Source: Limosilactobacillus reuteri (GTDB taxonomy: Bacteria; Bacillota; Bacilli; Lactobacillales; Lactobacillaceae). Taken from it: a stretch of 64,000 nt of DNA. The notes under the pieces were generated by a model that was not told where the DNA came from, did not search any database, and worked only from the letters and a program-made list of their open reading frames with translations. Positions 1 to 64,000 of this stretch are shown here, one piece after another. The translations under genes were made by a program, and so were the position numbers. The number at the start of each line of letters is the position of its first letter. The first letter of the stretch is position 1. Location of the stretch: contig NZ_CP139478.1 of assembly GCF_034259105.1 (NCBI RefSeq), positions 513,501 to 577,500 on the forward strand. Direction: 5' to 3'.

Positions 1-291
1 TCTATTATTTATGCTATTTGTTCAGGAAATATTGATTCCTTCAAGCAAAAGGAACAATATCTCAATATCTGGGGTGGTATTTCTTGGGGAATTGCGGCCC
101 TAGCTTATATCTTTGCTGGACGGGCATTAGGAATTAATACGGCCTTTGTCTTCACACAAATGAACGTTATCATTGCAACAATTGGTGGTATCTTAGTTCT
201 TCATGAACACAAGACTCGGCGGGAAATGTCATTTACAATTGCCGGAATCATCTTTATTGTGGCCGGAAGTATTTTAACTATTTTTGCTTAA
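1..291 (+). CDS. GRP-family sugar uptake transporter, 3' end only
   Basis: Only the last 96 codons are present, ending at TAA 289-291; the start lies before the window. The fragment shows three hydrophobic stretches joined by short polar loops, Gly-rich helix packing (GRALGIN, IIATIGGI) and a last membrane helix after a basic EHKTRREM loop. That resembles the C-terminal part of ten-helix GRP (RbsU/GlcU) transporters of the drug/metabolite superfamily, which bring glucose or ribose into the cell. The family is inferred from this fragment alone, and another DMT transporter is possible. A terminator shared with the convergent acetyltransferase gene follows. Confidence 0.7.
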   Translation, partial: SIIYAICSGNIDSFKQKEQYLNIWGGISWGIAALAYIFAGRALGINTAFVFTQMNVIIATIGGILVLHEHKTRREMSFTIAGIIFIVAGSILTIFA

Positions 292-311
292 ATTATATTA
301 AAACTAAATTT

Positions 312-348
312 AAAAAGACCTTCATTGGATTTTGATGAAGGTCTTTTA
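312..348. terminator. Bidirectional rho-independent terminator
   Basis: A 13-bp stem (AAAAGACCTTCAT with ATGAAGGTCTTTT) has a short loop and A-rich and T-rich flanks on its two sides. It lies between two convergent genes and can serve both. Confidence 0.85.
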
Positions 349-364
349 ATATCGAAATTATTAT

Positions 365-979
365 TTAATAAGGAAAATTTTCCAAGCGATCTTTATCGGT
401 AATAGGGCGAATCACTTTGCCTGGAACTCCAAGGACAAGGGAGTTATCAGGAATGTCTTTAGTAACGACAGTACCTGCTCCGATAACGCAATCATTGCCG
501 ATTGTTACGCCTGGACAAACTGTTACATTGCTTGCAAGCCAACAGTTATCACCAATTGTAACTGGTTTGCCATATTCAACGTCATCGAACCGACCGTCAG
601 CTTGCTGCCGAATATTACGCTGCTGATACATGAGGGGATGCATGGCTGTAATGATTGAGACATTTGGACCGCACATTACGTTATCTCCAATAGTAATAGG
701 ACATGTATCTAAAATGGTAAAGTTAAAATTAGCATAGAAATTCTTACCTATTTTGGTAAAACGACCGTAATCAATATGAATAGGTCCTTGAAGATATATT
801 CCATCATCATGCTGAGAAAATAGGCGATCAATAATCATTCCTCGTTCAACAGTATCTTCATCAGTTGTTAAGTTATAGTCACGACAAAGACGATGAGCAA
901 GGTGAGAAAACTTATCTAATTCCGGTGTTCCAGGACGATAAGGCTTCCCAGCTAACATATTTTCAGTATTTTTATCCAT
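365..979 (-). CDS. maa: Sugar O-acetyltransferase (maltose/galactoside type)
   Basis: A 204-residue cytoplasmic enzyme expected to move acetyl from acetyl-CoA to the 6-OH of maltose, glucose or galactosides. Residues 1-55 form the usual N-terminal Mac helical cap (KPYRPGTPEL). From about residue 60 there are hexapeptide repeats of a left-handed beta helix (ITIGDN, VTIGDN, VTIGND, CVIGAG). The likely catalytic His is H114 in TAMHPL. Length is normal for the family. The ATG at 979 has the ribosome site GAAGGGAA. A CcpA-type cre site 24 bases upstream suggests repression by glucose. The exact sugar substrate cannot be read from sequence. Confidence 0.9.
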   Translation of the reverse strand: MDKNTENMLAGKPYRPGTPELDKFSHLAHRLCRDYNLTTDEDTVERGMIIDRLFSQHDDGIYLQGPIHIDYGRFTKIGKNFYANFNFTILDTCPITIGDNVMCGPNVSIITAMHPLMYQQRNIRQQADGRFDDVEYGKPVTIGDNCWLASNVTVCPGVTIGNDCVIGAGTVVTKDIPDNSLVLGVPGKVIRPITDKDRLENFPY

Positions 980-1002
980 GAATAATTATTCCCTTCAATT
1001 TA

Positions 1003-1016
1003 TGTAAGCGGATACA
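1003..1016. promoter_or_regulatory. Candidate cre (CcpA) site upstream of maa
   Basis: TGTAAGCGGATACA matches the relaxed cre consensus TGWNANCGNTNWCA at all but one position. It sits 24-37 bases upstream of the acetyltransferase start, where it would overlap the promoter, consistent with carbon catabolite repression. Binding is inferred. Confidence 0.6.
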
Positions 1017-1159
1017 CTGCATATTCCCAGTATGCCTAATTAACCTTAAATTGTCAATTTTCATTAATGAGAAAAAATTGCTAGTTCTGATTGAAACCGA
1101 CTTCATTATTCGCTATCATTTAAATGTCTAAAAAATAAAAATAGAAAGAAGCTATTGGA

Positions 1160-2518
1160 ATGACACACATTAAATTTGACAGTAGCGCATTAAAGCAATT
1201 TGTTCATGAAAACGAACTTGGTGAAATGCAAGCAATGGTTAACGCCGCTAATGATGAATTACGGAATGGGACTGGTGCTGGCGCCGATTTCCGTGATTGG
1301 CTCCATTTACCAACCGAATATGATAAAGAAGAATTTGCCCGTATTAAGAAGGCTGCTGATAAGATTCAACGTGATTCAGATGTTTTAGTTGTTATTGGAA
1401 TTGGTGGTTCTTACCTTGGTGCCCAAATGGCAATTGACTTCTTACACAATACTTTCTATCAAGCTCAAAAGGCAAAAGACCGGAAAGCTCCATTGGTAGT
1501 CTTTGCTGGTAACTCCTTGAGTTCAACCTATGTTCATGACTTGATTCAATTAATTGGTGACAAAGACTTTTCAATCAATGTTGTTTCAAAGTCAGGAACA
1601 ACCACTGAACCATCAATTGCCTTCCGAATCTTTAAGGACCTTTTAATTAAGAAGTATGGTGAAAATGAAGCTAATAAGCGGATTTATGCTACTACTGATA
1701 AGGCTAAGGGTGCCTTAAAGACTGAAGCAGATGCTCATGGCTATGAAACCTTTGTTATTCCTGATGGGGTTGGAGGACGTTATTCAGTTCTTTCTGCGGT
1801 AGGTCTTTTGCCAATCGCTGCTTCTGGTGCGGACATTGATAAGCTGATGGAAGGGGCTGCACGAGCAGAAAAGGATTACGTTGATCCTGATCTAACCAAG
1901 AACGAAGCCTACCAATACGCTGCTTACCGGAACATTCTTTATCGTAAGGGCTATGAAACAGAATTACTCGAAAACTACGAGCCTAACATGCGGATGTTTG
2001 CGGAATGGTGGAAACAATTAGCTGGGGAATCAGAAGGAAAAGATCAAAAGGGAATATATCCTTCTTCAGCTAACTTCACAACCGACCTTCACTCACTTGG
2101 TCAATACATCCAAGAAGGTCGCCGTTTCTTAATGGAAACCGTTATTAAGCTTGATAAGCCAAATTATGACATGGAAATTCCAACAGAACCAGATAATCTT
2201 GATGGCTTAGGCTACTTGGAAGGTAAGACAATGGATTACGTTAACACCAAGGCTTATGAAGCGGTGGTTGCTGCTCATACCGATGGTGGAGTACCAGTGA
2301 TGACTGTTCATATCCCACAAGAAGACGAATACACTTTAGGTTACCTTATTTACTTCTTTGAGGTTGCGATGGGAATTTCAGGTTACTTAAACGGTATTAA
2401 TCCATTTAACCAACCAGGTGTTGAAGCTTATAAGACTAACATGTTTGGATTGCTTGGTAAGCCAGGATATGAAGAAATTGGTAAAGAATTACGAGCTAAA
2501 ATGGATAAGAACGATTAG
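1160..2518 (+). CDS. pgi: Glucose-6-phosphate isomerase
   Basis: A 452-residue cytosolic enzyme interconverting glucose 6-phosphate and fructose 6-phosphate. Two SIS sugar-phosphate domains are visible: IGGSYLG (81-87), SKSGTT (143-148, phosphate loop) and GGRYS (205-209, PGI signature). Length is typical of Firmicutes Pgi. The ATG at 1160 follows an AGAAAGAAG ribosome site. The gene is monocistronic: a hairpin follows at 2539. In heterofermenters the enzyme links hexose phosphate to the phosphoketolase branch and to fructose use; that role is inferred from the family. High codon bias (GGT, GAA, CAA) suggests strong expression. Confidence 0.97.
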
Positions 2519-2538
2519 GATAAATTAAATATAATCAA

Positions 2539-2580
2539 GAAGGGGAATAGCTGTTACGACATAGCTATTCTCTCCTTTTA
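2539..2580 (+). terminator. pgi terminator
   Basis: The stem GAATAGCT...AGCTATTC is extended by AAGGG/CTCCTT and followed by TTTTA. It ends exactly where the 13-bp duplication flanking the next IS element begins. Confidence 0.7.
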
Positions 2581-2593
2581 TCTGGAGTATTTT
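2581..2593 (+). repeat. 13-bp direct repeat, left copy, flanking IS30-type element
   Basis: TCTGGAGTATTTT is present here and again, exactly, at 3873-3885, where it forms the ribosome-site region of the next gene. It looks like a target-site duplication of the enclosed element. Confidence 0.75.
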
Positions 2594-3872
2594 GGTGGAT
2601 TATAGAATGAAGTTAGCCACCCAGTTGGTGGTAAATAAAAAACGCCATTCGGCGTGACATCAGGTATCATATTAAGTGAACCAAACCTATATGAAAGGAT
2701 GTCCGTCAAATGACGCACTTAAATGATACCATGTCTACTAGTTTATTGACTACTCATAAAAAGAATGCTCATCTTACTAAAGAAGAACGTGTGATGATTG
2801 CGACTTTAAAGTCGCAAGGACTTTCCAATCGCGCAATTGGTCGCCAATTAGGAGTTAATCATCAAACAATTAATAACGAGCTCAACCGTGGTACGGTCCG
2901 CCAACTTCGTCGTCAAAAATCTAATGGTAAGATTTACGAATATTCTTACTACATCTATAGTTATGAAGCTGGTCAGGCCACATATTTTGAACATCACCGC
3001 CATTCTGGTCGTCGTCGCTTATATTATTCTTCAAAGCAATTTTTACGATTAGCTGATCAGCTAATGCTTGGTGAGTTTGACGACCACCATTACTCCCCAC
3101 AAGCGGTTATTTATAAGGCTCGAGATTTAATGAATGATGGCACCCTGATCCCAAAGTCGGTTGTAACTTTATATCAATGGATTAATGAGGGTGTGCTTCG
3201 TACGTCCAATTTAGACCTCTTTGAAAAACCTAAACGTAAGCATCATCGAACTCATCCGCAAGCTAAAAGGTGCTTAGGGCCTAATATTGCTCAACGACCT
3301 CAAACTGCGGACCAACGGTCCGAAATTGGCCATTGGGAACTAGATACAGTTCAGGGACAGAAAAACGGTAATGACAGTGTTGTACTAGTAATGACTGATC
3401 GCCTTTCACGAGTTAATATCACGAGTAAAATTGCTGGTAAAACTGCGCATGCAGTAAATCAGTTCTTTATAAATTTACGCCAGAAAATGGGCACAGATGC
3501 TTACTATCGCATCTTTAAGACAATAACCTCTGACAACGGTTCAGAATTTAGTGAGTTAACACAAGTTCACGATCATGTTTTCTATGCTGATCCGTATTCC
3601 CCTTGGGAACGTGGATCCAATGAGATCAATAACCGGTTTCTCCGCAAGGAGATTACCAAAGGTGAAGCTATAAATAACTATAGTAGTGCTCAGATCATAG
3701 CGACTAATGATTGGATGAATCACTATCCACGAGCTATGTTTAATGGACATTCGTCAATGGATATCTATCGTAAGGCCTTCTACCAAGAGATATCACAGCT
3801 CCATCAACCAATAATCAATTGGTCAGTATTATTTATTTGAGTCCAGTGGCTAACTTATTCTTGAAATTTAGG
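2594..3872 (+). mobile_element. IS30-family insertion sequence (1,279 bp)
   Basis: The ends carry inverted repeats that share an identical inner AAGTTAGCCAC and diverge outward, at 2610-2620 and its inverse near 3846-3856. A single transposase gene fills the inside. The element differs from the three other IS30 copies here in ends, transposase and duplication length (13 bp rather than 3). It sits between the pgi terminator and the ATG of a small membrane-protein gene, so that gene's original promoter has been displaced. Confidence 0.85.
2710..3840 (+). CDS. IS30-family transposase
   Basis: A 376-residue DDE recombinase. An N-terminal helix-turn-helix (about 22-58, LTKEERVMIATL...NHQTINNEL) reads the IS ends. 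The rve-type catalytic core has D212 (HWELDTV), D275 (TSDNGSEF) and E305 (ERGSNE). Spacing between the second Asp and the Glu is 29 residues rather than the usual 33 of the family. It is intact, so transposition may still be possible. The ATG at 2710 follows AAAGGATGTCC. It has the element's inverted ends on both sides and is unrelated in function to pgi. Confidence 0.92.
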   Translation: MTHLNDTMSTSLLTTHKKNAHLTKEERVMIATLKSQGLSNRAIGRQLGVNHQTINNELNRGTVRQLRRQKSNGKIYEYSYYIYSYEAGQATYFEHHRHSGRRRLYYSSKQFLRLADQLMLGEFDDHHYSPQAVIYKARDLMNDGTLIPKSVVTLYQWINEGVLRTSNLDLFEKPKRKHHRTHPQAKRCLGPNIAQRPQTADQRSEIGHWELDTVQGQKNGNDSVVLVMTDRLSRVNITSKIAGKTAHAVNQFFINLRQKMGTDAYYRIFKTITSDNGSEFSELTQVHDHVFYADPYSPWERGSNEINNRFLRKEITKGEAINNYSSAQIIATNDWMNHYPRAMFNGHSSMDIYRKAFYQEISQLHQPIINWSVLFI

Positions 3873-3885
3873 TCTGGAGTATTTT

Positions 3886-4092
3886 ATGAAAAAAGAAGAA
3901 TTAATTGAACATCGGGATCGGGTAAAAGACCATTTAGTAGTATGGATTGTTTTAACAATTTGTCTGCAAATATTAACTGTTTTTCATATCTTGGCGTTCT
4001 TAAAATATGTAGTATGGCTTTCTGCCGCTTATAGTATTTTATTAATTATCTTGTGGTGTTATTTAGAATTTAAACTCCTACATTTAAAATAA
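3886..4092 (+). CDS. Small two-helix membrane protein, unknown
   Basis: A 68-residue protein I do not recognise. A charged N-terminus (KKEELIEHRDRVKD) is followed by two hydrophobic helices at about 17-37 and 41-62, ending in a short basic tail. The ATG follows CTGGAG, which lies inside the 13-bp duplication made by the IS on its left, so the coding region is intact but its original promoter now lies beyond the IS. Expression may depend on read-out from the IS or on an internal promoter. It could be a conserved small membrane protein of lactobacilli. Confidence 0.6.
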   Translation: MKKEELIEHRDRVKDHLVVWIVLTICLQILTVFHILAFLKYVVWLSAAYSILLIILWCYLEFKLLHLK

Positions 4093-4100
4093 TTTAATAA

Positions 4101-4290
4101 AAGGAGTGGGACTATAAACATGCTTCGAGTTTTTAGTCCCACTCGTGCAAGGATGGCTACGACGTGAAGCTAGCCTATTGGGGCATTATGGATGTTGATT
4201 TATCAACGTTCGTAATCCAGCCATCTACTGCGTTTTGGCAGTTTACACTTTAAAATAGTAAAGAGGTTGGATTATTTTCCCAGCCTCTCC
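4101..4290 (+). repeat. Structured intergenic repeat, copy 1
   Basis: It begins with a hairpin (AGTGGGACTA...TAGTCCCACT) and ends with another (AAGAGGTTGG...CCAGCCTCT). An inverted, shorter copy lies at 63826-63957. This copy carries about 60 extra bases (from about 4156 to 4220) with an inner stem GTTGAT/ATCAAC and an outer pair GGATGGCT/AGCCATC. It sits in a gene-free stretch and could be a processed RNA, a terminator pair or a small non-autonomous repeat. Confidence 0.65.
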
Positions 4291-4373
4291 TTCCTATTAA
4301 ATAAGACCAAAACGATTTCTTACAGCTGTATTAATACAGTTTGCTAATTTCTCTTTAACCTTTTTATTTATAT

Positions 4374-5446
4374 CGCCGTTTGTAAAATTAAGTTAGAAAA
4401 ATAGAAAAGCCATTTGTGGTAGACTTTTGAATACCCCTAAATAAAAGAAAGGAAACCACAAATGACTTACACCCATCTTACCACAAACGAGCTGACAATC
4501 ATCGCCCATTCTTTCGCGCAAAAGCTTAAAGCGTACCGAGTGGCCCAAATGATTAACCGTTGTGCCGAAACCGTTTATCGCGTTTATCGTTACCTGGAAA
4601 CCGGTGCCTCAATTGCCGATTATCAAGATCACTATATGCGCAATAAGCAACGTTGTGGCCGAAAACGTACTCAGTTGTCACTGGCTGAACTCACTTATAT
4701 CAACGACAAAATTGCCCAGGGGTGGACGCCTGATACCATTATTGGGCGCGCTGAGCGCCCAATTAGTTGTAACCTGCGAACTCTTTACCGGATGTTTGAA
4801 CGTAGCCAGTTCGGCTTCGATGTCCGTTCCTTGCCGATGCGAGGTAAGCGGCACCCGAATGGCTATGTCGAGCGCCGCGGGAAGGCTGGCCAATTGGGGC
4901 AAAGTATTCACGAGCGTGCCAAGGACTTTCCGCACTATGCCACTGAATTTGGGCACCTTGAAGCTGATACCGTCCAAGGCAAAAAGCACCAAGGGGCGGT
5001 AATGACCCTGACCGAACGCCAATCGAAGGTCGAAATTGTACTCAATGTGCACGAAAAGACGGCTGATGCGATTAACCAACACTTAAGTCAGTGGCTTCGG
5101 AAATTCCCGCGGCACTTCTTCAAATCGATTACCTTTGACAACGGAAAAGAATTCGCCGGCTGGCGCGAGATTGCCAATCAATTTGACCTTCACACTTACT
5201 TTGCCGAGGTTGGTGCTCCCAATCAACGAGGGCTGAACGAAAACAACAACGGTCTTTTACGCCGGGATGGCTTAACGAAACAGCTAGATTTCCGCAATCT
5301 TCCTGATGAATTGGTAACCCAACTGATGAGTAAGCGAAATAACCTGCCCCGTAAATCACTAGGCTATCGAACTCCATATGAAGTATTCATGTCTTACGTC
5401 ACTGATGAGCAACTATTTTCTTTCTAACTTAAATTGACATTTCGGG
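4374..5446 (+). mobile_element. IS30-family element, copy A (1,073 bp)
   Basis: Imperfect inverted ends share TTAAGTTAGAAA, at 4374-4400 and 5420-5446, and are flanked by a 3-bp duplication TAT (4371-4373 and 5447-5449). It is nearly identical to copy C (62673-63745) and related to copy B (32997-34072). It is inserted inside the small gene read on the minus strand. Confidence 0.93.
4462..5427 (+). CDS. IS30-family transposase (copy A)
   Basis: A 321-residue transposase with an N-terminal helix-turn-helix (about 6-45) and a DDE core: D169 (HLEADTVQG), D226 (TFDNGKEF) and E260 (RGLNENNNG), with the 33-residue D-E spacing usual for IS30. The ATG at 4462 follows GAAAGGAAACC. It differs from copy C at only five residues (A20V, N32K, L105R, S115G, Q147R), so the two copies are recent. 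GC content is visibly higher than in neighbouring genes (for example GGCTGGCGCGAGATTGCC), which suggests recent arrival. The frame is intact and probably active. Confidence 0.95.
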   Translation: MTYTHLTTNELTIIAHSFAQKLKAYRVAQMINRCAETVYRVYRYLETGASIADYQDHYMRNKQRCGRKRTQLSLAELTYINDKIAQGWTPDTIIGRAERPISCNLRTLYRMFERSQFGFDVRSLPMRGKRHPNGYVERRGKAGQLGQSIHERAKDFPHYATEFGHLEADTVQGKKHQGAVMTLTERQSKVEIVLNVHEKTADAINQHLSQWLRKFPRHFFKSITFDNGKEFAGWREIANQFDLHTYFAEVGAPNQRGLNENNNGLLRRDGLTKQLDFRNLPDELVTQLMSKRNNLPRKSLGYRTPYEVFMSYVTDEQLFSF

Positions 5447-5902
5447 TATCTAAATTATCGGTATCATCTTTAAGATAGGCATTAATTATGATTGAAGCCA
5501 TTACATGTTTAGGAACAGAAAGTATTTTAATATCCATGTATTTAGGGTTTTCGACGGGAATATCTTCAAAAGTGAGAATAATATTCTTACCATTAACACT
5601 AATTATTGTTTTCCCGCCCTTCCCAACTGTGTAGTCAAGTTCGTTAGGGGTACAATTTTTATATGCAATCATAATGGTTATCCCTTCTTATTATTAATAT
5701 TATTGTTAGTATAACATAATTTAAGTTATAATCGATGGTTGTAAATTGTGAAGAGAAGAATGGCAAGATTGTTGCGCAACAAAAGCTATGGCTATGATCT
5801 CCATCCGCCTCATCTTGGCTACAGCGACCAAGATCCGCAAGATTGACTTTATGGAACAACGATTGCAATTGATCGATTAATTTTAAAAGAACTTAGATAA
5901 TG

Positions 5903-5952
5903 TAAATAACGGAAAAAACAACCGTCTTAAGGTCATTTTCTCCGTTATTTTA
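5903..5952. terminator. Hairpin terminator downstream of the response regulator
   Basis: TAAATAACGGA pairs with TCCGTTATTTTA around a loop that holds a second small stem. It lies just after the stop of the minus-strand regulator. Confidence 0.6.
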
Positions 5953-5955
5953 CTG

Positions 5956-6795
5956 TTAATTTATTTCTTGAATCAATCCATTAAAGAAGTGTTTTAGTGA
6001 CACTTGCCCACCATTAGTACGCTCTCCTTTGAGAAATGAAATTTCATTGTGGATATTTTTATATTCATATAAGTTATTCGCATATTCCAAAATAATGTCG
6101 TTTTCTGGATAATCCATACACATATGTGCAAGATTATTAAGACCAGTTTTTATATCGCGTCGAATCCGTTGGAAAATTATTTTTTTACCATGTTCATCAC
6201 ATTGGAAAAATTCTTCAAAATTAACCTCATCAAAACTAATTTCCCGTTCAATCATCGTATTAATAAGTTTGTTAATTGCAGGAGCGCCATTTCCAGCTGT
6301 AATACCGAGAAAACGTAAGATGGACTGAGCATTTTCTTTTTTCTTGTTTTTCCCGCTAATCGTAACTGTATTATTATTCGTCGCAGCACCACTTACAAGG
6401 TCCAAAACTTGAAGAAGACGGTTAGACATATTAATGTTTTGCGCTGCTAGTTTAATAACTGACTTAACTTCTGCAATGTTTAGTGGCTTTTCAATAAAAA
6501 AATCAATCCCATGTTGATATGCACTTGTTTTGACAGAAGGCAGAATTGCTTGAGCAGTCATAATGAAGTGTGGATAATGATGACTGTCCTGAATTTTTTG
6601 AATAAGTTGAACTCCATCCATTGCTGGCATTGCATAATCAATAAACATGATGTCAATGCCTAGGCGCATTGCATCATCATAGGCCTGTTGCGGGTTAGAA
6701 GTTGTTCCGACGACAGTATTGTTGAAATCATTTTCAATAATATTGGATAATAAATGAATAATTTTACTATCATTATCTAAAATATAAAAATTCAT
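5956..6795 (-). CDS. Orphan response regulator, YcbB/GlnL type
   Basis: A 279-residue protein. The receiver domain (1-115) has acidic pocket D7/D9, phospho-acceptor D53 in FIDYAMPAMDG, T80 and K103 (IEKPLN). A linker of about 40 residues follows, then a C-terminal YcbB-type domain (about 150-275; ILRFLGITAGNGA, RIRRDIKTGLNNLA) rather than a common winged helix. In Bacillus the related GlnL is paired with a sensor kinase and controls glutamine uptake; here no kinase gene is adjacent. It is divergent from arcB with about 250 bp between them, so a role in nitrogen or arginine metabolism is conceivable but not shown. The ATG is at 6795. Confidence 0.8.
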   Translation of the reverse strand: MNFYILDNDSKIIHLLSNIIENDFNNTVVGTTSNPQQAYDDAMRLGIDIMFIDYAMPAMDGVQLIQKIQDSHHYPHFIMTAQAILPSVKTSAYQHGIDFFIEKPLNIAEVKSVIKLAAQNINMSNRLLQVLDLVSGAATNNNTVTISGKNKKKENAQSILRFLGITAGNGAPAINKLINTMIEREISFDEVNFEEFFQCDEHGKKIIFQRIRRDIKTGLNNLAHMCMDYPENDIILEYANNLYEYKNIHNEISFLKGERTNGGQVSLKHFFNGLIQEIN

Positions 6796-6904
6796 GTATT
6801 TTCACCGATTTCTTGATGTTATTTGAAGTATTTTGAAACACTATTTAATTTTACTCTTTGTGAAGATAATAGACAATAGAGTTGCTGTTTTACAAATGTG
6901 TAAC

Positions 6905-6918
6905 TGTTTCCGCTTACA
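6905..6918. promoter_or_regulatory. Candidate cre site between response regulator and arcB
   Basis: TGTTTCCGCTTACA; its complement TGTAAGCGGAAACA fits the cre consensus with one mismatch. It lies about 65 bases upstream of the putative arcB -35 and 110 bases upstream of the regulator start, so it could serve either gene. Confidence 0.55.
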
Positions 6919-6984
6919 TCATTGTGAATAAAGAGATTGTTGCAAAAAAACGCTGAATTTTTTTCTGTTATTTATGGAGTCTTT

Positions 6985-7014
6985 TTGAAGCATTATGAAA
7001 CTTTAGCCTATTAT
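6985..7014 (+). promoter_or_regulatory. Predicted arcB promoter
   Basis: TTGAAG (6985-6990), an 18-base spacer, then TATTAT (7009-7014), 35 bases before the arcB start. Confidence 0.55.
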
Positions 7015-7048
7015 AGTACTTGTATTAAGACCTTAGGAGGAAATAAAA

Positions 7049-8056
7049 ATGGCTTTTAATTTACGTAATCGTAGTTTCTTAACTCTTGCAGATTTTAACA
7101 CTCGCGAAATGGAATACATGCTTGATCTTGCTGAAGATTTAAAGAAGGCAAAATATGCTGGTTATGAAGGCAAGAATCTTGAAGGTAAGAACATTGCTTT
7201 AATTTTTGAAAAGAGTTCTACTCGTACTCGTTGTTCTTTTGAAGTTGGTGCTAAGGATGAAGGTGCTCATGTAACTTACCTTGGCCCATCAGGTTCACAC
7301 ATCGGTCACAAGGAATCTGTTAAGGATACTGCACGAGTTCTTGGTGGAATGTTTGATGGTATCGAATACCGTGGATTCTCACAACGCAATGTTGAAATTT
7401 TAGCTAAGTACTCTGGTGTACCAGTTTGGAATGGTTTAACTGACGAAGACCACCCAACACAAGTACTTGCTGACTTCTTAACCGCTCACGAAGTATTGAA
7501 GAAGCCTTACAAGGACATCAAGTTTGCCTTTGTAGGTGACGGTCAAGACAATGTTTCAAATGCATTAATGCTTGGTGCCGCTGTAATGGGGATGGAATAC
7601 CACGTTGTTACTCCTAAGGAATTGGAACCAACTAAGGAAACTCTAGATAAGGCTAATGAAATTGCTGCCAAGACTGGTGCTAAGATTGTTGTTACTAATG
7701 ACATCAAAGAAGGTGTCAAAGGTATGGACGTAATCTATGCTGATGTTTGGGTATCAATGGGTGAATCTGATGATATGTGGGAAAAGCGGATCAACCTTCT
7801 TAAGCCTTACCAAGTAACAATGGATGTTATGAAGGCTACTGAAAACCCTAATGTTCTCTTTGAACACTGTCTTCCTGCATTCCACAACCTCGACACTGAA
7901 GTTGGTAAGGAAATTGAAAAGAAGTTTGGCTTAAAGGAAATGGAAGTTACTGACGAAGTATTTGAAAGTGAACATTCAGTTGTCTTCCGTGAAGCCGAAA
8001 ACCGGATGCACACTATCAAGGCTGTAATGGTTGCAACTTTGGGTGAACAAAACTAA
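7049..8056 (+). CDS. arcB: Ornithine carbamoyltransferase, catabolic
   Basis: A 335-residue cytosolic enzyme that splits citrulline with phosphate into ornithine and carbamoyl phosphate in the arginine deiminase pathway. Visible signatures are the carbamoyl-phosphate loop SSTRTR (about 55-60), DHPTQ, and HCLPAFH near residue 275. A strong ribosome site (TTAGGAGGAAATAAAA) precedes the ATG. Carbamate kinase follows 16 bases later, forming arcBC, which marks the enzyme as catabolic rather than biosynthetic ArgF. arcA, argR and arcD lie 27 kb away. The upstream cre-like site predicts repression by glucose. Confidence 0.95.
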
Positions 8057-8072
8057 TTAGGAGGCATTTGCC

Positions 8073-9005
8073 ATGGCTAAAGTAGTCGTTGCTTTAGGGG
8101 GAAATGCATTAGGCAAATCACCTGAAGAACAATTAAAGTTAGTAAAGAATACTGCTTCCTCATTAATTGGGCTAATTGCTGCAGGAAATCAAGTAGTTAT
8201 TAGTCACGGTAATGGTCCACAAGTGGGTGCCATTAATTTAGGGATGAATTTTGCTGCTGAACACGGTAAAACTGCTGCTTTTCCTTTCCCAGAATGTGGT
8301 GCAATGAGTCAAGGTTATATTGGCTACCATTTGCAACAAAGTTTAGAAAATGAATTACACCGTTGTTGGATGAATAAGAGTGTGGCAACGATTGTAACGC
8401 AAATTGCGGTTGACCCTAATGATCCTGCTTTTAAAAATCCATCAAAGCCAGTTGGTGACTTCTATACTAAAGAACAAGCTGATGAAATTGCCAAAGAAAA
8501 GGGCTACACTTTTAAAGAAGATGCGGGACGTGGATACCGTCAAGTTGTTCCTTCTCCACTACCGATGAAGATTATGGAACTTGATAGCATCAAAACATTG
8601 ATTGACGCTGACAAGCTTGTTATTGCCGGTGGTGGTGGTGGTGTACCTGTAATCATCACTGATAAAGGACTTGAAGGAGTTCCAGCGGTTATTGATAAGG
8701 ACCGTTCCAGTGCCTTGCTAGCCGACAAGATCGATGCCGATAAGTTGATTATTTTAACTGCCGTTGATCATGTTTATGTTAACTATGGAAAGCCAGATGA
8801 AAAAGCCCTTAAGACGTTAAACGTTGCAGAAGCTCAGAAATACATGAAGGAAGGACAGTTTGCTGCTGGTAGTATGCTACCTAAGATTGAAGCATGTCTT
8901 TCATTTGTTGAAGGTCATCCAGAACGAGAAGCATTAATTACTTCATTAGATGGTCTTGATGATGCTCTTGCCGGTAAAGTCGGGACAGTTATTCGTGATA
9001 ACTAA
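8073..9005 (+). CDS. arcC: Carbamate kinase
   Basis: A 310-residue cytosolic amino-acid-kinase-fold enzyme that makes ATP from carbamoyl phosphate and ADP, the energy-yielding last step of arginine deiminase fermentation. Motifs include [10 protein letters not shown] (N-terminal nucleotide loop), [17 protein letters not shown] and [12 protein letters not shown]. Length is as usual. AGGAGG ends 9 bases before the ATG, and the gene is co-transcribed with arcB (16-bp gap). A strong terminator follows immediately. Confidence 0.96.
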
Positions 9006-9052
9006 AAAGAAGATAGTTAGGAAAATAAAATCCTGACCACCTTCTTTTTTTT
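9005..9052. terminator. arcC terminator (bidirectional)
   Basis: A two-part stem, AAAGAAG and GTTAGGA pairing with TCCTGAC and CTTCTTT, is followed by a run of T. It separates arcBC from the convergent transporter gene. Confidence 0.85.
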
Positions 9053-9061
9053 AGTTACTCT

Positions 9062-9964
9062 TTAATTTTTCTGTGGAATACGAATATTAATCGCAAGTAC
9101 TGCAACGATAACTAAAATCGATCCAAGAATGTCTGCTCCCGTCATTTGTAAATGAAAAATCAGGACTGAACCAATTGTTGCTGATAAAGGTTCAAATGCA
9201 TCCATTAAACTAAATGTAGTTGCATCGATATATTTTAATGAATTATTAGCTAATTGGAAGGGAATTAAGGTCCCAATTACTAGAATGCCTAACACATATA
9301 ACCAAACTGAGGGAACGTTAGGAATATGTGGTTGACTAGGGTGAATAAGCATTAAGGTTAATCCCGCAAATAATAGCCCCCACCCCGTAATAATTAATGA
9401 GGGAACTCGACCTTCGCGAAGCATGTTTTGTGGAATTAAGGTATTTGTTGCAACACCAATTGCAGAAATTAATCCCCATATTAGAACACTAAGCGTCATT
9501 GCTAAATGGTTAAATTGACCATGAGTTGCGATAATAAAAACACCTAAAAAGGCGATAATTGCACTAATAATTTCAATTCGTCGCGGTGGCAGGTGTCGAA
9601 ACACAGCTTGATAAGCAATGATAAAAAAGGGCCCGATAAATTGAAGGATGGTTGCGATCGAAGCATTCCCATATTGGACAGCCATAAAATAAGCATATTG
9701 AACCGGAACTAACCCAAAAACACCATATGCAAAGATAATCCATGCAGCGTGAAGGTCCTTAAAAATTTGAAAGGGATGCTCCCCACGAATTTGGCTTAAT
9801 AAGACTAAAATAATTCCAGCTGAAACCATTCGAACCTGCGTTAACCACATCGATGTAATCGAACTACTAACATTAAAAAGGGCCTTCGCAAAAAGCCCTG
9901 AAATACCCCAAAAGGTACAGGCAGTAATAATCATCGCCGTACCTAAAACTTTTTTATTTGACAT
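9062..9964 (-). CDS. EamA/DMT-family transporter
   Basis: A 300-residue integral membrane protein with ten predicted helices arranged as two EamA repeats (about 8-140 and 150-293). The first starts with TACTFWGISGLFAK and each half carries the P-rich helix typical of the family (IGPFFIIAYQAV; FEPLSATIGSVL). Such carriers export or import small metabolites or amino acids; the substrate cannot be predicted. It stands alone, convergent with arcC, and is not obviously part of a pathway here. The ATG at 9964 is chosen because the first helix begins about nine residues later. Confidence 0.85.
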   Translation of the reverse strand: MSNKKVLGTAMIITACTFWGISGLFAKALFNVSSSITSMWLTQVRMVSAGIILVLLSQIRGEHPFQIFKDLHAAWIIFAYGVFGLVPVQYAYFMAVQYGNASIATILQFIGPFFIIAYQAVFRHLPPRRIEIISAIIAFLGVFIIATHGQFNHLAMTLSVLIWGLISAIGVATNTLIPQNMLREGRVPSLIITGWGLLFAGLTLMLIHPSQPHIPNVPSVWLYVLGILVIGTLIPFQLANNSLKYIDATTFSLMDAFEPLSATIGSVLIFHLQMTGADILGSILVIVAVLAINIRIPQKN

Positions 9965-10047
9965 AAAAATACTCTTTCCAATTAGATTTGCTATTTTATT
10001 TTACCATACCAATTCTATGAAAAGTGAGCTCGACCTTTTAATTATGA

Positions 10048-10755
10048 CTATCTGTTGGAATTATCTTCAGCGATGATTGGTTGTGGAGTTCGTGAATATA
10101 AAGCCTTTACAGCCTGTATATCTCGTGATTGAATGGGATAATATGATCCAGCTGGCTGCATCACAGAAATCTTGTTCGTGTGCTGTAGACCAATTGCATG
10201 CCCTAATTCATGCTCAGCAGTATTTACGATTCGTTCTTGTGAGTAGCCAAAGGCAGGATTTAATAGGTAATAAGAATTTAGCTCTACTGTTGCGTGCAGA
10301 TAATATCCAGTTGCGGAATTCATGCTTGTATTGGTAAGCCCCGCTGCCCCGTTATTTGGATCATTAACAGCGGAAATGCTAATATTTGCATTCTTATTAT
10401 TAACGATTTTAAATGTGAATGCTTTCGTGTTATTCCATTGGGCAATTGCGGTTTCTGTTGCATTCTTTAATACTGGATTACTGATATTAATATAGATCGT
10501 TGCAGAGTTTTGTTCCCAGCGTGCATCAGCAGGTGTATCTTGAGTCCCGGTTTGCTGGTCAGCGTTTTGTTTAGTTGGAGTTGCAACTTCTTTACCAGTT
10601 ATTCGGTGTAACCACGATTGAGTAAGCACTTGTGCATTATGAATGCCAATATTAAATTGTTCTTGAAAGGTAGAATTATTTTGATAAAACCAAATGATTC
10701 CGCCAAAGAGTAATAAATAAAATAAGGTTAATAAGAAATTAGACTTCTTAATCAG
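10048..10755 (-). CDS. Membrane-anchored matrixin-like zinc metalloprotease
   Basis: The metalloprotease signature HELGHAIGLQH, with a following Met (SVMQPAG, the Met-turn), marks a metzincin close to family M10 (matrixins). Reading from the GTG at 10629 gives 193 residues with no export signal. The frame stays open upstream to 10755, adding IKKSNFLLTLFYLLLF, a clear signal anchor, directly after GGGGGGTG. The start there would be CTG (10755) or ATT (10752), both rare, so the exact start is uncertain. Expected location: outside the cell, tethered by its N-terminus. Substrate unknown. Monocistronic, on the strand opposite the copper operon. Confidence 0.75.
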   Translation of the reverse strand: MIKKSNFLLTLFYLLLFGGIIWFYQNNSTFQEQFNIGIHNAQVLTQSWLHRITGKEVATPTKQNADQQTGTQDTPADARWEQNSATIYINISNPVLKNATETAIAQWNNTKAFTFKIVNNKNANISISAVNDPNNGAAGLTNTSMNSATGYYLHATVELNSYYLLNPAFGYSQERIVNTAEHELGHAIGLQHTNKISVMQPAGSYYPIQSRDIQAVKALYSRTPQPIIAEDNSNR

Positions 10756-10828
10756 TCACACCCCCCAGTATTCAAATTCTAATTAAAAAAGAGTAAAACG
10801 TCCATTATTTAATATTTTTTCTTTATTG

Positions 10829-10857
10829 TTGACAATTGTAAACTTTAATAGTATGCT
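10829..10857 (+). promoter_or_regulatory. Copper operon promoter
   Basis: TTGACA (10829-10834), exactly 17 bases, then TATGCT (10852-10857). A degenerate cop box (GACAATTGTA, 10831-10840) overlaps the -35. Confidence 0.7.
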
Positions 10858-10873
10858 GTACCTATAATATGAT

Positions 10874-10883
10874 TACAGTTGTA
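10874..10883. promoter_or_regulatory. cop box (CopY operator)
   Basis: TACAGTTGTA is a perfect match to the CopY operator core TACANNTGTA of lactic acid bacteria, placed between promoter and first gene. With the near-match at 10831-10840 (GACAATTGTA) it forms a pair 43 bases apart. No copY gene lies in this window. Confidence 0.8.
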
Positions 10884-10904
10884 AACTAAAAGAGGGTGGA
10901 AATA

Positions 10905-11273
10905 TTGAGAATTGCCGCTATAGTTATTGCACTGATTTTAATTGCATTTATTATTTGGTGGTTCTTTGGAAAACATACAGAGTCAGCGGGAAAATCAACT
11001 ATTGTTAATGATGAACAAACTGCAACAATTGTGGTTAATGGTGGTTATTCTCCATCAACTGTTATCTTGAAAAAGGGAATTCCGGCTCAAGTTAACTTTG
11101 ATATGCATGACTCGACGGCTTGTTTATCCCATGTGGTGTTTGAACAGCTAGGAGTTAATAAGGATTTAACAAAGCAAAAGATTACGACGATTAATATTCC
11201 AACAGATAAAGCACAGACTTTTAACTTTGCTTGTGGGATGGATATGTTTCATGGAAAGGTGATTGTTAAATAA
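10905..11273 (+). CDS. Membrane-anchored cupredoxin-like copper protein
   Basis: The chosen start is TTG at 10905 (122 residues); an in-frame GTG at 10896 lies inside the ribosome site AGAGGGTGG. One N-terminal helix (IAAIVIALILIAFIIWWFF) anchors an external cupredoxin domain of about 85 residues. Candidate copper ligands are C and H in ACLSHV and C, M, M and H in ACGMDMFH near the C-terminus. It overlaps the next gene by one base (TAATG), so the two are translationally coupled. I infer that it binds copper at the cell surface and passes it to or from the ATPase encoded two genes on. Confidence 0.8.
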   Translation: MRIAAIVIALILIAFIIWWFFGKHTESAGKSTIVNDEQTATIVVNGGYSPSTVILKKGIPAQVNFDMHDSTACLSHVVFEQLGVNKDLTKQKITTINIPTDKAQTFNFACGMDMFHGKVIVK

Positions 11274-11560
11274 TGAGTATTTTTTCAAAAGATCAAACTA
11301 AAAAAGTTGTTGTTAATGCAGAAAATCATGGTTACAAACCAGAAACGGTTACTTTTAAACAAGGAAAGCCAGCGCAATTAAAATTTATCCCCTCTGATAA
11401 CATGGGATGCATGAATGAAGTCGTATTTAAGGAACTTGGGATTGATGAGAAGTTAGACGGTAAAAAAGAAGTTACTATTGATATTCCAACTGATAAGCCG
11501 GGAACTTATAACTACGCTTGTGGAATGGATATGTTTCATGAAAAGGTTGTTGTAAAGTAA
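11273..11560 (+). CDS. Soluble cupredoxin-domain protein
   Basis: 95 residues, closely similar to the domain of the preceding protein (shared YACGMDMFH ending and IPTDK strand) but without a membrane helix or signal peptide, so probably cytosolic. Possible ligands: C in MGCMNEV, then C, M, M and H in CGMDMFH. It overlaps both neighbours by one base, an arrangement that favours equal synthesis. It probably arose by duplication, giving one copy outside and one inside the membrane. It may take the place of the N-terminal metal-binding domain missing from the ATPase that follows. Confidence 0.8.
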
Positions 11561-13497
11561 TGAAGCTTACAAACATTCAGCGATTTTGGATTTCATTTGT
11601 ATTATCAATCCCGATGTTAATACAAATGTTTGCGATGCCTTTTCACTGGATGATGCCTGCCTATAATTGGATAGCATTAATTACTACCACTATTATTATG
11701 GCAATTTCAGCATTTCCATATTGGAAAAGTGCGATCGTTGCATTTAAAAAACATAGTGCAAATATGAATACTCTGGTCGCCACAGGAACAGCTGTCGCTT
11801 ATTTTTATAGTATTTTTGCAATGATAACTGATAGGGCGGTTTACTTTGAAAGTGCTGCTTTTGTTACTGTCTTTGTTTTACTGGGGGATGCGATGGAAGA
11901 GAAGATGCATAACAATGCTTCCAATGCTCTTGGTAAGTTGATGGGCCTTCAAGCAAAAGATGCTGAAGTCTTAAAAGATGGTAAATTTGTCAAAGTACCA
12001 CTCGATCAAGTCCAAGTTGGTGACCTTATTCGGGTCAAGCCTGGTGAAAAGGTACCCGTAGATGGAACGATTCTAGAAGGGGTAACTTCCTTGGATGAGT
12101 CGATGGTTACTGGTGAAAGTATGCCAGTAATGAAAAAAGTTGGCGATACTGTTGTTGGTTCAACAATTAATAATAATGGGACGATTACTTTTAAAGCCAC
12201 AAAGGTTGGATCCGATACGATGCTCGCCCAAATTGTTGACCTAGTAAAAAAAGCGCAAACCAGTCATGCTCCTATTCAGAACTTAACGGATAAAATTTCA
12301 AATATTTTTGTTCCGGCAGTAATGATAATTGCCATTCTAACCTTTATGATTTGGTATTCCTTTGTTGGTGCAACATTTGTTCAAGCATTATTATTTGCTG
12401 TTTCAGTAATTGTGATTGCTTGTCCGTGTGCATTAGGTTTAGCAACCCCAACGGCATTAATGGTTGGAACTGCAAGAAGTGCCAAGATGGGTGTTCTTAT
12501 TAAGAATGGTGAAGTTCTTCAAGAAGTAAGCAATATTGATACTGTTGTGTTCGATAAAACGGGGACAATTACGGTCGGCAAACCAGTTGTAACCGATATT
12601 GTTGGCGATGCAAAAAAAGTATTAACAATAGCTGCTAGTCTTGAGGAATCATCTGAGCACCCGTTAGCATCAGCGATCCTTCAAAAAGCGAAAGATAAAG
12701 AGATCTCACCAGTAAAGGTAGAGAAATTTGAAGCAATTGAAGGTAAGGGTGTACGCGCAAATTACAATGGTCAAGTAGCATTTGTTGGTAGCAGTCGGCT
12801 TCTGGTTGATGTAAATATTTCCCGGGAAATGGCATCACGTGCTGCAAAGTTACAGAATGAAGCTAAAACAGTTGTTTATGTGGGCCTTGATGGGGAAATA
12901 ATCGGCTTAGTTGCTATTCAAGATGTTCCGAAGCCGAGTTCAAAAGATGCAATTAAGGAGCTAAAAGCGCATGGATTAATGACCGTGATGTTAACTGGTG
13001 ATAATAAGCGAGTAGCTCAAGCAATCGCTGATGAAGTTGGTATCGATAAGGTGATCGCTGAAGTAATGCCGAATGACAAAGCTCAACAAATCAAGGAACT
13101 TCAGGACAAGGGTAAAAAAGTCGCCTTTGTTGGTGATGGAATTAATGATGCCCCTGCGTTATCGACAGCTGATGTTGGAATTGCGATGGGATCCGGAACT
13201 GATATTGCAATTGACTCTGGTGGAATTGTCCTCGTTCAAAATGATTTACGAGGAGTTGTGCGGGCACTTGATATTTCTAAGAAGACCTTTAACCGGATTA
13301 AATTAAATCTCTTCTGGGCGCTCATTTATAATGTCATTGGTATTCCAATTGCTGCAGGGCTATTTGCATTTATGGGCTTTACTCTTAGTCCTGAACTTGC
13401 CGGCTTGGCAATGGCCTTTAGTTCTGTTTCTGTTGTTAGTTCTTCTTTGCTATTAAATAAAACTAAGATTGCAGGAGAGAATGTTGTTCAAGCGTAA
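11560..13497 (+). CDS. copB: Copper-translocating P1B-type ATPase
   Basis: A 645-residue membrane pump that uses ATP to export copper. Visible: TGES (about 184-187, actuator), CPC at 288-290 in [12 protein letters not shown] (metal site in the membrane), phosphorylated D332 (DKTGT), HP motif (EHPLAS), and GDGINDAP from 525. The CPC site is that of Cu(I) pumps. The N-terminus starts almost directly with helix 1 and has no CXXC heavy-metal domain or His-rich tail, which is unusual for CopA. The two cupredoxin genes before it are coupled by one-base overlaps. CopY boxes upstream predict induction by copper. The copA/copB label is by analogy. Confidence 0.92.
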
Positions 13498-13507
13498 ATC
13501 GGATAGT

Positions 13508-13547
13508 AAGGAGTTAAGGAATATAATTCTTAGCTTCTTTTTTTTGT
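13508..13547 (+). terminator. Copper operon terminator
   Basis: An imperfect stem GGAGTTAAGGAA/TTCTTAGCTTC with TATAA loop is followed by eight T. Confidence 0.7.
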
Positions 13548-13615
13548 TATATTTTGCACAAAGTAAAAGGATTTTGCGGTAAAATATTAATAAAAGTAAT
13601 GGAGGAGTATTTAAA

Positions 13616-14092
13616 ATGGCAACAGCATTTTTGGTTCACACTCAAATAAGCTGGGGAAAAACATGTGATTATTTAATTGCTAATGATGTTGAGCCGGGGT
13701 TAATGCATCGTTATGAGACACGAGAAGATTGGCAAGAGGTGATTCTTGATGCATTAATAAATGTTCCCTTAGCGCCATACTTGCCAAGTGGTCAGCCCAT
13801 TCCGCCAATTGGAACGGCAAAAGTAATAGGGGTAGAAGCAGTTGATCCGGCACAGGTTAAAAAAACTATGCAACGGACACGAAGCCAATTTATAATGGCA
13901 ACTATCTGGAAAAAACAGTCAGCTTTAAAAAACTATAATTTCTTACATCATGATTATGACAAGTGGACGCAAAAACAAATTTGGGCCGATGTTGATTATT
14001 GGTGTAACTCTAAAAAACATCCGGTTATCGATTTGATTACAAAATGGCGTTGTGCCCGTCAACACCAACAATTACGTGCTGAAGAGAAATGA
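13616..14092 (+). CDS. Conserved hypothetical protein
   Basis: 158 residues with no signal peptide or membrane helix. I recognise no family. The N-terminal half has several proline-rich segments (LAPYLPSGQPIPPIG); the C-terminal half is rich in Lys, Trp and His (MATIWKKQSALKNYN, HHDYDKWTQKQIW) and ends in a charged tail. The ribosome site GGAGGAG lies 8 bases from ATG. It sits alone between the copper operon and tRNA-Gln. Confidence 0.65.
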   Translation: MATAFLVHTQISWGKTCDYLIANDVEPGLMHRYETREDWQEVILDALINVPLAPYLPSGQPIPPIGTAKVIGVEAVDPAQVKKTMQRTRSQFIMATIWKKQSALKNYNFLHHDYDKWTQKQIWADVDYWCNSKKHPVIDLITKWRCARQHQQLRAEEK

Positions 14093-14156
14093 TAAAAAAG
14101 AGTTGACTATTAAGCAACTTCCATGTATAGTATATATCGTTGTAAGTTTATTTTAT

Positions 14157-14228
14157 TGGGCATTCGCCAAACTGGTAAGGCAGTGGACTCTGAATCCATA
14201 ATTTACTGGTTCGAGACCAGTATGCCCA
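14157..14228 (+). tRNA. tRNA-Gln (CTG)
   Basis: 72 bases. Acceptor TGGGCAT pairs with ATGCCCA, the anticodon loop is CTCTGAA with anticodon CTG, and the T arm is CTGGTTCGAGACCAG. CCA is not encoded. A terminator follows. Confidence 0.93.
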
Positions 14229-14235
14229 ACTTCTG

Positions 14236-14272
14236 ACAAAAGGCCTGCTAGCTAATCTAGCAGGTCTTTTGT
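14236..14272 (+). terminator. tRNA-Gln terminator
   Basis: GGCCTGCTAG / CTAGCAGGTC stem followed by TTTT. Confidence 0.85.
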
Positions 14273-14320
14273 TGATAAGAAAGTTATTTGTTATAATTAC
14301 AGTCAAGTGAGGGGACGAAT

Positions 14321-14650
14321 ATGGCTAGTAATTCTGATTCAATTTATTATGTTTTAACAAAACTAAAGCATCATCCAGAGTTAATCAAAAGCATTAGGCC
14401 ACGTTTTACTAATACGGTTCTGATTCTTTTTGATGACTCCTTAAAGATAGCCGATGCTTCATTTTATTTTCCTGTTGATCGTTTTATGGTCAATCGTTTG
14501 TCAAATGATTTTGTGGCAAAGAATGGCGACCTTCTTGATAGTTATTTTTCAATGACCAATGGAACGAAGAAAAATTACCATGATGTTTGGGCGACGAGCT
14601 GTCTTATTCCAGAAAAGAAAGTATATTTATTAGAATTATCATTTGAATAA
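14321..14650 (+). CDS. Hypothetical protein, 109 residues
   Basis: A soluble protein of unknown function starting at ATG 14321 after the ribosome site GTGAGGGGACG. Mixed alpha/beta composition (TNTVLILFDDSLKIADASFYF; KKVYLLELSFE) without motifs I recognise. It is followed directly by a hairpin (14658-14686), so it forms its own transcription unit. Confidence 0.6.
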   Translation: MASNSDSIYYVLTKLKHHPELIKSIRPRFTNTVLILFDDSLKIADASFYFPVDRFMVNRLSNDFVAKNGDLLDSYFSMTNGTKKNYHDVWATSCLIPEKKVYLLELSFE

Positions 14651-14657
14651 CGCGATT

Positions 14658-14686
14658 TAAGCTGCGACAAAAGGTGTCACAGCTTA
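14658..14686 (+). terminator. Hairpin after the 109-residue protein gene
   Basis: AAGCTG-C-GACA / TGTC-A-CAGCTT stem with AAAGG loop. The T-run is weak (ATTTG). Confidence 0.55.
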
Positions 14687-14735
14687 TTTGCTATAAAGGG
14701 AGAGTTTTGTAGTACTGGTTGCAACGATTGTTTTA

Positions 14736-15128
14736 ATGGTAGCGGCAGTTTTAAGTAGTATTATTTCCAGCTTCTTTCCGCACTTCTCAATTAATTATAT
14801 TAGTATTTTCGTCGGCTTAATTATTGGCTTAGTTCCTTTTTTGAATGGTCGGATTCCTCCCTTCCACACAGAAATATTTATGTATATAGTAGCTCCACTG
14901 ATTTATTTTGAGGGGCAATCAACGAGAATTAATCTGATTGGAAAAAGATTACGACAAATCCTTGAAACGGCTGTTCTTTTAGTAATTGTCGGAACGGTAT
15001 TTGCGGGTTTTAGTGTATCGCTTTTGGGAATTCCGCTAGCCCTGGCATTTCTGATGGGCGCTTTAAGTACACCAACTGATACTACTGCAACTGAGTCAAT
15101 TTTACTTGACACTGAAAATGAATATTAA
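14736..15128 (+). pseudogene. Truncated CPA1-type Na+/H+ antiporter
   Basis: 130 residues from the ATG; the frame is open 7 codons further back (to CTG 14715), nearer a ribosome site AGGGAGAG. The sequence has the first four or so helices of a NhaP-type antiporter and reaches the diagnostic GALSTPTDTTATES, where the pore aspartate lies, then ends after nine unrelated residues. Whole antiporters have about 400-700 residues, so three quarters is missing and no remainder is found elsewhere in the window. It stops 60 bases before tRNA-Glu, the integration site of the island, so loss during an earlier integration or excision is plausible but unproven. Confidence 0.75.
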
Positions 15129-15190
15129 ATTAATTTGATTTTAAGTTGACGAAAAATTAAAATTAACGTATACTTTTATTTGTACGTTAT

Positions 15191-15263
15191 TGCCCGCTGG
15201 TCAAATTGGTTAAGACGTCGCCCTCTCAAGGCGGAGTTACGGGTTCGATCCCCGTGCGGGTGA
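15191..15263 (+). tRNA. tRNA-Glu (CTC), island attachment site
   Basis: 73 bases. Acceptor TGCCCGC pairs with GCGGGTG (two G-T pairs), D stem GTC/GAC, anticodon loop CTCTCAA with anticodon CTC, T arm ACGGGTTCGATCCCCGT. CCA is not encoded. Its last 16 bases form attL of the island, so the integrated element keeps the tRNA intact. Confidence 0.9.
15248..15263 (+). repeat. attL core
   Basis: 3' end of tRNA-Glu, repeated with one mismatch at 28585-28600 beside the integrase gene. Confidence 0.88.
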
Positions 15264-15365
15264 TTTTTTTATTTTAAATTAATCTAATATAGCGTCTAAA
15301 TCATTGATAAATCAGCATTCTTGATTTTAGGTTTACACTATAAAACGTTATTTTTAATCAATTCT

Positions 15366-15385
15366 GCGGAAAAGTTGCGGAAAAA
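15366..15385 (+). repeat. GCGGAAAA direct repeats near attL (possible integrase arm sites)
   Basis: GCGGAAAA occurs at 15366-15373 and 15377-15385. The same pair in the same orientation is at 28531-28539 and 28542-28550 near attR. Short direct repeats at both ends of an island are typical of arm-type integrase sites. Confidence 0.6.
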
Positions 15386-15408
15386 TAATTCAACTTGTCA
15401 GCATGGTG

Positions 15409-15432
15409 GACTACTAATCTAGTAGTCTTTTT
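15409..15432 (+). terminator. Terminator near attL
   Basis: GACTACT...AGTAGTC stem followed by TTTTT. Confidence 0.75.
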
Positions 15433-15555
15433 ATTTTTGCTGTCAGAATTTTTTAGAATTAAACATCCCCAACAATATTTTTTGTCTAAAACGGGGATGA
15501 TTTAATTATTCTAGTTAATGTAATTGCTTATATATCAACAGCCAATTAAAATAGC

Positions 15556-15653
15556 CCCCCCTACCTAAAAAGTTTCAAAACAGCCCTCGCAAATAAAAAT
15601 ACGGAAATGTGTGCGCTCTTTTTTGTTCAAAGATAGGGGCGGGGGTGTTTCTC
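15556..15653. repeat. GC-rich inverted repeat, left copy
   Basis: Starts with a CCCCCCTACC block and ends GGGGCGGGGG then TGTTTCT, with TGTGTGCGCTC near the middle. Read on the other strand, the same order of blocks recurs at 26811-26926. The two copies enclose most of the island's genes. Confidence 0.65.
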
Positions 15654-15852
15654 TTTAGGGTGTATTAATTGTCCGGACACAAAAAGATAACTGCTAAACT
15701 AGTGGTTCCCTTAGTTATCTAATTCTTGTTGTCGCTCTTTAACACAGCCTAGTAGCACATCAAGGTTTTCTTTGGCTGCATCCTTTCATCTGCTTTGTAC
15801 GCATACTTTTTAAGGGGATACACACTAATTTTACATACAAGATAATATGCTA

Positions 15853-15932
15853 AAATACCTATGGGGCGCGAAAAGTAAAGTTGTTAATTTTTCAACAATA
15901 CCAAGAGTAGCTTGTGAGGGCTACTCTTTTTT
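15853..15932 (+). ncRNA. Candidate small RNA
   Basis: A short transcript is suggested by an AT-rich promoter-like stretch (TTTACA at 15830, TAAAAT at 15851), an inner hairpin GTTG/CAAC and a good terminator (AAGAGTAGC...GCTACTCTT, then T) ending at 15932. There is no open frame of note. Weak evidence: promoter spacing is short. Confidence 0.35.
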
Positions 15933-16066
15933 AATACCATCAATCTCAACGGGACTAAGTATTTTTTAATACTTACATTTACTAACATTCAGTATATCCA
16001 AAGTGATAATATTAGATTATTGAGTGGCACAAAATAAAAGGGCGGTCTAGTTATCTAGGTCGTCCT

Positions 16067-16246
16067 TTAGTTAGTTAACTTGGCTTTTTGCTCTTGTGCT
16101 AGTGATATTAATTTGTCTAGGTCGTCTTTATCTGCATAGTGTTTAATAAACGTTTTAGCATTTGAGCGATATTGATATAGTTTGTTTTTCTCTGGGTGTC
16201 GTTTCTTGTATCGTCTTGTAGCTCGCATTTGTGCTTGTGTAACCAT
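16067..16246 (-). CDS. Small basic phage-type protein, 59 residues
   Basis: The preferred start is ATG 16246 (VTQAQMRATRRYKKRHP), which has AAGGGG at the right distance; a longer reading from TTG 16270 would start inside or before that ribosome site. It is rich in Arg and Lys, with a predicted long helix (NAKTFIKHYADKDDLDKLISLAQEQ). Similar short proteins are common in phages and islands of Firmicutes, with no assigned role. It is the island gene nearest attL on the minus strand. Confidence 0.6.
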   Translation of the reverse strand: MVTQAQMRATRRYKKRHPEKNKLYQYRSNAKTFIKHYADKDDLDKLISLAQEQKAKLTN

Positions 16247-16534
16247 GAAAACCATCCCCTTAAATTGCAAATAGTGTAATATAGCGTCTTATAGTGTAAA
16301 GTTATAACTTGTATAGTTATATACACACGTTATAATTGTTTATGTAAAAAGGCGCTAGGCTGGGTAAGAACCTAACGCCCGACATTTTCTTGCTAGACAG
16401 GTTTACTTTAAAGCATTAGTAGTTAGTAGCTATTAATGCTTTTTTAGTAGGCTGATTGCAATAACAACTACAAATACAAACATTTTATTCATACCCTTTG
16501 AGGGGTAAATAAAATCATATGATATAATGAATGT

Positions 16535-16583
16535 GTTTTAAAATCTTTGTACAAGGGGCGCTCTCACAGCAGAGCGTCTTTTT
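16535..16583 (+). ncRNA. Candidate short terminated transcript 1
   Basis: TATAAT at 16523-16528 is followed about 28 bases later by the terminator GGCGCTCT-CACAGC-AGAGCGTC plus T5 (16556-16583), implying a transcript of about 50 bases. Confidence 0.35.
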
Positions 16584-16597
16584 GTTATAATACTGCT

Positions 16598-16646
16598 AGT
16601 TAAACTGCTCCGCTCGTTGCTGATGATAAAGACAACGGGCTTTTTT
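16598..16646 (+). ncRNA. Candidate short terminated transcript 2
   Basis: A perfect extended -10 (TGTTATAAT, 16583-16591) directly follows terminator 1, and a second terminator (GCTCGTTG...CAACGGGC plus T6) ends at 16646. It is a second promoter-terminator unit of about 50 bases upstream of the restriction-modification gene. Confidence 0.4.
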
Positions 16647-16729
16647 AGTATGTATTATAAATATATCCTTTAAATCATTATTTGCAGGCGAGATAATAAA
16701 ATCATCACTTCAGAAAGGATTTTGTATGT

Positions 16730-17047
16730 ATGGCAACTAGACAACAAAATGCTCGTGAGTTTGTTAAAACTTGGTCATCTTCTAACAAGGGACGTGAAGA
16801 TGCGGATCGGCAAACTTTTTGGAACGATTTATTACAGCGAGTATATGGAATTAATGATTATTATAACTACATTACGTATGAGAAAGACGTTCAAGTAAAA
16901 GCAGGTGGCAAGGTCACTACTAGGCGAATAGATGGCTATATTCCATCAACTAAAGTCATGATCGAAATGAAAGGTAAAAAGATTAAAGACCTTACCAAAC
17001 CACTGAAACAATCTGGGGGGGGGGAGTGGCGACCTCACGCCATTTGA
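16730..17047 (+). CDS. Type IIL restriction-modification enzyme, N-terminal nuclease part (out of frame)
   Basis: 105 residues as it stands, of which the last nine (after SGGG) are out of frame. ATG 16730 follows AGAAAGGA. The PD-(D/E)XK nuclease core is visible: D68 (RRIDGY), E79 and K81 (IEMKGK). With nine rather than ten G at 17015-17024 the frame runs on as KQSGGGSGDLTPFEQAKRY into the methyltransferase, giving one 940-residue MmeI-like protein (nuclease, helical spacer, N6-adenine methyltransferase, target recognition). In the state shown, no complete enzyme is made. A sequencing error in the G run is the alternative. Confidence 0.85.
   Translation: MATRQQNAREFVKTWSSSNKGREDADRQTFWNDLLQRVYGINDYYNYITYEKDVQVKAGGKVTTRRIDGYIPSTKVMIEMKGKKIKDLTKPLKQSGGGEWRPHAI
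17015..17024 (+). repeat. Poly-G tract (10 G), probable phase-variation switch
   Basis: Ten consecutive G inside the coding region. Nine or twelve G join the two halves of the restriction-modification gene; ten gives a stop 23 bases later. Such tracts slip during replication and switch genes on and off. Confidence 0.8.
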
Positions 17048-17138
17048 GCAAGCCAAGCGCTATGCTAATTTCTTACCCAACAGTGAGCAACCTCGTTGGA
17101 TATTAGTTTCTAATTTCAACGAGATTGATATTCATGAT

Positions 17139-19553
17139 ATGGAAAAGCCGTTGGCGACACCGACAGTAATAAAACTTAGTGATTTACCGCAAAAAGTAAA
17201 ATTACTAGAATTTATTGTTAATGCCAGTCAGCAAAAGGTAATTGACGAAAAGAAACTCTCAGTTGATGCCGGTAACCTAGTGGCAAAAATATACCATGAA
17301 TTAACTAACGCCTATGCGGAAGGACGGGGCGTTGACGTTAATAGTCCAGAAATCCAGCGAAGTTTAAACATGTTAATCGTCCGTTTGGTTTTTTTGCTTT
17401 ATGCAGATGATAGCAACCTGTTTGGTAAAGATAATATTTTTCAAGCTTTTATTGAGCGAAGAGAACCCCGTGATATACGCCGAGACCTGTCAGCTTTGTT
17501 TAAGGTGCTAGATCAACCAGAGAGTGAACGTGATCCATACCTTGACGATGAATTTAACCAATTTGCCTATGTGAATGGTGGGATGTTCTCCGATGAAAAT
17601 GTAATCATCCCCCAGTTTACTGATGAATTAAAAAGGTTGATTGTTGAAGAAGCGGGTGCAGGGTTCGATTGGTCGGGAATCAGCCCCACAATATTTGGTT
17701 CAGTATTTGAAAGTACGTTAAACCCTGAAACAAGACGCTCTGGGGGGATGCACTATACCAGTATCGAAAACATTCATAAAGTGATAGATCCATTGTTTCT
17801 AAATGATTTACATGATGAATTTGATAAAATCCAGAATATGGGAAATAACAATCAACGAGTAATTAAAGCTCGTGAATTTAGGGTAAAACTAGGTAAACTA
17901 AAATTTTTCGATCCAGCTTGTGGCTCTGGTAATTTTCTCACTGAAACTTATTTGTCATTGAGAAAGATGGAAAATGAATGTTTACGGATTATTACTGGTG
18001 ATCAAGGAACGTTAGCAATTACAGACGATAGCGATCCAAAAGTTAAAATCCAGAATTTCTACGGAATTGAAATCAATGATTTTGCTGTTTCAGTTGCCAG
18101 AACAGCAATGTGGATTGCCGAAAGTCAAATGTGGGAACAAACGAAAGATATTACATTTGCCAATAAAGACTTCTTACCGCTAGATAGCAATGACTCAATC
18201 TATGAGGGTAATGCCCTACGTATGAATTGGGAAGATATAGTGAAACCATATGAATTGGACTATATTATGGGGAATCCACCGTTTGTAGGTGCAAGAATGA
18301 AAAATAAAGGCCAAAAGCAAGACCTGCAAGAAATTGAGGTAACTTTAAAGGGCGTTGGTAATATTGATTACGTTGCAGGATGGTATTTTAAAGCAGCACA
18401 ATATATACAAGACACAACCATTCAGGTCGCATTTGTTTCTACAAACTCAATAACTCAAGGGGAACAAGTATCAATTATCTGGGAAACACTTCTACAAAAA
18501 TACAAAGTGGCTATTAATTTTGCATATAAAACTTTCGTCTGGAATAACGAGGCGAAAAATAAAGCGCATGTTCATGTAGTAATTATTGGATTTGGTCAAC
18601 GTAAGATCAAAGAGAACGTTATTTATGATAGAAATAAGATACAAAGAGCTAATAATATTAATCCGTATCTTGTTGATGCCAGTAACATTTTAATATCCAA
18701 AAGAACTACACCTTTGGATATCAATCACCCAATAATGGGCATTGGGAACAAACCAGTTGATGGTGGTAATTATCTTTTTGAAGAAGCTGAAAAGAATGAT
18801 TTTGTAAAAAACGAGCCTTCTTCAAAAGAATATTTTAAAAAATTTTGGGGAGCACGTGAATTTATTAACAGAAAACCAAGATATTGCTTGTGGTTAGGGG
18901 ATGCAAAACCAAGCCAATTAAGGAAAATGCCTTCTGTAATGAAAGTTATTGAAAGTGTTAAAGATTTTAGGCTGTCAAGTAAAAGCGCAGGAACCAGGAA
19001 ACTTGCTGATCATCCAACACGTTTTCACGTTGAAAATATGCCAAAAGGTAATTTTCTTGTTGTTCCACGAGTTAGCTCACAACGAAGAAAGTATATTCCA
19101 ATAGGATTTATGAGCAATAGTAATATAGCATCTGACGCATTATTAATAGTTCCTAACACTGACCTATATGAATTTGGCCTACTAAATTCACTAGTTCATA
19201 TGGACTGGATCAAAACTGTGTGTGGTAGATTGAAAAGTGATTACAGATATTCAGCGGGTGTTGTCTATAATAACTTTCCTTGGCCTAACGTTAATGATAA
19301 GCAAAAGAAAAAGATTTCAAAAACAGCACAAGCAATCCTTGATGCTCGAAATCTTTATCCGGATAGTTCATTAGCAGATTTGTATGACCCGTTAACAATG
19401 CCAATTGAATTGCGAAAAGCGCATGAAGCTAATGATAAAGCCGTATTGAAAGTGTACGGGTTAAAGCAATCTGCTAGTGAATCAGAAATTGTGCAACATC
19501 TTTTCAAAATGTATGAAGAATTAACAAGAAAGGACAAACGGAATCATGAATAA
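17139..19553 (+). CDS. Type IIL restriction-modification enzyme, methyltransferase and specificity part
   Basis: 804 residues from the first in-frame ATG; the open frame begins right after the G run. Visible: helical spacer (1-240), S-adenosylmethionine motif I FDPACGSGNF (257-266), catalytic NPPF (379-382) as in N6-adenine methyltransferases, a target-recognition region (about 560-720) and a C-terminal helical tail. Homology pattern: MmeI/Eco57I-like single-chain enzymes that both cut and methylate. ATG 17139 has no convincing ribosome site, so methyltransferase alone is unlikely to be made efficiently. It is the cargo gene of the island, likely defending the host (and island) against phages when switched on. 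Confidence 0.88.
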   Translation: MEKPLATPTVIKLSDLPQKVKLLEFIVNASQQKVIDEKKLSVDAGNLVAKIYHELTNAYAEGRGVDVNSPEIQRSLNMLIVRLVFLLYADDSNLFGKDNIFQAFIERREPRDIRRDLSALFKVLDQPESERDPYLDDEFNQFAYVNGGMFSDENVIIPQFTDELKRLIVEEAGAGFDWSGISPTIFGSVFESTLNPETRRSGGMHYTSIENIHKVIDPLFLNDLHDEFDKIQNMGNNNQRVIKAREFRVKLGKLKFFDPACGSGNFLTETYLSLRKMENECLRIITGDQGTLAITDDSDPKVKIQNFYGIEINDFAVSVARTAMWIAESQMWEQTKDITFANKDFLPLDSNDSIYEGNALRMNWEDIVKPYELDYIMGNPPFVGARMKNKGQKQDLQEIEVTLKGVGNIDYVAGWYFKAAQYIQDTTIQVAFVSTNSITQGEQVSIIWETLLQKYKVAINFAYKTFVWNNEAKNKAHVHVVIIGFGQRKIKENVIYDRNKIQRANNINPYLVDASNILISKRTTPLDINHPIMGIGNKPVDGGNYLFEEAEKNDFVKNEPSSKEYFKKFWGAREFINRKPRYCLWLGDAKPSQLRKMPSVMKVIESVKDFRLSSKSAGTRKLADHPTRFHVENMPKGNFLVVPRVSSQRRKYIPIGFMSNSNIASDALLIVPNTDLYEFGLLNSLVHMDWIKTVCGRLKSDYRYSAGVVYNNFPWPNVNDKQKKKISKTAQAILDARNLYPDSSLADLYDPLTMPIELRKAHEANDKAVLKVYGLKQSASESEIVQHLFKMYEELTRKDKRNHE

Positions 19554-19619
19554 AAAATAATTGTTGGAATTTATCGTGAAAAAAAGTTAATGTGCGTTCC
19601 CAAAGTATCAATAAACTAA

Positions 19620-19648
19620 CCCCCGTTGAAAGAGAACGGGGGCTTTTT
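19620..19648 (+). terminator. Restriction-modification gene terminator
   Basis: CCCCCGTT-GAAAGAG-AACGGGGG stem, then CTTTTT. Confidence 0.9.
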
Positions 19649-19805
19649 AGTATGTCCTATTTTGATAACAAAAGAGGGGCTTTTATTGCTCTTTCTTGCT
19701 TCTTGTTTTGACGTTAAATGTGATTATATCAACGATTACAGCTAATCACTCATAAGTAATAACAATTAACTACGAATTAGCTAACGAGTGTAGTTTTGTA
19801 AGTTT

Positions 19806-19904
19806 CTAGTGTCTGCGCTTAATAACCAGTAAAGCAATGATAATTACTGCGATTACTGCCAATAACTCATAAATCCAGTAGGTGCTATCAAAGAATAAAA
19901 TCAT
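19806..19904 (-). CDS. 32-residue hydrophobic peptide, possible toxin or small membrane protein
   Basis: ATG 19904 has a good ribosome site (TTGGAGTTGGTAAC). The peptide starts MILFFDSTYWIYELL, has one membrane helix (LLAVIAVIIIALLVI) and ends in a basic tail KRRH. That plan (short, one helix, positive C-terminus) is shared by type I toxins and by phage-encoded small membrane proteins. No antisense RNA is proven, although the flanking hairpin at 19667-19693 might end one. It lies in the island between cargo and replication genes. Confidence 0.5.
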   Translation of the reverse strand: MILFFDSTYWIYELLAVIAVIIIALLVIKRRH

Positions 19905-20092
19905 GTTACCAACTCCAATTTAGTTTAATTAGTGCTTTAACTACGAATCAATAAAAAAGGTTAGGTTTTGTTAACGTTCTTATAACTACAAACATCCCCA
20001 CCAATGTACAATATTGGGCAATAAAAACATATTAGCTTGCTGTTATATCAGCGTTTAAGAGGCTTTAATAAATTGGACACCCTATGGAACAT

Positions 20093-20458
20093 TTATTGTT
20101 TAACAATTCCAATGTTTTTGTATGCAGTCGTTACCTTGTTACCGTAATAACCAACATAAAAGCGGTGGTGCTTTTGATAAACAAAGCCTAACAATTCCAT
20201 GTTGTGCTTAAATTGGCGATTGCTTAGCGGTGTTAAGTCCTGCTGATAGCAATAATCTAAGTAGTGATTATAGATAGTCTTACTAGTGCTGTATAAGCGT
20301 CGATCCTTTTGGATGTTATCAGAGAATACAAAACTAACAACTGTTGGGTCTGCTTTGTCTTTATTTCTAACTCTGAAATGATAATCTTTCTTGCTGTCAG
20401 TCATCCACTGGGCTAGGGTGTGTCTACTTGTAACATATCTACCACGATACCAACTCAT
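20093..20458 (-). CDS. Probable primase/helicase C-terminal fragment
   Basis: 121 residues starting at ATG 20458. The segment KTIYNHYLDYCYQQDLTPLS, followed by NRQFKHNMELLGF, resembles the winged-helix C-terminal domain of phage and plasmid P4/D5-type primases, which reads the origin. The N-terminal primase and helicase domains are absent. Upstream a short open stretch (YPLQAKAAQTALKRKIEH) ends just before the start and may be a relic. In PICIs pri follows rep, as here. Assignment is by pattern only; a stand-alone regulator is possible. Confidence 0.45.
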   Translation of the reverse strand: MSWYRGRYVTSRHTLAQWMTDSKKDYHFRVRNKDKADPTVVSFVFSDNIQKDRRLYSTSKTIYNHYLDYCYQQDLTPLSNRQFKHNMELLGFVYQKHHRFYVGYYGNKVTTAYKNIGIVKQ

Positions 20459-21082
20459 TTAGAATCAACTCCATTTTTCTATATGCTCTATTTTTCGTTT
20501 TAAAGCCGTCTGAGCCGCTTTAGCTTGTAAAGGATAAATTGTATTTAAAACTAATTATCGCTTTTAAAACTGCCCTTAAATTAAAAATAAACACTATTCT
20601 AAATCTGATTAGTATATTTATTGCTATGATCCTACGAGTGATATTTTGGCGGTCAGATTTTAGGCTGCCAATTTTTGATAGCTGAATTTTAAGTCACCAA
20701 ATTTAGATAGTATTCTCGTGTACTGTAAGGCGTTTTAAGAAGCTTTAACTGAAAGATGATGATTTACCCTAAAAAGTAGTTAACGATAAATAGCAACGGT
20801 CACGATGTAGCTCTCTGGAAAATAAACGGGTGTTGACGCATAACCTCTCTGCTAATCCAATATCTTTCGCTTTTCCGTGCAATTGATAATGAGAAATTAC
20901 AGTTGAGCTATTGATATATCAGTATTTGGGCTAGTAAAGCATTGCACGCTTTTTGTTTCCTTTTCCTCCGAGTAAATGACAATATCCCCTCTATATCGCT
21001 GTATTAACGGCAAAGAGGGGATGTTATTTTTCGTAGGTCATACTTTTTTAAGGAGGCCGATAAGGCTAAAAATGCTTATTAA
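20459..21082. other. Gene-free region, candidate replication origin of the island
   Basis: AT-rich; between about 20640 and 20712 it holds loosely repeated blocks (GATTTTAGGCTGCC, AATTTTTGATAGC, AATTTTAAGTCACC, AATTTAGATAG). A long stem ATATCCCCTCT/AGAGGGGATGTT lies at about 20970-21020. Its place beside replication genes fits an origin, but this is inference. Confidence 0.35.
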
Positions 21083-21484
21083 TTAATGCCATTCGTTATG
21101 GTCTAGGCTGTTCACTTTATCCAATAGACTTTGAGCGTTTTCTTTCTGCTCCTGTGTTGTAGTAGGGTCATTTAGTATTGTAGTAGCTGTCACTTTTACA
21201 GCGTAACAGTCCATGAGTACTTGATTACCTTGTACCTTGAAATGTTCATCTGGAATATGAGCCACAAGAGGATTTTCAGCCTTAAAACGTTCAATTGGAT
21301 TGTTCCCAGCTACTTCTACTAAGCCCTCGTTAATTGCTCGTTGAGTGGGATTGCCTAGCTCATCAATCATCCCCTCATTAACTAGCATTTTATAGAGTTT
21401 GTCCTTGTTAGGATGCAAGCCAATAGAAAGAAAATGACTGTAGGCTTGCTCAACTAACGGCGGGTATTTGATATTAAAATTCAT
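21083..21484 (-). CDS. Hypothetical island protein, 133 residues
   Basis: A soluble protein with no family I can name. Its N-terminus (MNFNIKYPPLVEQAYSHF) and the segment LGNPTQRAINEGLV suggest a small helical DNA-associated or phage accessory protein, and the C-terminal third is acidic. ATG 21484 follows AGAAAGGACAG. It is in the minus-strand early operon, downstream of the replication gene. Confidence 0.6.
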   Translation of the reverse strand: MNFNIKYPPLVEQAYSHFLSIGLHPNKDKLYKMLVNEGMIDELGNPTQRAINEGLVEVAGNNPIERFKAENPLVAHIPDEHFKVQGNQVLMDCYAVKVTATTILNDPTTTQEQKENAQSLLDKVNSLDHNEWH

Positions 21485-21522
21485 TGTTTATCTGTCCTTT
21501 CTTTTTAAGGGTGTCCAATCTG

Positions 21523-21906
21523 TCAAAACCGCTTCAAATATTTATTGACTAATTTATCTTTTACTTCGCTTTCCTCACTATTGCTTCTTAGATAATCGCT
21601 TCTAATGGTCTTTAATTGCTTATGAAGCGAACTAGAAAGTTTCTTGGCTTTTATTAGCTTTCGATTGTATTTAATTATTAATTGCCTGTTTTGCTTGATT
21701 AGGGTAGGCGTTTGATGTTTGAAAATACCTAGACCATCAACAAAATACAAGTGGGTAAATGGTATCTTGATTAAGCTATTGTTTAATTGCTTTTCGTTGG
21801 CTTGGATTATGTTGTCTAATCGTTTAATATCACTCATCAATTTAGTATAGGTTTCATATCCAGCGCTAAAGTTAGAAAGGTTTCTCTCAAATTCTGTTAG
21901 GTTCAT
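21523..21906 (-). CDS. Hypothetical coiled-coil protein, 127 residues
   Basis: Mostly helical and basic, with heptad-like patterns over about residues 15-45 and 75-115 (LIIKYNRKLIKAKKLSSSLHK). No membrane segment or known domain. It starts 20 bases after the stop of the replisome organiser gene and is probably co-transcribed with it. Function unknown. Confidence 0.55.
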   Translation of the reverse strand: MNLTEFERNLSNFSAGYETYTKLMSDIKRLDNIIQANEKQLNNSLIKIPFTHLYFVDGLGIFKHQTPTLIKQNRQLIIKYNRKLIKAKKLSSSLHKQLKTIRSDYLRSNSEESEVKDKLVNKYLKRF

Positions 21907-21926
21907 GAATGCATCATCTCTGTGTC

Positions 21927-22919
21927 TTAATCATTACTAGAAGATTGTTCCAATGTTTGCTTGGTGTATTCGGGTAGGTGCTGTATTAATAGCTTGGCTA
22001 ATGATTGTTTATCTTGATATTGTGGCATTTGATTAGCAACGTTCATAATGTTATCAACTCCTAATTGGATGTCCTCAATTTCATAGCCGTTATGGATTAA
22101 CATATCAAAAACATCAGCGAGCCTTTTATTGTCTTTGGGGATGTCAGTAGGTGATATACCGTTTAAGTAGTTGAATAGACTGTTAATGTTATCTTGGTTG
22201 TTGTTAGTATCTAATTGATTATTAACTCTATTATCTACTCCACCTTTTTCTCCACTGTTGCCTTTATTCTCTGTAGTAGCATTATTATATATAGAGGAAG
22301 TAGAAGTGCTGTTGTCTTTATCTATATTTATCTTTTCTTTTTTTGTCTGGTCTGGTCTATTCTGTTCTAGTCTACTCTTATCTACTCTATTCTTATCTAA
22401 TCTATTCTGTGCAAGAACTTTCTTGGAAGTTTCCTCGACACTTCTTGGAACTTTCTTAGAAGTTTCTTGGAACTGCTCTAAGTATTGCTGTGCTTGGATT
22501 TCTGGAGGGGTCTTTTTATCTCGTCCTTGTTTTACCCAATAATCAACAGGGGAAATGATGTCTTTTTCATCTGGGTTAGTGGTGTAAGCAAAATTTGTTT
22601 TAATAAAAAGCAAAGCTCTAACAGAAAGATACTCAGTCGCTTTATAGATTTTGGGTTCAATTTTATTTTGGGCGTACCAATCAGTAATAACATAGACACC
22701 ATTTTTAGTTGGTTCTAGTATCAAGTTATTTTTGAGCAACTCGTCATAGTTGCTCTGGTCTGCATTAGTTAGAAAGTTAATCATTTTGACGCTACCGACA
22801 AAGCCATCATCATCAGCGTTTAGGACTAGATAGAAATACAATAATTTACTTACTGGGTGCATATCTACAAAGCGATCATCCTCAGCTATTTTTCTACTAA
22901 TCATTCTTCTTTCTGCCAT
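21927..22919 (-). CDS. Replisome organiser / DnaD-like replication protein
   Basis: 330 residues. The N-terminal winged-helix region (about 1-115; RMISRKIAEDDRFVDMHP, LNADDDGFVGS) is that of phage replisome organisers, which bind the origin and help load the helicase. A low-complexity Asn/Ser/Asp-rich linker follows (about 180-250), then a DnaD-like C-terminal segment (LADVFDMLIHNGYE). It shares a one-base overlap (TAATG) with the gene before it. In a PICI this is the rep position. Origin sites are probably nearby but not proven. Confidence 0.8.
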   Translation of the reverse strand: MAERRMISRKIAEDDRFVDMHPVSKLLYFYLVLNADDDGFVGSVKMINFLTNADQSNYDELLKNNLILEPTKNGVYVITDWYAQNKIEPKIYKATEYLSVRALLFIKTNFAYTTNPDEKDIISPVDYWVKQGRDKKTPPEIQAQQYLEQFQETSKKVPRSVEETSKKVLAQNRLDKNRVDKSRLEQNRPDQTKKEKINIDKDNSTSTSSIYNNATTENKGNSGEKGGVDNRVNNQLDTNNNQDNINSLFNYLNGISPTDIPKDNKRLADVFDMLIHNGYEIEDIQLGVDNIMNVANQMPQYQDKQSLAKLLIQHLPEYTKQTLEQSSSND

Positions 22920-23389
22920 TACTTACATACCTCCATATCCTTATAGCTTAATTGACCATCAACAAATAACTTTGTTAATCTAATGAGCCGTTTAAGTGTA
23001 TTTTCATCGTTGCTCGTTACTTGTTCGATACGATCAATAATCTTTTCACGTTCCCGCTCTTTCTTTTTGTTGTGTGATAAATAGTCATGATTGTTAATTG
23101 ACTTCATAATGAAATAAAGGCGAGTGGTGTTTTTATCATCGTTGTTCGTTAGCAAGGACAACTTAGAATATAAGTCACCATTGAAGCCATCTAAGTAAAC
23201 TAAAAAGGTGTGAACTTGCTTAATATCATCCCCAACGAACTTACTAATACGGGTGGCGAGTTCCGTTGGTTCTTTGCTGTTCTCGGTGTCTTTAAGATAT
23301 GAATACCACGATAGCAGGGCGAGGTAAGTAGTTTTCATGTCCCAACGTTCACGGTGTCCGTCTGGTGCGGTAAGAGTAACTAGTTGCAT
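22919..23389 (-). CDS. Hypothetical protein of the replication operon, 156 residues
   Basis: A soluble, mostly helical protein, highly charged in the middle (HNKKKEREREKIIDRIEQ). I recognise no domain. It is coupled by overlap to both neighbours: 11 bases with the preceding gene and 1 base with the replisome organiser, so it probably works with replication. Length and place fit a helper or loader, but that is inference. Confidence 0.6.
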   Translation of the reverse strand: MQLVTLTAPDGHRERWDMKTTYLALLSWYSYLKDTENSKEPTELATRISKFVGDDIKQVHTFLVYLDGFNGDLYSKLSLLTNNDDKNTTRLYFIMKSINNHDYLSHNKKKEREREKIIDRIEQVTSNDENTLKRLIRLTKLFVDGQLSYKDMEVCK

Positions 23390-23589
23390 TCTGTATCACT
23401 GTCCTTTTCAATAATGCTTGATGAGTCAATAATCTTTTGAAGCTGTTGAGCGGTCTTAATAAAACGGCTGTCGTCTACCACTTTTGCTTGATTAACTAAC
23501 TCACTAGTAAAATTGCCTTTAATTACTACGAGCGCCTTATTTCCCTTGTGGTCATCCGCCAAAATAAATTTATAATTATCGTTATTCAT
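23380..23589 (-). CDS. Hypothetical protein, 69 residues
   Basis: A small acidic protein, N-terminus beta-rich (YKFILADDHKGNKALVVIKG) and C-terminus helical. An excellent ribosome site (GGAGG, 9 bases before ATG 23589). Just upstream of it lies a GGGGAAACATCCCC palindrome (23611-23624). First gene of a coupled block of three leading to the replisome organiser. Unknown function. Confidence 0.6.
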   Translation of the reverse strand: MNNDNYKFILADDHKGNKALVVIKGNFTSELVNQAKVVDDSRFIKTAQQLQKIIDSSSIIEKDSDTECN

Positions 23590-23656
23590 TGTCTTATTCC
23601 TCCATTTGTTGGGGATGTTTCCCCGCTTTCATGTGTTGTTATGTTAGAATAAGCAA

Positions 23657-23743
23657 GCAACGGGGGTTATTCCCGTTGTGCTTACTGTGAAGCCTGTTAG
23701 CGCTGTTTGGTGTGGTAATTATCCAGCGTTGACGGCTTTTTTA
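23657..23743 (+). ncRNA. Candidate small RNA on the strand opposite the island operon
   Basis: Extended -10 TGTTAGAAT (23642-23650), a first hairpin CAACGGG/CCCGTTG (23658-23678) and a strong terminator (AGCCTGTTAGCGCTG...CAGCGTTGACGGCT then T7) ending at 23743. It sits in the 167-bp gap between two minus-strand genes, so it would be antisense to their leader. No coding frame. Confidence 0.5.
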
Positions 23744-23756
23744 TTTTGTCGAAACA

Positions 23757-24068
23757 TTATTCTTCACTTTCTAATTCTGCATTGCTGATTATTTCTGCTC
23801 TTTTGCTCATCATCGTTATTTGTGAGGTAAGCGGTGCTAAGGCTTGTTGGCGCTCATCATTATTGGTAATGATGTAATAGCCGTTTGGGCGGTTGTACTG
23901 CGCTCCAATTGGTACATGGTGAAGCACGATTAAGCGATAGATAATTCCACGCACTTCACGTTCTTTTAACCCCGACAGCTTAACTAATTCTTTAAGCGGT
24001 TTAGGTTGCGCAATCCCTTTAGGTAATAGCTGTAAAATCTTCTTTTCCTCTTGGTCTAGTTGTTCCAT
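23757..24068 (-). CDS. Winged-helix DNA-binding protein
   Basis: 103 residues from ATG 24068, preferred because AAAGGA is 9 bases away; an in-frame ATG at 24077 touches the ribosome site. Residues 10-75 look like a winged helix (LKELVKLSGLKEREVRGIIYRLIVLHHVPIG, read as two helices and wing), typical of small phage regulators. The C-terminus is acidic. It lies in the minus-strand early operon after the 45-residue membrane peptide gene. A regulatory role in the lysogeny or excision circuit is likely but unproven. Confidence 0.65.
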   Translation of the reverse strand: MEQLDQEEKKILQLLPKGIAQPKPLKELVKLSGLKEREVRGIIYRLIVLHHVPIGAQYNRPNGYYIITNNDERQQALAPLTSQITMMSKRAEIISNAELESEE

Positions 24069-24081
24069 TAGCTTCATTCCT

Positions 24082-24219
24082 TTACTTGATTAACTGAGCG
24101 ATTAAATTCATTGCTACAAGTACAACGGGCAAGGTAGCAAGGTAAGCCCATAGCCGTTCGCTTGGTGCTGTGTCCCAGTAGCTTAATATGTGTTTATCAA
24201 TCGTTGATAATAACTTCAT
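24082..24219 (-). CDS. 45-residue membrane peptide
   Basis: ATG 24219 has the strong ribosome site GGAGGAATTAAACATC. The peptide begins MKLLSTIDKHILSYWD and has one hydrophobic helix near the end (LWAYLATLPVVLVAMNLIA). The stop at 24082 lies directly before the next gene. The good ribosome site and tight fit between neighbours support it as a real gene. Function unknown. Confidence 0.6.
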   Translation of the reverse strand: MKLLSTIDKHILSYWDTAPSERLWAYLATLPVVLVAMNLIAQLIK

Positions 24220-24230
24220 GATGTTTAATT

Positions 24231-24256
24231 CCTCCAATATCCACGCTGGCAAGCTG
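24231..24256 (+). repeat. 26-bp segment shared with the integrase leader
   Basis: CCTCCAATAT then CCACGCTGGCAAGCTG. A near copy with one extra T and one change lies at 27391-27417, 20 bases before the integrase start. Confidence 0.65.
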
Positions 24257-24263
24257 ATATTAT

Positions 24264-24539
24264 TTATTTTTCGTGCTGGATTAAAAACTCGTCTAAGGCT
24301 TCTCGTCTGAAACGACTTACGCCATCGATCTGGATAGCGGGGATGTCGTACTTCTTAATCCATGAATTAAAGACACCCCGTGATACGCCACAATAGGCGC
24401 TAGCTTCTCCCTTGTTTAGATAAGGCGGGAAGCTGTTTTTGTTTTGCACATCTTTAATAGCTTCACTGAGTGCCTCCCCAATCATTGCTTTGGTTGCTTC
24501 TTGTAAATCATTTGGCAACTGCACTTGTAAACTTTCCAT
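24264..24539 (-). CDS. Excisionase-like helix-turn-helix protein
   Basis: 91 residues from ATG 24539, chosen because TTGGAG lies 9 bases upstream; a longer reading from 24593 would overlap the Rha gene. The C-terminal half (LNKGEASAYCGVSRGVFNSW, then VSRFRREALDEFL) is a MerR/excisionase-type winged helix of the HTH_17 kind. Such proteins direct excision by the integrase or act as activators. In PICI order, xis is in this operon, which fits. The N-terminal 40 residues are a helix that may mediate dimerisation. Confidence 0.7.
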   Translation of the reverse strand: MESLQVQLPNDLQEATKAMIGEALSEAIKDVQNKNSFPPYLNKGEASAYCGVSRGVFNSWIKKYDIPAIQIDGVSRFRREALDEFLIQHEK

Positions 24540-24556
24540 GTAATTAACTCCAATCA

Positions 24557-25177
24557 TTAAGCCAATAGCAAAACGCCTTTTACTTCGTCCCATGTCTTAT
24601 TGAGGCCAACAAGGCCAATAGCGATATTCTCTAGTTGCTTATATCGTTCTTGTTCTTTGAGCGTTAGACCATCTAACGCAACTTTGACGTGTCTTTGTTT
24701 CTTAATTTGCTGTGCTGTTAGACCGGTAGCACGCTTCAATAAAAGACGGGTCATATTGATATAAATGTAATCAGGAGCTTGTGGCCATTCTTTTATTGCA
24801 TCCGTTAATGATTTACGCTGTGGCTTTTCAATAGCTCGGTTAATCTGTCGTTGATTAAGCTCTTTTCTCATACGGTAAAACTCATGAACAAGGTTTTTCT
24901 TGAATTGATTAACCTCTGGTGTGTTATCTAGGTAGGTAATTAAGAGCGTTGCTTGTTGTTCGTTTAGGTGGTAGGTCTTTTGTGGTCGTCCCCCTTTTGA
25001 GCCTTTAAGAGGTTTAGTCATTTCAAATGACAAAACTCCAAAGTCTTCTAAGTCCTCTTTGTGGTTATAGATAATCACTTTTACAGAATGAAGATTATTA
25101 TTACTACATTCAGCAATGATTTTATCTGTGGTATATGGTTCTTCATTTAGACCGTGCATGAAAACTAAATTGTTCAT
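24557..25177 (-). CDS. Rha-family phage regulatory protein
   Basis: 206 residues. The N-terminal part (about 8-95) has the Rha pattern: TTDKIIAECSNNNLHSVKVII, then FEMTKPLKGSKGGRPQKTYHLNEQQATLLI and FKKNLVHEFYRMRKELNQR. The C-terminal half holds basic helices of unknown role. Rha proteins are phage-encoded regulators linked to host IHF-type control of growth. ATG 25177 follows AAGGGGATGG. It lies in the minus-strand early operon. Confidence 0.82.
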   Translation of the reverse strand: MNNLVFMHGLNEEPYTTDKIIAECSNNNLHSVKVIIYNHKEDLEDFGVLSFEMTKPLKGSKGGRPQKTYHLNEQQATLLITYLDNTPEVNQFKKNLVHEFYRMRKELNQRQINRAIEKPQRKSLTDAIKEWPQAPDYIYINMTRLLLKRATGLTAQQIKKQRHVKVALDGLTLKEQERYKQLENIAIGLVGLNKTWDEVKGVLLLA

Positions 25178-25248
25178 TCAATCCATCCCCTTACTTGTAC
25201 TGTGTTTTTGAGAGTTCTTTTATTGATGTGGATAATTTATCGAATTAA

Positions 25249-25587
25249 TTAGTTGATGCCTGTTTTCTTCGATCGTGAACTAGCTCTGTGAGAAATAAGG
25301 GCATTCTGTAATACTTGTTTCCGCCTTTCTTTTTGTTTTTCCGTAAGGCGTACTTTCTTGCCTAGTTCTGTATGGCTCATCATGCAAAGCTGTTTGGCCA
25401 TATCTAGTGTGACGGCGTAGTCATCAACTTGGCGAAGTGCGCCATTACCACCGTTTGGAACGGTCGTACCTCCGGGTACACTCGTAAAGTCTTCACCTTC
25501 AATAAAATCTTTGAAATTCTGATTAACCCATGCACTGAACCGTCTCTGTCTGACGGTCGTAAGAAATAATCGTTTCTCGTTCTTCAC
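25249..25587 (-). CDS. AntA-type antirepressor remnant
   Basis: 112 residues. The middle (RFSAWVNQNFKDFIEGEDF and VDDYAVTLDMAKQLCMM) is the AntA domain found at the start of phage antirepressors. The normal N-terminus is missing: the only good ribosome site (AGAGGTG, ATG 25623) opens a different frame (MTEITKQMATAPRE) that stops after 33 codons. The start at GTG 25587 is poor, and the C-terminus becomes a basic tail. The gene probably carries a frameshift or deletion. Antirepressors release lysogeny, so its loss may alter induction of the island. Confidence 0.6.
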   Translation of the reverse strand: MKNEKRLFLTTVRQRRFSAWVNQNFKDFIEGEDFTSVPGGTTVPNGGNGALRQVDDYAVTLDMAKQLCMMSHTELGKKVRLTEKQKERRKQVLQNALISHRASSRSKKTGIN

Positions 25588-25636
25588 GTGGTGCTGTTGC
25601 CATTTGCTTAGTAATTTCTGTCATTGCTTGTCACCT

Positions 25637-25876
25637 CTATTTGTCTTGTGTTGCTACTGCTTGGCTATCTTTCAAGTCTTGCGTTGCGTACTCGTCAATG
25701 AGCCAATCGCTCAACTTCTTATAAGTTGCTGGCGTTACCTTACGATGGTTACGCTTGAAGATGTTGTCTAGCGTCCATCGACTTAAACCGAGTTCACGTC
25801 CAAGCGCTACGGTGGATAAATTAAGTTCTCCACGTTTGCGTTTGATAGCTGTTACTTGTTTTTCTGATAAATACAT
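25637..25876 (-). CDS. Cro-like XRE regulator
   Basis: 79 residues with a helix-turn-helix (about 18-45; LSTVALGRELGLSRWTLDNIF). ATG 25876 follows AGAAAGGATG. It is divergent from the CI-like repressor with 149 bp between them, the position of cro/str in phages and PICIs, and is first gene of the minus-strand early operon. Expected to bind the shared operators (ATGTACGGT arms) and favour the replicating state. Confidence 0.78.
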   Translation of the reverse strand: MYLSEKQVTAIKRKRGELNLSTVALGRELGLSRWTLDNIFKRNHRKVTPATYKKLSDWLIDEYATQDLKDSQAVATQDK

Positions 25877-25899
25877 TTATTTCATCCTTTCTCTCCAAA

Positions 25900-25967
25900 A
25901 TGTACGGTTGATAGTCAAAAATAAAAGCGTCCAATTTGTTCGCTTATAATTAAAATACACCGTACAT
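25900..25967. promoter_or_regulatory. Divergent operator region of the genetic switch
   Basis: ATGTACGGT (25900-25908) and its exact inverse ACCGTACAT (25959-25967) lie 50 bases apart in the intergenic region, as expected for operator half-sites bound by the repressor pair. A -10 TATAAT (25995-26000) directs the repressor gene. Confidence 0.6.
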
Positions 25968-26025
25968 ATTGTAGTGTCAAGTGTAAAGTAGTATTATAAT
26001 TGTTGAAAACTAGGGAGGTGATTAA

Positions 26026-26631
26026 GTGGGCAATAAAGAGGTTTTGTCTAATCAAAATCGTATTAAGCAGTTGAGATTAGAACAACATAAAACTCAAAAA
26101 GAGGTTGGGGAAGCAGTAGGGCTTTCTGATAGAGCGATAGCTCACTACGAGAAAGGAATACGTGAGCCTAAATTAGAAACATGGATAAAATTAGCTGATT
26201 TCTTTGATGTGCCTGTTTCTTATATACAGGGTGTCAGCAATAACAAAAATACTTACGAATTTAAAAATGCAGTTCAACTAAAAAACGCCCTTGAAAAAGG
26301 GATGAATATTAAATCAGGAAAAAACTTAAAAATCGGCGAATTAACCATTGAAAGTATCGAAAATAAAAAAGAAGCTGATCAAAATTTTGTCAAAAATGAT
26401 TTGCCCGTTGTGTTATCTAGTGCGGATTTAAAAATGTTAGTAAGCGCCTATGCGTCCATAAAAGACAAGCCAACTTATCAAAACAGCGTTGAGGAACTTA
26501 ATACTTTTTTAGTTTGCCTTGTCCTTTTTATTACGGGTGGCATAAATGAACAGCAACTTCAACAAACATTACTAGATTTTATCAACGCTTTTAAAGCGGA
26601 TGAACAGGGTAATAAATTAGATGAAGATTAG
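26026..26631 (+). CDS. CI/Stl-like XRE repressor
   Basis: 201 residues. The N-terminal XRE helix-turn-helix (about 7-62; RIKQLRLEQHKTQKEVGEAV, then GLSDRAIAHYEKGIREP) is followed by a helical C-terminal region without the peptidase motifs of LexA-like CI, so it is probably not self-cleaved. That fits PICI master repressors, which are relieved by binding a helper-phage protein. GTG start at 26026 with GGGAGGTGATTAA. Divergent from the Cro-like gene and in line with the integrase. Confidence 0.8.
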   Translation: MGNKEVLSNQNRIKQLRLEQHKTQKEVGEAVGLSDRAIAHYEKGIREPKLETWIKLADFFDVPVSYIQGVSNNKNTYEFKNAVQLKNALEKGMNIKSGKNLKIGELTIESIENKKEADQNFVKNDLPVVLSSADLKMLVSAYASIKDKPTYQNSVEELNTFLVCLVLFITGGINEQQLQQTLLDFINAFKADEQGNKLDED

Positions 26632-26810
26632 TGTTCCTACATCCAAGTGCAATTGACATTAAAAGCTACTAGGATAGACACTATGAGAAACTTTATTATT
26701 ACTATATTCGATACCATCTCAAATATTGTTATAGAAATACTGTGTAACGTGCTTCCTTAGCTGATTAGATAGCTGAATATAGTTTATGTATCCACTAGAT
26801 TGATTTAGAA

Positions 26811-26926
26811 ACATCCCCCGCCCCCGTGAGAACCAAAATGAGCGCATCACATAGAACAATGCACTTGTTTGAAAATCCGAGTTATTTTAGGCTAACGGGT
26901 AGGGGGGATGGTGTTTCAAAGTGAGT
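26811..26926. repeat. GC-rich inverted repeat, right copy
   Basis: Starts AGAAACATCCCCCGCCCCC and ends GGGTAGGGGGGATGGTGTTTC, so it is itself an imperfect palindrome. It is also an inverted partner of 15556-15653 (shared GAGCGCA/TGCGCTC core and outer G/C blocks). Confidence 0.65.
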
Positions 26927-27373
26927 TAATCCCACTTCAAAGTTGGTCAATCAAATTGACCGAGTTCGCCCCGTTACTGGGGATGTTAAAAGCGTTAAAA
27001 ATTAAACGCAATTCATAACATCTCTAATAGTTGTTGAAGCTAATATATAGCGATTTAATGTTAGGTTTTGTAAGGTTCTATCCTGCAAAACCAATATACA
27101 CACTAATAGCGCCACTGCTATATTTCCCCAGTTTTGGGGACATCTGCTAAGAATTGAGCCTATGTTCGATTGGTCGAAAACTCGGCTGATTGCATCCGTC
27201 CAAAATTGGACACATCTTACTCACCTCAATTTTGGGGTAAGTACATCTGCGCATAATTGCGCACATCTTTACTCAGCGCAAAATTACGCTCAGCAAAATT
27301 GCGGAGTGGATATCACTCAGCCGAAAAGTCGGCTCAGTTCATCCCCCCTTTTGACAGTGCAAAATTGCGCCAC
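26919..27373. repeat. Array of about 14 short hairpins with differing stems
   Basis: Successive palindromes include AAGTG/CACTT (26919-26937), GGTCAAT/ATTGACC (26945-26961), CCCC/GGGG (26969-26982), GCGTT/AACGC (26992-27009), CCCC/GGGG (27126-27139), TTCGA/TCGAA (27165-27178), GTCC-AAAATT-GGAC (27198-27211), ACCTC/GGGGT (27223-27238), TGCGC/GCGCA (27248-27263), AGCG/CGCT (27275-27290), GAGTG/CACTC (27304-27318), AGCCGA/TCGGCT (27319-27334) and GTG/CAC (27357-27373). Loops are mostly AAAATT or AATTTT, and spacers often read CATC or CTCA. Stem sequences change while pairing is kept. Confidence 0.8.
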
Positions 27374-27390
27374 GAAAACTCAAATACATA

Positions 27391-27417
27391 CCTCCAATAT
27401 TCCATGCTGGCAAGCTG
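27391..27417 (+). repeat. 27-bp segment shared with the excisionase-side leader
   Basis: CCTCCAATATTCC then ATGCTGGCAAGCTG, matching 24231-24256 except for one extra T and one base change. It lies directly upstream of the integrase start. Confidence 0.65.
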
Positions 27418-27436
27418 TGCGAAATGAGGTAATTTT

Positions 27437-28525
27437 ATGAGTTATGCAAAGAAAGCAAAAAAGGGCTATTACGGAATAGCAGAGTTTAAGGACAAGGACG
27501 GAAAACGTCACCAAAAATCAGCAGGCTTTTTCAAGCTGAAACGTGAAGCATTACAAGCAGGGGATGAGTTAGAACGTGAATTAAACAAGGCTAACTTAGA
27601 TTTAAGAGATGTAACCTTATTTGATTACTTTAAGCGGTGGTTTGACCTATATAAGAGTAGCAAAGCTCAAAGTGCAAGCGCTCAAAACCAATACCGCATA
27701 ATGAAAAAGTTTATTAACGAGTATTTCGCTGATACGAAACTACGAGAAATTAAGCGCTCAGACTATCAAGAGTTTATTAATTGGTACGGTAGCAATCACG
27801 CTTATAAATCAGTTAGTAAGTTAAATGGTGCTATTAGGTCATGCGTTGGCTATGCAATTGATGATGATATTATCAATAAGGACTTTACGCATAATGTTAA
27901 TATCACATATAATAAAACTTTGGAGAGAAAAGTTGATTACCTAACAACTAGTGAGCTTCAAACGCTAAAAAAGAATGTAATATCTAAGCTAGAAAGGTAT
28001 AATACAAGCCGTTACATGATACTCACGGCAATTTATACTGGAATGCGTAAGAGTGAAATACAGGCGCTTACGTGGAATGATATTGACTTTCTACATTCGA
28101 CAATTAGCATTTCTAAGTCGTGGGATGAAAAAGAAAAAGCTTTTAAATCCACTAAAACAGAATCAAGCAAGCGAGTTGTGAAGGTAAATCGACAATTGCT
28201 CAAAAGATTAGAAGACTTAAAAGCTAATAATAGTATTATGGTCTTTCAAAACGTATTAGGAACAATCCCTACAAGTAACGCATTGAATAAGTGTTTACAC
28301 TCTATTATGAATGATAGTAACATCAATAAGCAAGGTTTTCACTTTCATTCGTTACGCCACGTTCATGTAGCCTTTTTGCTGAGTAAAGGCGTTGATATAT
28401 ACGCTATTAGTAAACGGCTAGGACATTCAAATATTACCGTAACCTTAAATACTTATTCTTATTTGATTGATGAGTACAAGGCTAAAAATGACACCTTAAT
28501 CATTGATAAATTGGCGGAATTATAA
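27437..28525 (+). CDS. int: Tyrosine integrase of the island
   Basis: 362 residues. The N-terminal arm-binding domain (1-55; GYYGIAEFKDKDGKRHQKSA) precedes a SAM-like core-binding domain (60-160) and the catalytic domain with R204 (TGMRKSEI), H304 and R307 (HFHSLRH), H330 (LGHSN) and Y340 (TLNTYSYL). All catalytic residues are present. ATG 27437 follows TGAGGT. It ends 60 bases before attR, as usual for elements integrating in a tRNA gene. Expected to join attP to the 3' end of tRNA-Glu and, with an excisionase, to reverse it. Confidence 0.93.
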   Translation: MSYAKKAKKGYYGIAEFKDKDGKRHQKSAGFFKLKREALQAGDELERELNKANLDLRDVTLFDYFKRWFDLYKSSKAQSASAQNQYRIMKKFINEYFADTKLREIKRSDYQEFINWYGSNHAYKSVSKLNGAIRSCVGYAIDDDIINKDFTHNVNITYNKTLERKVDYLTTSELQTLKKNVISKLERYNTSRYMILTAIYTGMRKSEIQALTWNDIDFLHSTISISKSWDEKEKAFKSTKTESSKRVVKVNRQLLKRLEDLKANNSIMVFQNVLGTIPTSNALNKCLHSIMNDSNINKQGFHFHSLRHVHVAFLLSKGVDIYAISKRLGHSNITVTLNTYSYLIDEYKAKNDTLIIDKLAEL

Positions 28526-28530
28526 GAGTT

Positions 28531-28550
28531 GCGGAAAAATGGCGGAAAAA
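28531..28550 (+). repeat. GCGGAAAAA direct repeats near attR
   Basis: Two copies, 28531-28539 and 28542-28550, in the same orientation as the pair near attL. Confidence 0.6.
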
Positions 28551-28584
28551 CAGAGTGCAGACGCTGATACATCAAGGGGTTAGT

Positions 28585-28600
28585 ATCCTCGTGCGGGTGA
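28585..28600 (+). repeat. attR core
   Basis: ATCCTCGTGCGGGTGA, one mismatch from the 3' end of tRNA-Glu. Confidence 0.88.
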
Positions 28601-28610
28601 ATATGATTGA

Positions 28611-28642
28611 GTCTGTTACTCATTTAGTAACAGACTTTTTTA
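28611..28642 (+). terminator. Original tRNA-Glu terminator, displaced by the island
   Basis: GTCTGTTACT/AGTAACAGAC stem, then T6, starting 11 bases after attR. Before integration it would have followed the tRNA directly. Confidence 0.85.
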
Positions 28643-28745
28643 TTTATATTACAAATTTAGTAAAAGCGTTAAGAAAAGGTTTAATTGATGCTATGATGGA
28701 TTTGTGTAAATAGAAAAAGAATAGGATGGATTTGGTGAGTTAATT

Positions 28746-29606
28746 ATGCGAGTAATGAATTTAATGATAGTATTAGCAGTTATTGCGATTATTATTTTAG
28801 CTGCTCAATATTTTTCTCAGTTACGGAAAAACCGCAACGGTAATAATTTCGTAAGTGGGGGCCGTGTCTTTTTTAACTGGACATTGGTCGCTGTCTTGGT
28901 AATTTGTGTTGGGGGAATAGTTTTTGGTAGCATTCATTCACATCGCCAAGAAGCAAAGCCAGCTCAAACTGATAAGACCGAAAATGTTGAATATGCTACT
29001 TCCGACAGTGATAATTTGGGAAAGGTCTCAGTTCAGTTTGATCGGAAAGTTACTTTAAATAATAATGGAGAAGCAAAAGTTAAGTTTAAGGTTTCTCCAC
29101 AAACTACTTTGACAATCCGGGGACATAAGAGTAAAGAGATTGTTAAGACGTTTAAAGCAAGTAAGGGCGAATCATTAGTTAACCATACTTATACATTTGA
29201 TGTAGCTGGCACTTATGATATTATTGCAGAACGCGGTGATCAAAAGGTAACCAAGCAGTTAAAAGTTAAGGACAATGATAATACCCAAGAAAGTTCATCA
29301 AGTAGCAGTTCAGTAAGTTCTAGTTCTTCTTCAGTCGCTTCCTCAGCAAGTAGTAGTACAGTTTCCTCGTCTTCAAGCTCGACTACTTCAACGGTGCAAA
29401 GTAACAGCGAAAGTTCAAGCAGCACGACAGCAGCTTCATCGAATAATGGAGGAAGCTCAAGAAACTACAATACTTCTCGTCCACGATATAGTGGCAATGG
29501 CGGTGGAAATAGGACTTCTAATAATAGTACGCCGACTGCTCCTGCACAAGAACCAAGTACTCCTGCCTATAGTCAAGAAAACGATGGCGATAGTCCGCAA
29601 TATTAA
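28746..29606 (+). CDS. Ser-rich membrane-anchored surface protein
   Basis: 286 residues. Two hydrophobic helices at about 5-22 and 44-62 are followed by a probably external part: a beta-rich domain (about 90-170; NNNGEAKVKFKVSP, TYTFDVAGTYDI) and a long Ser/Thr-rich low-complexity tail (about 178-240), then an Asn/Gly/Pro-rich end. No sortase motif. The Ser-rich stretch may be glycosylated or span the cell wall. ATG 28746 follows GGTGAG. Function unknown; a very strong terminator follows. Confidence 0.65.
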   Translation: MRVMNLMIVLAVIAIIILAAQYFSQLRKNRNGNNFVSGGRVFFNWTLVAVLVICVGGIVFGSIHSHRQEAKPAQTDKTENVEYATSDSDNLGKVSVQFDRKVTLNNNGEAKVKFKVSPQTTLTIRGHKSKEIVKTFKASKGESLVNHTYTFDVAGTYDIIAERGDQKVTKQLKVKDNDNTQESSSSSSSVSSSSSSVASSASSSTVSSSSSSTTSTVQSNSESSSSTTAASSNNGGSSRNYNTSRPRYSGNGGGNRTSNNSTPTAPAQEPSTPAYSQENDGDSPQY

Positions 29607-29654
29607 TTTCTATTTATAATCAAATATCTAATGATAAAAGAATGAACTATTTTT

Positions 29655-29709
29655 AAAAGAACAAAAGATAATTTTTCATATGAAAAATTATTCTTTTGTT
29701 CTTTTTTTA
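29655..29709. terminator. Long bidirectional terminator
   Basis: AGAACAAAAGATAATTTTTC and its near-perfect complement around an ATAT loop, followed by T7. Confidence 0.9.
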
Positions 29710-29878
29710 TTATCATTAACGGCAGAAATTGTTGATATATCAAGGATGAAAAGCGAAAAATATTAAAAATATAGTCCTAAATAATTTATCAGTATTGTAA
29801 TAAGAATGAAGTATATTATACTCAATACTGAATAATAGTTATCGAATTATAAAAGTCTTTAAGGGGGGGAGAAAAAAG

Positions 29879-32800
29879 ATGCTTGATACAGATGAGATCA
29901 AAAAAAATGAGGTACTTGGTGTTGAGCTTGCCCCGATTGAAACTGTTGGCGGACAAGTAAAATTAGGAGGGAAATCTGCTTCAAGCGTTGCTTCACTCAG
30001 TAGAACGCCATTATTGGAAAAAATGCTTAAAGCAGCGCCAAATTTTGTGGCTCAACAACAAAAATTGAGCGACCAAGAACCGGTAATAAAAAATAATCCA
30101 GCATTAGGTGAATATCAACTAATTGATGATTTAGGTGGCTTAATGCATGGGACTTACTTACAGGCAACTAATAGTGATAGTCAGGATAAAGATCGTTCGC
30201 TTGTAAGTCGTAATTCAATGAGTGAAACGGCATCATTAGTTAATTATCGCGCAGCTACTGATTTTAGTGGATATGGTCATTTGAAAAATAATACAGAAAC
30301 TACCAAATCAGTTGAAGTTGTCTATACGCTGCCTACCTTTGAAGGGAAGCAAGGAACGGCACAAATTGTACTTGATGGGGCCCGGATTAATGAATTTGAC
30401 GGTCTTGAATATAAGGACGAAAAGGGGAATGTAATTCCTGGATTTGATATTACCTATAGTTACCAAGGACACGAAGGAGAGTATTCGACGATTGATACTC
30501 TTAAGCAGCGTGATGATTTTAGTTGGGAAAAAGTAACAGCGGTTATGGTATTTGGTTCTTTATTGCCAAACAGTTCTTACCGTGTTGAATTTCCTTTTAA
30601 GATTACAAATTTAGAAAATATTAATACTCAAGAGCAATTTAATTTAAATGAATATGCCTTTTACGATTTAACAGTTAATAAGCACACAACGTCACAATTA
30701 AACTTCCGCTTAAGCACGCCTGTTTTCGCTCATGATGTCTATCAAAATATCCCATTCATGGCACTCAGCAAAACTGAAGACGGTGATGCGGTATTTCCAG
30801 AAGATGTTCAAGCAATGATGCCAACTTTGGGTGAAGTACCATATGCAATCAGTAACTTTAACGATGAAGTTTCATTTGAGATTGATGAAGATAATGTAAT
30901 GTGGCAAGGCGGTCAATACTTCTTTAAGCTGGCCGCTATTCAAAGTGCGATTCAAGAAAAAGGATTTTCAGTCGATGTAGATAAGACAGGGAGAAAGTTA
31001 ATGGAGGCCTCTGCCTTTATGGTTCAACCTACTTATCTTGATTTTGAAAGTTTTGACTTCATTCCTTATGTTGTCATTCATCAACTTCTTATTACTAAAT
31101 CATTTACGCTTAAGGCAGAGGCAAAAGATGATTGGAATTCATTTGGCGGGATTGAAAAAGTTTGTGGCCTCTCCTCAACGAATGAGGAACTTCTGGTTAG
31201 TCCTGAGCAAACATTTATTGTGGATGATTCTGAATTAGTCGATGCAACCCCTGGTGATTATAATGTCATTATTGGTTATTTCCTTAATGGGAGTGAGGAC
31301 AATGATATGTTAATCACTGCACCGACAAAGGTAAAGATGGTTGAAAATAAACAGACAATTAATGTTTACTATGTTGACTTGGTTAATATCCCCGATAAAA
31401 CTTAAGATGATTTACAACCAAGTGACGGAAAGATTCTCGAAAATCAAACCCAAACTTTTACCGGTCAAGGTGATGAAGATTATCATAATGAACTCTGGGG
31501 TGAAGAAAATGGCTTTGAGATTTATGAATATGACCAAGGTGCTAAATTAGGGACCTATGTCGGTGGACAACCAACTAAAGATTATTATGTTTACCTTATT
31601 CATAAAATTGAAAAAATCGATGAAGATCATCAAGTAACACGGACAATTACTTTTAATATGCCAGATGGATCCAAGCAGATCATTAAGCAAGCTGGAAAAA
31701 TTCAGCGTTTTGGAATTACTGATAAAACGACTAATGAAAAAACATGGAGTGATTGGAGTAAAGCTACTCTTCCCGCAGTTACCGCGCCCCATGTTCCTGG
31801 ATACACGGGTAAGAACGTTGACGCTGAACCAATTTCATTAACGTCAAAAGATAGCAATATTAATGTTATCTACCATCCAAAGCAAGTTAGTGTCAAGATT
31901 AAATATGTTGATGAAACTGGGGATGTAATTGATGAACAAATAGTTTCTGGACTTGCTGGCGACTTGATTAGTCATAAGCCAACAGTTGAAACAGACCGTC
32001 TTGCTGATGAAGGATACGTGATTGTTGATAATGAATTGCCGCAAAATGCTCGCTTAATGGCTGAAGACAGTGATCAAGAAAAAGAATATAAAGTTATTAT
32101 TAGTAAGCAAGATTTACAGACACAACAAATTACCGTCTTTTATGTTGATGTCCCTGATAATCGATTACCAATTGTCAAGCCTTCTTCTGGGCGGATTATT
32201 GATAATCGGACCCAAAGATTAAATGTTACAGAAGGACAAACATATAGTAATGAATTATGGAATTTTGAAGATGACGGGTATGAATTGTTTAAGGCTGACA
32301 AAGGGGCATTAAAGGGTAAGTACTTTGCTGGTAGTCCAGAACAACAATATTATGTTTACCTCACTCACCAAACTACTCCCCTAAAGAAGGAACATCACGT
32401 AACACGAACTATTCAGATTACAATGCCTGATAAAACACAACAAGTTGTAACTCAGGAAGCAATTGCTACTCATTTTGACGTTCATGATGAAGTGCTTGGT
32501 AGTGACATTTGGCAAGAGTGGAGCAAAGCAATGATTCCTGAATATATTCCAGCACCAATCGCGGGGTATGATGCACCTACTATTCCAGCTGAACAGGTTG
32601 ATGAAAATGCGAGCGATCGAAATGAAAAGATCAGTTACACTCCACAACCAGCTAAAATTCTGGTTAAATTTATTGACCAAGCTGGTGCAGAATTAACATC
32701 TGAGGAACTTACTGGGGTAACCGGTGAAGAATTTAACTACGATCCAACTCCTCAAATTAAGTCATTTGAAGATGAGGGATATGTGCTTGATGAAAATAGT

Positions 32801-32995
32801 TTCTCTGCTGATCATCATTTTACGGCCGGGGAACAGACCTATACTATTACCTTAAAGAAATTAGTAGCAGTAACCCCTCATGGCAATAGTGGGGCAGAAT
32901 CAACAATCGAACAAATTAAGTCGAACGATAACGATGATGATAAAACTGAAAATAAAAAGGGAATCTTTGCTGCATTTAAAGGCTATTTTAAATAA
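29879..32995 (+). pseudogene. Mub-repeat (mucus-binding) protein interrupted by an in-frame stop
   Basis: Two open frames in the same phase (29879-31405, 508 codons; then on to 32995) are separated only by TAA 31403-31405; without it the protein would have 1,038 residues. The N-terminal part is a beta-rich region of about 480 residues. Then come two Mub-type repeats of about 210 residues, each with a B2-like segment (VTRTITFNMPDGSKQ; VTRTIQITMPDKTQQ) and a MucBP segment (VKIKYVDETGDVI; ILVKFIDQAGAEL). The stop falls at the start of repeat 1. There is a good ribosome site (AAGGGGGGAG) but no signal peptide and no LPXTG anchor; the end is KGIFAAFKGYFK. Confidence 0.85.
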
Positions 32996-32996
32996 A

Positions 32997-34072
32997 CCTG
33001 AAATGTCAATTTAAATTAGAAAAAAGGTGAAAGTTGTTCTTCTGTGACATGACTCAAGAATACTTCTAATGGTGTACGATAATTAAGAGATTTTCGTGGG
33101 ATATTGTTGCGACGATGCATTAGCTGAGTGACTAGTTCGTCTGGTAAATCGCGAAAATCTAGCTTTTTACTAAGACCATCACGACGCAAGAGGCCGTTAT
33201 TATTTTCGTTTAACCCTCGTTGATTGGGAGCACCGACTTCCGCAAAATAGGTGTGAAGATCATACTTATTGGCTATTTCTCGCCATCCAGCAAATTCTTT
33301 CCCGTTATCAAAAGTAATTGATTTAACAAAGTGACGTGGCAGTTTAGCGAGCCATTGATCAAGCTGACAATTCACTGCTTCGTCTGTTTTATGATGAATA
33401 TTAAGGACAATCATTACTTTGGATTGTCGCTCTACTAGCGTCATTACCGCTCCGCGGTGAGCTTTACCTTGAACTGTATCAGCTTCAAAGTGCCCAAATT
33501 CATGTTGGTAATGCGGAAAATCACGATATCGTTGATAGATACTGCGTCCTAATTGGCCAGCTTTACCACGATGTTCCACATAGCCATTGGGATGGCGTTT
33601 TCCTTTCATCGGTAGCTGTTTAACGGAAAAGCCATACTGATTGCGGGCAAACATGCGATAAAGGGTGCGCATACTGCAGCTAATTGGGTGTTCATGACGA
33701 CCAATAATAGTATCAGGAGTCCAACCTGCCTTGATTTGCGCATGGATATAGTTAACTTCGATAGTTGGCAGTTGGGTCTGCTTCCGACCACAACGACGCT
33801 TATGTCGCTGATAAGTCTGAAGATATTGGTCGATGGTTTTACCGTCGTTGAGGAAACGATAAACACGATAGATGGTTTCTTGACTACGCTGAAGTAATTT
33901 AGCAGCCCGATAAGCTTTAGTACCTTGATACCAAAAATCAGCTATGAGAGTTAATTCACGTGTGGTAAGATGTTTATAGGTCATTTGTGATTGCCTTTCT
34001 TTTGATTAGGGATATTCAAAAGTCTATCACAAATGGCTTTTTACTTTTTCTAACTTAATTTTACAAACGACG
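32997..34072 (-). mobile_element. IS30-family element, copy B (1,076 bp)
   Basis: Same end sequences as copies A and C, with an AAA duplication on each side (32994-32996, 34073-34075). Its left edge abuts the stop codon of the Mub-like gene; the duplication includes the last two bases of that TAA, and the ancestral stop is preserved. Confidence 0.92.
33016..33984 (-). CDS. IS30-family transposase (copy B)
   Basis: 322 residues, same family as copies A and C but clearly diverged (many substitutions in the first 140 residues, lower GC). The helix-turn-helix is at about 6-45 and the DDE core at HFEADTVQG, TFDNGKEF and RGLNENNNG. The frame is intact. ATG 33984 follows AGAAAGGCAATCAC. It is inserted after the Mub-like gene and reads toward it. 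Confidence 0.94.
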   Translation of the reverse strand: MTYKHLTTRELTLIADFWYQGTKAYRAAKLLQRSQETIYRVYRFLNDGKTIDQYLQTYQRHKRRCGRKQTQLPTIEVNYIHAQIKAGWTPDTIIGRHEHPISCSMRTLYRMFARNQYGFSVKQLPMKGKRHPNGYVEHRGKAGQLGRSIYQRYRDFPHYQHEFGHFEADTVQGKAHRGAVMTLVERQSKVMIVLNIHHKTDEAVNCQLDQWLAKLPRHFVKSITFDNGKEFAGWREIANKYDLHTYFAEVGAPNQRGLNENNNGLLRRDGLSKKLDFRDLPDELVTQLMHRRNNIPRKSLNYRTPLEVFLSHVTEEQLSPFF

Positions 34073-34085
34073 AAATGAAATTAAT

Positions 34086-34141
34086 AAAGGAGTACAGAAG
34101 GAATAAACCGCTGATGGTAAATTCCTTCTGTACTCCTTTTT
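34086..34141. terminator. Strong bidirectional terminator
   Basis: An 18-bp stem AAAGGAGTACAGAAGGAA with its complement, then TTTTT. It ends the lipoprotein gene and probably served the Mub-like gene before IS copy B entered. Confidence 0.9.
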
Positions 34142-34152
34142 AAGTTAAAAAA

Positions 34153-34752
34153 TTAATTGTCATAATTGCCGGTGATTGGGTTCATTTCATGGATTTGGTT
34201 TGTAGCGGGGTCATATTGATAGGTACCAGTAAGATGAGCTACATTTGGATCGCCGCCTTGGTTATTGCGAACTTCAATTTGATAATTATTGTTTTGATTA
34301 TTCTTAGTCATGTAATAATGATTGCCATCTTGTTGAATGCCACTTGTCTTGACAAAACTCGTTAGGACTTGTTGATCATTTTGTGATGAGGAAGTAGTAG
34401 TTGCTGATTGGCTGCTAGGATTACTAGTTACTGATGAACTAGGAGCTTTTACCGTTTGATTAGTTGATTTTGCTGAACTGTTAGTTATTGTGGCCTTTGA
34501 ACTTGCACTTGTTGAGCTTGTATTTATTGAAGAAGTGGACTGTACGCTAGTAGGTGTAGATGTAGAGGGTTGCTCCTTTGCCTTTTTGCTACTAGTGGAG
34601 GAGGCCGCCTTTTTGCTTGTTTGTTGACTTACTTTTGTCGCAGAAGTAGATGTCTTTGTTGGAGCTGCTGCGCTATTGGTACACCCAGCTAGTCCAAGGG
34701 CTGCTAAAATTACTAATGAACTTGCTAAAACTTTATTTGTCATCTTCATCAT
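34153..34752 (-). CDS. Ser/Thr-rich lipoprotein
   Basis: 199 residues. A signal peptide with lipobox LAGC (Cys about 24) predicts lipid attachment on the outer face of the membrane. A long Ser/Thr/Ala-rich linker (about 28-128) acts as spacer, and a small C-terminal domain (about 130-199; NHYYMTKNNQNNNYQIEVRN, then GGDPNVAHLTGTYQYDP) seems folded. ATG 34752 gives the basic n-region KMTNK. Function unknown; nothing in the small domain matches a substrate-binding family I know. Confidence 0.75.
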   Translation of the reverse strand: MMKMTNKVLASSLVILAALGLAGCTNSAAAPTKTSTSATKVSQQTSKKAASSTSSKKAKEQPSTSTPTSVQSTSSINTSSTSASSKATITNSSAKSTNQTVKAPSSSVTSNPSSQSATTTSSSQNDQQVLTSFVKTSGIQQDGNHYYMTKNNQNNNYQIEVRNNQGGDPNVAHLTGTYQYDPATNQIHEMNPITGNYDN

Positions 34753-34945
34753 TTTAATGACCCCCTCAATCTCTCTTATTTTTATAAAATCATTACACCT
34801 ATATTATACCGCCTTTTGAAATTGTTTTGTAACATTTTTGACTTATTTGTCACAATTGATTGATTTTGTTTAATAAATTTTTGGATATTTTTCCTTTGTC
34901 TGATTTACGTTAAAATAAACTCTATTGAGGAAGTGAATTAAAACG

Positions 34946-35959
34946 ATGAATAAATACGATTTAACAATTACTAAATTACACCAAATGGTTAAAGAAGGAG
35001 TTGTTCCAGGAGTTAGCTATTTGATTTTTGACCGTCAACATACAATTAAGGAAGTAACAGGGATGGCTCAAGTGTACCCTGAAACTGAAAGATTAAAACC
35101 CGGCATGCTCTATGATGTTGCTTCATTAACAAAAGTAATAGGAACAGTTCCAGTTATTGCCATGCTTATTCAAAAAGGAGCATTGGCTTTAGATGATCCG
35201 ATAAAGAAGTTTTTGCCAAAATTTAATGATGACCGACCAACTATTCGCAATCTTCTTACCCATACTTCGGGGATTGCTGGTTATATTCCACATCGTAATG
35301 AGTTGGATGCCGTTGAGCTAAAGAAGGCTTTTTTGACGAAAATGAATGTGGAGGATAGTTTGAATCGTCAAATCAAATATGCGGATGTAAACTATTTATA
35401 TTTAGGATGGATTATCGAACGAATTTATAATCAACCAGTTCAAAAGGTTATTGCAGAACAGGTTCTTAAACCATTAAAAATGCCAACTGCGACATTTAGG
35501 CCTCAACCAGCTAACTGTGTCCCAACAGAAGTACAAGAAAAACGGGGCTTAATTAGAGGAGAAACTCACGATCCTAAAGGGTATATTTTGGGAGAAAATT
35601 GTGGATGTGCTGGTCTCTTTGCATCATTAAAAGATTTAGAGATTTTTAGTCATGCGCTTATTGAAAATAATTTAAATGGCCTTCTTACTTCTGAAACAAC
35701 TAAGCTTCTTTTTACAGACCAAACACGAATTTCTGGTCCACATAGTCGTTCGCTGGGCTGGAAATTATTTCATGCTAAAGATGGCCACCTTATGATTAGC
35801 CACACTGGATTTACAGGAACCTGGATGGTGTTAGACCGGCAAAATGACCAAGGTTTTATTGTATTAACCAATCGTGTTCATCCAAGTGCCAAAAATCAAG
35901 AATTTTTAGATGCTCGTGACCAACTTTTGGCAATATATTTAAAAGAAAAAACTTTGTGA
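34946..35959 (+). CDS. Serine hydrolase of the beta-lactamase family
   Basis: 337 residues with the serine beta-lactamase/PBP4* fold. The nucleophile motif SLTK is at 60-63, the tyrosine motif YADVN begins at Y145, and HTGFTG near 283 replaces KTG. There is no signal peptide, so it is probably cytosolic. Members include esterases, D-aminopeptidases and beta-lactam hydrolases; the true substrate cannot be read. ATG 34946 follows GAGGAAGTG. Monocistronic, between the lipoprotein gene and the arginine deiminase genes. Confidence 0.85.
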   Translation: MNKYDLTITKLHQMVKEGVVPGVSYLIFDRQHTIKEVTGMAQVYPETERLKPGMLYDVASLTKVIGTVPVIAMLIQKGALALDDPIKKFLPKFNDDRPTIRNLLTHTSGIAGYIPHRNELDAVELKKAFLTKMNVEDSLNRQIKYADVNYLYLGWIIERIYNQPVQKVIAEQVLKPLKMPTATFRPQPANCVPTEVQEKRGLIRGETHDPKGYILGENCGCAGLFASLKDLEIFSHALIENNLNGLLTSETTKLLFTDQTRISGPHSRSLGWKLFHAKDGHLMISHTGFTGTWMVLDRQNDQGFIVLTNRVHPSAKNQEFLDARDQLLAIYLKEKTL

Positions 35960-36094
35960 AATTTATATGCAATTAATTGAATAACCGCTTTCACAGAATA
36001 TGCGCTTTATGGGTGAAAAATGTATAAAAACTGTTGATAATTTATATTAATAACTTCTTTTTATATAATTCACTAAATATTGATTTGATGGCTT

Positions 36095-36123
36095 TTGACA
36101 ACGTTTACATAAACTAATATGAT
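36095..36123 (+). promoter_or_regulatory. arcA promoter with overlapping cre site
   Basis: TTGACA (36095-36100), 17 bases, TATGAT (36118-36123). TGACAACGTTTACA (36096-36109) is a perfect match to the cre consensus lying on the -35 and spacer, so CcpA would block RNA polymerase. A weaker cre-like half (TAACCGCTTTCA) lies at 35982-35993, and a palindrome TGCAATTAATTGAA (about 35968-35981) is a possible ArgR box. Confidence 0.8.
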
Positions 36124-36165
36124 GTAGTTGTAGTCAAGTGATACTTCAAAAAGGAGTGATATTGT

Positions 36166-37398
36166 ATGCAAAGTCCAATTCACGTTACATCAGAAATTGG
36201 AAAGCTTAAGACAGTTATGTTGCATCGACCAGGTAAGGAAATTGAAAATGTTTATCCTGAAATTCTTCACCGGATGCTCGTAGATGACATTCCATACTTA
36301 CCGATCGCTCAAGAAGAACATGACCTTTTCGCCCAAACATTACGCGATAACGGCGCTGAGGTATTGTATCTTGAAGATTTATTAACAGACGCACTAGCAG
36401 ATGATAATATCAAAGATGAATTCCTTGAAAAGATCATTGCTGAATCTGGTTATGCTGCTGGAGCAATCCATGACGGCTTAAAGGAATTCTTGCTTAGTTT
36501 CAGTACTAAGGACATGGTTAATAAGATTATTGCCGGTGTACGTAAAGATGAGATTAAAACTAAGTATGCTTCTCTTGCAGAATTAGCAGAAGACAAGGAT
36601 TACCCATTCTATATGGATCCAATGCCAAATGCATACTTTACTCGTGACCAACAAGCATGTATCGGGGATGGAATTACCATTAACCATATGACATTTAAGG
36701 CTCGTCAACGTGAATCTCTCTTTACTGAGTACATCATTAAGCATAATAAGCGTTTTGCTGACAAAGGTGTTGAGGTATGGCGGAACCGTTACCCTGAAGG
36801 CCGGATTGAAGGTGGAGACGAATTAGTTCTCAGTGATCATGTATTAGCAATTGGTATTTCTCAACGAACATCTGCTAAGGCTATTACAGAATTAGCTGAA
36901 AGTCTCTTCGAAAAGTCCGATTATGATACAGTAATTGCAATTCATATTCCTCACAATCACGCAATGATGCACCTTGATACTGTATTTACAATGATTAACT
37001 ATGATCAATTTACAGTTCATCCAGCAATTTTACGTGATGGTGGACATGTTGATGCATACATTATGCACCCAGGTAACAATGGTGAAATTTCAATTACTCA
37101 TGAAACAAATTTTAAAGAAATTTTGAAGAAGGCACTTGATAAGCCGGAAATTGATTTGATTCCTACTGGTGGTGGCGATCCAATTATTGCTCCACGTGAA
37201 CAGTGGAATGACGGTTCTAACACGCTAGCAATTGCCCCTGGTGTAGTTGTAACTTACGATCGGAACTATGTCTCAAACGATTTGCTGCGTAAACATGGTA
37301 TTCTCGTTCACGAGGTCCGTTCAAGCGAACTATCACGGGGTCGTGGTGGTCCACGGTGCATGTCATGTCCAATTGTTCGTGAAGATCTCAAGAAATAA
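36166..37398 (+). CDS. arcA: Arginine deiminase
   Basis: 410 residues; hydrolyses arginine to citrulline and ammonia in the cytosol, the first step of the pathway. Motifs: [12 protein letters not shown] near the start, FTRDQ, EGGDE, the [10 protein letters not shown] region and GGPRCMSCP with catalytic Cys 398. Ribosome site AAAAAGGAGTG. The promoter overlaps a perfect cre site. It is followed by argR and arcD; arcB and arcC lie 27 kb upstream, so the pathway is split into two loci. The ammonia produced raises pH and helps acid survival. Confidence 0.97.
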
Positions 37399-37408
37399 AT
37401 AAGATAGT

Positions 37409-37464
37409 AAAAGCAGCAAATTTATCTGAGTAATCTAGAAAGGGTATAATTTTGCTGCTTTTTC
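37409..37464 (+). terminator. arcA terminator
   Basis: AAAGCAGCAAA/TTTGCTGCTTT stem with a long loop, then T5. It partly separates arcA from argR. Confidence 0.8.
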
Positions 37465-37508
37465 TTGTATCATTTTAGTGTAATCAACATGATAAGAAGG
37501 GAACACGA

Positions 37509-37970
37509 ATGGATCGAAAGGCAAGAAGAAAATATATTGAACAAGTGGTTAATGATCGTAAAATTGAAACGCAAGAAGAATTGCTTAAGTTGTTAACTGA
37601 GGCGGGTTTTGAGACGACACAAGCAACAATTTCAAGAGATATTCATGCGTTGAATATCGTTAAAGCAAATGATGGCGATGGTCATACCCATTATGTTCAA
37701 CTTCATGTGACACCCGAATATAATTTTGAACGATTATATCAAGGAATTCATGATAATGTGCGGACAATTGAAACTGTTCAATTTATGAACGTGATCAAAA
37801 CTGCACTAAATTCTAGTTATGCGACGATTTTGGCTGGAATGTTTGATGAACTTGATATTCCGGAAGTTGTGGGTACACTTGCTGGAAACGACACCTTGAT
37901 TATCATTAGTAAAGATAATGATGATGCTAAAATGGTTTATGATTTAATCATTCAACACATGCATTCATAA
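37509..37970 (+). CDS. argR: ArgR-family arginine repressor
   Basis: 153 residues. The N-terminal winged helix (1-70; RKARRKYIEQVVNDRKIETQ, TTQATISRDIHALNIVK) binds DNA; the C-terminal domain (80-153; AGMFDELDIPEVVGTLAGND, TLIIISKDN) makes hexamers and binds arginine, with the ArgR GT-AG-D-T pattern intact. Its place between arcA and arcD suggests local control of the arginine deiminase genes. Ribosome site AAGAAGGGAAC. It may repress or activate depending on arginine; lactobacilli often have two ArgR proteins. Confidence 0.92.
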   Translation: MDRKARRKYIEQVVNDRKIETQEELLKLLTEAGFETTQATISRDIHALNIVKANDGDGHTHYVQLHVTPEYNFERLYQGIHDNVRTIETVQFMNVIKTALNSSYATILAGMFDELDIPEVVGTLAGNDTLIIISKDNDDAKMVYDLIIQHMHS

Positions 37971-37990
37971 ACTGCATAGGAGGGATATTT

Positions 37991-39412
37991 ATGGATGAAC
38001 AAAAGAAAGGTATCGGTAGAGGCGAATTGATCGCTTTAATTGTAAGTTCATGTATCGGTACTGGAATATTTGGTATTACTAGTGATGTAGCGGCGGCGGC
38101 AGCGCCAGGTCCTGCACTATTGGCCTGGATCTTTGTTGGAATTGGCTTTTTAATGCTGGTTCTCTCGCTAAACAATTTATCTGAAAAGCGACCAGATCTT
38201 ACTTCAGGGATTTTCTCATATGCTGGTGCCGGTTTCGGGCCATTAGGTGAATTTATTTCTGGATGGTCTTACTGGTTATCCGCATGGCTTGGAAACATTG
38301 CTTTTGCCACCATGTTGATGAGCTCAATCGGAACGTTCTTTCCAACATTTAAAGGTGGTCAAAATTTACCATCGATTATTATTGCCATCATCTTCTGTTG
38401 GCTATTGACAATCTTAGTTAACAATGGTGTTGAAAGTGCTTCTTTTGTTAACATGATTGGAACAATCTGCAAGGTCTTACCATTAGTTATCTTTATTATT
38501 ATGATGGTTGTTTGCTTCAAGGCCGGAATGTTTACAGCAGATTTCTGGGGACGAGTTGCTAATAATGCTTCTCGCGGTACCGCAACTGGTTCTGTCTGGG
38601 AACAAATGAAAGGTACCCTAATGACATTAATTTGGGTATTTATCGGTGTTGAAGGTGCTTCTGTTATGGCAAGTCGGGCTAAGTCGCTTACAGCCGCTCG
38701 TGAAGCTTCTCTTATTAGTTTTGGCCTCTTAGTGGTTATCTATGTATTAATTTCAATTTTGCCTTATGGTGCATTAACTCGGGCAGAATTAGCTGGAATG
38801 GGTCAACCAGCTATCGGTCATGTTCTTCAAGCAACAGTTGGTAGTTGGGGTTCAATTTTGATTAATGTTGGTTTGATTATTTCAACAATTGTTTCCTGGC
38901 TTTCTTGGACAATGCTTCCAGCTGAAACAACAATGTTAGTTGCTGATGATAAGGCAATGCCAAAAATCTGGGGAAAGGTTAATGCTAAAAAAGCACCAAC
39001 TGCTTCCTTGATGATAACAGCGGTATTGCAAACAATCTTCTTGTTCTCATTACTTTTCACTGATAAAGCCTATGAATTCGCATATTCCTTATGTAGTGCA
39101 GCAATTTTATTCTCATACTTATTTGTTGGACTTTACCAAATGAAATACAGTTCTGCACACCAAGAATGGGGACAATTTACAATTGGTTTGCTCTCTGCTG
39201 CATTCATGTTCGCATGTATGTTCCTTGCTGGATGGCAAGAAGTATTACTAGTTTCAATTAGTTTTATTCCTGGATTTTACATTTACTACTTAGCATGTAA
39301 AGAAAATGATCGTAAAGTTACAACTGCTGAAAAGTGGACAATGGCGTTGATCTTAATCTTAAGTATCGTTGCAATTTGGCTTGTTGCTAATGGAACTATT
39401 GCTATTGGCTAG
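37991..39412 (+). CDS. arcD: Arginine/ornithine antiporter
   Basis: 473 residues, about 12-13 membrane helices, APC superfamily. The first helix carries the conserved SSCIGTGIFGITSDVAAAA. It exchanges outside arginine for inside ornithine, needing no energy, and completes the pathway encoded by arcA, arcB and arcC. ATG 37991 follows GGAGGGATATTT, 20 bases after argR, so the two are probably co-transcribed. Substrate is inferred from context and family. Confidence 0.9.
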   Translation: MDEQKKGIGRGELIALIVSSCIGTGIFGITSDVAAAAAPGPALLAWIFVGIGFLMLVLSLNNLSEKRPDLTSGIFSYAGAGFGPLGEFISGWSYWLSAWLGNIAFATMLMSSIGTFFPTFKGGQNLPSIIIAIIFCWLLTILVNNGVESASFVNMIGTICKVLPLVIFIIMMVVCFKAGMFTADFWGRVANNASRGTATGSVWEQMKGTLMTLIWVFIGVEGASVMASRAKSLTAAREASLISFGLLVVIYVLISILPYGALTRAELAGMGQPAIGHVLQATVGSWGSILINVGLIISTIVSWLSWTMLPAETTMLVADDKAMPKIWGKVNAKKAPTASLMITAVLQTIFLFSLLFTDKAYEFAYSLCSAAILFSYLFVGLYQMKYSSAHQEWGQFTIGLLSAAFMFACMFLAGWQEVLLVSISFIPGFYIYYLACKENDRKVTTAEKWTMALILILSIVAIWLVANGTIAIG

Positions 39413-39469
39413 GTAAATAATGTATAATTATTCCACGTTTTAAGAATATTTATAAGTGAGGTGATTAAG

Positions 39470-40867
39470 GTGAAGGAAAAGAAATTAAATCTCTTCCTCT
39501 TAATCACCTTAATTGTAGGAACGATTATTGGTGGTGGGATTTTTAATAGTCCGACCGATTTAATTTTGAAAGCAAATCCAATGGCCGCATTAATTGCCTG
39601 GCTAATTGGTGGCTTCGGAATTTTGATGTTAGTATTAGTCTTTTATAAGCTTTCTGTTATTAAGCCGGAGATGAACGGTGGAATTTATACTTATGCAAAG
39701 GAAGGCTTTGGCAACTATATTGGTTTTAATTCCTTTTGGGGATATTGGATGGGAGCAGTCTTTGGCAACATTGCCTTTATCTCGCTTTTCTTTAAGACCT
39801 TAAATAGTATGCTCGGGACGCATCAACTTTCGCCGTTAATGTGTTTTATCGGAGGTTCGATTATTCTGTGGGGATACACTGCGATTACATGGTTTGGTGT
39901 TCGTGAGGCAAGTATCCTTAATGCCGTCATTACGATTATTAAGATCTTACCGCTTTTATTAGTTGTTATTGTTGGTGTCTTTGCATTCCAGCCGCATATT
40001 TTTAATGTTCCTGATTGGACAAGCATTCTTGCCGTTAATCAAACGCATGTCCCATTTAAGGACCAGATTAGTGGTGCGATGAGTACTATTGTGTGGTGCT
40101 TTGTTGGGATTGAAGCAGCTGTTTCAATGTCACGTCGGGCAAAACAGCCACGTGATGTGGGATTAGCAACGATTATTAGCTTTGTAATTGTATTGGTCCT
40201 CTATATTTCAATCTCTATTATTCCAATGGGGATTCTACCTGCTAAAGAACTTAGCCAGACTTCAGTTCCACTGGCAGCAGCGCTTAGTCATACAGCATTA
40301 GGAATAGTGGGAAGCCTTATTATTAAAATTGGCTTACTGATTTCTCTATTAGGGGCATTATTGAGTTGGTTTATGATTGGACCAGAAATTGCATACGTAA
40401 CCAGCTATGATCGGGATATGCCGCGAGCATTTAAACTTGTTAACCGCCATGGTGTTCCTGGTTTTGCATTAATTGTATATACAATTATTATGCAAGTATG
40501 TTTACTCGTTTTACTGCTTCCGCAACTTCAAATGGCCTACACAATTGCCTATACTTTGGCTGCGACAATGACACTAGTTGCTTATTTGCTTTCTGCGTTA
40601 TATGGGTTGAAGTTAGCAATTAGCGAAAAAATGAGCCTTGGCTTTAAGATTATTGCCACGTTAGCTTCCATTTATTCCGTCTATATGTTAGTTGCTTCGG
40701 GACTTGAATATGTATTTGCAAGTGCGATTATTTTTGCCCTAGGAATACCGTTATTTGCCGGGGCTCCTAATAAGATGAGCAAGAAAGAAAAGTGGTTGGC
40801 AACAATTATCGCCTTAGCAGCTGTGATTGCGCTTATGCTGATTATTACTGGAAAGATTAATTTTTAA
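39470..40867 (+). CDS. Second APC amino acid antiporter (arginine/ornithine type)
   Basis: 465 residues from GTG 39470; an in-frame GTG at 39461 lies inside the ribosome site GTGAGGTG. About 12 helices, starting LIVGTIIGGGIFNSPTDL, close to ArcD in plan and in the same order of loops. It follows arcD by 57 bases and may handle another basic amino acid (lysine, ornithine, agmatine) or be a second arginine/ornithine exchanger. The difference in substrate cannot be read from sequence. Confidence 0.85.
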   Translation: MKEKKLNLFLLITLIVGTIIGGGIFNSPTDLILKANPMAALIAWLIGGFGILMLVLVFYKLSVIKPEMNGGIYTYAKEGFGNYIGFNSFWGYWMGAVFGNIAFISLFFKTLNSMLGTHQLSPLMCFIGGSIILWGYTAITWFGVREASILNAVITIIKILPLLLVVIVGVFAFQPHIFNVPDWTSILAVNQTHVPFKDQISGAMSTIVWCFVGIEAAVSMSRRAKQPRDVGLATIISFVIVLVLYISISIIPMGILPAKELSQTSVPLAAALSHTALGIVGSLIIKIGLLISLLGALLSWFMIGPEIAYVTSYDRDMPRAFKLVNRHGVPGFALIVYTIIMQVCLLVLLLPQLQMAYTIAYTLAATMTLVAYLLSALYGLKLAISEKMSLGFKIIATLASIYSVYMLVASGLEYVFASAIIFALGIPLFAGAPNKMSKKEKWLATIIALAAVIALMLIITGKINF

Positions 40868-40872
40868 AATAT

Positions 40873-40926
40873 AAAAGGGATGAGGTTAGAAGGAATTTTT
40901 ATTTTCCTTCAATCTCATCCCTTTTT
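40873..40926. terminator. Terminator of the arginine locus
   Basis: AAAGGGATGAG and AGAAGGAA pair with their complements and are followed by T5. Shared with the convergent small gene. Confidence 0.85.
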
Positions 40927-40931
40927 GTATT

Positions 40932-41234
40932 CTAATCTTCGCTAGTCATCTTACTTTTCATGTTATCCATTCGCCAGACGACATAGGTTTCAATCAATGT
41001 GATTAGGCTTACCCATAAAATCGTGAAATTCGATGAAGTAAGAAATAGTAAGATGATTAGGATCCAAGATATCCAGTTCCAACGACGCTCCAGACGGATA
41101 ACTTTGGCAAAGCGTGGTGGGATTCTAGTTGGATTTTGGATGGCTAGTGCTTGTAGTTGGGAGAAAAGACGGACTTCCCAAAAACTTTCCAGTAAAAAAA
41201 TAATGGTAAATACAAATGTTATGGTTTGATTCAC
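40932..41234 (-). CDS. Small membrane protein, unknown
   Basis: 100 residues with a first helix at about 4-20, a basic amphipathic loop (PTRIPPRFAKVIRLERRW), and two further helices (about 52-66 and 70-86). No family recognised. It starts 15 bases after gatD on the same strand, so it may belong to the murT-gatD operon. ATG 41234 follows AAGGTGAC. Confidence 0.6.
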   Translation of the reverse strand: MNQTITFVFTIIFLLESFWEVRLFSQLQALAIQNPTRIPPRFAKVIRLERRWNWISWILIILLFLTSSNFTILWVSLITLIETYVVWRMDNMKSKMTSED

Positions 41235-41249
41235 TGTTTGTCACCTTAA

Positions 41250-41957
41250 TTAAAATGTGGGTTTAATTTTTAGGGCTTTTTGACTGTTTAAGTCGGCATC
41301 GGGGTATTTATGCTCAAGAGCTGCTAAAAGAATCTTTTTAGCAATCTCACCATTTCTTGTAAGAATGGGACCGTGGAAATAAGAGCAATAAGTATTTTTA
41401 TAGATTGCTCCCTCGGTATGATCTTCACCGTTATTTCCATTACCAGAAATTACTTTACCAAGCGGACGCTCATCTTTCCCTAAGAATGTGCGACCGTTGT
41501 GATTTTCAAAACCATGGTACTCTTGATTGCTTTCTTCATTTTTGATGGTAATATCTCCAATGAACCGATGATTATCTTGACTTAAAGTATAGTGATCAAG
41601 GATACCTAGTCCCGGAATCTTTTCGCCATCAGCACCGATATAATAGTGGCCGAGAAGTTGATAACCTCCACAAATAGCAAGCAGCGGCTTTCCGTCATTA
41701 ATAAACTTGTCAATCCCCGCTTTTTTGTTTGGAAGATCTTTGGAAACGACAAGTTGTTCGTAATCTTGACCACCTCCAAAAAGAGCTAAGTCAAAATCTT
41801 GCGGATTAAAGTCGTTGTCGATACTAATGACTTTGACATCAATATCGGCATCCATCTGCTTAGCGTAGTATTGAAGGGCAATAATATTACCGACATCACT
41901 GTAAGTATTTAATAAATCGCCGTAGAGGTGGGCGAGGTGTAAGTGATATTTTGCCAT
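41250..41957 (-). CDS. gatD: Lipid II isoglutaminyl synthase, glutaminase subunit
   Basis: 235 residues, class I glutamine amidotransferase of the CobB/CobQ kind. Nucleophile Cys 96 (AICGGYQLLG) and His 195 (YFHGPIL) are present. It frees ammonia from glutamine and passes it to MurT, which amidates D-Glu of the stem peptide of lipid II, needed for peptidoglycan cross-linking. The gene overlaps murT by one base, as in other Firmicutes. Cytoplasmic, acting at the inner membrane face. Confidence 0.95.
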   Translation of the reverse strand: MAKYHLHLAHLYGDLLNTYSDVGNIIALQYYAKQMDADIDVKVISIDNDFNPQDFDLALFGGGQDYEQLVVSKDLPNKKAGIDKFINDGKPLLAICGGYQLLGHYYIGADGEKIPGLGILDHYTLSQDNHRFIGDITIKNEESNQEYHGFENHNGRTFLGKDERPLGKVISGNGNNGEDHTEGAIYKNTYCSYFHGPILTRNGEIAKKILLAALEHKYPDADLNSQKALKIKPTF

Positions 41958-43294
41958 TAGTCCATTCCTCCTTTAATATAGCCTTTTTCTGCTAGTTGTT
42001 TCCGCAATTGTAGAACGGCTGTATAGGTTGCTAGAATATAGACATGTTCAGTCGGCATTTCCTTGATCTTATCAATTACCTGGGTAAGGTCTGGTTCATG
42101 CCACATATCTTTTACTCCAGCCATTGTTAATCTGGTGGTAATATCTTTATAGCGTTCTCCCCCCGTCATGTATTGCGGAATTTGATGTTGGGTAAGTTTT
42201 TCAAAGTCACCGTCCCAGATCCAGCTAGTGTCAATTCCATCAGCGTAGTTAGCGTTTAGCAAGAAAGCAAAACTAAATGGCTTGTCATCCGTCTCAATCA
42301 TATCTAAAACCTGATTAAGGCCAACTGGATTTTTAACTAAGATCAAAGTAACCTGTTTTCCGTCGATATTAATAACTTCTTGGCGACCAAATACTCGTTC
42401 ATCTGATTCAAAAGCATCTTTAATTTGTGCTTGGCTCACTCCGAGAAAACGGCCAAGAGAGTAAGCAGCAAGAGCATTATAGATGTTATATAAACCACCA
42501 ATTCCGATGGTGTATTTTTGCCCATCAATTTCAAAAGTTGAATGCGTTGGAGTAAGCTTATCAATTTTGGTAACAGCGTACGTTAATTCTGGTCGATGGA
42601 AACCACAATTTGGACAGAAGTAGTTTCCTAAACCTGCATAAGTCCGCATTCGATACTTTAGAATGTGTTGACATTTAGGACAGAGGAGACCATCAGTATT
42701 AGCTGGGGCGTTAAAGGGTTCTTTTTCTTCGTGGTTGAAGCCATAATAGATGATTGGATTAGGCAAGTCCCTGCTGTTAAAGAGTTGCTCATCCCCATTA
42801 GCAATGATGGTTGCTTTTGGTGCTAATTTAACCCCCTTTAAGATCTTGTTATAAGTGGTGTAAATTTCACCATAACGATCCATTTGATCACGGAAAATGT
42901 TGGTGAAGACAAAGGCAATTGGGGTGATGTATTTACATACTTTAACTACATTTGCTTCATCGACTTCGAGGACGGCCAGCCCTTTTTTCTTTGGACGGGG
43001 AGCCGTAATAAAGGTGGTTACGATTCCTTGCTCCATGTTGGAACCAGTCGGATTAGTAAGAACCTGGTCATACTTTTCTCGTAAAACTCGTACGCTTAAT
43101 GCGGTGGTTAATGTTTTTCCATTGGTCCCTGTTACAATAACAAGGTCGTACTTTTTGCTAAAGGCTTGGAGAATATTTGGATCAAGCTTTAAGGTTAATT
43201 TTCCTGGAAGGGAACTTCCTCCGTTCATAAAAGTATGGAGGAACCAATAGCTTGACCGCCCGGCAAATTCAGCAAATGAACTTCGAACTGTCAT
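41957..43294 (-). CDS. murT: Lipid II isoglutaminyl synthase, Mur-ligase-like subunit
   Basis: 445 residues. ATP site GTNGKT (56-61) in a Mur-ligase central domain; a zinc ribbon insert with C205, C208, C227 and C230, typical of MurT; and a C-terminal DUF1727 domain (about 330-435). It activates the D-Glu carboxylate with ATP and uses ammonia from GatD. Likely essential. ATG 43294 follows CGAAAGGAATAC. It is divergent from tdk. Confidence 0.95.
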   Translation of the reverse strand: MTVRSSFAEFAGRSSYWFLHTFMNGGSSLPGKLTLKLDPNILQAFSKKYDLVIVTGTNGKTLTTALSVRVLREKYDQVLTNPTGSNMEQGIVTTFITAPRPKKKGLAVLEVDEANVVKVCKYITPIAFVFTNIFRDQMDRYGEIYTTYNKILKGVKLAPKATIIANGDEQLFNSRDLPNPIIYYGFNHEEKEPFNAPANTDGLLCPKCQHILKYRMRTYAGLGNYFCPNCGFHRPELTYAVTKIDKLTPTHSTFEIDGQKYTIGIGGLYNIYNALAAYSLGRFLGVSQAQIKDAFESDERVFGRQEVINIDGKQVTLILVKNPVGLNQVLDMIETDDKPFSFAFLLNANYADGIDTSWIWDGDFEKLTQHQIPQYMTGGERYKDITTRLTMAGVKDMWHEPDLTQVIDKIKEMPTEHVYILATYTAVLQLRKQLAEKGYIKGGMD

Positions 43295-43523
43295 GAATAT
43301 ATGTATTCCTTTCGTGTCAATTGTAAGTGATACAATAGTGATGATTAAAATTACCGTTTAATTCTAAACTTTACGATAACAAAAAGAAAGTTATTAAACT
43401 GAAATTATTATAAGATTAAAGTTATTCAATGTAAAAAACTCTTTCCTAATGTGGAAGTATTTAAATGACACAAATTTTTGGATATAATGAAGAGTACTAT
43501 GCAAACAAAAAGGGGCAATTGTA

Positions 43524-44099
43524 GTGGCACAACTATTCTTTAAATATGGCGCGATGAATTCTGGTAAGTCAATCGATATTTTGAAGGTTGCTCATAACTA
43601 TGAAGAACAAGGGAAGCCGGTTGTCTTAATGACGAGCGGCGTTGATGACCGTTCTGGTCGAGGGATCATTGCTAGTCGAATTGGCTTAGAGCGTAAGGTA
43701 AAACCAATTATGGATGACACCAATATTTACGATTACGTTAATAAGATGGACCGTAAGATATATTGTGTATTGATCGATGAAGCACAGTTTTTAAAGAAAG
43801 AGCATGTCTTACAATTAATCAAAATTGTTGATGAGCTAAATATTCCGGTAATGGCTTTTGGACTAAAGAATGACTTTCGAAATGAATTATTTGAGGGTTC
43901 AAAATATTTACTGATTTATGCTGACAAAATTGAAGAGATGAAAACAATTTGTTGGTTCTGTCCTCACAAAGCTACGATGAATTTACGGATTCATAATGGT
44001 AAGCCAGTATATGAGGGAGAACAAGTCCAGATAGGGGGAAATGAATCATATTACCCAGTATGCCGGAAGCACTATTTTCATCCCCAATTAAAACAATAG
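43524..44099 (+). CDS. tdk: Thymidine kinase
   Basis: 191 residues, cytosolic salvage enzyme phosphorylating thymidine. P-loop GAMNSGKS (about 8-15), DEAQF (about 89-93), and a structural zinc site with CWFC and, near the end, CRKH. GTG start at 43524 after AAAAAGGGGC. First gene of the tdk-prfA-prmC-sua5 cluster found in many Firmicutes. Confidence 0.96.
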
Positions 44100-44114
44100 G
44101 AGGAATAACCAAGA

Positions 44115-45203
44115 ATGGAAATGGAAGAAATTTTCGATAAGCTTCAAGCGGTTGCTGATCGTTATGATGAACTAAATGAATTGATCAGTGATCCAGAAGT
44201 GATTGCCGACTCGCAACGTTTTATGAAGCTTTCAAAAGAAGAAGGAAGCTTACGTGAAACGGTTGAAAAATATAATCAATATAAAAAAGTCACCCAAACG
44301 ATTAGTGATGATGAAGAACTATTACGTGAAACGAATGATGATGACTTAACTGCCTTGACTAAGAAAGAGCTAGCAGAAGCACGAGAAGAACAAGCACAGT
44401 TAGAAAAAGAGCTTGAAGTCCTACTAATTCCGAAAGACCCTAATGATGATAAAAATATTATCATGGAAATCCGTGGAGCTGCTGGAGGAGACGAAGCAAG
44501 CCTCTTTGCTGCTGACCTTTATAATATGTACCTTCGCTATGCTGAAAAGCAAGGCTGGAAAGTAGAAGTTGTGGATCGAAATGAAACTGAAGTCGGTGGC
44601 TTTAAGGAAATTGCCTTAATGATTACTGGGGATAAAGTTTATTCCAAGCTTAAATTTGAAAACGGTGCGCATCGTGTTCAACGGGTTCCTGTTACTGAAT
44701 CTGCTGGACGTGTTCATACGTCAACTGCGACAGTTGGGGTAATGCCAGAAGCTGAAGACGTAGATGTGGACATTGATCCAAAAGATATCCGGGTTGATGT
44801 TTACCGTTCAAGCGGTGCCGGTGGTCAGCACGTTAACAAGACTTCATCAGCTGTTCGAATGACCCACTTGCCAACAGGGATTGTTGTTGCAATGCAAGAT
44901 GAACGTTCACAACAGCAAAACCGGGCTAAGGCAATGCGGATTTTGAAGTCACGGGTTTATGATTATTACCAACAACAAGAACAAAGCGCCTATGATCAAA
45001 AGCGGAAAGACGCGATTGGGACAGGTGATCGTTCAGAACGGATTCGTACTTACAACTACCCACAAAACCGGGTAACAGATCACCGAATTGGCTTAACATT
45101 AAACAAGCTTGATAAGATTATGGCTGGTGACCTCGATGAAATTATTGAAGCATTGATTGTTGCTGACCAAACGCAAAAGTTGGAGCAATTACGGAATGAG
45201 TAG
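44115..45203 (+). CDS. prfA: Peptide chain release factor 1
   Basis: 362 residues. The GGQ loop (236-238, [10 protein letters not shown]) triggers peptide release on the ribosome at UAA and UAG. The recognition domain follows the usual PCRF region, preceded by an acidic coiled coil (about 60-110). Ribosome site AGGAGGAAT, 16 bases after tdk. It overlaps prmC by 8 bases; PrmC methylates the glutamine of GGQ, so the two are functionally linked. Confidence 0.97.
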
Positions 45204-46062
45204 TTTCGTACCGACCAACTATTTTATGGCTCAGCGATGGGCAAAAGAACAATTACAAGGAACAGATATTGATCCAAGTGCCCCCCAGTTTTTGCTTCAG
45301 CAATCACATGGTTGGGATGCGACTCACTTACTTTTACACAATCGTGATGAGATGCCGGCTGACGAAGTAGACTGGTGGAAGGATGCTATAACAAGATTGC
45401 TTAATCATGAGCCTGCTCAATATATTGTTGGGCAGGCCCCATTTTATGGACGAACTTTTAAGGTTAATAAAAATGTTTTGATTCCAGAAGCTGAGACAGC
45501 AGAATTGATTGATTGGGTATTGCAAGAAATGCCATCTCGCCCATTAAGGGTTCTTGACTTAGGAACGGGGAGTGGGGTAATAGGTATTACGCTTGCGCTT
45601 GAACGGCCAGCCTGGAATGTAAGTTTAAGTGACATTTCACCAGCTGCGCTTGCTGTTGCTCAGGAAAATATGACTAAGTTTAACCTGGAATTGCCGTTAA
45701 TTAAAAGCGATTTATTTGAAAATATTGATCAGCAATATGATTTAATAGTGACTAATCCGCCTTATATTGACCCAGACGATACTGGTAAAATTGATCAAGC
45801 GGTCCTTGAAAATGAACCAGCCCTAGCCTTATTTGCTAGTGAACATGGGTTAGGATTTTATCATCGCTTATTCAAGCAAGCAGGGCAGTACCTAACTACG
45901 ACTGGTCAAATATTTGGCGAAACTGGTTATGATCAAGAGGAGTCAATTCAAGAATTACTACATCAAACCGATGCACACACACAGATATGCCCACGACATG
46001 ATGTGGCAGGAAAAATGAGGATGATACACGCATGGGATTTTTCAAACGCAGGAGGAAGATAG
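45196..46062 (+). CDS. prmC: Release factor glutamine methyltransferase
   Basis: 288 residues from ATG 45196, which overlaps the end of prfA; a longer upstream frame would lie wholly inside prfA. N-terminal helical domain, then an S-adenosylmethionine fold with DLGTGSG (121-127) and catalytic NPPY (187-190). It N5-methylates the Gln of GGQ in release factors. GGAG lies 11 bases before the start. Confidence 0.95.
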
Positions 46063-46067
46063 TAAGA

Positions 46068-47096
46068 ATGGATACGAAGATTTTTCGACATGGTGAGATT
46101 GCCCAAGCAGCAGCTGAAATTAAGCGCGGTGAATTAGTGGCTTTTCCAACCGAAACTGTTTATGGATTAGGGGCTGATGCGACCAATGAAAAAGCCGTTA
46201 AGAATGTTTATTTAGCAAAAGGGCGGCCAAGTGATAATCCATTGATTGTTCATGTTAACTCCATCACAATGGTTGAAAAGTATGCTGCCGAGATTCCTGA
46301 TAATGCCCGAAAGTTGATGGATGCATTTTGGCCTGGTTCTTTAACCATTATCTTGAAGATTAAGAAGGGCGCGCTTTCAAAAACCGTCACAGGTGGTTTA
46401 AAAACTGTCGCCTTTCGTTACCCTGACTGTCAACCAACCCTTGATTTAATTGAAGAAGCTGGTGTTCCGATGGTGGGACCATCTGCTAATACTTCTGGGA
46501 AACCGAGCCCGACTACTGCCCAACACGTTTATCATGACTTGCATGGTAAGATCTCTGGAATTGTGGATAATGGTCCGACACGGGTAGGAGTTGAATCCAC
46601 TGTCCTTGATATGTCAACAGACCACCCTGTAATTTTACGTCCTGGTGCTGTTACGAAGAAGGACATTGAAAAAGTGATTGGATCCATTGACCTTAATCAT
46701 CATAAAGTAGGCAAAAATGAAACTCCTAAAGCACCCGGAATGAAATACAAGCACTATGCACCTAAGGCCCAAGTATATATTGTTGATGAAGATACTGATT
46801 GGGATAAAGTTGTTGAATGGATACGACAACAGCCATTTGACGTTGGGATGATGGCTGAAGAAAAGGTCCTCCAACAAGAAGTATTGCCAATGAACGCTAT
46901 TCAATTTTCATTAGGAAAAAATGTTCAAGATGCCAGTGCTCGTCTATTTGATGGCTTACGGCAATTTGATGACCAGCCTAATGTTAAAGCGATTGTCACT
47001 CAAGCATTTCCAGCTCATGATTTAGGGGGCGCATACATGAATCGGTTAAATAAGTCTGCTGGTGGTATGCACTTTGATAGGAATGCGGTAAAATAA
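46068..47096 (+). CDS. L-threonylcarbamoyladenylate synthase (Sua5 family)
   Basis: 342 residues from ATG 46068, chosen for GGAGGAAGATAG just upstream; the frame is open 12 codons further back inside prmC. The YrdC domain (about 15-200; FPTETVYGLGADA, KGRPSDNPLIVHV, VGPSANTSGKPSPT) makes threonylcarbamoyl-AMP from threonine, bicarbonate and ATP for the t6A37 tRNA modification. The C-terminal Sua5 domain (about 225-340) makes it the long form. Last gene of the tdk cluster. Confidence 0.94.
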   Translation: MDTKIFRHGEIAQAAAEIKRGELVAFPTETVYGLGADATNEKAVKNVYLAKGRPSDNPLIVHVNSITMVEKYAAEIPDNARKLMDAFWPGSLTIILKIKKGALSKTVTGGLKTVAFRYPDCQPTLDLIEEAGVPMVGPSANTSGKPSPTTAQHVYHDLHGKISGIVDNGPTRVGVESTVLDMSTDHPVILRPGAVTKKDIEKVIGSIDLNHHKVGKNETPKAPGMKYKHYAPKAQVYIVDEDTDWDKVVEWIRQQPFDVGMMAEEKVLQQEVLPMNAIQFSLGKNVQDASARLFDGLRQFDDQPNVKAIVTQAFPAHDLGGAYMNRLNKSAGGMHFDRNAVK

Positions 47097-47148
47097 TAAG
47101 GGAACATAGTGGAAGAGGTACCACTCCCTAATTAAAATCTCAATAAAA

Positions 47149-47186
47149 TAATAAAGAGACTGAGTAGCTTCCCAGCCTCTTTATTT
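47149..47186 (+). terminator. Terminator before glyA
   Basis: AATAAAGAG-CTG / CAG-CTCTTTATT stem and T-rich tail. Confidence 0.75.
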
Positions 47187-47208
47187 ATAACCAGAGGAGA
47201 TGTTGTAA

Positions 47209-48444
47209 ATGAACTATGGTAAAAAATCACCCCAATTATGGGCAGCCATTGAAAATGAAGAACAACGCCAGCAAGATACGATTGAGCTAATTGCCTCCGA
47301 GAATATCGTTTCAGATGCTGTTCGTGAAGCGCAAGGGTCAGTTCTAACAAATAAGTATGCTGAAGGATATCCTAATAAGCGGTATTACGGTGGTTGTGAG
47401 TTTATCGATCAAGTTGAGCAATTAGCAATTGATTATGCTAAAAAGTTATTCAATGCAGCATATGCTAATGTTCAACCTCATTCCGGATCACAAGCTAATA
47501 TGGCAGTTTACCAAGCACTTCTCAAACCTGGAGATGTGATTTTAGGGATGGGGATGGATGCTGGTGGGCACCTAACTCATGGTGCAACAGTTAATTTTAG
47601 TGGAAAATTATATAAGACGTATGGCTATGGCTTAAATCCAGATACTGAAGAGCTTGATTATGATGAAATTATGGCTTTAGCTAAGAAGGTAAAACCACAA
47701 TTGATCGTTGCGGGAGCCTCTGCCTATAGTCGAATTATTGATTGGCAGGCATTTCGTAAGATTGCTGATGAAGTTGGGGCTTACTTGATGGTTGATATGG
47801 CTCATATCGCCGGATTAGTAGCAACTGGTGCCCATCCAAGTCCACTTCCAATTGCTGATGTCGTTACTACTACTACTCATAAAACACTACGGGGCCCGCG
47901 GGGAGGTATGATCCTCTCTAAATCGACTGAGTTAGGACGGAAAATTAATTCAGCAGTTTTCCCTGGAATCCAAGGCGGACCACTGGAACATGTAATTGCG
48001 GGGAAAGCTCAAGCACTTTATGAGGACTTGCAACCGGAATATGCGGAATATATCCAACAAATTGTAAAAAATGCTCAAGCAATGGAAAAAGTATTTAATA
48101 CTAGTAAACAAATTCGGGTGGTTTCAGGAAAAACCGAAAATCACCTTCTCGTTCTAGATCTTACTAAGACTGGTTTAACAGGAAAAGATGCGCAAAATCT
48201 CCTTGACCGTGTTCACATTACAACTAATAAGGAGGCCATTCCGAATGACCCACGAAGTCCATTTATCACAAGTGGCTTGCGGATTGGTACTCCTGCTATT
48301 ACCAGCCGTGGATTTAAAGAAGAAGACGCGCAAAGGGTTGCGGAATTAATCAGTACAGCCTTAACTAACCCTACCGATGAAGAGCGTTTACAAGAAGTAG
48401 CAAAAGATGTGCATGAGCTAACCACAAAGTATCCGATTAACTAA
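47209..48444 (+). CDS. glyA: Serine hydroxymethyltransferase
   Basis: 411 residues, cytosolic, PLP-dependent; converts serine and tetrahydrofolate to glycine and methylene-tetrahydrofolate. PLP lysine K225 in [25 protein letters not shown] near the start. Ribosome site CCAGAGGAGATG. It has its own transcript, with a terminator before it and upp following. Supplies one-carbon units for purines and thymidylate. Confidence 0.97.
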
Positions 48445-48536
48445 AAAATTAGAACGTAAAAAGTTGTTAAGATCCTTTGTCATGACTTGATTTTTTTGGT
48501 AGAATAGTGAAGAAATTTAAAGGAGTGTATATAGGC

Positions 48537-49172
48537 ATGGGTAAACTTGAAGTGTTAGATCATCCATTGATTCAGCACAAGCTAACAATGATTAGGGATA
48601 AAAATGTTGGGACAAAATTTTTCCGGGAAACGGTCAAGGAAATTTCAACTTTAATGGCTTATGAAGTTGCACGCGATATGCCATTAAAGGATGTTGAAAT
48701 TGAAACGCCAATTGCTAAAACGACCCAGAAAGAATTAGCTGGTAAAAAGGTAGCGATTATTCCAATTCTGCGGGCAGGAATCGGAATGGTTGATGGGATG
48801 ACTGACCTTATCCCAGCAGCTAAAATTGGCTTTATCGGAATGTACCGGGATGAAGAAACCTTAAAGCCACATGAATACTTTGTTAAGTTACCTAATGATA
48901 TTACAGAACGGCAATTATTCATCGTTGACCCAATGCTGGCAACTGGTGGTTCAGCAATGATGGCAATCGAAGCCTTAAAGAAGCGCGGTTGTTCAGAAAA
49001 GAATATGAAATTTGCTTGCTTAGTTGCAGCCCCTGAAGGAGTTAAGGCTGTGCGCAACGCTTATCCAGATGTCGATATTTATACAGCAGGACTTGATGAT
49101 CATCTTAATGAAGATGGATATATTGTTCCTGGATTAGGCGATGCTGGTGACCGTCTTTTTGGTACTAAGTAG
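48537..49172 (+). CDS. upp: Uracil phosphoribosyltransferase
   Basis: 211 residues from ATG 48537 ([11 protein letters not shown], the usual start) with AAAGGAG upstream; a GTG ten codons earlier is not likely. PRPP loop [11 protein letters not shown] (about 128-138) and the uracil site near the C-terminus ([12 protein letters not shown]). It makes UMP from uracil and PRPP. Functionally linked to the uracil permease encoded 4 kb downstream. Confidence 0.97.
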
Positions 49173-49186
49173 ATTATTAAGGATTA

Positions 49187-49236
49187 AAAGCATGATCTGC
49201 AGAAAACTTTTTAGCTTTCGCAAATCTTGCTTTTAT
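49187..49236 (+). terminator. upp terminator
   Basis: AAAAGCA..GAT.TGC.GAAA pairs in order with TTTC GCA ATC TGCTTTT, leaving a small loop. Confidence 0.7.
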
Positions 49237-49302
49237 TTTTTGTTTGTGTTGAAAAGGCTTTCGCTTATAATAGGTACTATACCAGAAAAGGGGAATTGAT
49301 TA

Positions 49303-51030
49303 ATGGAGACCCAAATTAATGGAATCGCAGCTAGTGATGGAGTAGGAATTGCACCTGCTTACTTATTAACGAAGCCTAATCTTAACTTTGAAAAATATCA
49401 TATTAGTGATCCTGATAGTGAAAAAGCAAGATTGCATCATGCTTTTGATAAGATTATTCAGAAATTAAAGGAGACCAAGAAGAAACTTGTTGATAAACTT
49501 AGTGCAGAAGATTTGGCAATTTTTGATACTCATATTGCAATCTTAAACGATCCGGAAATGATTAAACAAGTTGAAAATCGGATTACCAATCAACGCTTAA
49601 ATGCAGAATCAGCTTTTGCAGAAGTAATTACTAAGATGATCAAAACCCTTCAGGCAATGACTGGAAATGAATATATGCAAGAGCGAGCAACTGATTTTCA
49701 AAATATTCAAGATCAGGTTTTAGCAGAGTTAGAAGGCAAACAGCTCCCTAATTTACGTGAATTAGATCACCCCGTCATTGTAGTTGCTCATTCAATTGGC
49801 CCTGCTGATACTTCACAGATGGATGGTCGCTTTGTTAAGGGGATTATTACCGATTTGGGTGGCCGAACTAGTCATGCAGCGATTATGGCTCGTTCTTTAC
49901 AGATTCCAGCAATTGTTGGATGTAACGATATAACCAAAAAGGTACAGAATGGCCGACGAGTAATTGTTGATGGCTTTGAGGGCAGTGCAATCATTGAACC
50001 ATCAACAAGTGATGTTAAACAATACCAAAAAATTGCGGATAAGTTTATGAATGTCCGTCAGCAATGGAAAAAAATGATTAACCAGCCCTCGGTAACCGCT
50101 GATAGCCAGCAGTATAAGATTTCAGCTAATATTGGTTCTTCAGTGGATATTTCGTCAGCAATGGAAAATGGTGCTGATGGTGTTGGCCTATTTCGAACCG
50201 AATTTCTTTATATGAAAAGCGATCACCTCCCAACCGAAGACGAGCAAGTTAATGCCTATCGCCGAGCCGTTGAACAGTTAAATGGGAAACGGTTAGTTGT
50301 TCGGACCTTAGATATCGGTGGCGATAAACCACTTCAATTTATGCCTTTACCCAAAGAAATGAATCCATTCCTTGGGTACCGGGCTATTCGGATTGCGCTT
50401 GATCGGCCTGAAATGTTTAGGACTCAGCTGCGGGCCTTGCTCCGAGCATCTGAGTTTGGGAAGATTAATATTATGTTTCCGATGATTACCACGCTTGAAG
50501 AATTACAAGCAGCTAAGAAAATTTATTATGAGGAGCAGCAGAAATTAGCTGTCGATCATCCAGGGATTGGCCGTGATGTCCATCTTGGGATAATGATTGA
50601 AGTTCCATTAGCCGCGTTAAATGCTGAACGCTTAGCTGCAGAAGTTGATTTCTTTAGCATTGGAACTAATGATTTAATCCAATATTGTTTTGCGGCTGAC
50701 CGTGGTAATGATTCAGTTTCGTACCTTTACCAGCCGCTAAATCCAACTTTTTTAAAATTAATTAAGCACATTATCGATGCTGGGCATGCTCATGACACAA
50801 CTGTGGCGATGTGTGGAGAAATGGCAGGAGATCGTTATGCCTTGCCACTATTAATCGGGATGGGATTGGATGTCTATTCGATGAGTGCCAGTTCTATTTT
50901 ACGGACACGTTCAATGATGAAACAATTAGATAGCAAGAAATGCCAGGAACTCTACCAGCAAGCTGTTACAACTTGTGATTCAATGACGGGTGTGAAGAAG
51001 TTAGTTCAAGATTGGTTGGTAACAAACTAA
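49303..51030 (+). CDS. ptsI: PTS enzyme I (PEP-protein phosphotransferase)
   Basis: 575 residues; takes phosphate from phosphoenolpyruvate on H191 (GGRTSHAAIMAR) and passes it to HPr. N-terminal HPr-binding helices (about 25-145), phosphohistidine domain (to 230), C-terminal PEP-binding barrel with FSIGTNDLIQY and Cys 504 (VAMCGEMAGD). No ptsH lies beside it, unlike most Firmicutes where ptsHI is one operon. In heterofermenters with few PTS sugars it may work mainly in regulation. Confidence 0.95.
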   Translation: METQINGIAASDGVGIAPAYLLTKPNLNFEKYHISDPDSEKARLHHAFDKIIQKLKETKKKLVDKLSAEDLAIFDTHIAILNDPEMIKQVENRITNQRLNAESAFAEVITKMIKTLQAMTGNEYMQERATDFQNIQDQVLAELEGKQLPNLRELDHPVIVVAHSIGPADTSQMDGRFVKGIITDLGGRTSHAAIMARSLQIPAIVGCNDITKKVQNGRRVIVDGFEGSAIIEPSTSDVKQYQKIADKFMNVRQQWKKMINQPSVTADSQQYKISANIGSSVDISSAMENGADGVGLFRTEFLYMKSDHLPTEDEQVNAYRRAVEQLNGKRLVVRTLDIGGDKPLQFMPLPKEMNPFLGYRAIRIALDRPEMFRTQLRALLRASEFGKINIMFPMITTLEELQAAKKIYYEEQQKLAVDHPGIGRDVHLGIMIEVPLAALNAERLAAEVDFFSIGTNDLIQYCFAADRGNDSVSYLYQPLNPTFLKLIKHIIDAGHAHDTTVAMCGEMAGDRYALPLLIGMGLDVYSMSASSILRTRSMMKQLDSKKCQELYQQAVTTCDSMTGVKKLVQDWLVTN

Positions 51031-51072
51031 AAAGGATTTAGGAAAAGTAAAGATTTTTCTTAAATCCTTTTT
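51030..51072 (+). terminator. ptsI terminator
   Basis: AAAAAGGATTTAGGAAAA and its complement, followed by T7. Confidence 0.88.
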
Positions 51073-51131
51073 TTGTTGCTTGTTAAGAGTAAAATGGCAA
51101 TAGTTTTGCTGTACTAAGGGGATGTAAAGTT

Positions 51132-52244
51132 GTGATTAAGCAATACTGGACAAAGCAAAGAATCTGGTTGTTAATTTTTTTAGTGGTTGTTGGGATTGGT
51201 ACGCTCTTATTTACCAGCCATAATGAACAGTTCTATCAACAACCAATCGCTAAAGTAATCAGTGAAAAAACAGTGAGTAGGCAAAGGGTAAAAGACCAGT
51301 TTGCCAATGTTGACCACCAATATAATCAACAACTCCAAGTAAAACTAATGAATGGTAAATATTGCGGGCAAAAATTAACAGTCCAAAATACATATAGCGA
51401 TTCGCAACCGATGGATCAACGTTATCGGGCAGGGAATGAAGTGTTTTTAACCCAGCTTCGTAAGCGAGGCGGAAAACTAACCGCCAATGTTAACGGTTAT
51501 AAGCGGGACACAGTAATCGTCTTTTTACTTTGGCTTGTTGTCTTGATGCTGCTTCTTCTTATGGGACGTTCAGGACTGTTTGCATTCTTAAGCGTAGTAA
51601 TTAATGCTCTTTTGTTTATAATTGCAATTGAGATTGATTTAAAGCAAAATGGTCAGCATATCATGCTGCTTTTTAGTGTTCTTGCCATAATTTTTACGTT
51701 TATTAGCTTATTATTAGTTCTTGGTTTTAGTAAAAAGATGCTGGCAACTTTTGCAGCAACGGTTATTGGGACATTTGTTGCCTTAGGAGTAAGCATGCTT
51801 GTATTTACGTGGACGCATGAACGGGGGATTTACTATGAATCAATGGAGTATGTTACGCAGGTCCCCCGGTCACTTTTCTTAGCTGAAACATTATTGGGGT
51901 CTTTAGGAGCGGTAATGGATGAATCAAGCGATATTATCGCCACCCTTTTTGAATTAAAGCAGTTAAATCCCGCTGTTACCCGCAAACAGTTATTTATCTC
52001 TGGGCGCAATGTTGGTAAATCAATTATGGGACCGTTAATAAATGTTTTGTTTTTAATTTTTATGGTGGATACCTTTACCGGTAGTCTTTTGTATATCAAA
52101 AACGGTAACTCGTGGGGATATACCTATGCAATGAATATGAGTTTAGGGACCATTCAGAGCCTGATTAGTGGGATTGGAATTGTCCTTTCAGTTCCCCTTG
52201 TAAGTCTATTTGGGGCATTATTAGGGAAGAAGGTGCAAAGATGA
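51132..52244 (+). CDS. YibE/F-family membrane protein (large)
   Basis: 370 residues. The N-terminal helix (about 13-28) is followed by an external domain (about 30-125), then seven or so membrane helices (MLLLLMGRSGLFAFLSVVIN; LGSLGAVMDESSDIIATLFEL). This is the YibE/F plan. GTG start at 51132 after AAGGGGATG. It overlaps the next gene by 4 bases (ATGA). Role unknown; a two-part transporter is the usual guess. Confidence 0.82.
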   Translation: MIKQYWTKQRIWLLIFLVVVGIGTLLFTSHNEQFYQQPIAKVISEKTVSRQRVKDQFANVDHQYNQQLQVKLMNGKYCGQKLTVQNTYSDSQPMDQRYRAGNEVFLTQLRKRGGKLTANVNGYKRDTVIVFLLWLVVLMLLLLMGRSGLFAFLSVVINALLFIIAIEIDLKQNGQHIMLLFSVLAIIFTFISLLLVLGFSKKMLATFAATVIGTFVALGVSMLVFTWTHERGIYYESMEYVTQVPRSLFLAETLLGSLGAVMDESSDIIATLFELKQLNPAVTRKQLFISGRNVGKSIMGPLINVLFLIFMVDTFTGSLLYIKNGNSWGYTYAMNMSLGTIQSLISGIGIVLSVPLVSLFGALLGKKVQR

Positions 52245-53014
52245 CGACAATTACGGGCCTTGGCTTGGTTTTGCTAATTTTGATGGTCCTTGTGGGAGGA
52301 AAACAGGGCTGGACTGCTTTTTTAAGCTTGCTTCTTAACTTTGGCTTTTTATATTTTGCAATTATTTTAGTCGCGTTTCATGTTTCCCCGCTATTTGTAA
52401 CGGTGACTATTGGGATTACAATTTTGGCGATAACCATTTTCATGGGGGAAGATGATTTGCGGACAACCGTGACAGCCTTTTATGCTTCACTCATCGTGCT
52501 ATGTTTAATTTTAGTGCTGATCTTTATTGTCGAGCACTGGGCAATGGTGCAGGGCTTTGGAACAGAAGATAGCGATGAGTTAGAAGGGATGTCAATTTTA
52601 ATTGGAATTAGTTATTTCAAAGTTTCTGTTACTACGACTATTTTGAGTTCGCTCGGCGCAATTGCAGAAGCGGCAATGGCGATCTCCTCTGGCCTTACGG
52701 AAATCCTTGAGAATCATCCCGAAAGAACTAATCGTCAATTGATTCATAGCGGGATGGCAATTGGGCGACAGATTATTGGAACAACGTTTAATACGCTTTT
52801 CTTTGGCTTCTTTGGAGGATTCTTAGCACTATTTATTTGGTTCTTAGGTCTCCACTATTCCTTTGGTACAATTATGAATAATAAAATTTTTGTGGCAGAA
52901 ATGATTGAAATTCTAATCTCTTTCATTGGGGTGCTGATCACTGTTCCCATGACCGCTTGGGTGATGACAAAGCGACGTAAATCAGTTATTGACAATCATC
53001 CTAAAACAAAGTAA
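52241..53014 (+). CDS. YibE/F-family membrane protein (small)
   Basis: 257 residues, seven predicted helices, related to the membrane half of the preceding protein (shared LSSLGAIAEAAMAISSGLTEI and the IGRQIIGTTFNTLFF segment). ATG lies inside the end of the preceding gene, so the two are made together and probably form a heteromeric complex. No catalytic motif. Substrate unknown. Confidence 0.82.
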   Translation: MTTITGLGLVLLILMVLVGGKQGWTAFLSLLLNFGFLYFAIILVAFHVSPLFVTVTIGITILAITIFMGEDDLRTTVTAFYASLIVLCLILVLIFIVEHWAMVQGFGTEDSDELEGMSILIGISYFKVSVTTTILSSLGAIAEAAMAISSGLTEILENHPERTNRQLIHSGMAIGRQIIGTTFNTLFFGFFGGFLALFIWFLGLHYSFGTIMNNKIFVAEMIEILISFIGVLITVPMTAWVMTKRRKSVIDNHPKTK

Positions 53015-53019
53015 TATAC

Positions 53020-53157
53020 GAATAACTTATAAATAGACCTTTAATCGGAGTCCTGTGAGGCTTCAAAGGTGCGGATAAATTCTCAATACTTTTTCCATAG
53101 TTAGGATTGAGTAGGGAAGAGACGACTTTGGAGCAGGGATTCCAAGGTCGTTTTTTC
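53020..53157 (+). promoter_or_regulatory. PyrR-dependent attenuator in the uracil permease leader
   Basis: GGAGTCCTGTGAGGCTTCAAAG (53047-53068) carries the PyrR-binding loop consensus UCCNGNGAGGYU. It is followed by a terminator hairpin ACGAC..TTGGA / TCCAA..GTCGT plus T6 (53121-53157) just before the ribosome site. With UMP, PyrR would hold the leader in the terminating form. Confidence 0.82.
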
Positions 53158-53172
53158 TTTAGGAGGATTTAT

Positions 53173-54444
53173 ATGGCGCACCGTGATAATGTTGTATTAG
53201 ATGTAGACGAACGGCCGGCACCTTGGCAGTGGTTTGGCTTATCTTTACAACATATGTTTTCTATGTTTGGTTCCACTGTTTTAGTCCCAATTTTGGTAGG
53301 ATTAAATCCAGGAATTGCCTTGTTTAGTTCGGGGGTAGGAACCCTGATGTACTTACTTATTACTAAGCATAAGATTCCTGCTTATATGGGATCTAGTTTC
53401 TCATTTGTCGTCCCGATGATGGCCTTAATGAAAACTACCGGTTTTCCGGGAATTGCACAGGGTACCATTGCCGTTGGGTGCGTGTATTTAATCGTATCAG
53501 TAATTGTAACGTTGGTTGGCTCGCAATGGATTGACCGCATTTTGCCACCAATTGTTGTCGGTCCGATTGTAGTTGTAATTGGATTGTCATTAGCAGGAAC
53601 AGCCGCTAAAGATGCTACCATCAATTCGGCTACTGGTCATTATGATTTACGTTTTTTTGCAGTCGCAATGCTTACGATGGCAATAACAGTTATCTTCAAT
53701 ATGTATTTTAAAGGATTTCTTGGTTTAATTCCGATTTTGATGGGGATTGTCGCTGGTTATATTATTGCGGTCTTATTTGGTATTGTGGATTTTTCTCCAG
53801 TTGCGCATGCACATTGGTTTAGTTTGCCAGACTTTCAGATTCCATTTGTTGATTATCATCCCCAATTATACTGGGGTGCGATTTTGAGTATGGCCCCAAT
53901 CGCTTTTGTTACCATGACAGAACACTTAGGTCATATTATGGTTCTAAACGAGTTGACTGAACGAAATTACTTCAAGGAACCAGGGTTGAACCATACGCTT
54001 GCAGGAGATGGGACGGCTTCGATTATTGCTGGTTTCGTTGGCGGCCCTCCCGTAACTAGTTATGGTGAAAATATTGGGGTAATGGCAATTACGCGTGTCC
54101 ATTCAGTTTACGTTATTGCTGGAGCAGCTGTATTTGCCATCTTCTTTAGCTTTATTGGTAAATTAAGCGCCTTGATTGAATCTATTCCTTCACCAGTTAT
54201 TGGTGGGATTTCATTCCTGTTATTTGGTGTGATTGCCTCTAGTGGATTGCGTGTAATGATTGAGAACAAAATTGATTTTAATGAAAAAAGAAATTTGATG
54301 ATTTCATCCGTTATTTTAGTAATTGGGATTGGGAATGCCTATCTTCAATTGGGAAAATATCAATTCTCTGGATTAGCAGTTGCAACTGTCCTCGGAATAA
54401 TAATGAATTTAATTCTTCCCCAAAAAGCCAAAAGTGAAATGTAG
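53173..54444 (+). CDS. uraA: Uracil permease
   Basis: 423 residues from ATG 53173 (ribosome site TTAGGAGGATT); the frame is open farther back but that part is the leader terminator. About 14 helices of the nucleobase/ascorbate family: N-terminal QWFGLSLQHMFSMFGSTVLVP, MTEHLGHI with the substrate Glu, and NIGVMAITRV. Symports uracil with protons. The PyrR attenuator in the leader supports pyrimidine (uracil) as substrate rather than xanthine. Also called pyrP. Confidence 0.93.
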   Translation: MAHRDNVVLDVDERPAPWQWFGLSLQHMFSMFGSTVLVPILVGLNPGIALFSSGVGTLMYLLITKHKIPAYMGSSFSFVVPMMALMKTTGFPGIAQGTIAVGCVYLIVSVIVTLVGSQWIDRILPPIVVGPIVVVIGLSLAGTAAKDATINSATGHYDLRFFAVAMLTMAITVIFNMYFKGFLGLIPILMGIVAGYIIAVLFGIVDFSPVAHAHWFSLPDFQIPFVDYHPQLYWGAILSMAPIAFVTMTEHLGHIMVLNELTERNYFKEPGLNHTLAGDGTASIIAGFVGGPPVTSYGENIGVMAITRVHSVYVIAGAAVFAIFFSFIGKLSALIESIPSPVIGGISFLLFGVIASSGLRVMIENKIDFNEKRNLMISSVILVIGIGNAYLQLGKYQFSGLAVATVLGIIMNLILPQKAKSEM

Positions 54445-54468
54445 TTTGAATTTTTTAGCTTATTTAAG

Positions 54469-54508
54469 CAGAGTGAGACAAGGTATTCGGCCTCTTACTC
54501 TGTTTTTT
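54469..54508 (+). terminator. uraA terminator
   Basis: CAGAGTGAGA/TCTTACTCTG stem, T6. Confidence 0.88.
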
Positions 54509-54644
54509 CGTATGATAACAAAACAAAAAAATTAAGAGGTCGTGGAAAAAACAGATTGTAATAAAAAGTTTATCGAAGCTATGAAAGCGTTTTCTTTCTG
54601 CTCTTATCAATTGATTAGTAGGTGTATATAAACCTAATGTTTTT

Positions 54645-54673
54645 TTGAATTTTAACGAAATTAATGATATATT
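54645..54673 (+). promoter_or_regulatory. Predicted atp operon promoter
   Basis: TTGAAT (54645-54650), 17 bases, TATATT (54668-54673), about 90 bases before atpB. Confidence 0.6.
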
Positions 54674-54765
54674 AACATTCGTAACTTGGGGTAGTTCGTT
54701 TTATTTGCAACGTTCATCCAATTTACAAGCCAAATTATTGTTATAAGGAAAGAGGTGGAATATGA

Positions 54766-55473
54766 ATGGGCGGTGATGCTTTAACTTTTAAGCTTTTCGG
54801 ACTCACGTTCAATACTACGAACATTGTTTCTGGACTGATTATCTACGCAATCGTGTTCTTCACTCTTTACGGGATGTCACGAAAGATCCAAATGAAGCCT
54901 ACTGGTGCACAAAATGTATTTGAATGGCTAGTTGACTTTACTAATGGAATTGTGCGAAGTCAGATGCCAGCATCCGAACAAGGGCACTATAGTTTCTTTG
55001 CCTTTGTTTTGTTTGTTTTCATTTTCTTTGCAAACCAATTCGGTTTAATTTTCCAATTCCATTGGAACGGAGCTGAAGTGCTTAGAAGTCCAACGGCAGA
55101 TCCAGTTGTTACGTTAACACTTTCTTTAATGGTAATGGTATTAGCATTCGCTGCTGGAGTAGCACATAATGGCCTTGGTGGATACTTGAAAGGATACACT
55201 AAACCATTTACTTTAATGCTTCCTGTTAACATTATCGAAGACTTTGCTAACTTCTTAACTCTTGGTCTCCGTATTTTTGGTAACATTTTTGCCGGTGAAC
55301 TTTTAATGAGTTTGATTGCTAATATGGCATTCTCACATGGAATCCTAACTATTATTCCAGGACTATTTTTGGAACTAGCATGGCAAGGGTTCTCCGTATT
55401 TATCGGTTCGATTCAGGCATATGTCTTTGTAACATTAACGACGGTTTATATTTCTCGGAAGATTTCCGAATAA
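54766..55473 (+). CDS. atpB: ATP synthase subunit a (F0)
   Basis: 235 residues, five or six helices. The essential Arg is in [17 protein letters not shown], facing the c ring to pass protons. The ATG at 54766 is used; an earlier ATG four bases upstream meets a stop within five codons. First gene of atpBEFHAGDC. In a fermenting bacterium the complex mainly pumps protons out using ATP, keeping internal pH. Confidence 0.97.
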
Positions 55474-55476
55474 TAA

Positions 55477-55716
<240 letters not shown>

Positions 55717-55758
55717 TTATTTTAAGTTTTTTATTTTAAGATAAGGAGGTGTCAATAG

Positions 55759-56277
55759 ATGTTTGTAAACAGTGTGTTAGCTGAATCAAACAGTTTATAC
55801 ATTGGTGACTTGGTATTCTACATCGTTACTTTTATCATCTTAATGCTATTAGTTAAGCATTTTGCTTGGAAACCAGTAACAGATATGATGAAGAAACGTG
55901 CAGATAAGATTGCTAATGACATTGATAATGCTGCTCGTTCACGTGAAAGTGCTGAAAAGATGGCTGCAAAGCGACAAGCGGAGTTACAAAGCTCACGGCA
56001 AGAAGCTGCTGAGATTGTAAGTAATGCTAAAAAGTCTGGGGAAACTCAGCGAGCACAGATTGTTGAAACGGCGCAAAAAGATGCCCAAGCTCTCAAGCAA
56101 CAGGCACAAAAAGATGCTGAGCAAGCACGTCGCGATGCATTAAATAGTGCTAAGGATGACATTGCAAACTTATCTATTGAGATTGCTTCCAAACTCATCC
56201 AAAAAGAATTAAAGGCAGACGATCAAAAAGAATTGATCGATTCCTATATCGAAGGGTTGGTAGAACATGAGTCTTGA
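55759..56277 (+). CDS. atpF: ATP synthase subunit b (F0)
   Basis: 172 residues: one N-terminal helix (about 20-38; [14 protein letters not shown]) and a long charged coiled coil (45-150) forming the outer stalk. Overlaps atpH by 11 bases. Ribosome site AAGGAGGTG. Confidence 0.97.
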
Positions 56278-56809
56278 TAAGAAGACAGTTGCTGATCGTT
56301 ATGCGAAAGCACTGTTTGAATTGGTCGATGCTGATAACGAACTCGATCAAACTTGTCAAGAATTGATTGCTTTACGCCAAGTCTTTGAGGACAACGAGGG
56401 ATTGGACGCCGCACTTGCGGGAGTTCAACTGTCACTTGATGAAAAGAAATCATTGATTAAATATTTACAGCAAGGTGCTTCAAAGTATGTTGCTAACTTA
56501 ATTCAAATGGTTTTCGATTACGGCCGTATTGACTGCATGGTCGCAATTATTGATGAGTTTGAACGGCGGTATGACCGTAAAATGAAGCGGATGCATGCTG
56601 ACGTTACCACAGCGATCCAACTCGATAAACAACAAGAGGATCAACTGAAGGCTAATCTTGCAAAACGTTTTGGTGCTAATGAAGTTACCTTAACGAAACA
56701 TGTTGATCCAGAAATTTTAGGTGGGGTTATTGTCCATGTTGATAATAAGACATTAGATGGTAGTCTCAGCTCAAAGATTAAGCAAATTCGTCGTTTACTA
56801 GTTAGATAA
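56267..56809 (+). CDS. atpH: ATP synthase subunit delta (F1)
   Basis: 180 residues; N-terminal six-helix bundle ([16 protein letters not shown]) and C-terminal domain ([28 protein letters not shown]) joining the outer stalk to F1. Starts within the end of atpF, so the two are coupled. Confidence 0.96.
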
Positions 56810-58369
<1,560 letters not shown>

Positions 58370-58404
58370 TTAATGATGATTAGTCGAAAGGACGGTGAGA
58401 TTTA

Positions 58405-60803
<2,399 letters not shown>

Positions 60804-60814
60804 GAGGGATAATT

Positions 60815-61282
60815 ATGGCTGAAAATACTTTTAAGGTCACTATTATTACTCCAGATGGCACCGTCTATGATAATGATAAGGTTACCATGCTCATTATGAA
60901 CACTGCTGGTGGACAAATGGGAATCATGGCTAACCACGTACCATTAATTGCCGCGCTTGAAATCAGTACAGTTCGAATTAAACATTCTGAAGGCACTGAT
61001 GAAGTTGCAGCGGTTAACGGTGGGATCATTCAATTTGATGGTCAAAATGCTACAATCGCAGCTGATAGTGCTGAAATGCCTGAAGCAATTGACGTTGAGC
61101 GGGCACAGAGAGCTAAAAAGCGTTCTGAGTCTGCAATCGCAGAAGCAAAGAAGAAGCATAACCAAAGCGACTTATCACGTGCAGAAGTTCACCTCAAGCG
61201 TGCAATTAACCGTTTGAATGCTGCTTCTAAGCAACGCAATATCGGCTCTTCGTCAAGAAGTACTGATGAGAAAATAAAATAA
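60815..61282 (+). CDS. atpC: ATP synthase subunit epsilon, C-terminus altered by ISL3
   Basis: 155 residues now. Beta-sandwich (1-85; VTIITPDGTVYDND, GGQMGIMANHVPLIAAL) and two C-terminal helices that regulate ATPase. Residues 1-143 are native; after SKQRNI the frame enters the ISL3 left end and adds 12 residues (GSSSRSTDEKIK) before TAA. The native ending is rebuilt by joining 61243 to 63811, where TAA follows at once. The extension may be harmless, since it lies beyond the second helix, but that helix controls ATP hydrolysis. Confidence 0.95.
   Translation: MAENTFKVTIITPDGTVYDNDKVTMLIMNTAGGQMGIMANHVPLIAALEISTVRIKHSEGTDEVAAVNGGIIQFDGQNATIAADSAEMPEAIDVERAQRAKKRSESAIAEAKKKHNQSDLSRAEVHLKRAINRLNAASKQRNIGSSSRSTDEKIK
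61236..61243 (+). repeat. 8-bp target duplication of ISL3, left
   Basis: GCAATATC, repeated exactly at 63803-63810. Confidence 0.92.
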
Positions 61283-61287
61283 TTTTA

Positions 61288-62609
61288 CTAAGCAGCTTGT
61301 GCCTGGACTTTGGCATGAGCTGTTTGTTTATTTCTCCAGTTTATTGCAATGTAGGTATTTGGTAATGCAAGGAGGATTCTAATTCGGAAATTAAAGAAAT
61401 TACGAAAGCCATAAGCAGTTCGTTTAATAACTTTAATTTTATTGTTAGTTCCTTCAACGGGACCATTTGTATAGGTATCATATTTAAAACTATTGTAAAT
61501 TTCTTGTTTATGTCTGCGAAGAGTATGCTGAACTTTTTGCAGTGCTTGGGGAAGCTGCGTCCATTTAATCGCGAGTAAGTTTTTTAATTCTTTCTTGCTA
61601 CGATGAGCAATCACCAGAATTAAGTTTTGATAGTATTCATAAGCCCTTTTTAGTTCATTATCAAAGCTTAGAAGACGATGAATGACTTCCACATCGGTTA
61701 ATTGAGCGTAACTAAAGTTACGCCTTGACCAATAATTATCATATTTAAGCTCATTAGCAGGCGTTAGGAGTAATTTCCAAAAGTGCTTAAGTGCACGCCA
61801 TTTATGAATGCCAGCACCGGCACGATTCATTACTTGGATCCTAATTTTGTTAAATGCACGATATGCTTGAGCAACAATATGAAAATGATCAGCGATAATT
61901 AAAGCCTGGGGGAAAAGCTCATGAATCAAATGGCGGTAAGGAGTGTACAAGTCAACCGTTACTGTTTGAACTGCTAAGCGTGCTGAACGGTCATATCGAA
62001 GAAAGTATTTTCGCAGATAGCTATTTTTACGTGACAAGATAATATCAAGCGTCCGCTTATTTTCAATATTCATTAGAATCATACTCATTCCGCTGGGGGC
62101 AAAGCGACCAGACTTAAAATCATCAAAGGCAATATGGCGAGGTAACCAATGATAGTTAGGCTTAAAAACTGATCAAGATTTGTAATGACTCGTCTAATTG
62201 TCCAGTCAGAGACATTTAATTCTTTGGCTAAATCACTTTGTGATTCGTTTTTTGTTAGAAGCATCATTGCCCGTTGTTTTATCGCTAAAGAGATATGATT
62301 ACGATAATGAATATCTTCAACGGCTGCTAATTTAGTAACCACTTCAGGACAAGAAGAAGAAGCTTTACAGATATATTTTTGCTTTTTAATCGACCAGATT
62401 GTTGGCTTAAAGTGAAGCTCTGGTCCCAAGCAATTAACTGTTTTATAGCCATTTTTACACATTAAGTGTCCATATTTTGGGCAATGCATGGGGTAAGTTT
62501 GAATAAGATGGACAATGATTTGATTAGGTTGATCTTCAATTGGGTTATCAAAATCTAGTTTGAGGTAAGGATCTTTAATTCCTAAGATAGTTTTGATAGA
62601 ATTGTTCAT
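61288..62609 (-). pseudogene. ISL3-family transposase, frameshifted
   Basis: Begins at ATG 62609 (NNSIKTILGIKDP; ribosome site AAAGGA) with a zinc-finger-like N-terminus (CPKYGHLMCKNGYK, in which Tyr replaces a Cys) and a helix-turn-helix (SQSDLAKELNVSDWTIRRV). After NLDQF the frame is lost at the A5 run 62164-62168. One extra base would give FFKPNYHWLPRHIAFDDF and continue into MSMILMNIENKRTLD and the DDE region (TVDLYTPYRHLI, ADHFHI, GPVEGTNNKIK) to TAG 61288. About 440 residues if restored. Probably inactive. Confidence 0.88.
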
Positions 62610-62627
62610 GAAAGATGGTCCTTTCTT

Positions 62628-62666
62628 AGCGAAGACGGGGTCCAACCATCTTTCGCTTTTTTATTT
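62628..62666 (+). terminator. Terminator inside ISL3
   Basis: AGCGAAGA-C-GG / CC-A-TCTTTCGCT stem then T6. It lies in the leader of the transposase on the other strand and stops plus-strand transcription through the IS. Confidence 0.7.
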
Positions 62667-62672
62667 TAAATT

Positions 62673-63745
62673 CGCCGTTTGTAAAATTAAGTTAGAAAAA
62701 TAGAAAAGCCATTTGTGGTAGACTTTTGAATACCCCTAAACAAAAGAAAGGAAACCACAAATGACTTACACCCATCTTACCACAAACGAGCTGACAATCA
62801 TCGCCCATTCTTTCGTGCAAAAGCTTAAAGCGTACCGAGTGGCCCAAATGATCAAACGTTGCGCCGAAACCGTTTATCGCGTTTATCGTTACCTGGAAAC
62901 CGGTGCCTCAATTGCTGATTATCAAGATCACTATATGCGCAATAAGCAACGTTGTGGCCGAAAACGTACTCAGTTGTCACTGGCTGAACTCACTTATATC
63001 AACGACAAAATTGCCCAGGGGTGGACGCCTGATACCATTATTGGGCGCGCTGAGCGCCCAATTAGTTGTAACCGGCGAACTCTTTACCGGATGTTTGAAC
63101 GTGGCCAGTTCGGCTTCGATGTCCGTTCCTTGCCGATGCGAGGTAAGCGGCACCCGAATGGCTATGTCGAGCGCCGTGGGAAGGCTGGCCAATTGGGGCG
63201 AAGTATTCACGAGCGTGCCAAGGACTTTCCGCACTATGCCACTGAATTTGGGCACCTTGAAGCTGATACCGTCCAAGGCAAAAAGCACCAAGGGGCGGTA
63301 ATGACCCTGACCGAACGCCAATCGAAGGTCGAAATTGTACTCAATGTGCACGAAAAGACGGCTGATGCGATTAACCAACACTTAAGTCAGTGGCTTCGGA
63401 AATTCCCGCGGCACTTCTTCAAATCGATTACCTTTGACAACGGAAAAGAATTCGCCGGCTGGCGCGAGATTGCCAATCAATTTGACCTTCACACTTACTT
63501 TGCCGAGGTTGGTGCTCCCAATCAACGAGGGCTGAACGAAAACAACAACGGTCTTTTACGCCGGGATGGCTTAACGAAACAGCTAGATTTCCGCAATCTT
63601 CCTGATGAATTGGTAACCCAACTGATGAGTAAGCGAAATAACCTGCCCCGTAAATCACTAGGCTATCGAACTCCATATGAAGTATTCATGTCTTACGTCA
63701 CTGATGAGCAACTATTTTCTTTCTAACTTAAATTGACATTTCGGG
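62673..63745 (+). mobile_element. IS30-family element, copy C (1,073 bp)
   Basis: Same ends as copy A, flanked by ATT (62670-62672 and 63746-63748). It lies within the ISL3 element, so it arrived later. Confidence 0.94.
62761..63726 (+). CDS. IS30-family transposase (copy C)
   Basis: 321 residues, intact, five residues different from copy A. Catalytic D169, D226 and E260, with the N-terminal helix-turn-helix. ATG 62761 follows GAAAGGAAACC. R105 and G115 here match the pattern of copy B better than copy A does, so copy C may be nearer the active form. Confidence 0.95.
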   Translation: MTYTHLTTNELTIIAHSFVQKLKAYRVAQMIKRCAETVYRVYRYLETGASIADYQDHYMRNKQRCGRKRTQLSLAELTYINDKIAQGWTPDTIIGRAERPISCNRRTLYRMFERGQFGFDVRSLPMRGKRHPNGYVERRGKAGQLGRSIHERAKDFPHYATEFGHLEADTVQGKKHQGAVMTLTERQSKVEIVLNVHEKTADAINQHLSQWLRKFPRHFFKSITFDNGKEFAGWREIANQFDLHTYFAEVGAPNQRGLNENNNGLLRRDGLTKQLDFRNLPDELVTQLMSKRNNLPRKSLGYRTPYEVFMSYVTDEQLFSF

Positions 63746-63802
63746 ATTTTAAACAAATAAAGCACTGATGTTAAATTCATCAGTACTTAAAATTGTAGAG
63801 CC

Positions 63803-63810
63803 GCAATATC
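63803..63810 (+). repeat. 8-bp target duplication of ISL3, right
   Basis: GCAATATC; directly followed by TAAGG, which is the original atpC stop codon. Confidence 0.92.
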
Positions 63811-63825
63811 TAAGGTATAATATTA

Positions 63826-63957
63826 CAAAGAGGCTGGAGAAAATAATCCAACCTCTTTACTATTTTAAAGTGTAAATTGCCAAAACACAGTAGATGCCTA
63901 GCCATCCTTGCAGGGGTGGGACTAAAAACTCGCAAGCGAGTTTAGTCCCACTCCTTT
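63826..63957 (-). repeat. Structured intergenic repeat, copy 2 (inverted), with atp operon terminator
   Basis: An inverted counterpart of 4101-4290, lacking its central 60-base insert. Its first hairpin (AAAGAGG-TGGA / TCCAACCTCTTT, 63827-63859) is the likely atp operon terminator, now cut off from atpC by the IS elements. The last (AGTGGGACTAAA...TTTAGTCCCACT) can end transcripts from either side. Confidence 0.7.
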
Positions 63958-64000
63958 TCGTTTAAAAGATCATTAAGCTTTTTTACGAATTAATAATTTA

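Follow-up and report, generated by a model that had tools for sequence, protein, structure and literature searches.

A hairpin array before the integrase of a Limosilactobacillus reuteri phage satellite is very probably a bank of antirepressor-gene words

What purpose could be served by a run of short hairpins, placed almost end to end between the repressor and the integrase gene of a mobile island? The question was raised by a stretch of 64,000 nucleotides from Limosilactobacillus reuteri (NZ_CP139478.1 of assembly GCF_034259105.1, positions 513,501 to 577,500), here called the window, to which all coordinates refer unless another record is named. In the initial annotation about 14 palindromes were described at 26919..27373, and an RNA or single-stranded DNA scaffold, an origin of replication or packaging, or multiple protein sites were suggested. 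The analysis presented here points to a different answer. The array very probably collects, as a bank, the type-specific hairpin words of antirepressor (rha) genes, phage genes by which dormant viruses are switched on.

The island carrying the array is PICI-like and was found to be inserted in a tRNA-Glu gene (15190-15264). Its features relevant to the array are the following.

15249..28600, no strand: phage satellite (PICI-like island) in tRNA-Glu, 13.4 kb, from blastn against NZ_CP104439.1
22321..22474, minus strand: iteron-like repeats inside the helicase-loader gene (21927-22919), a DnaD-like loader by PHROG
24557..25177, minus strand: the island's own Rha-family gene (Pfam PF09669, E 2.6e-15)
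25249..25587, minus strand: AntA-type antirepressor-like gene (Pfam PF08346, E 9.4e-15)
26026..26631, plus strand: HTH repressor gene (Pfam HTH_3, E 9.2e-17; PHROG repressor families)
26812..26910, plus strand: cos-like stretch bounded by CATCCCCC and GGGGGGATG, directly left of the array region
27126..27370, plus strand: core hairpin array, the probable bank of antirepressor words, from hairpin count, unit reading and covariation
27437..28525, plus strand: tyrosine integrase (Pfam PF00589, E 2.2e-24)

The same element exists as a circular 10.4-kb L. reuteri record (NZ_CP104439.1, locus L013). By blastn, positions 6999-7192 of the circle correspond to window 15249-15441 and positions 5530-7013 to window 27116-28600. 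The two ends overlap in a 15-bp att sequence (15249-15263 and 28586-28600) at the end of tRNA-Glu. An integrase with att repeats at a tRNA gene, a divergent repressor, early regulators and a replication module were all present, as expected of a PICI. The repressor is encoded on the plus strand, and the Rha, AntA, HTH and DnaD-like loader genes on the minus strand. No head or tail proteins were found among the 12 island proteins scanned, and the other small open reading frames were read by eye. The iteron-like repeats are the presumed replication origin. Their location in the loader gene, and not in the array, makes the suggested role of the array as a replication origin an unfavoured one.

Window 26815-26888 was 95% identical to G048:C106:2931-3003 of a prophage-like contig (L141). 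There the interval is flanked by an HNH gene (2373-2873) and by a TerS gene (3106-3645), and the contig also carries TerL-, portal- and capsid-like genes. In such phages the HNH-TerS interval holds cos. Because of this match, 26812-26910 was taken for a putative cos-like stretch of a helper; a blastn search of it against phages gave no match. The stretch is common to the window island, the prophage-like contig and a satellite-like element of L. ingluviei (L142, G018:C61 3714-3786), and its placement differs among them.

As cargo the satellite carries a type IIG (MmeI-like) restriction-methylase gene (16730-17047 and 17139-19553). An 804-aa part of it matches PADLOC REase_MTase_IIG, and a separate upstream ORF of 105 aa resembles its start by eye. 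Directly before the integrase start, a GCTGGCAAGCTGTGCGA-like motif (27406-27422) was kept in L013, L014, L016, L030 and L033 despite differing upstream regions. The window also contains a transposase-like, putatively IS30-like gene at 33016-33984.

Fourteen non-overlapping hairpins (Watson-Crick stem of at least 4, loop of 4-7) were counted in the 520 bp before the integrase, whereas 60 dinucleotide shuffles averaged 6.5. The summed hairpin score was 85 against 34.3 +/- 9.1 in shuffles (z 5.6), and the excess of palindromes first reported was thereby confirmed by shuffling. Across 34 integrase-upstream regions z ranged from -1.0 to 5.6. Five Lentilactobacillus-type regions without the array (L022, L024, L025, L039 and L047) reached z 3.3-4.2, and hairpin number by itself is therefore not distinctive. 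The distinctive marks of the array are its uniform loop, its register and its covariation, not the raw hairpin count.

The uniform array was confined to 27126-27370. The left part of the stretch first described (26919-27115) is of another make, containing other inverted repeats (CCCC/GGGG, GGTCAAT/ATTGACC, GCGTT/AACGC) without the AAAATT-type series. In the core array a unit consists of 4-5 paired bases around the loop. Most loops read AAAATT or AATTTT or differ from these by a single change, and the spacers are ACATC(T) and CTCA, in agreement with the loops and the CATC and CTCA spacers read initially. The units are as follows, all on the plus strand.

27126..27139, plus strand: H1, CCCC-AGTTTT-GGGG
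27146..27159, plus strand: H2, GCTA-AGAATT-GAGC, imperfect
27168..27191, plus strand: H3, a long stem with GTCG-AAAACT-CGGC; LVENSAD in one frame
27197..27212, plus strand: H4, GTCC-AAAATT-GGAC; weak blast matches, the annotated ones being Rha or antirepressor genes
27218..27243, plus strand: H5, CCTC-AATTTT-GGGG inside a longer interrupted stem
27248..27263, plus strand: H6, TGCGC-ATAATT-GCGCA; blast matches in antirepressor genes
27275..27290, plus strand: H7, AGCGC-AAAATT-ACGCT, encoding SAQNYAQ, which occurs in 1 of 122 Rha proteins among the matches listed
27291..27304, plus strand: H8, CAGC-AAAATT-GCGG, imperfect, encoding QQNCG, near QQNCR of three Rha proteins among the matches listed
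27304..27318, plus strand: GAGTG / CACTC inverted repeat
27320..27333, plus strand: H10, GCCG-AAAAGT-CGGC; one change in 20 nt compared to a rha word
27357..27370, plus strand: H12, GTGC-AAAATT-GCGC, imperfect; two changes in 20 nt compared to a rha word

Folding of the whole intergenic stretch as RNA gave z -5.6 for the plus strand and -12.3 for the minus strand (20 shuffles per strand), values that do not single out one strand. At gathering and permissive Rfam thresholds the array had no match; up to E 5, just two chance-level matches to other families were obtained in 26500-27600. The whole intergenic stretch matched no phage record and one plasmid record by blastn. No near-identical direct repeats or regular spacing emerged from a repeat search, which agrees with the earlier view that this is not a CRISPR array. 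A protein gene was considered, one plus-strand frame being open through several words in the window, but this frame is stopped in L033 and L015. CodY-like half sites were considered and dropped. The repressor operators were rejected as the source of the words, no unit being seen in the operator region (25870-26030).

A 132-bp core could be aligned without gaps over seven distinct loci (the window, L013, L033 of L. caviae, the remnant L003, L015, L017 and L068). On the plus strand 94.2% of the cells pair, compared to 87.7% in shuffles, and 8 pairs changed on both sides, which occurred in 0 of 500 shuffles. The claim that both arms change together was thus upheld. The minus strand gave 88.8% pairing and 7 pairs changed on both sides (11/500 shuffles). 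Further pair types, one of the five measures, were not above shuffles on either strand (362/500 and 367/500). By hand count, the columns were invariant in 24/30 loop, 27/38 spacer and end, and 36/64 stem positions. In L003 the GTCC and GCGC units flanking the central hairpin are swapped relative to the window. That structure and not sequence is selected, as had been proposed, is correct in so far as pairing is kept while stems change. The stems are nevertheless drawn from a limited vocabulary (CCCC, GCGC, GCTG, GCTC, GCGG, GTCC, GCCG, CCTC and others), which is met again in other genera and within antirepressor genes.

A covariance model of the core detected it in 3 of 50 genomes in the genus and in 16 of 397 family genomes (8 of the 40 genera) when an E-value of 0.01 per genome was applied. 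About 4 such matches are expected by chance, and the weakest contexts (L119-L123) are uncertain for this reason. In L014 and L030 (~4640-4990), and also in L010, the repressor-integrase slot is occupied by another non-coding stretch, with many inverted repeats (CAGTACCC...GGGTACTG and others); the structured region of L030 had no blastn match in phages. In some relatives (L032, L034 and L035, by eye) the slot is filled by other accessory genes, presumably lipoprotein-like ones. This use of the slot fits a trans-acting accessory role for the array.

Arrays were found in several other settings in the Lactobacillaceae. Eight capsid-type records (L126-L131, L167 and L171) have the array between HNH and TerS, and these elements have their own TerL, portal or capsid genes, L131 being truncated inside TerL. 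A gene-by-gene listing of L128 revealed no tail genes by eye, so this element resembles a capsid-forming satellite. The array lies between capsid and connector in L163 and L164, near the integrase in L132 and L133 (in L132 also near a repressor-like gene), next to ArpU-like activators in L136, L137 and L139, and between a TerS-like and an Arc-like gene in L135. The recurrence predicted for related islands was therefore observed, both as the 132-bp core in seven loci and as related arrays in Lactobacillaceae satellites. Array direction relative to neighbouring genes varies: in the window it is that of int, whereas in L163 and L164 the array runs against the capsid genes. In L136 (8600-9040) and L139 (8700-9080) the arrays stand by one or two ArpU-like genes (phrog_248) in small integrase-bearing islands. 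Groups of GGTACC palindromes were seen both beside the integrase and in the capsid-connector interval in L049 (2660-2790), L100 (upstream of the integrase), L163 (1000-1115) and L164 (12390-12470), which are capsid-type satellites of Limosilactobacillus type.

Over 18 arrays 133 units were read, 91 with A-type and 42 with T-type loop orientation. A single non-Watson-Crick pair was present in 49 units, namely 21 GT, 17 AC and 11 other; there is therefore no sign of the G-U tolerance that RNA helices would favour. Among 33 viral stretches with TGCGCATAATTGCGC, dense arrays were present in just three, from contigs 2937142334_000005 and 2937174130_000006. As a control, 59 unclustered CAAAATTG cores also showed raised flank pairing (31, 38 and 29 of the 59 cores at positions one to three), and some of these cores are probably lone array members. 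Outside marked arrays, 31 perfect units were found in 442,485 bases, several of them within further arrays. In Lactobacillus phage Lb (L176, 1501-1750) an array lies directly upstream of ant, between an HTH gene and the antirepressor, a position that suggests a cis role as well.

A link between the words and antirepressor genes appeared when single units were searched by blastn against 50,697 phage records. H6 (39 nt) gave five records, four of which (three phages: LBR48, JNU_P2 and JNU_P4) match in antirepressor genes at E 2e-5 over 29/30 nt; the fifth is unannotated (E 0.6). H4 matched nine records at E 4e-3 to 0.6, five annotated as Rha or antirepressor (Enterococcus, Latilactobacillus and three Vibrio), the other four being two Listeria records without annotation and two of the phage Lb array. 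The CCCC unit gave four records, two from L. helveticus phages in an antirepressor or regulatory gene and two from phage Lb, where the array is just upstream of ant. A 171-bp array query gave 20 records, of which the six from Klebsiella phages (E 6, other genes) were taken as chance. A 22-base word occurred in 8 viral stretches, and four of them (L169, L170, L172 and L173) have it just once, within a Rha-like reading frame. Translated, the hairpin word of phage JNU_P2 gives DVRNFAQM and that of CR191 HLPNFGEM.

Six of seven GC-rich rha words were among the 12 GC-rich array words (P 2e-5), and the ten window units were closer to rha words than random stems were (0/2000). GC-rich arms by themselves restrict the vocabulary. 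Among 103 perfect units from 21 arrays, 61 had an arm from the strict inside-rha list and 89 from the wider rha-locus list. In comparison, the 25 perfect units lying elsewhere in 15 loci included 11 with an arm from the wider list, 5 of these being GCTG. Against the bank reading counts the absence of 6 of the 12 GC-rich array words from the strict rha list.

A palindrome was found to be a regular part of the rha gene. From 71 candidate loci 40 distinct genes were retained, after removal of duplicates and of loci without the DGF pattern or with too little upstream sequence, and a stem of at least 4 with a 6-nt A/T loop was sought 8-36 codons before the DGF motif. The palindrome was present in 30 of the 40 genes and missing in 10, compared to a mean of 3.3 and a maximum of 9 in 200 synonymous shuffles; many of the genes are related and mostly from Lactobacillaceae, so the counts are not independent. 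One 30-nt bin held 29 palindromes over the 40 genes, and each of 19 other bins held 0 to 5. The site is about 120 nt into rha, at about codon 40. In 48 rha loci of 2.6-3.7 kb, some overlapping, a perfect unit occurred in 31, a second unit in one, and none in 17. No second perfect unit was seen in CR191 (12 kb) or JNU_P2 (27 kb), so that no antisense partner was seen in these stretches.

The words are read in different frames in rha (VPNFGE, VRNFAQ, VQNWTD, AENSA, SPKLGN), so it is the DNA word that is kept and not one peptide. Protein comparison was carried out with 122 Rha proteins, consisting of the query, that of JNU_P2 and 120 of 7,561 found. Among these listed matches the motif site reads SNFGH, PNFGE, SNFGQ, RNFAQ, LNFEQ or PNFEE, and in a second class AQNCT, AQNCA, AENSA or QQNCR; many of these peptides are translations of array words in one or other orientation. 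Among the same listed matches, 771 protein pairs had an identity of 85% or more outside the motif, and in 167 of them the motif itself was different. P0008 and P0015, compared as proteins, are 91.7% identical elsewhere and have PNFGE and RNFAQ; at the DNA level this difference would be a change of both arms.

Taken together, these results make it very likely that the array stores words of rha genes. A unit would be a 14-16-bp palindrome with a 6-nt A/T loop, which most sampled Lactobacillaceae phage Rha-family genes appear to carry once as an exchangeable type tag, and the satellite would hold many such tags side by side in an accessory slot. The likeliest use of the array is against, or in answer to, the antirepressors of helper and rival phages. 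It might act by antisense pairing with rha mRNAs, a mechanism to which we give somewhat less than even confidence. The bank would then be transcribed, and its hairpins would pair, first by their loops and then by their arms, with the corresponding hairpin of the mRNA, so that the rha of a helper or rival phage would be silenced. The outcome would be a multivalent, type-specific immunity against antirepressors, akin to that of c4 (P1/P7) and sar (P22) RNA, both of which have a single ant gene as their target. Antisense pairing is favoured because it alone explains the many words, for which only complementarity is needed, and the hairpins on both sides. Against it count the position of the rha target well inside the gene and not at the ribosome-binding site as for c4, the absence of any excess of promoter-like sites around the array (10 found, 10.6 expected from shuffles), the mixed loop orientation, and the island's own rha, in which the hairpin word was not found, 24000-27115 being without a perfect unit.

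Three observations favour DNA sites bound by protein over antisense: G-U pairs are not enriched, the orientation is mixed, and no clear promoter is apparent. The words could be double-stranded sites for a dimeric regulator, most simply the Rha/Ant protein of matching type, an explanation that we regard as the main rival, though rather unlikely. It would account for the palindromic symmetry, for words in both orientations with no excess of G-T over A-C, for the gap-free register of 132 bp over 7 loci, and for arrays placed directly before int (window type), between HNH and TerS (8 capsid-type records) or, in phage Lb, just upstream of ant. In that case the rha copy would be autoregulatory, and the array either a decoy titrating many antirepressor types or a sensor switching on int or packaging genes upon arrival of a helper antirepressor. 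One protein family would, however, need many matched specificities. The motif also varies between Rha proteins sharing more than 90% identity over the remaining sequence, a finding that speaks against this remaining part as the recognising element. A role as part of a packaging or cos apparatus, also proposed initially, is very improbable. The array does lie beside the cos-like stretch in the window and between HNH and TerS in eight capsid-type records, but the contig sharing the cos-like stretch (L141) has no array cluster by the detector, and other arrays occupy the capsid-connector slot (L163, L164), adjoin ArpU-like genes (L136, L137, L139) or lie between a TerS-like and an Arc-like gene (L135).

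Exchange of words between array and gene offers a further explanation, in which the array is a cassette store and words are copied between it and rha by template switching or gene conversion, altering the variable segment of the antirepressor. The whole-unit exchange between L003 and the window, the motif differences between near-identical Rha proteins and the joint change of both arms would all follow. This store is nonetheless improbable: the flanks common to the units are just about 5 nt (ACATC), the word frame differs among Rha subfamilies, and no donor-recipient pair was traced. Similarly improbable is that mutation alone keeps the palindromes, through template-switch correction of quasipalindromes, the arrays being functionless, spreading selfish repeats. 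Two-arm changes could then be single events; modules are present in several kinds of intergenic slot, and GT and AC mismatches are nearly equal in number. Loops (24/30) and spacers and ends (27/38) are, however, more invariant than stems (36/64), the rha palindrome occupies one 30-nt bin across 40 genes and is rare elsewhere, and the arms are just 4-5 bp.

The proposed bank resembles several known systems. PMC12197685 describes c4 RNA of P1 and P7 as acting through short complementary stretches, likely in loops, in control of an antirepressor gene, which underlies heteroimmunity, and it gives antisense control of antirepressors as known for c4, sar and 24B_1. The array units are likewise complementary to antirepressor genes by their blast matches. 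The c4 system, however, consists of one RNA and one ant gene, paired near the ribosome-binding site, whereas the satellite has many tandem words and the rha word is at about codon 40; unlike c4, the array has no Rfam match. The sar RNA of P22 is not known to form an array. It is similar in its antisense control of an antirepressor, which for the array is proposed; it is made by the same phage as its target, whereas the array sits in a satellite. PMC3121763 deals with trans-acting antirepressors by which prophage induction is coordinated.

With a CRISPR array the bank shares a tandem set of short phage-gene matches on a mobile element. It differs in having no constant repeat, its repeats being short, mostly imperfect and irregularly spaced, in self-complementary units, and in annotated single-unit matches that fall in one kind of gene. 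In CsrB/RsmZ-type sponge RNAs, too, numerous hairpins combine an unchanging loop with variable stems; the stems of the array, however, belong to a common vocabulary, and its words are also found inside protein genes. The island resembles cos-type and capsid-forming PICIs in its integrase, divergent repressor and small size, and in the cos-like stretch or, in relatives, an own HNH-TerS-TerL-capsid set. In the literature searched, with few paywalled papers or bioRxiv preprints within scope, no description of hairpin banks of antirepressor words in PICIs or of a palindrome in rha was found, consistent with the initial statement that no described element matches.

Variable hairpin arrays of satellites, the palindrome in the rha coding sequence and the motif difference between near-identical proteins are here newly linked, a link absent from the literature found. 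If it is correct, the odd variable segment of Rha would be explained by a constraint on nucleic acid and not on protein. It is conceivable, though we hold this only tentatively and below even odds, that antirepressor genes carry an exchangeable palindromic identity tag in their coding sequence and that satellites bank such tags for word-based immunity or sensing, a Cas-free memory that would resemble CRISPR and be based on hairpin-to-hairpin recognition. If the words are a code for mutual recognition of antirepressors, the cross-talk between prophages, satellites and helpers would be readable from sequence and could be tested by simple reporters. The findings suggest that mobile elements have a new means of recognising, blocking or sensing the viruses with which they compete.
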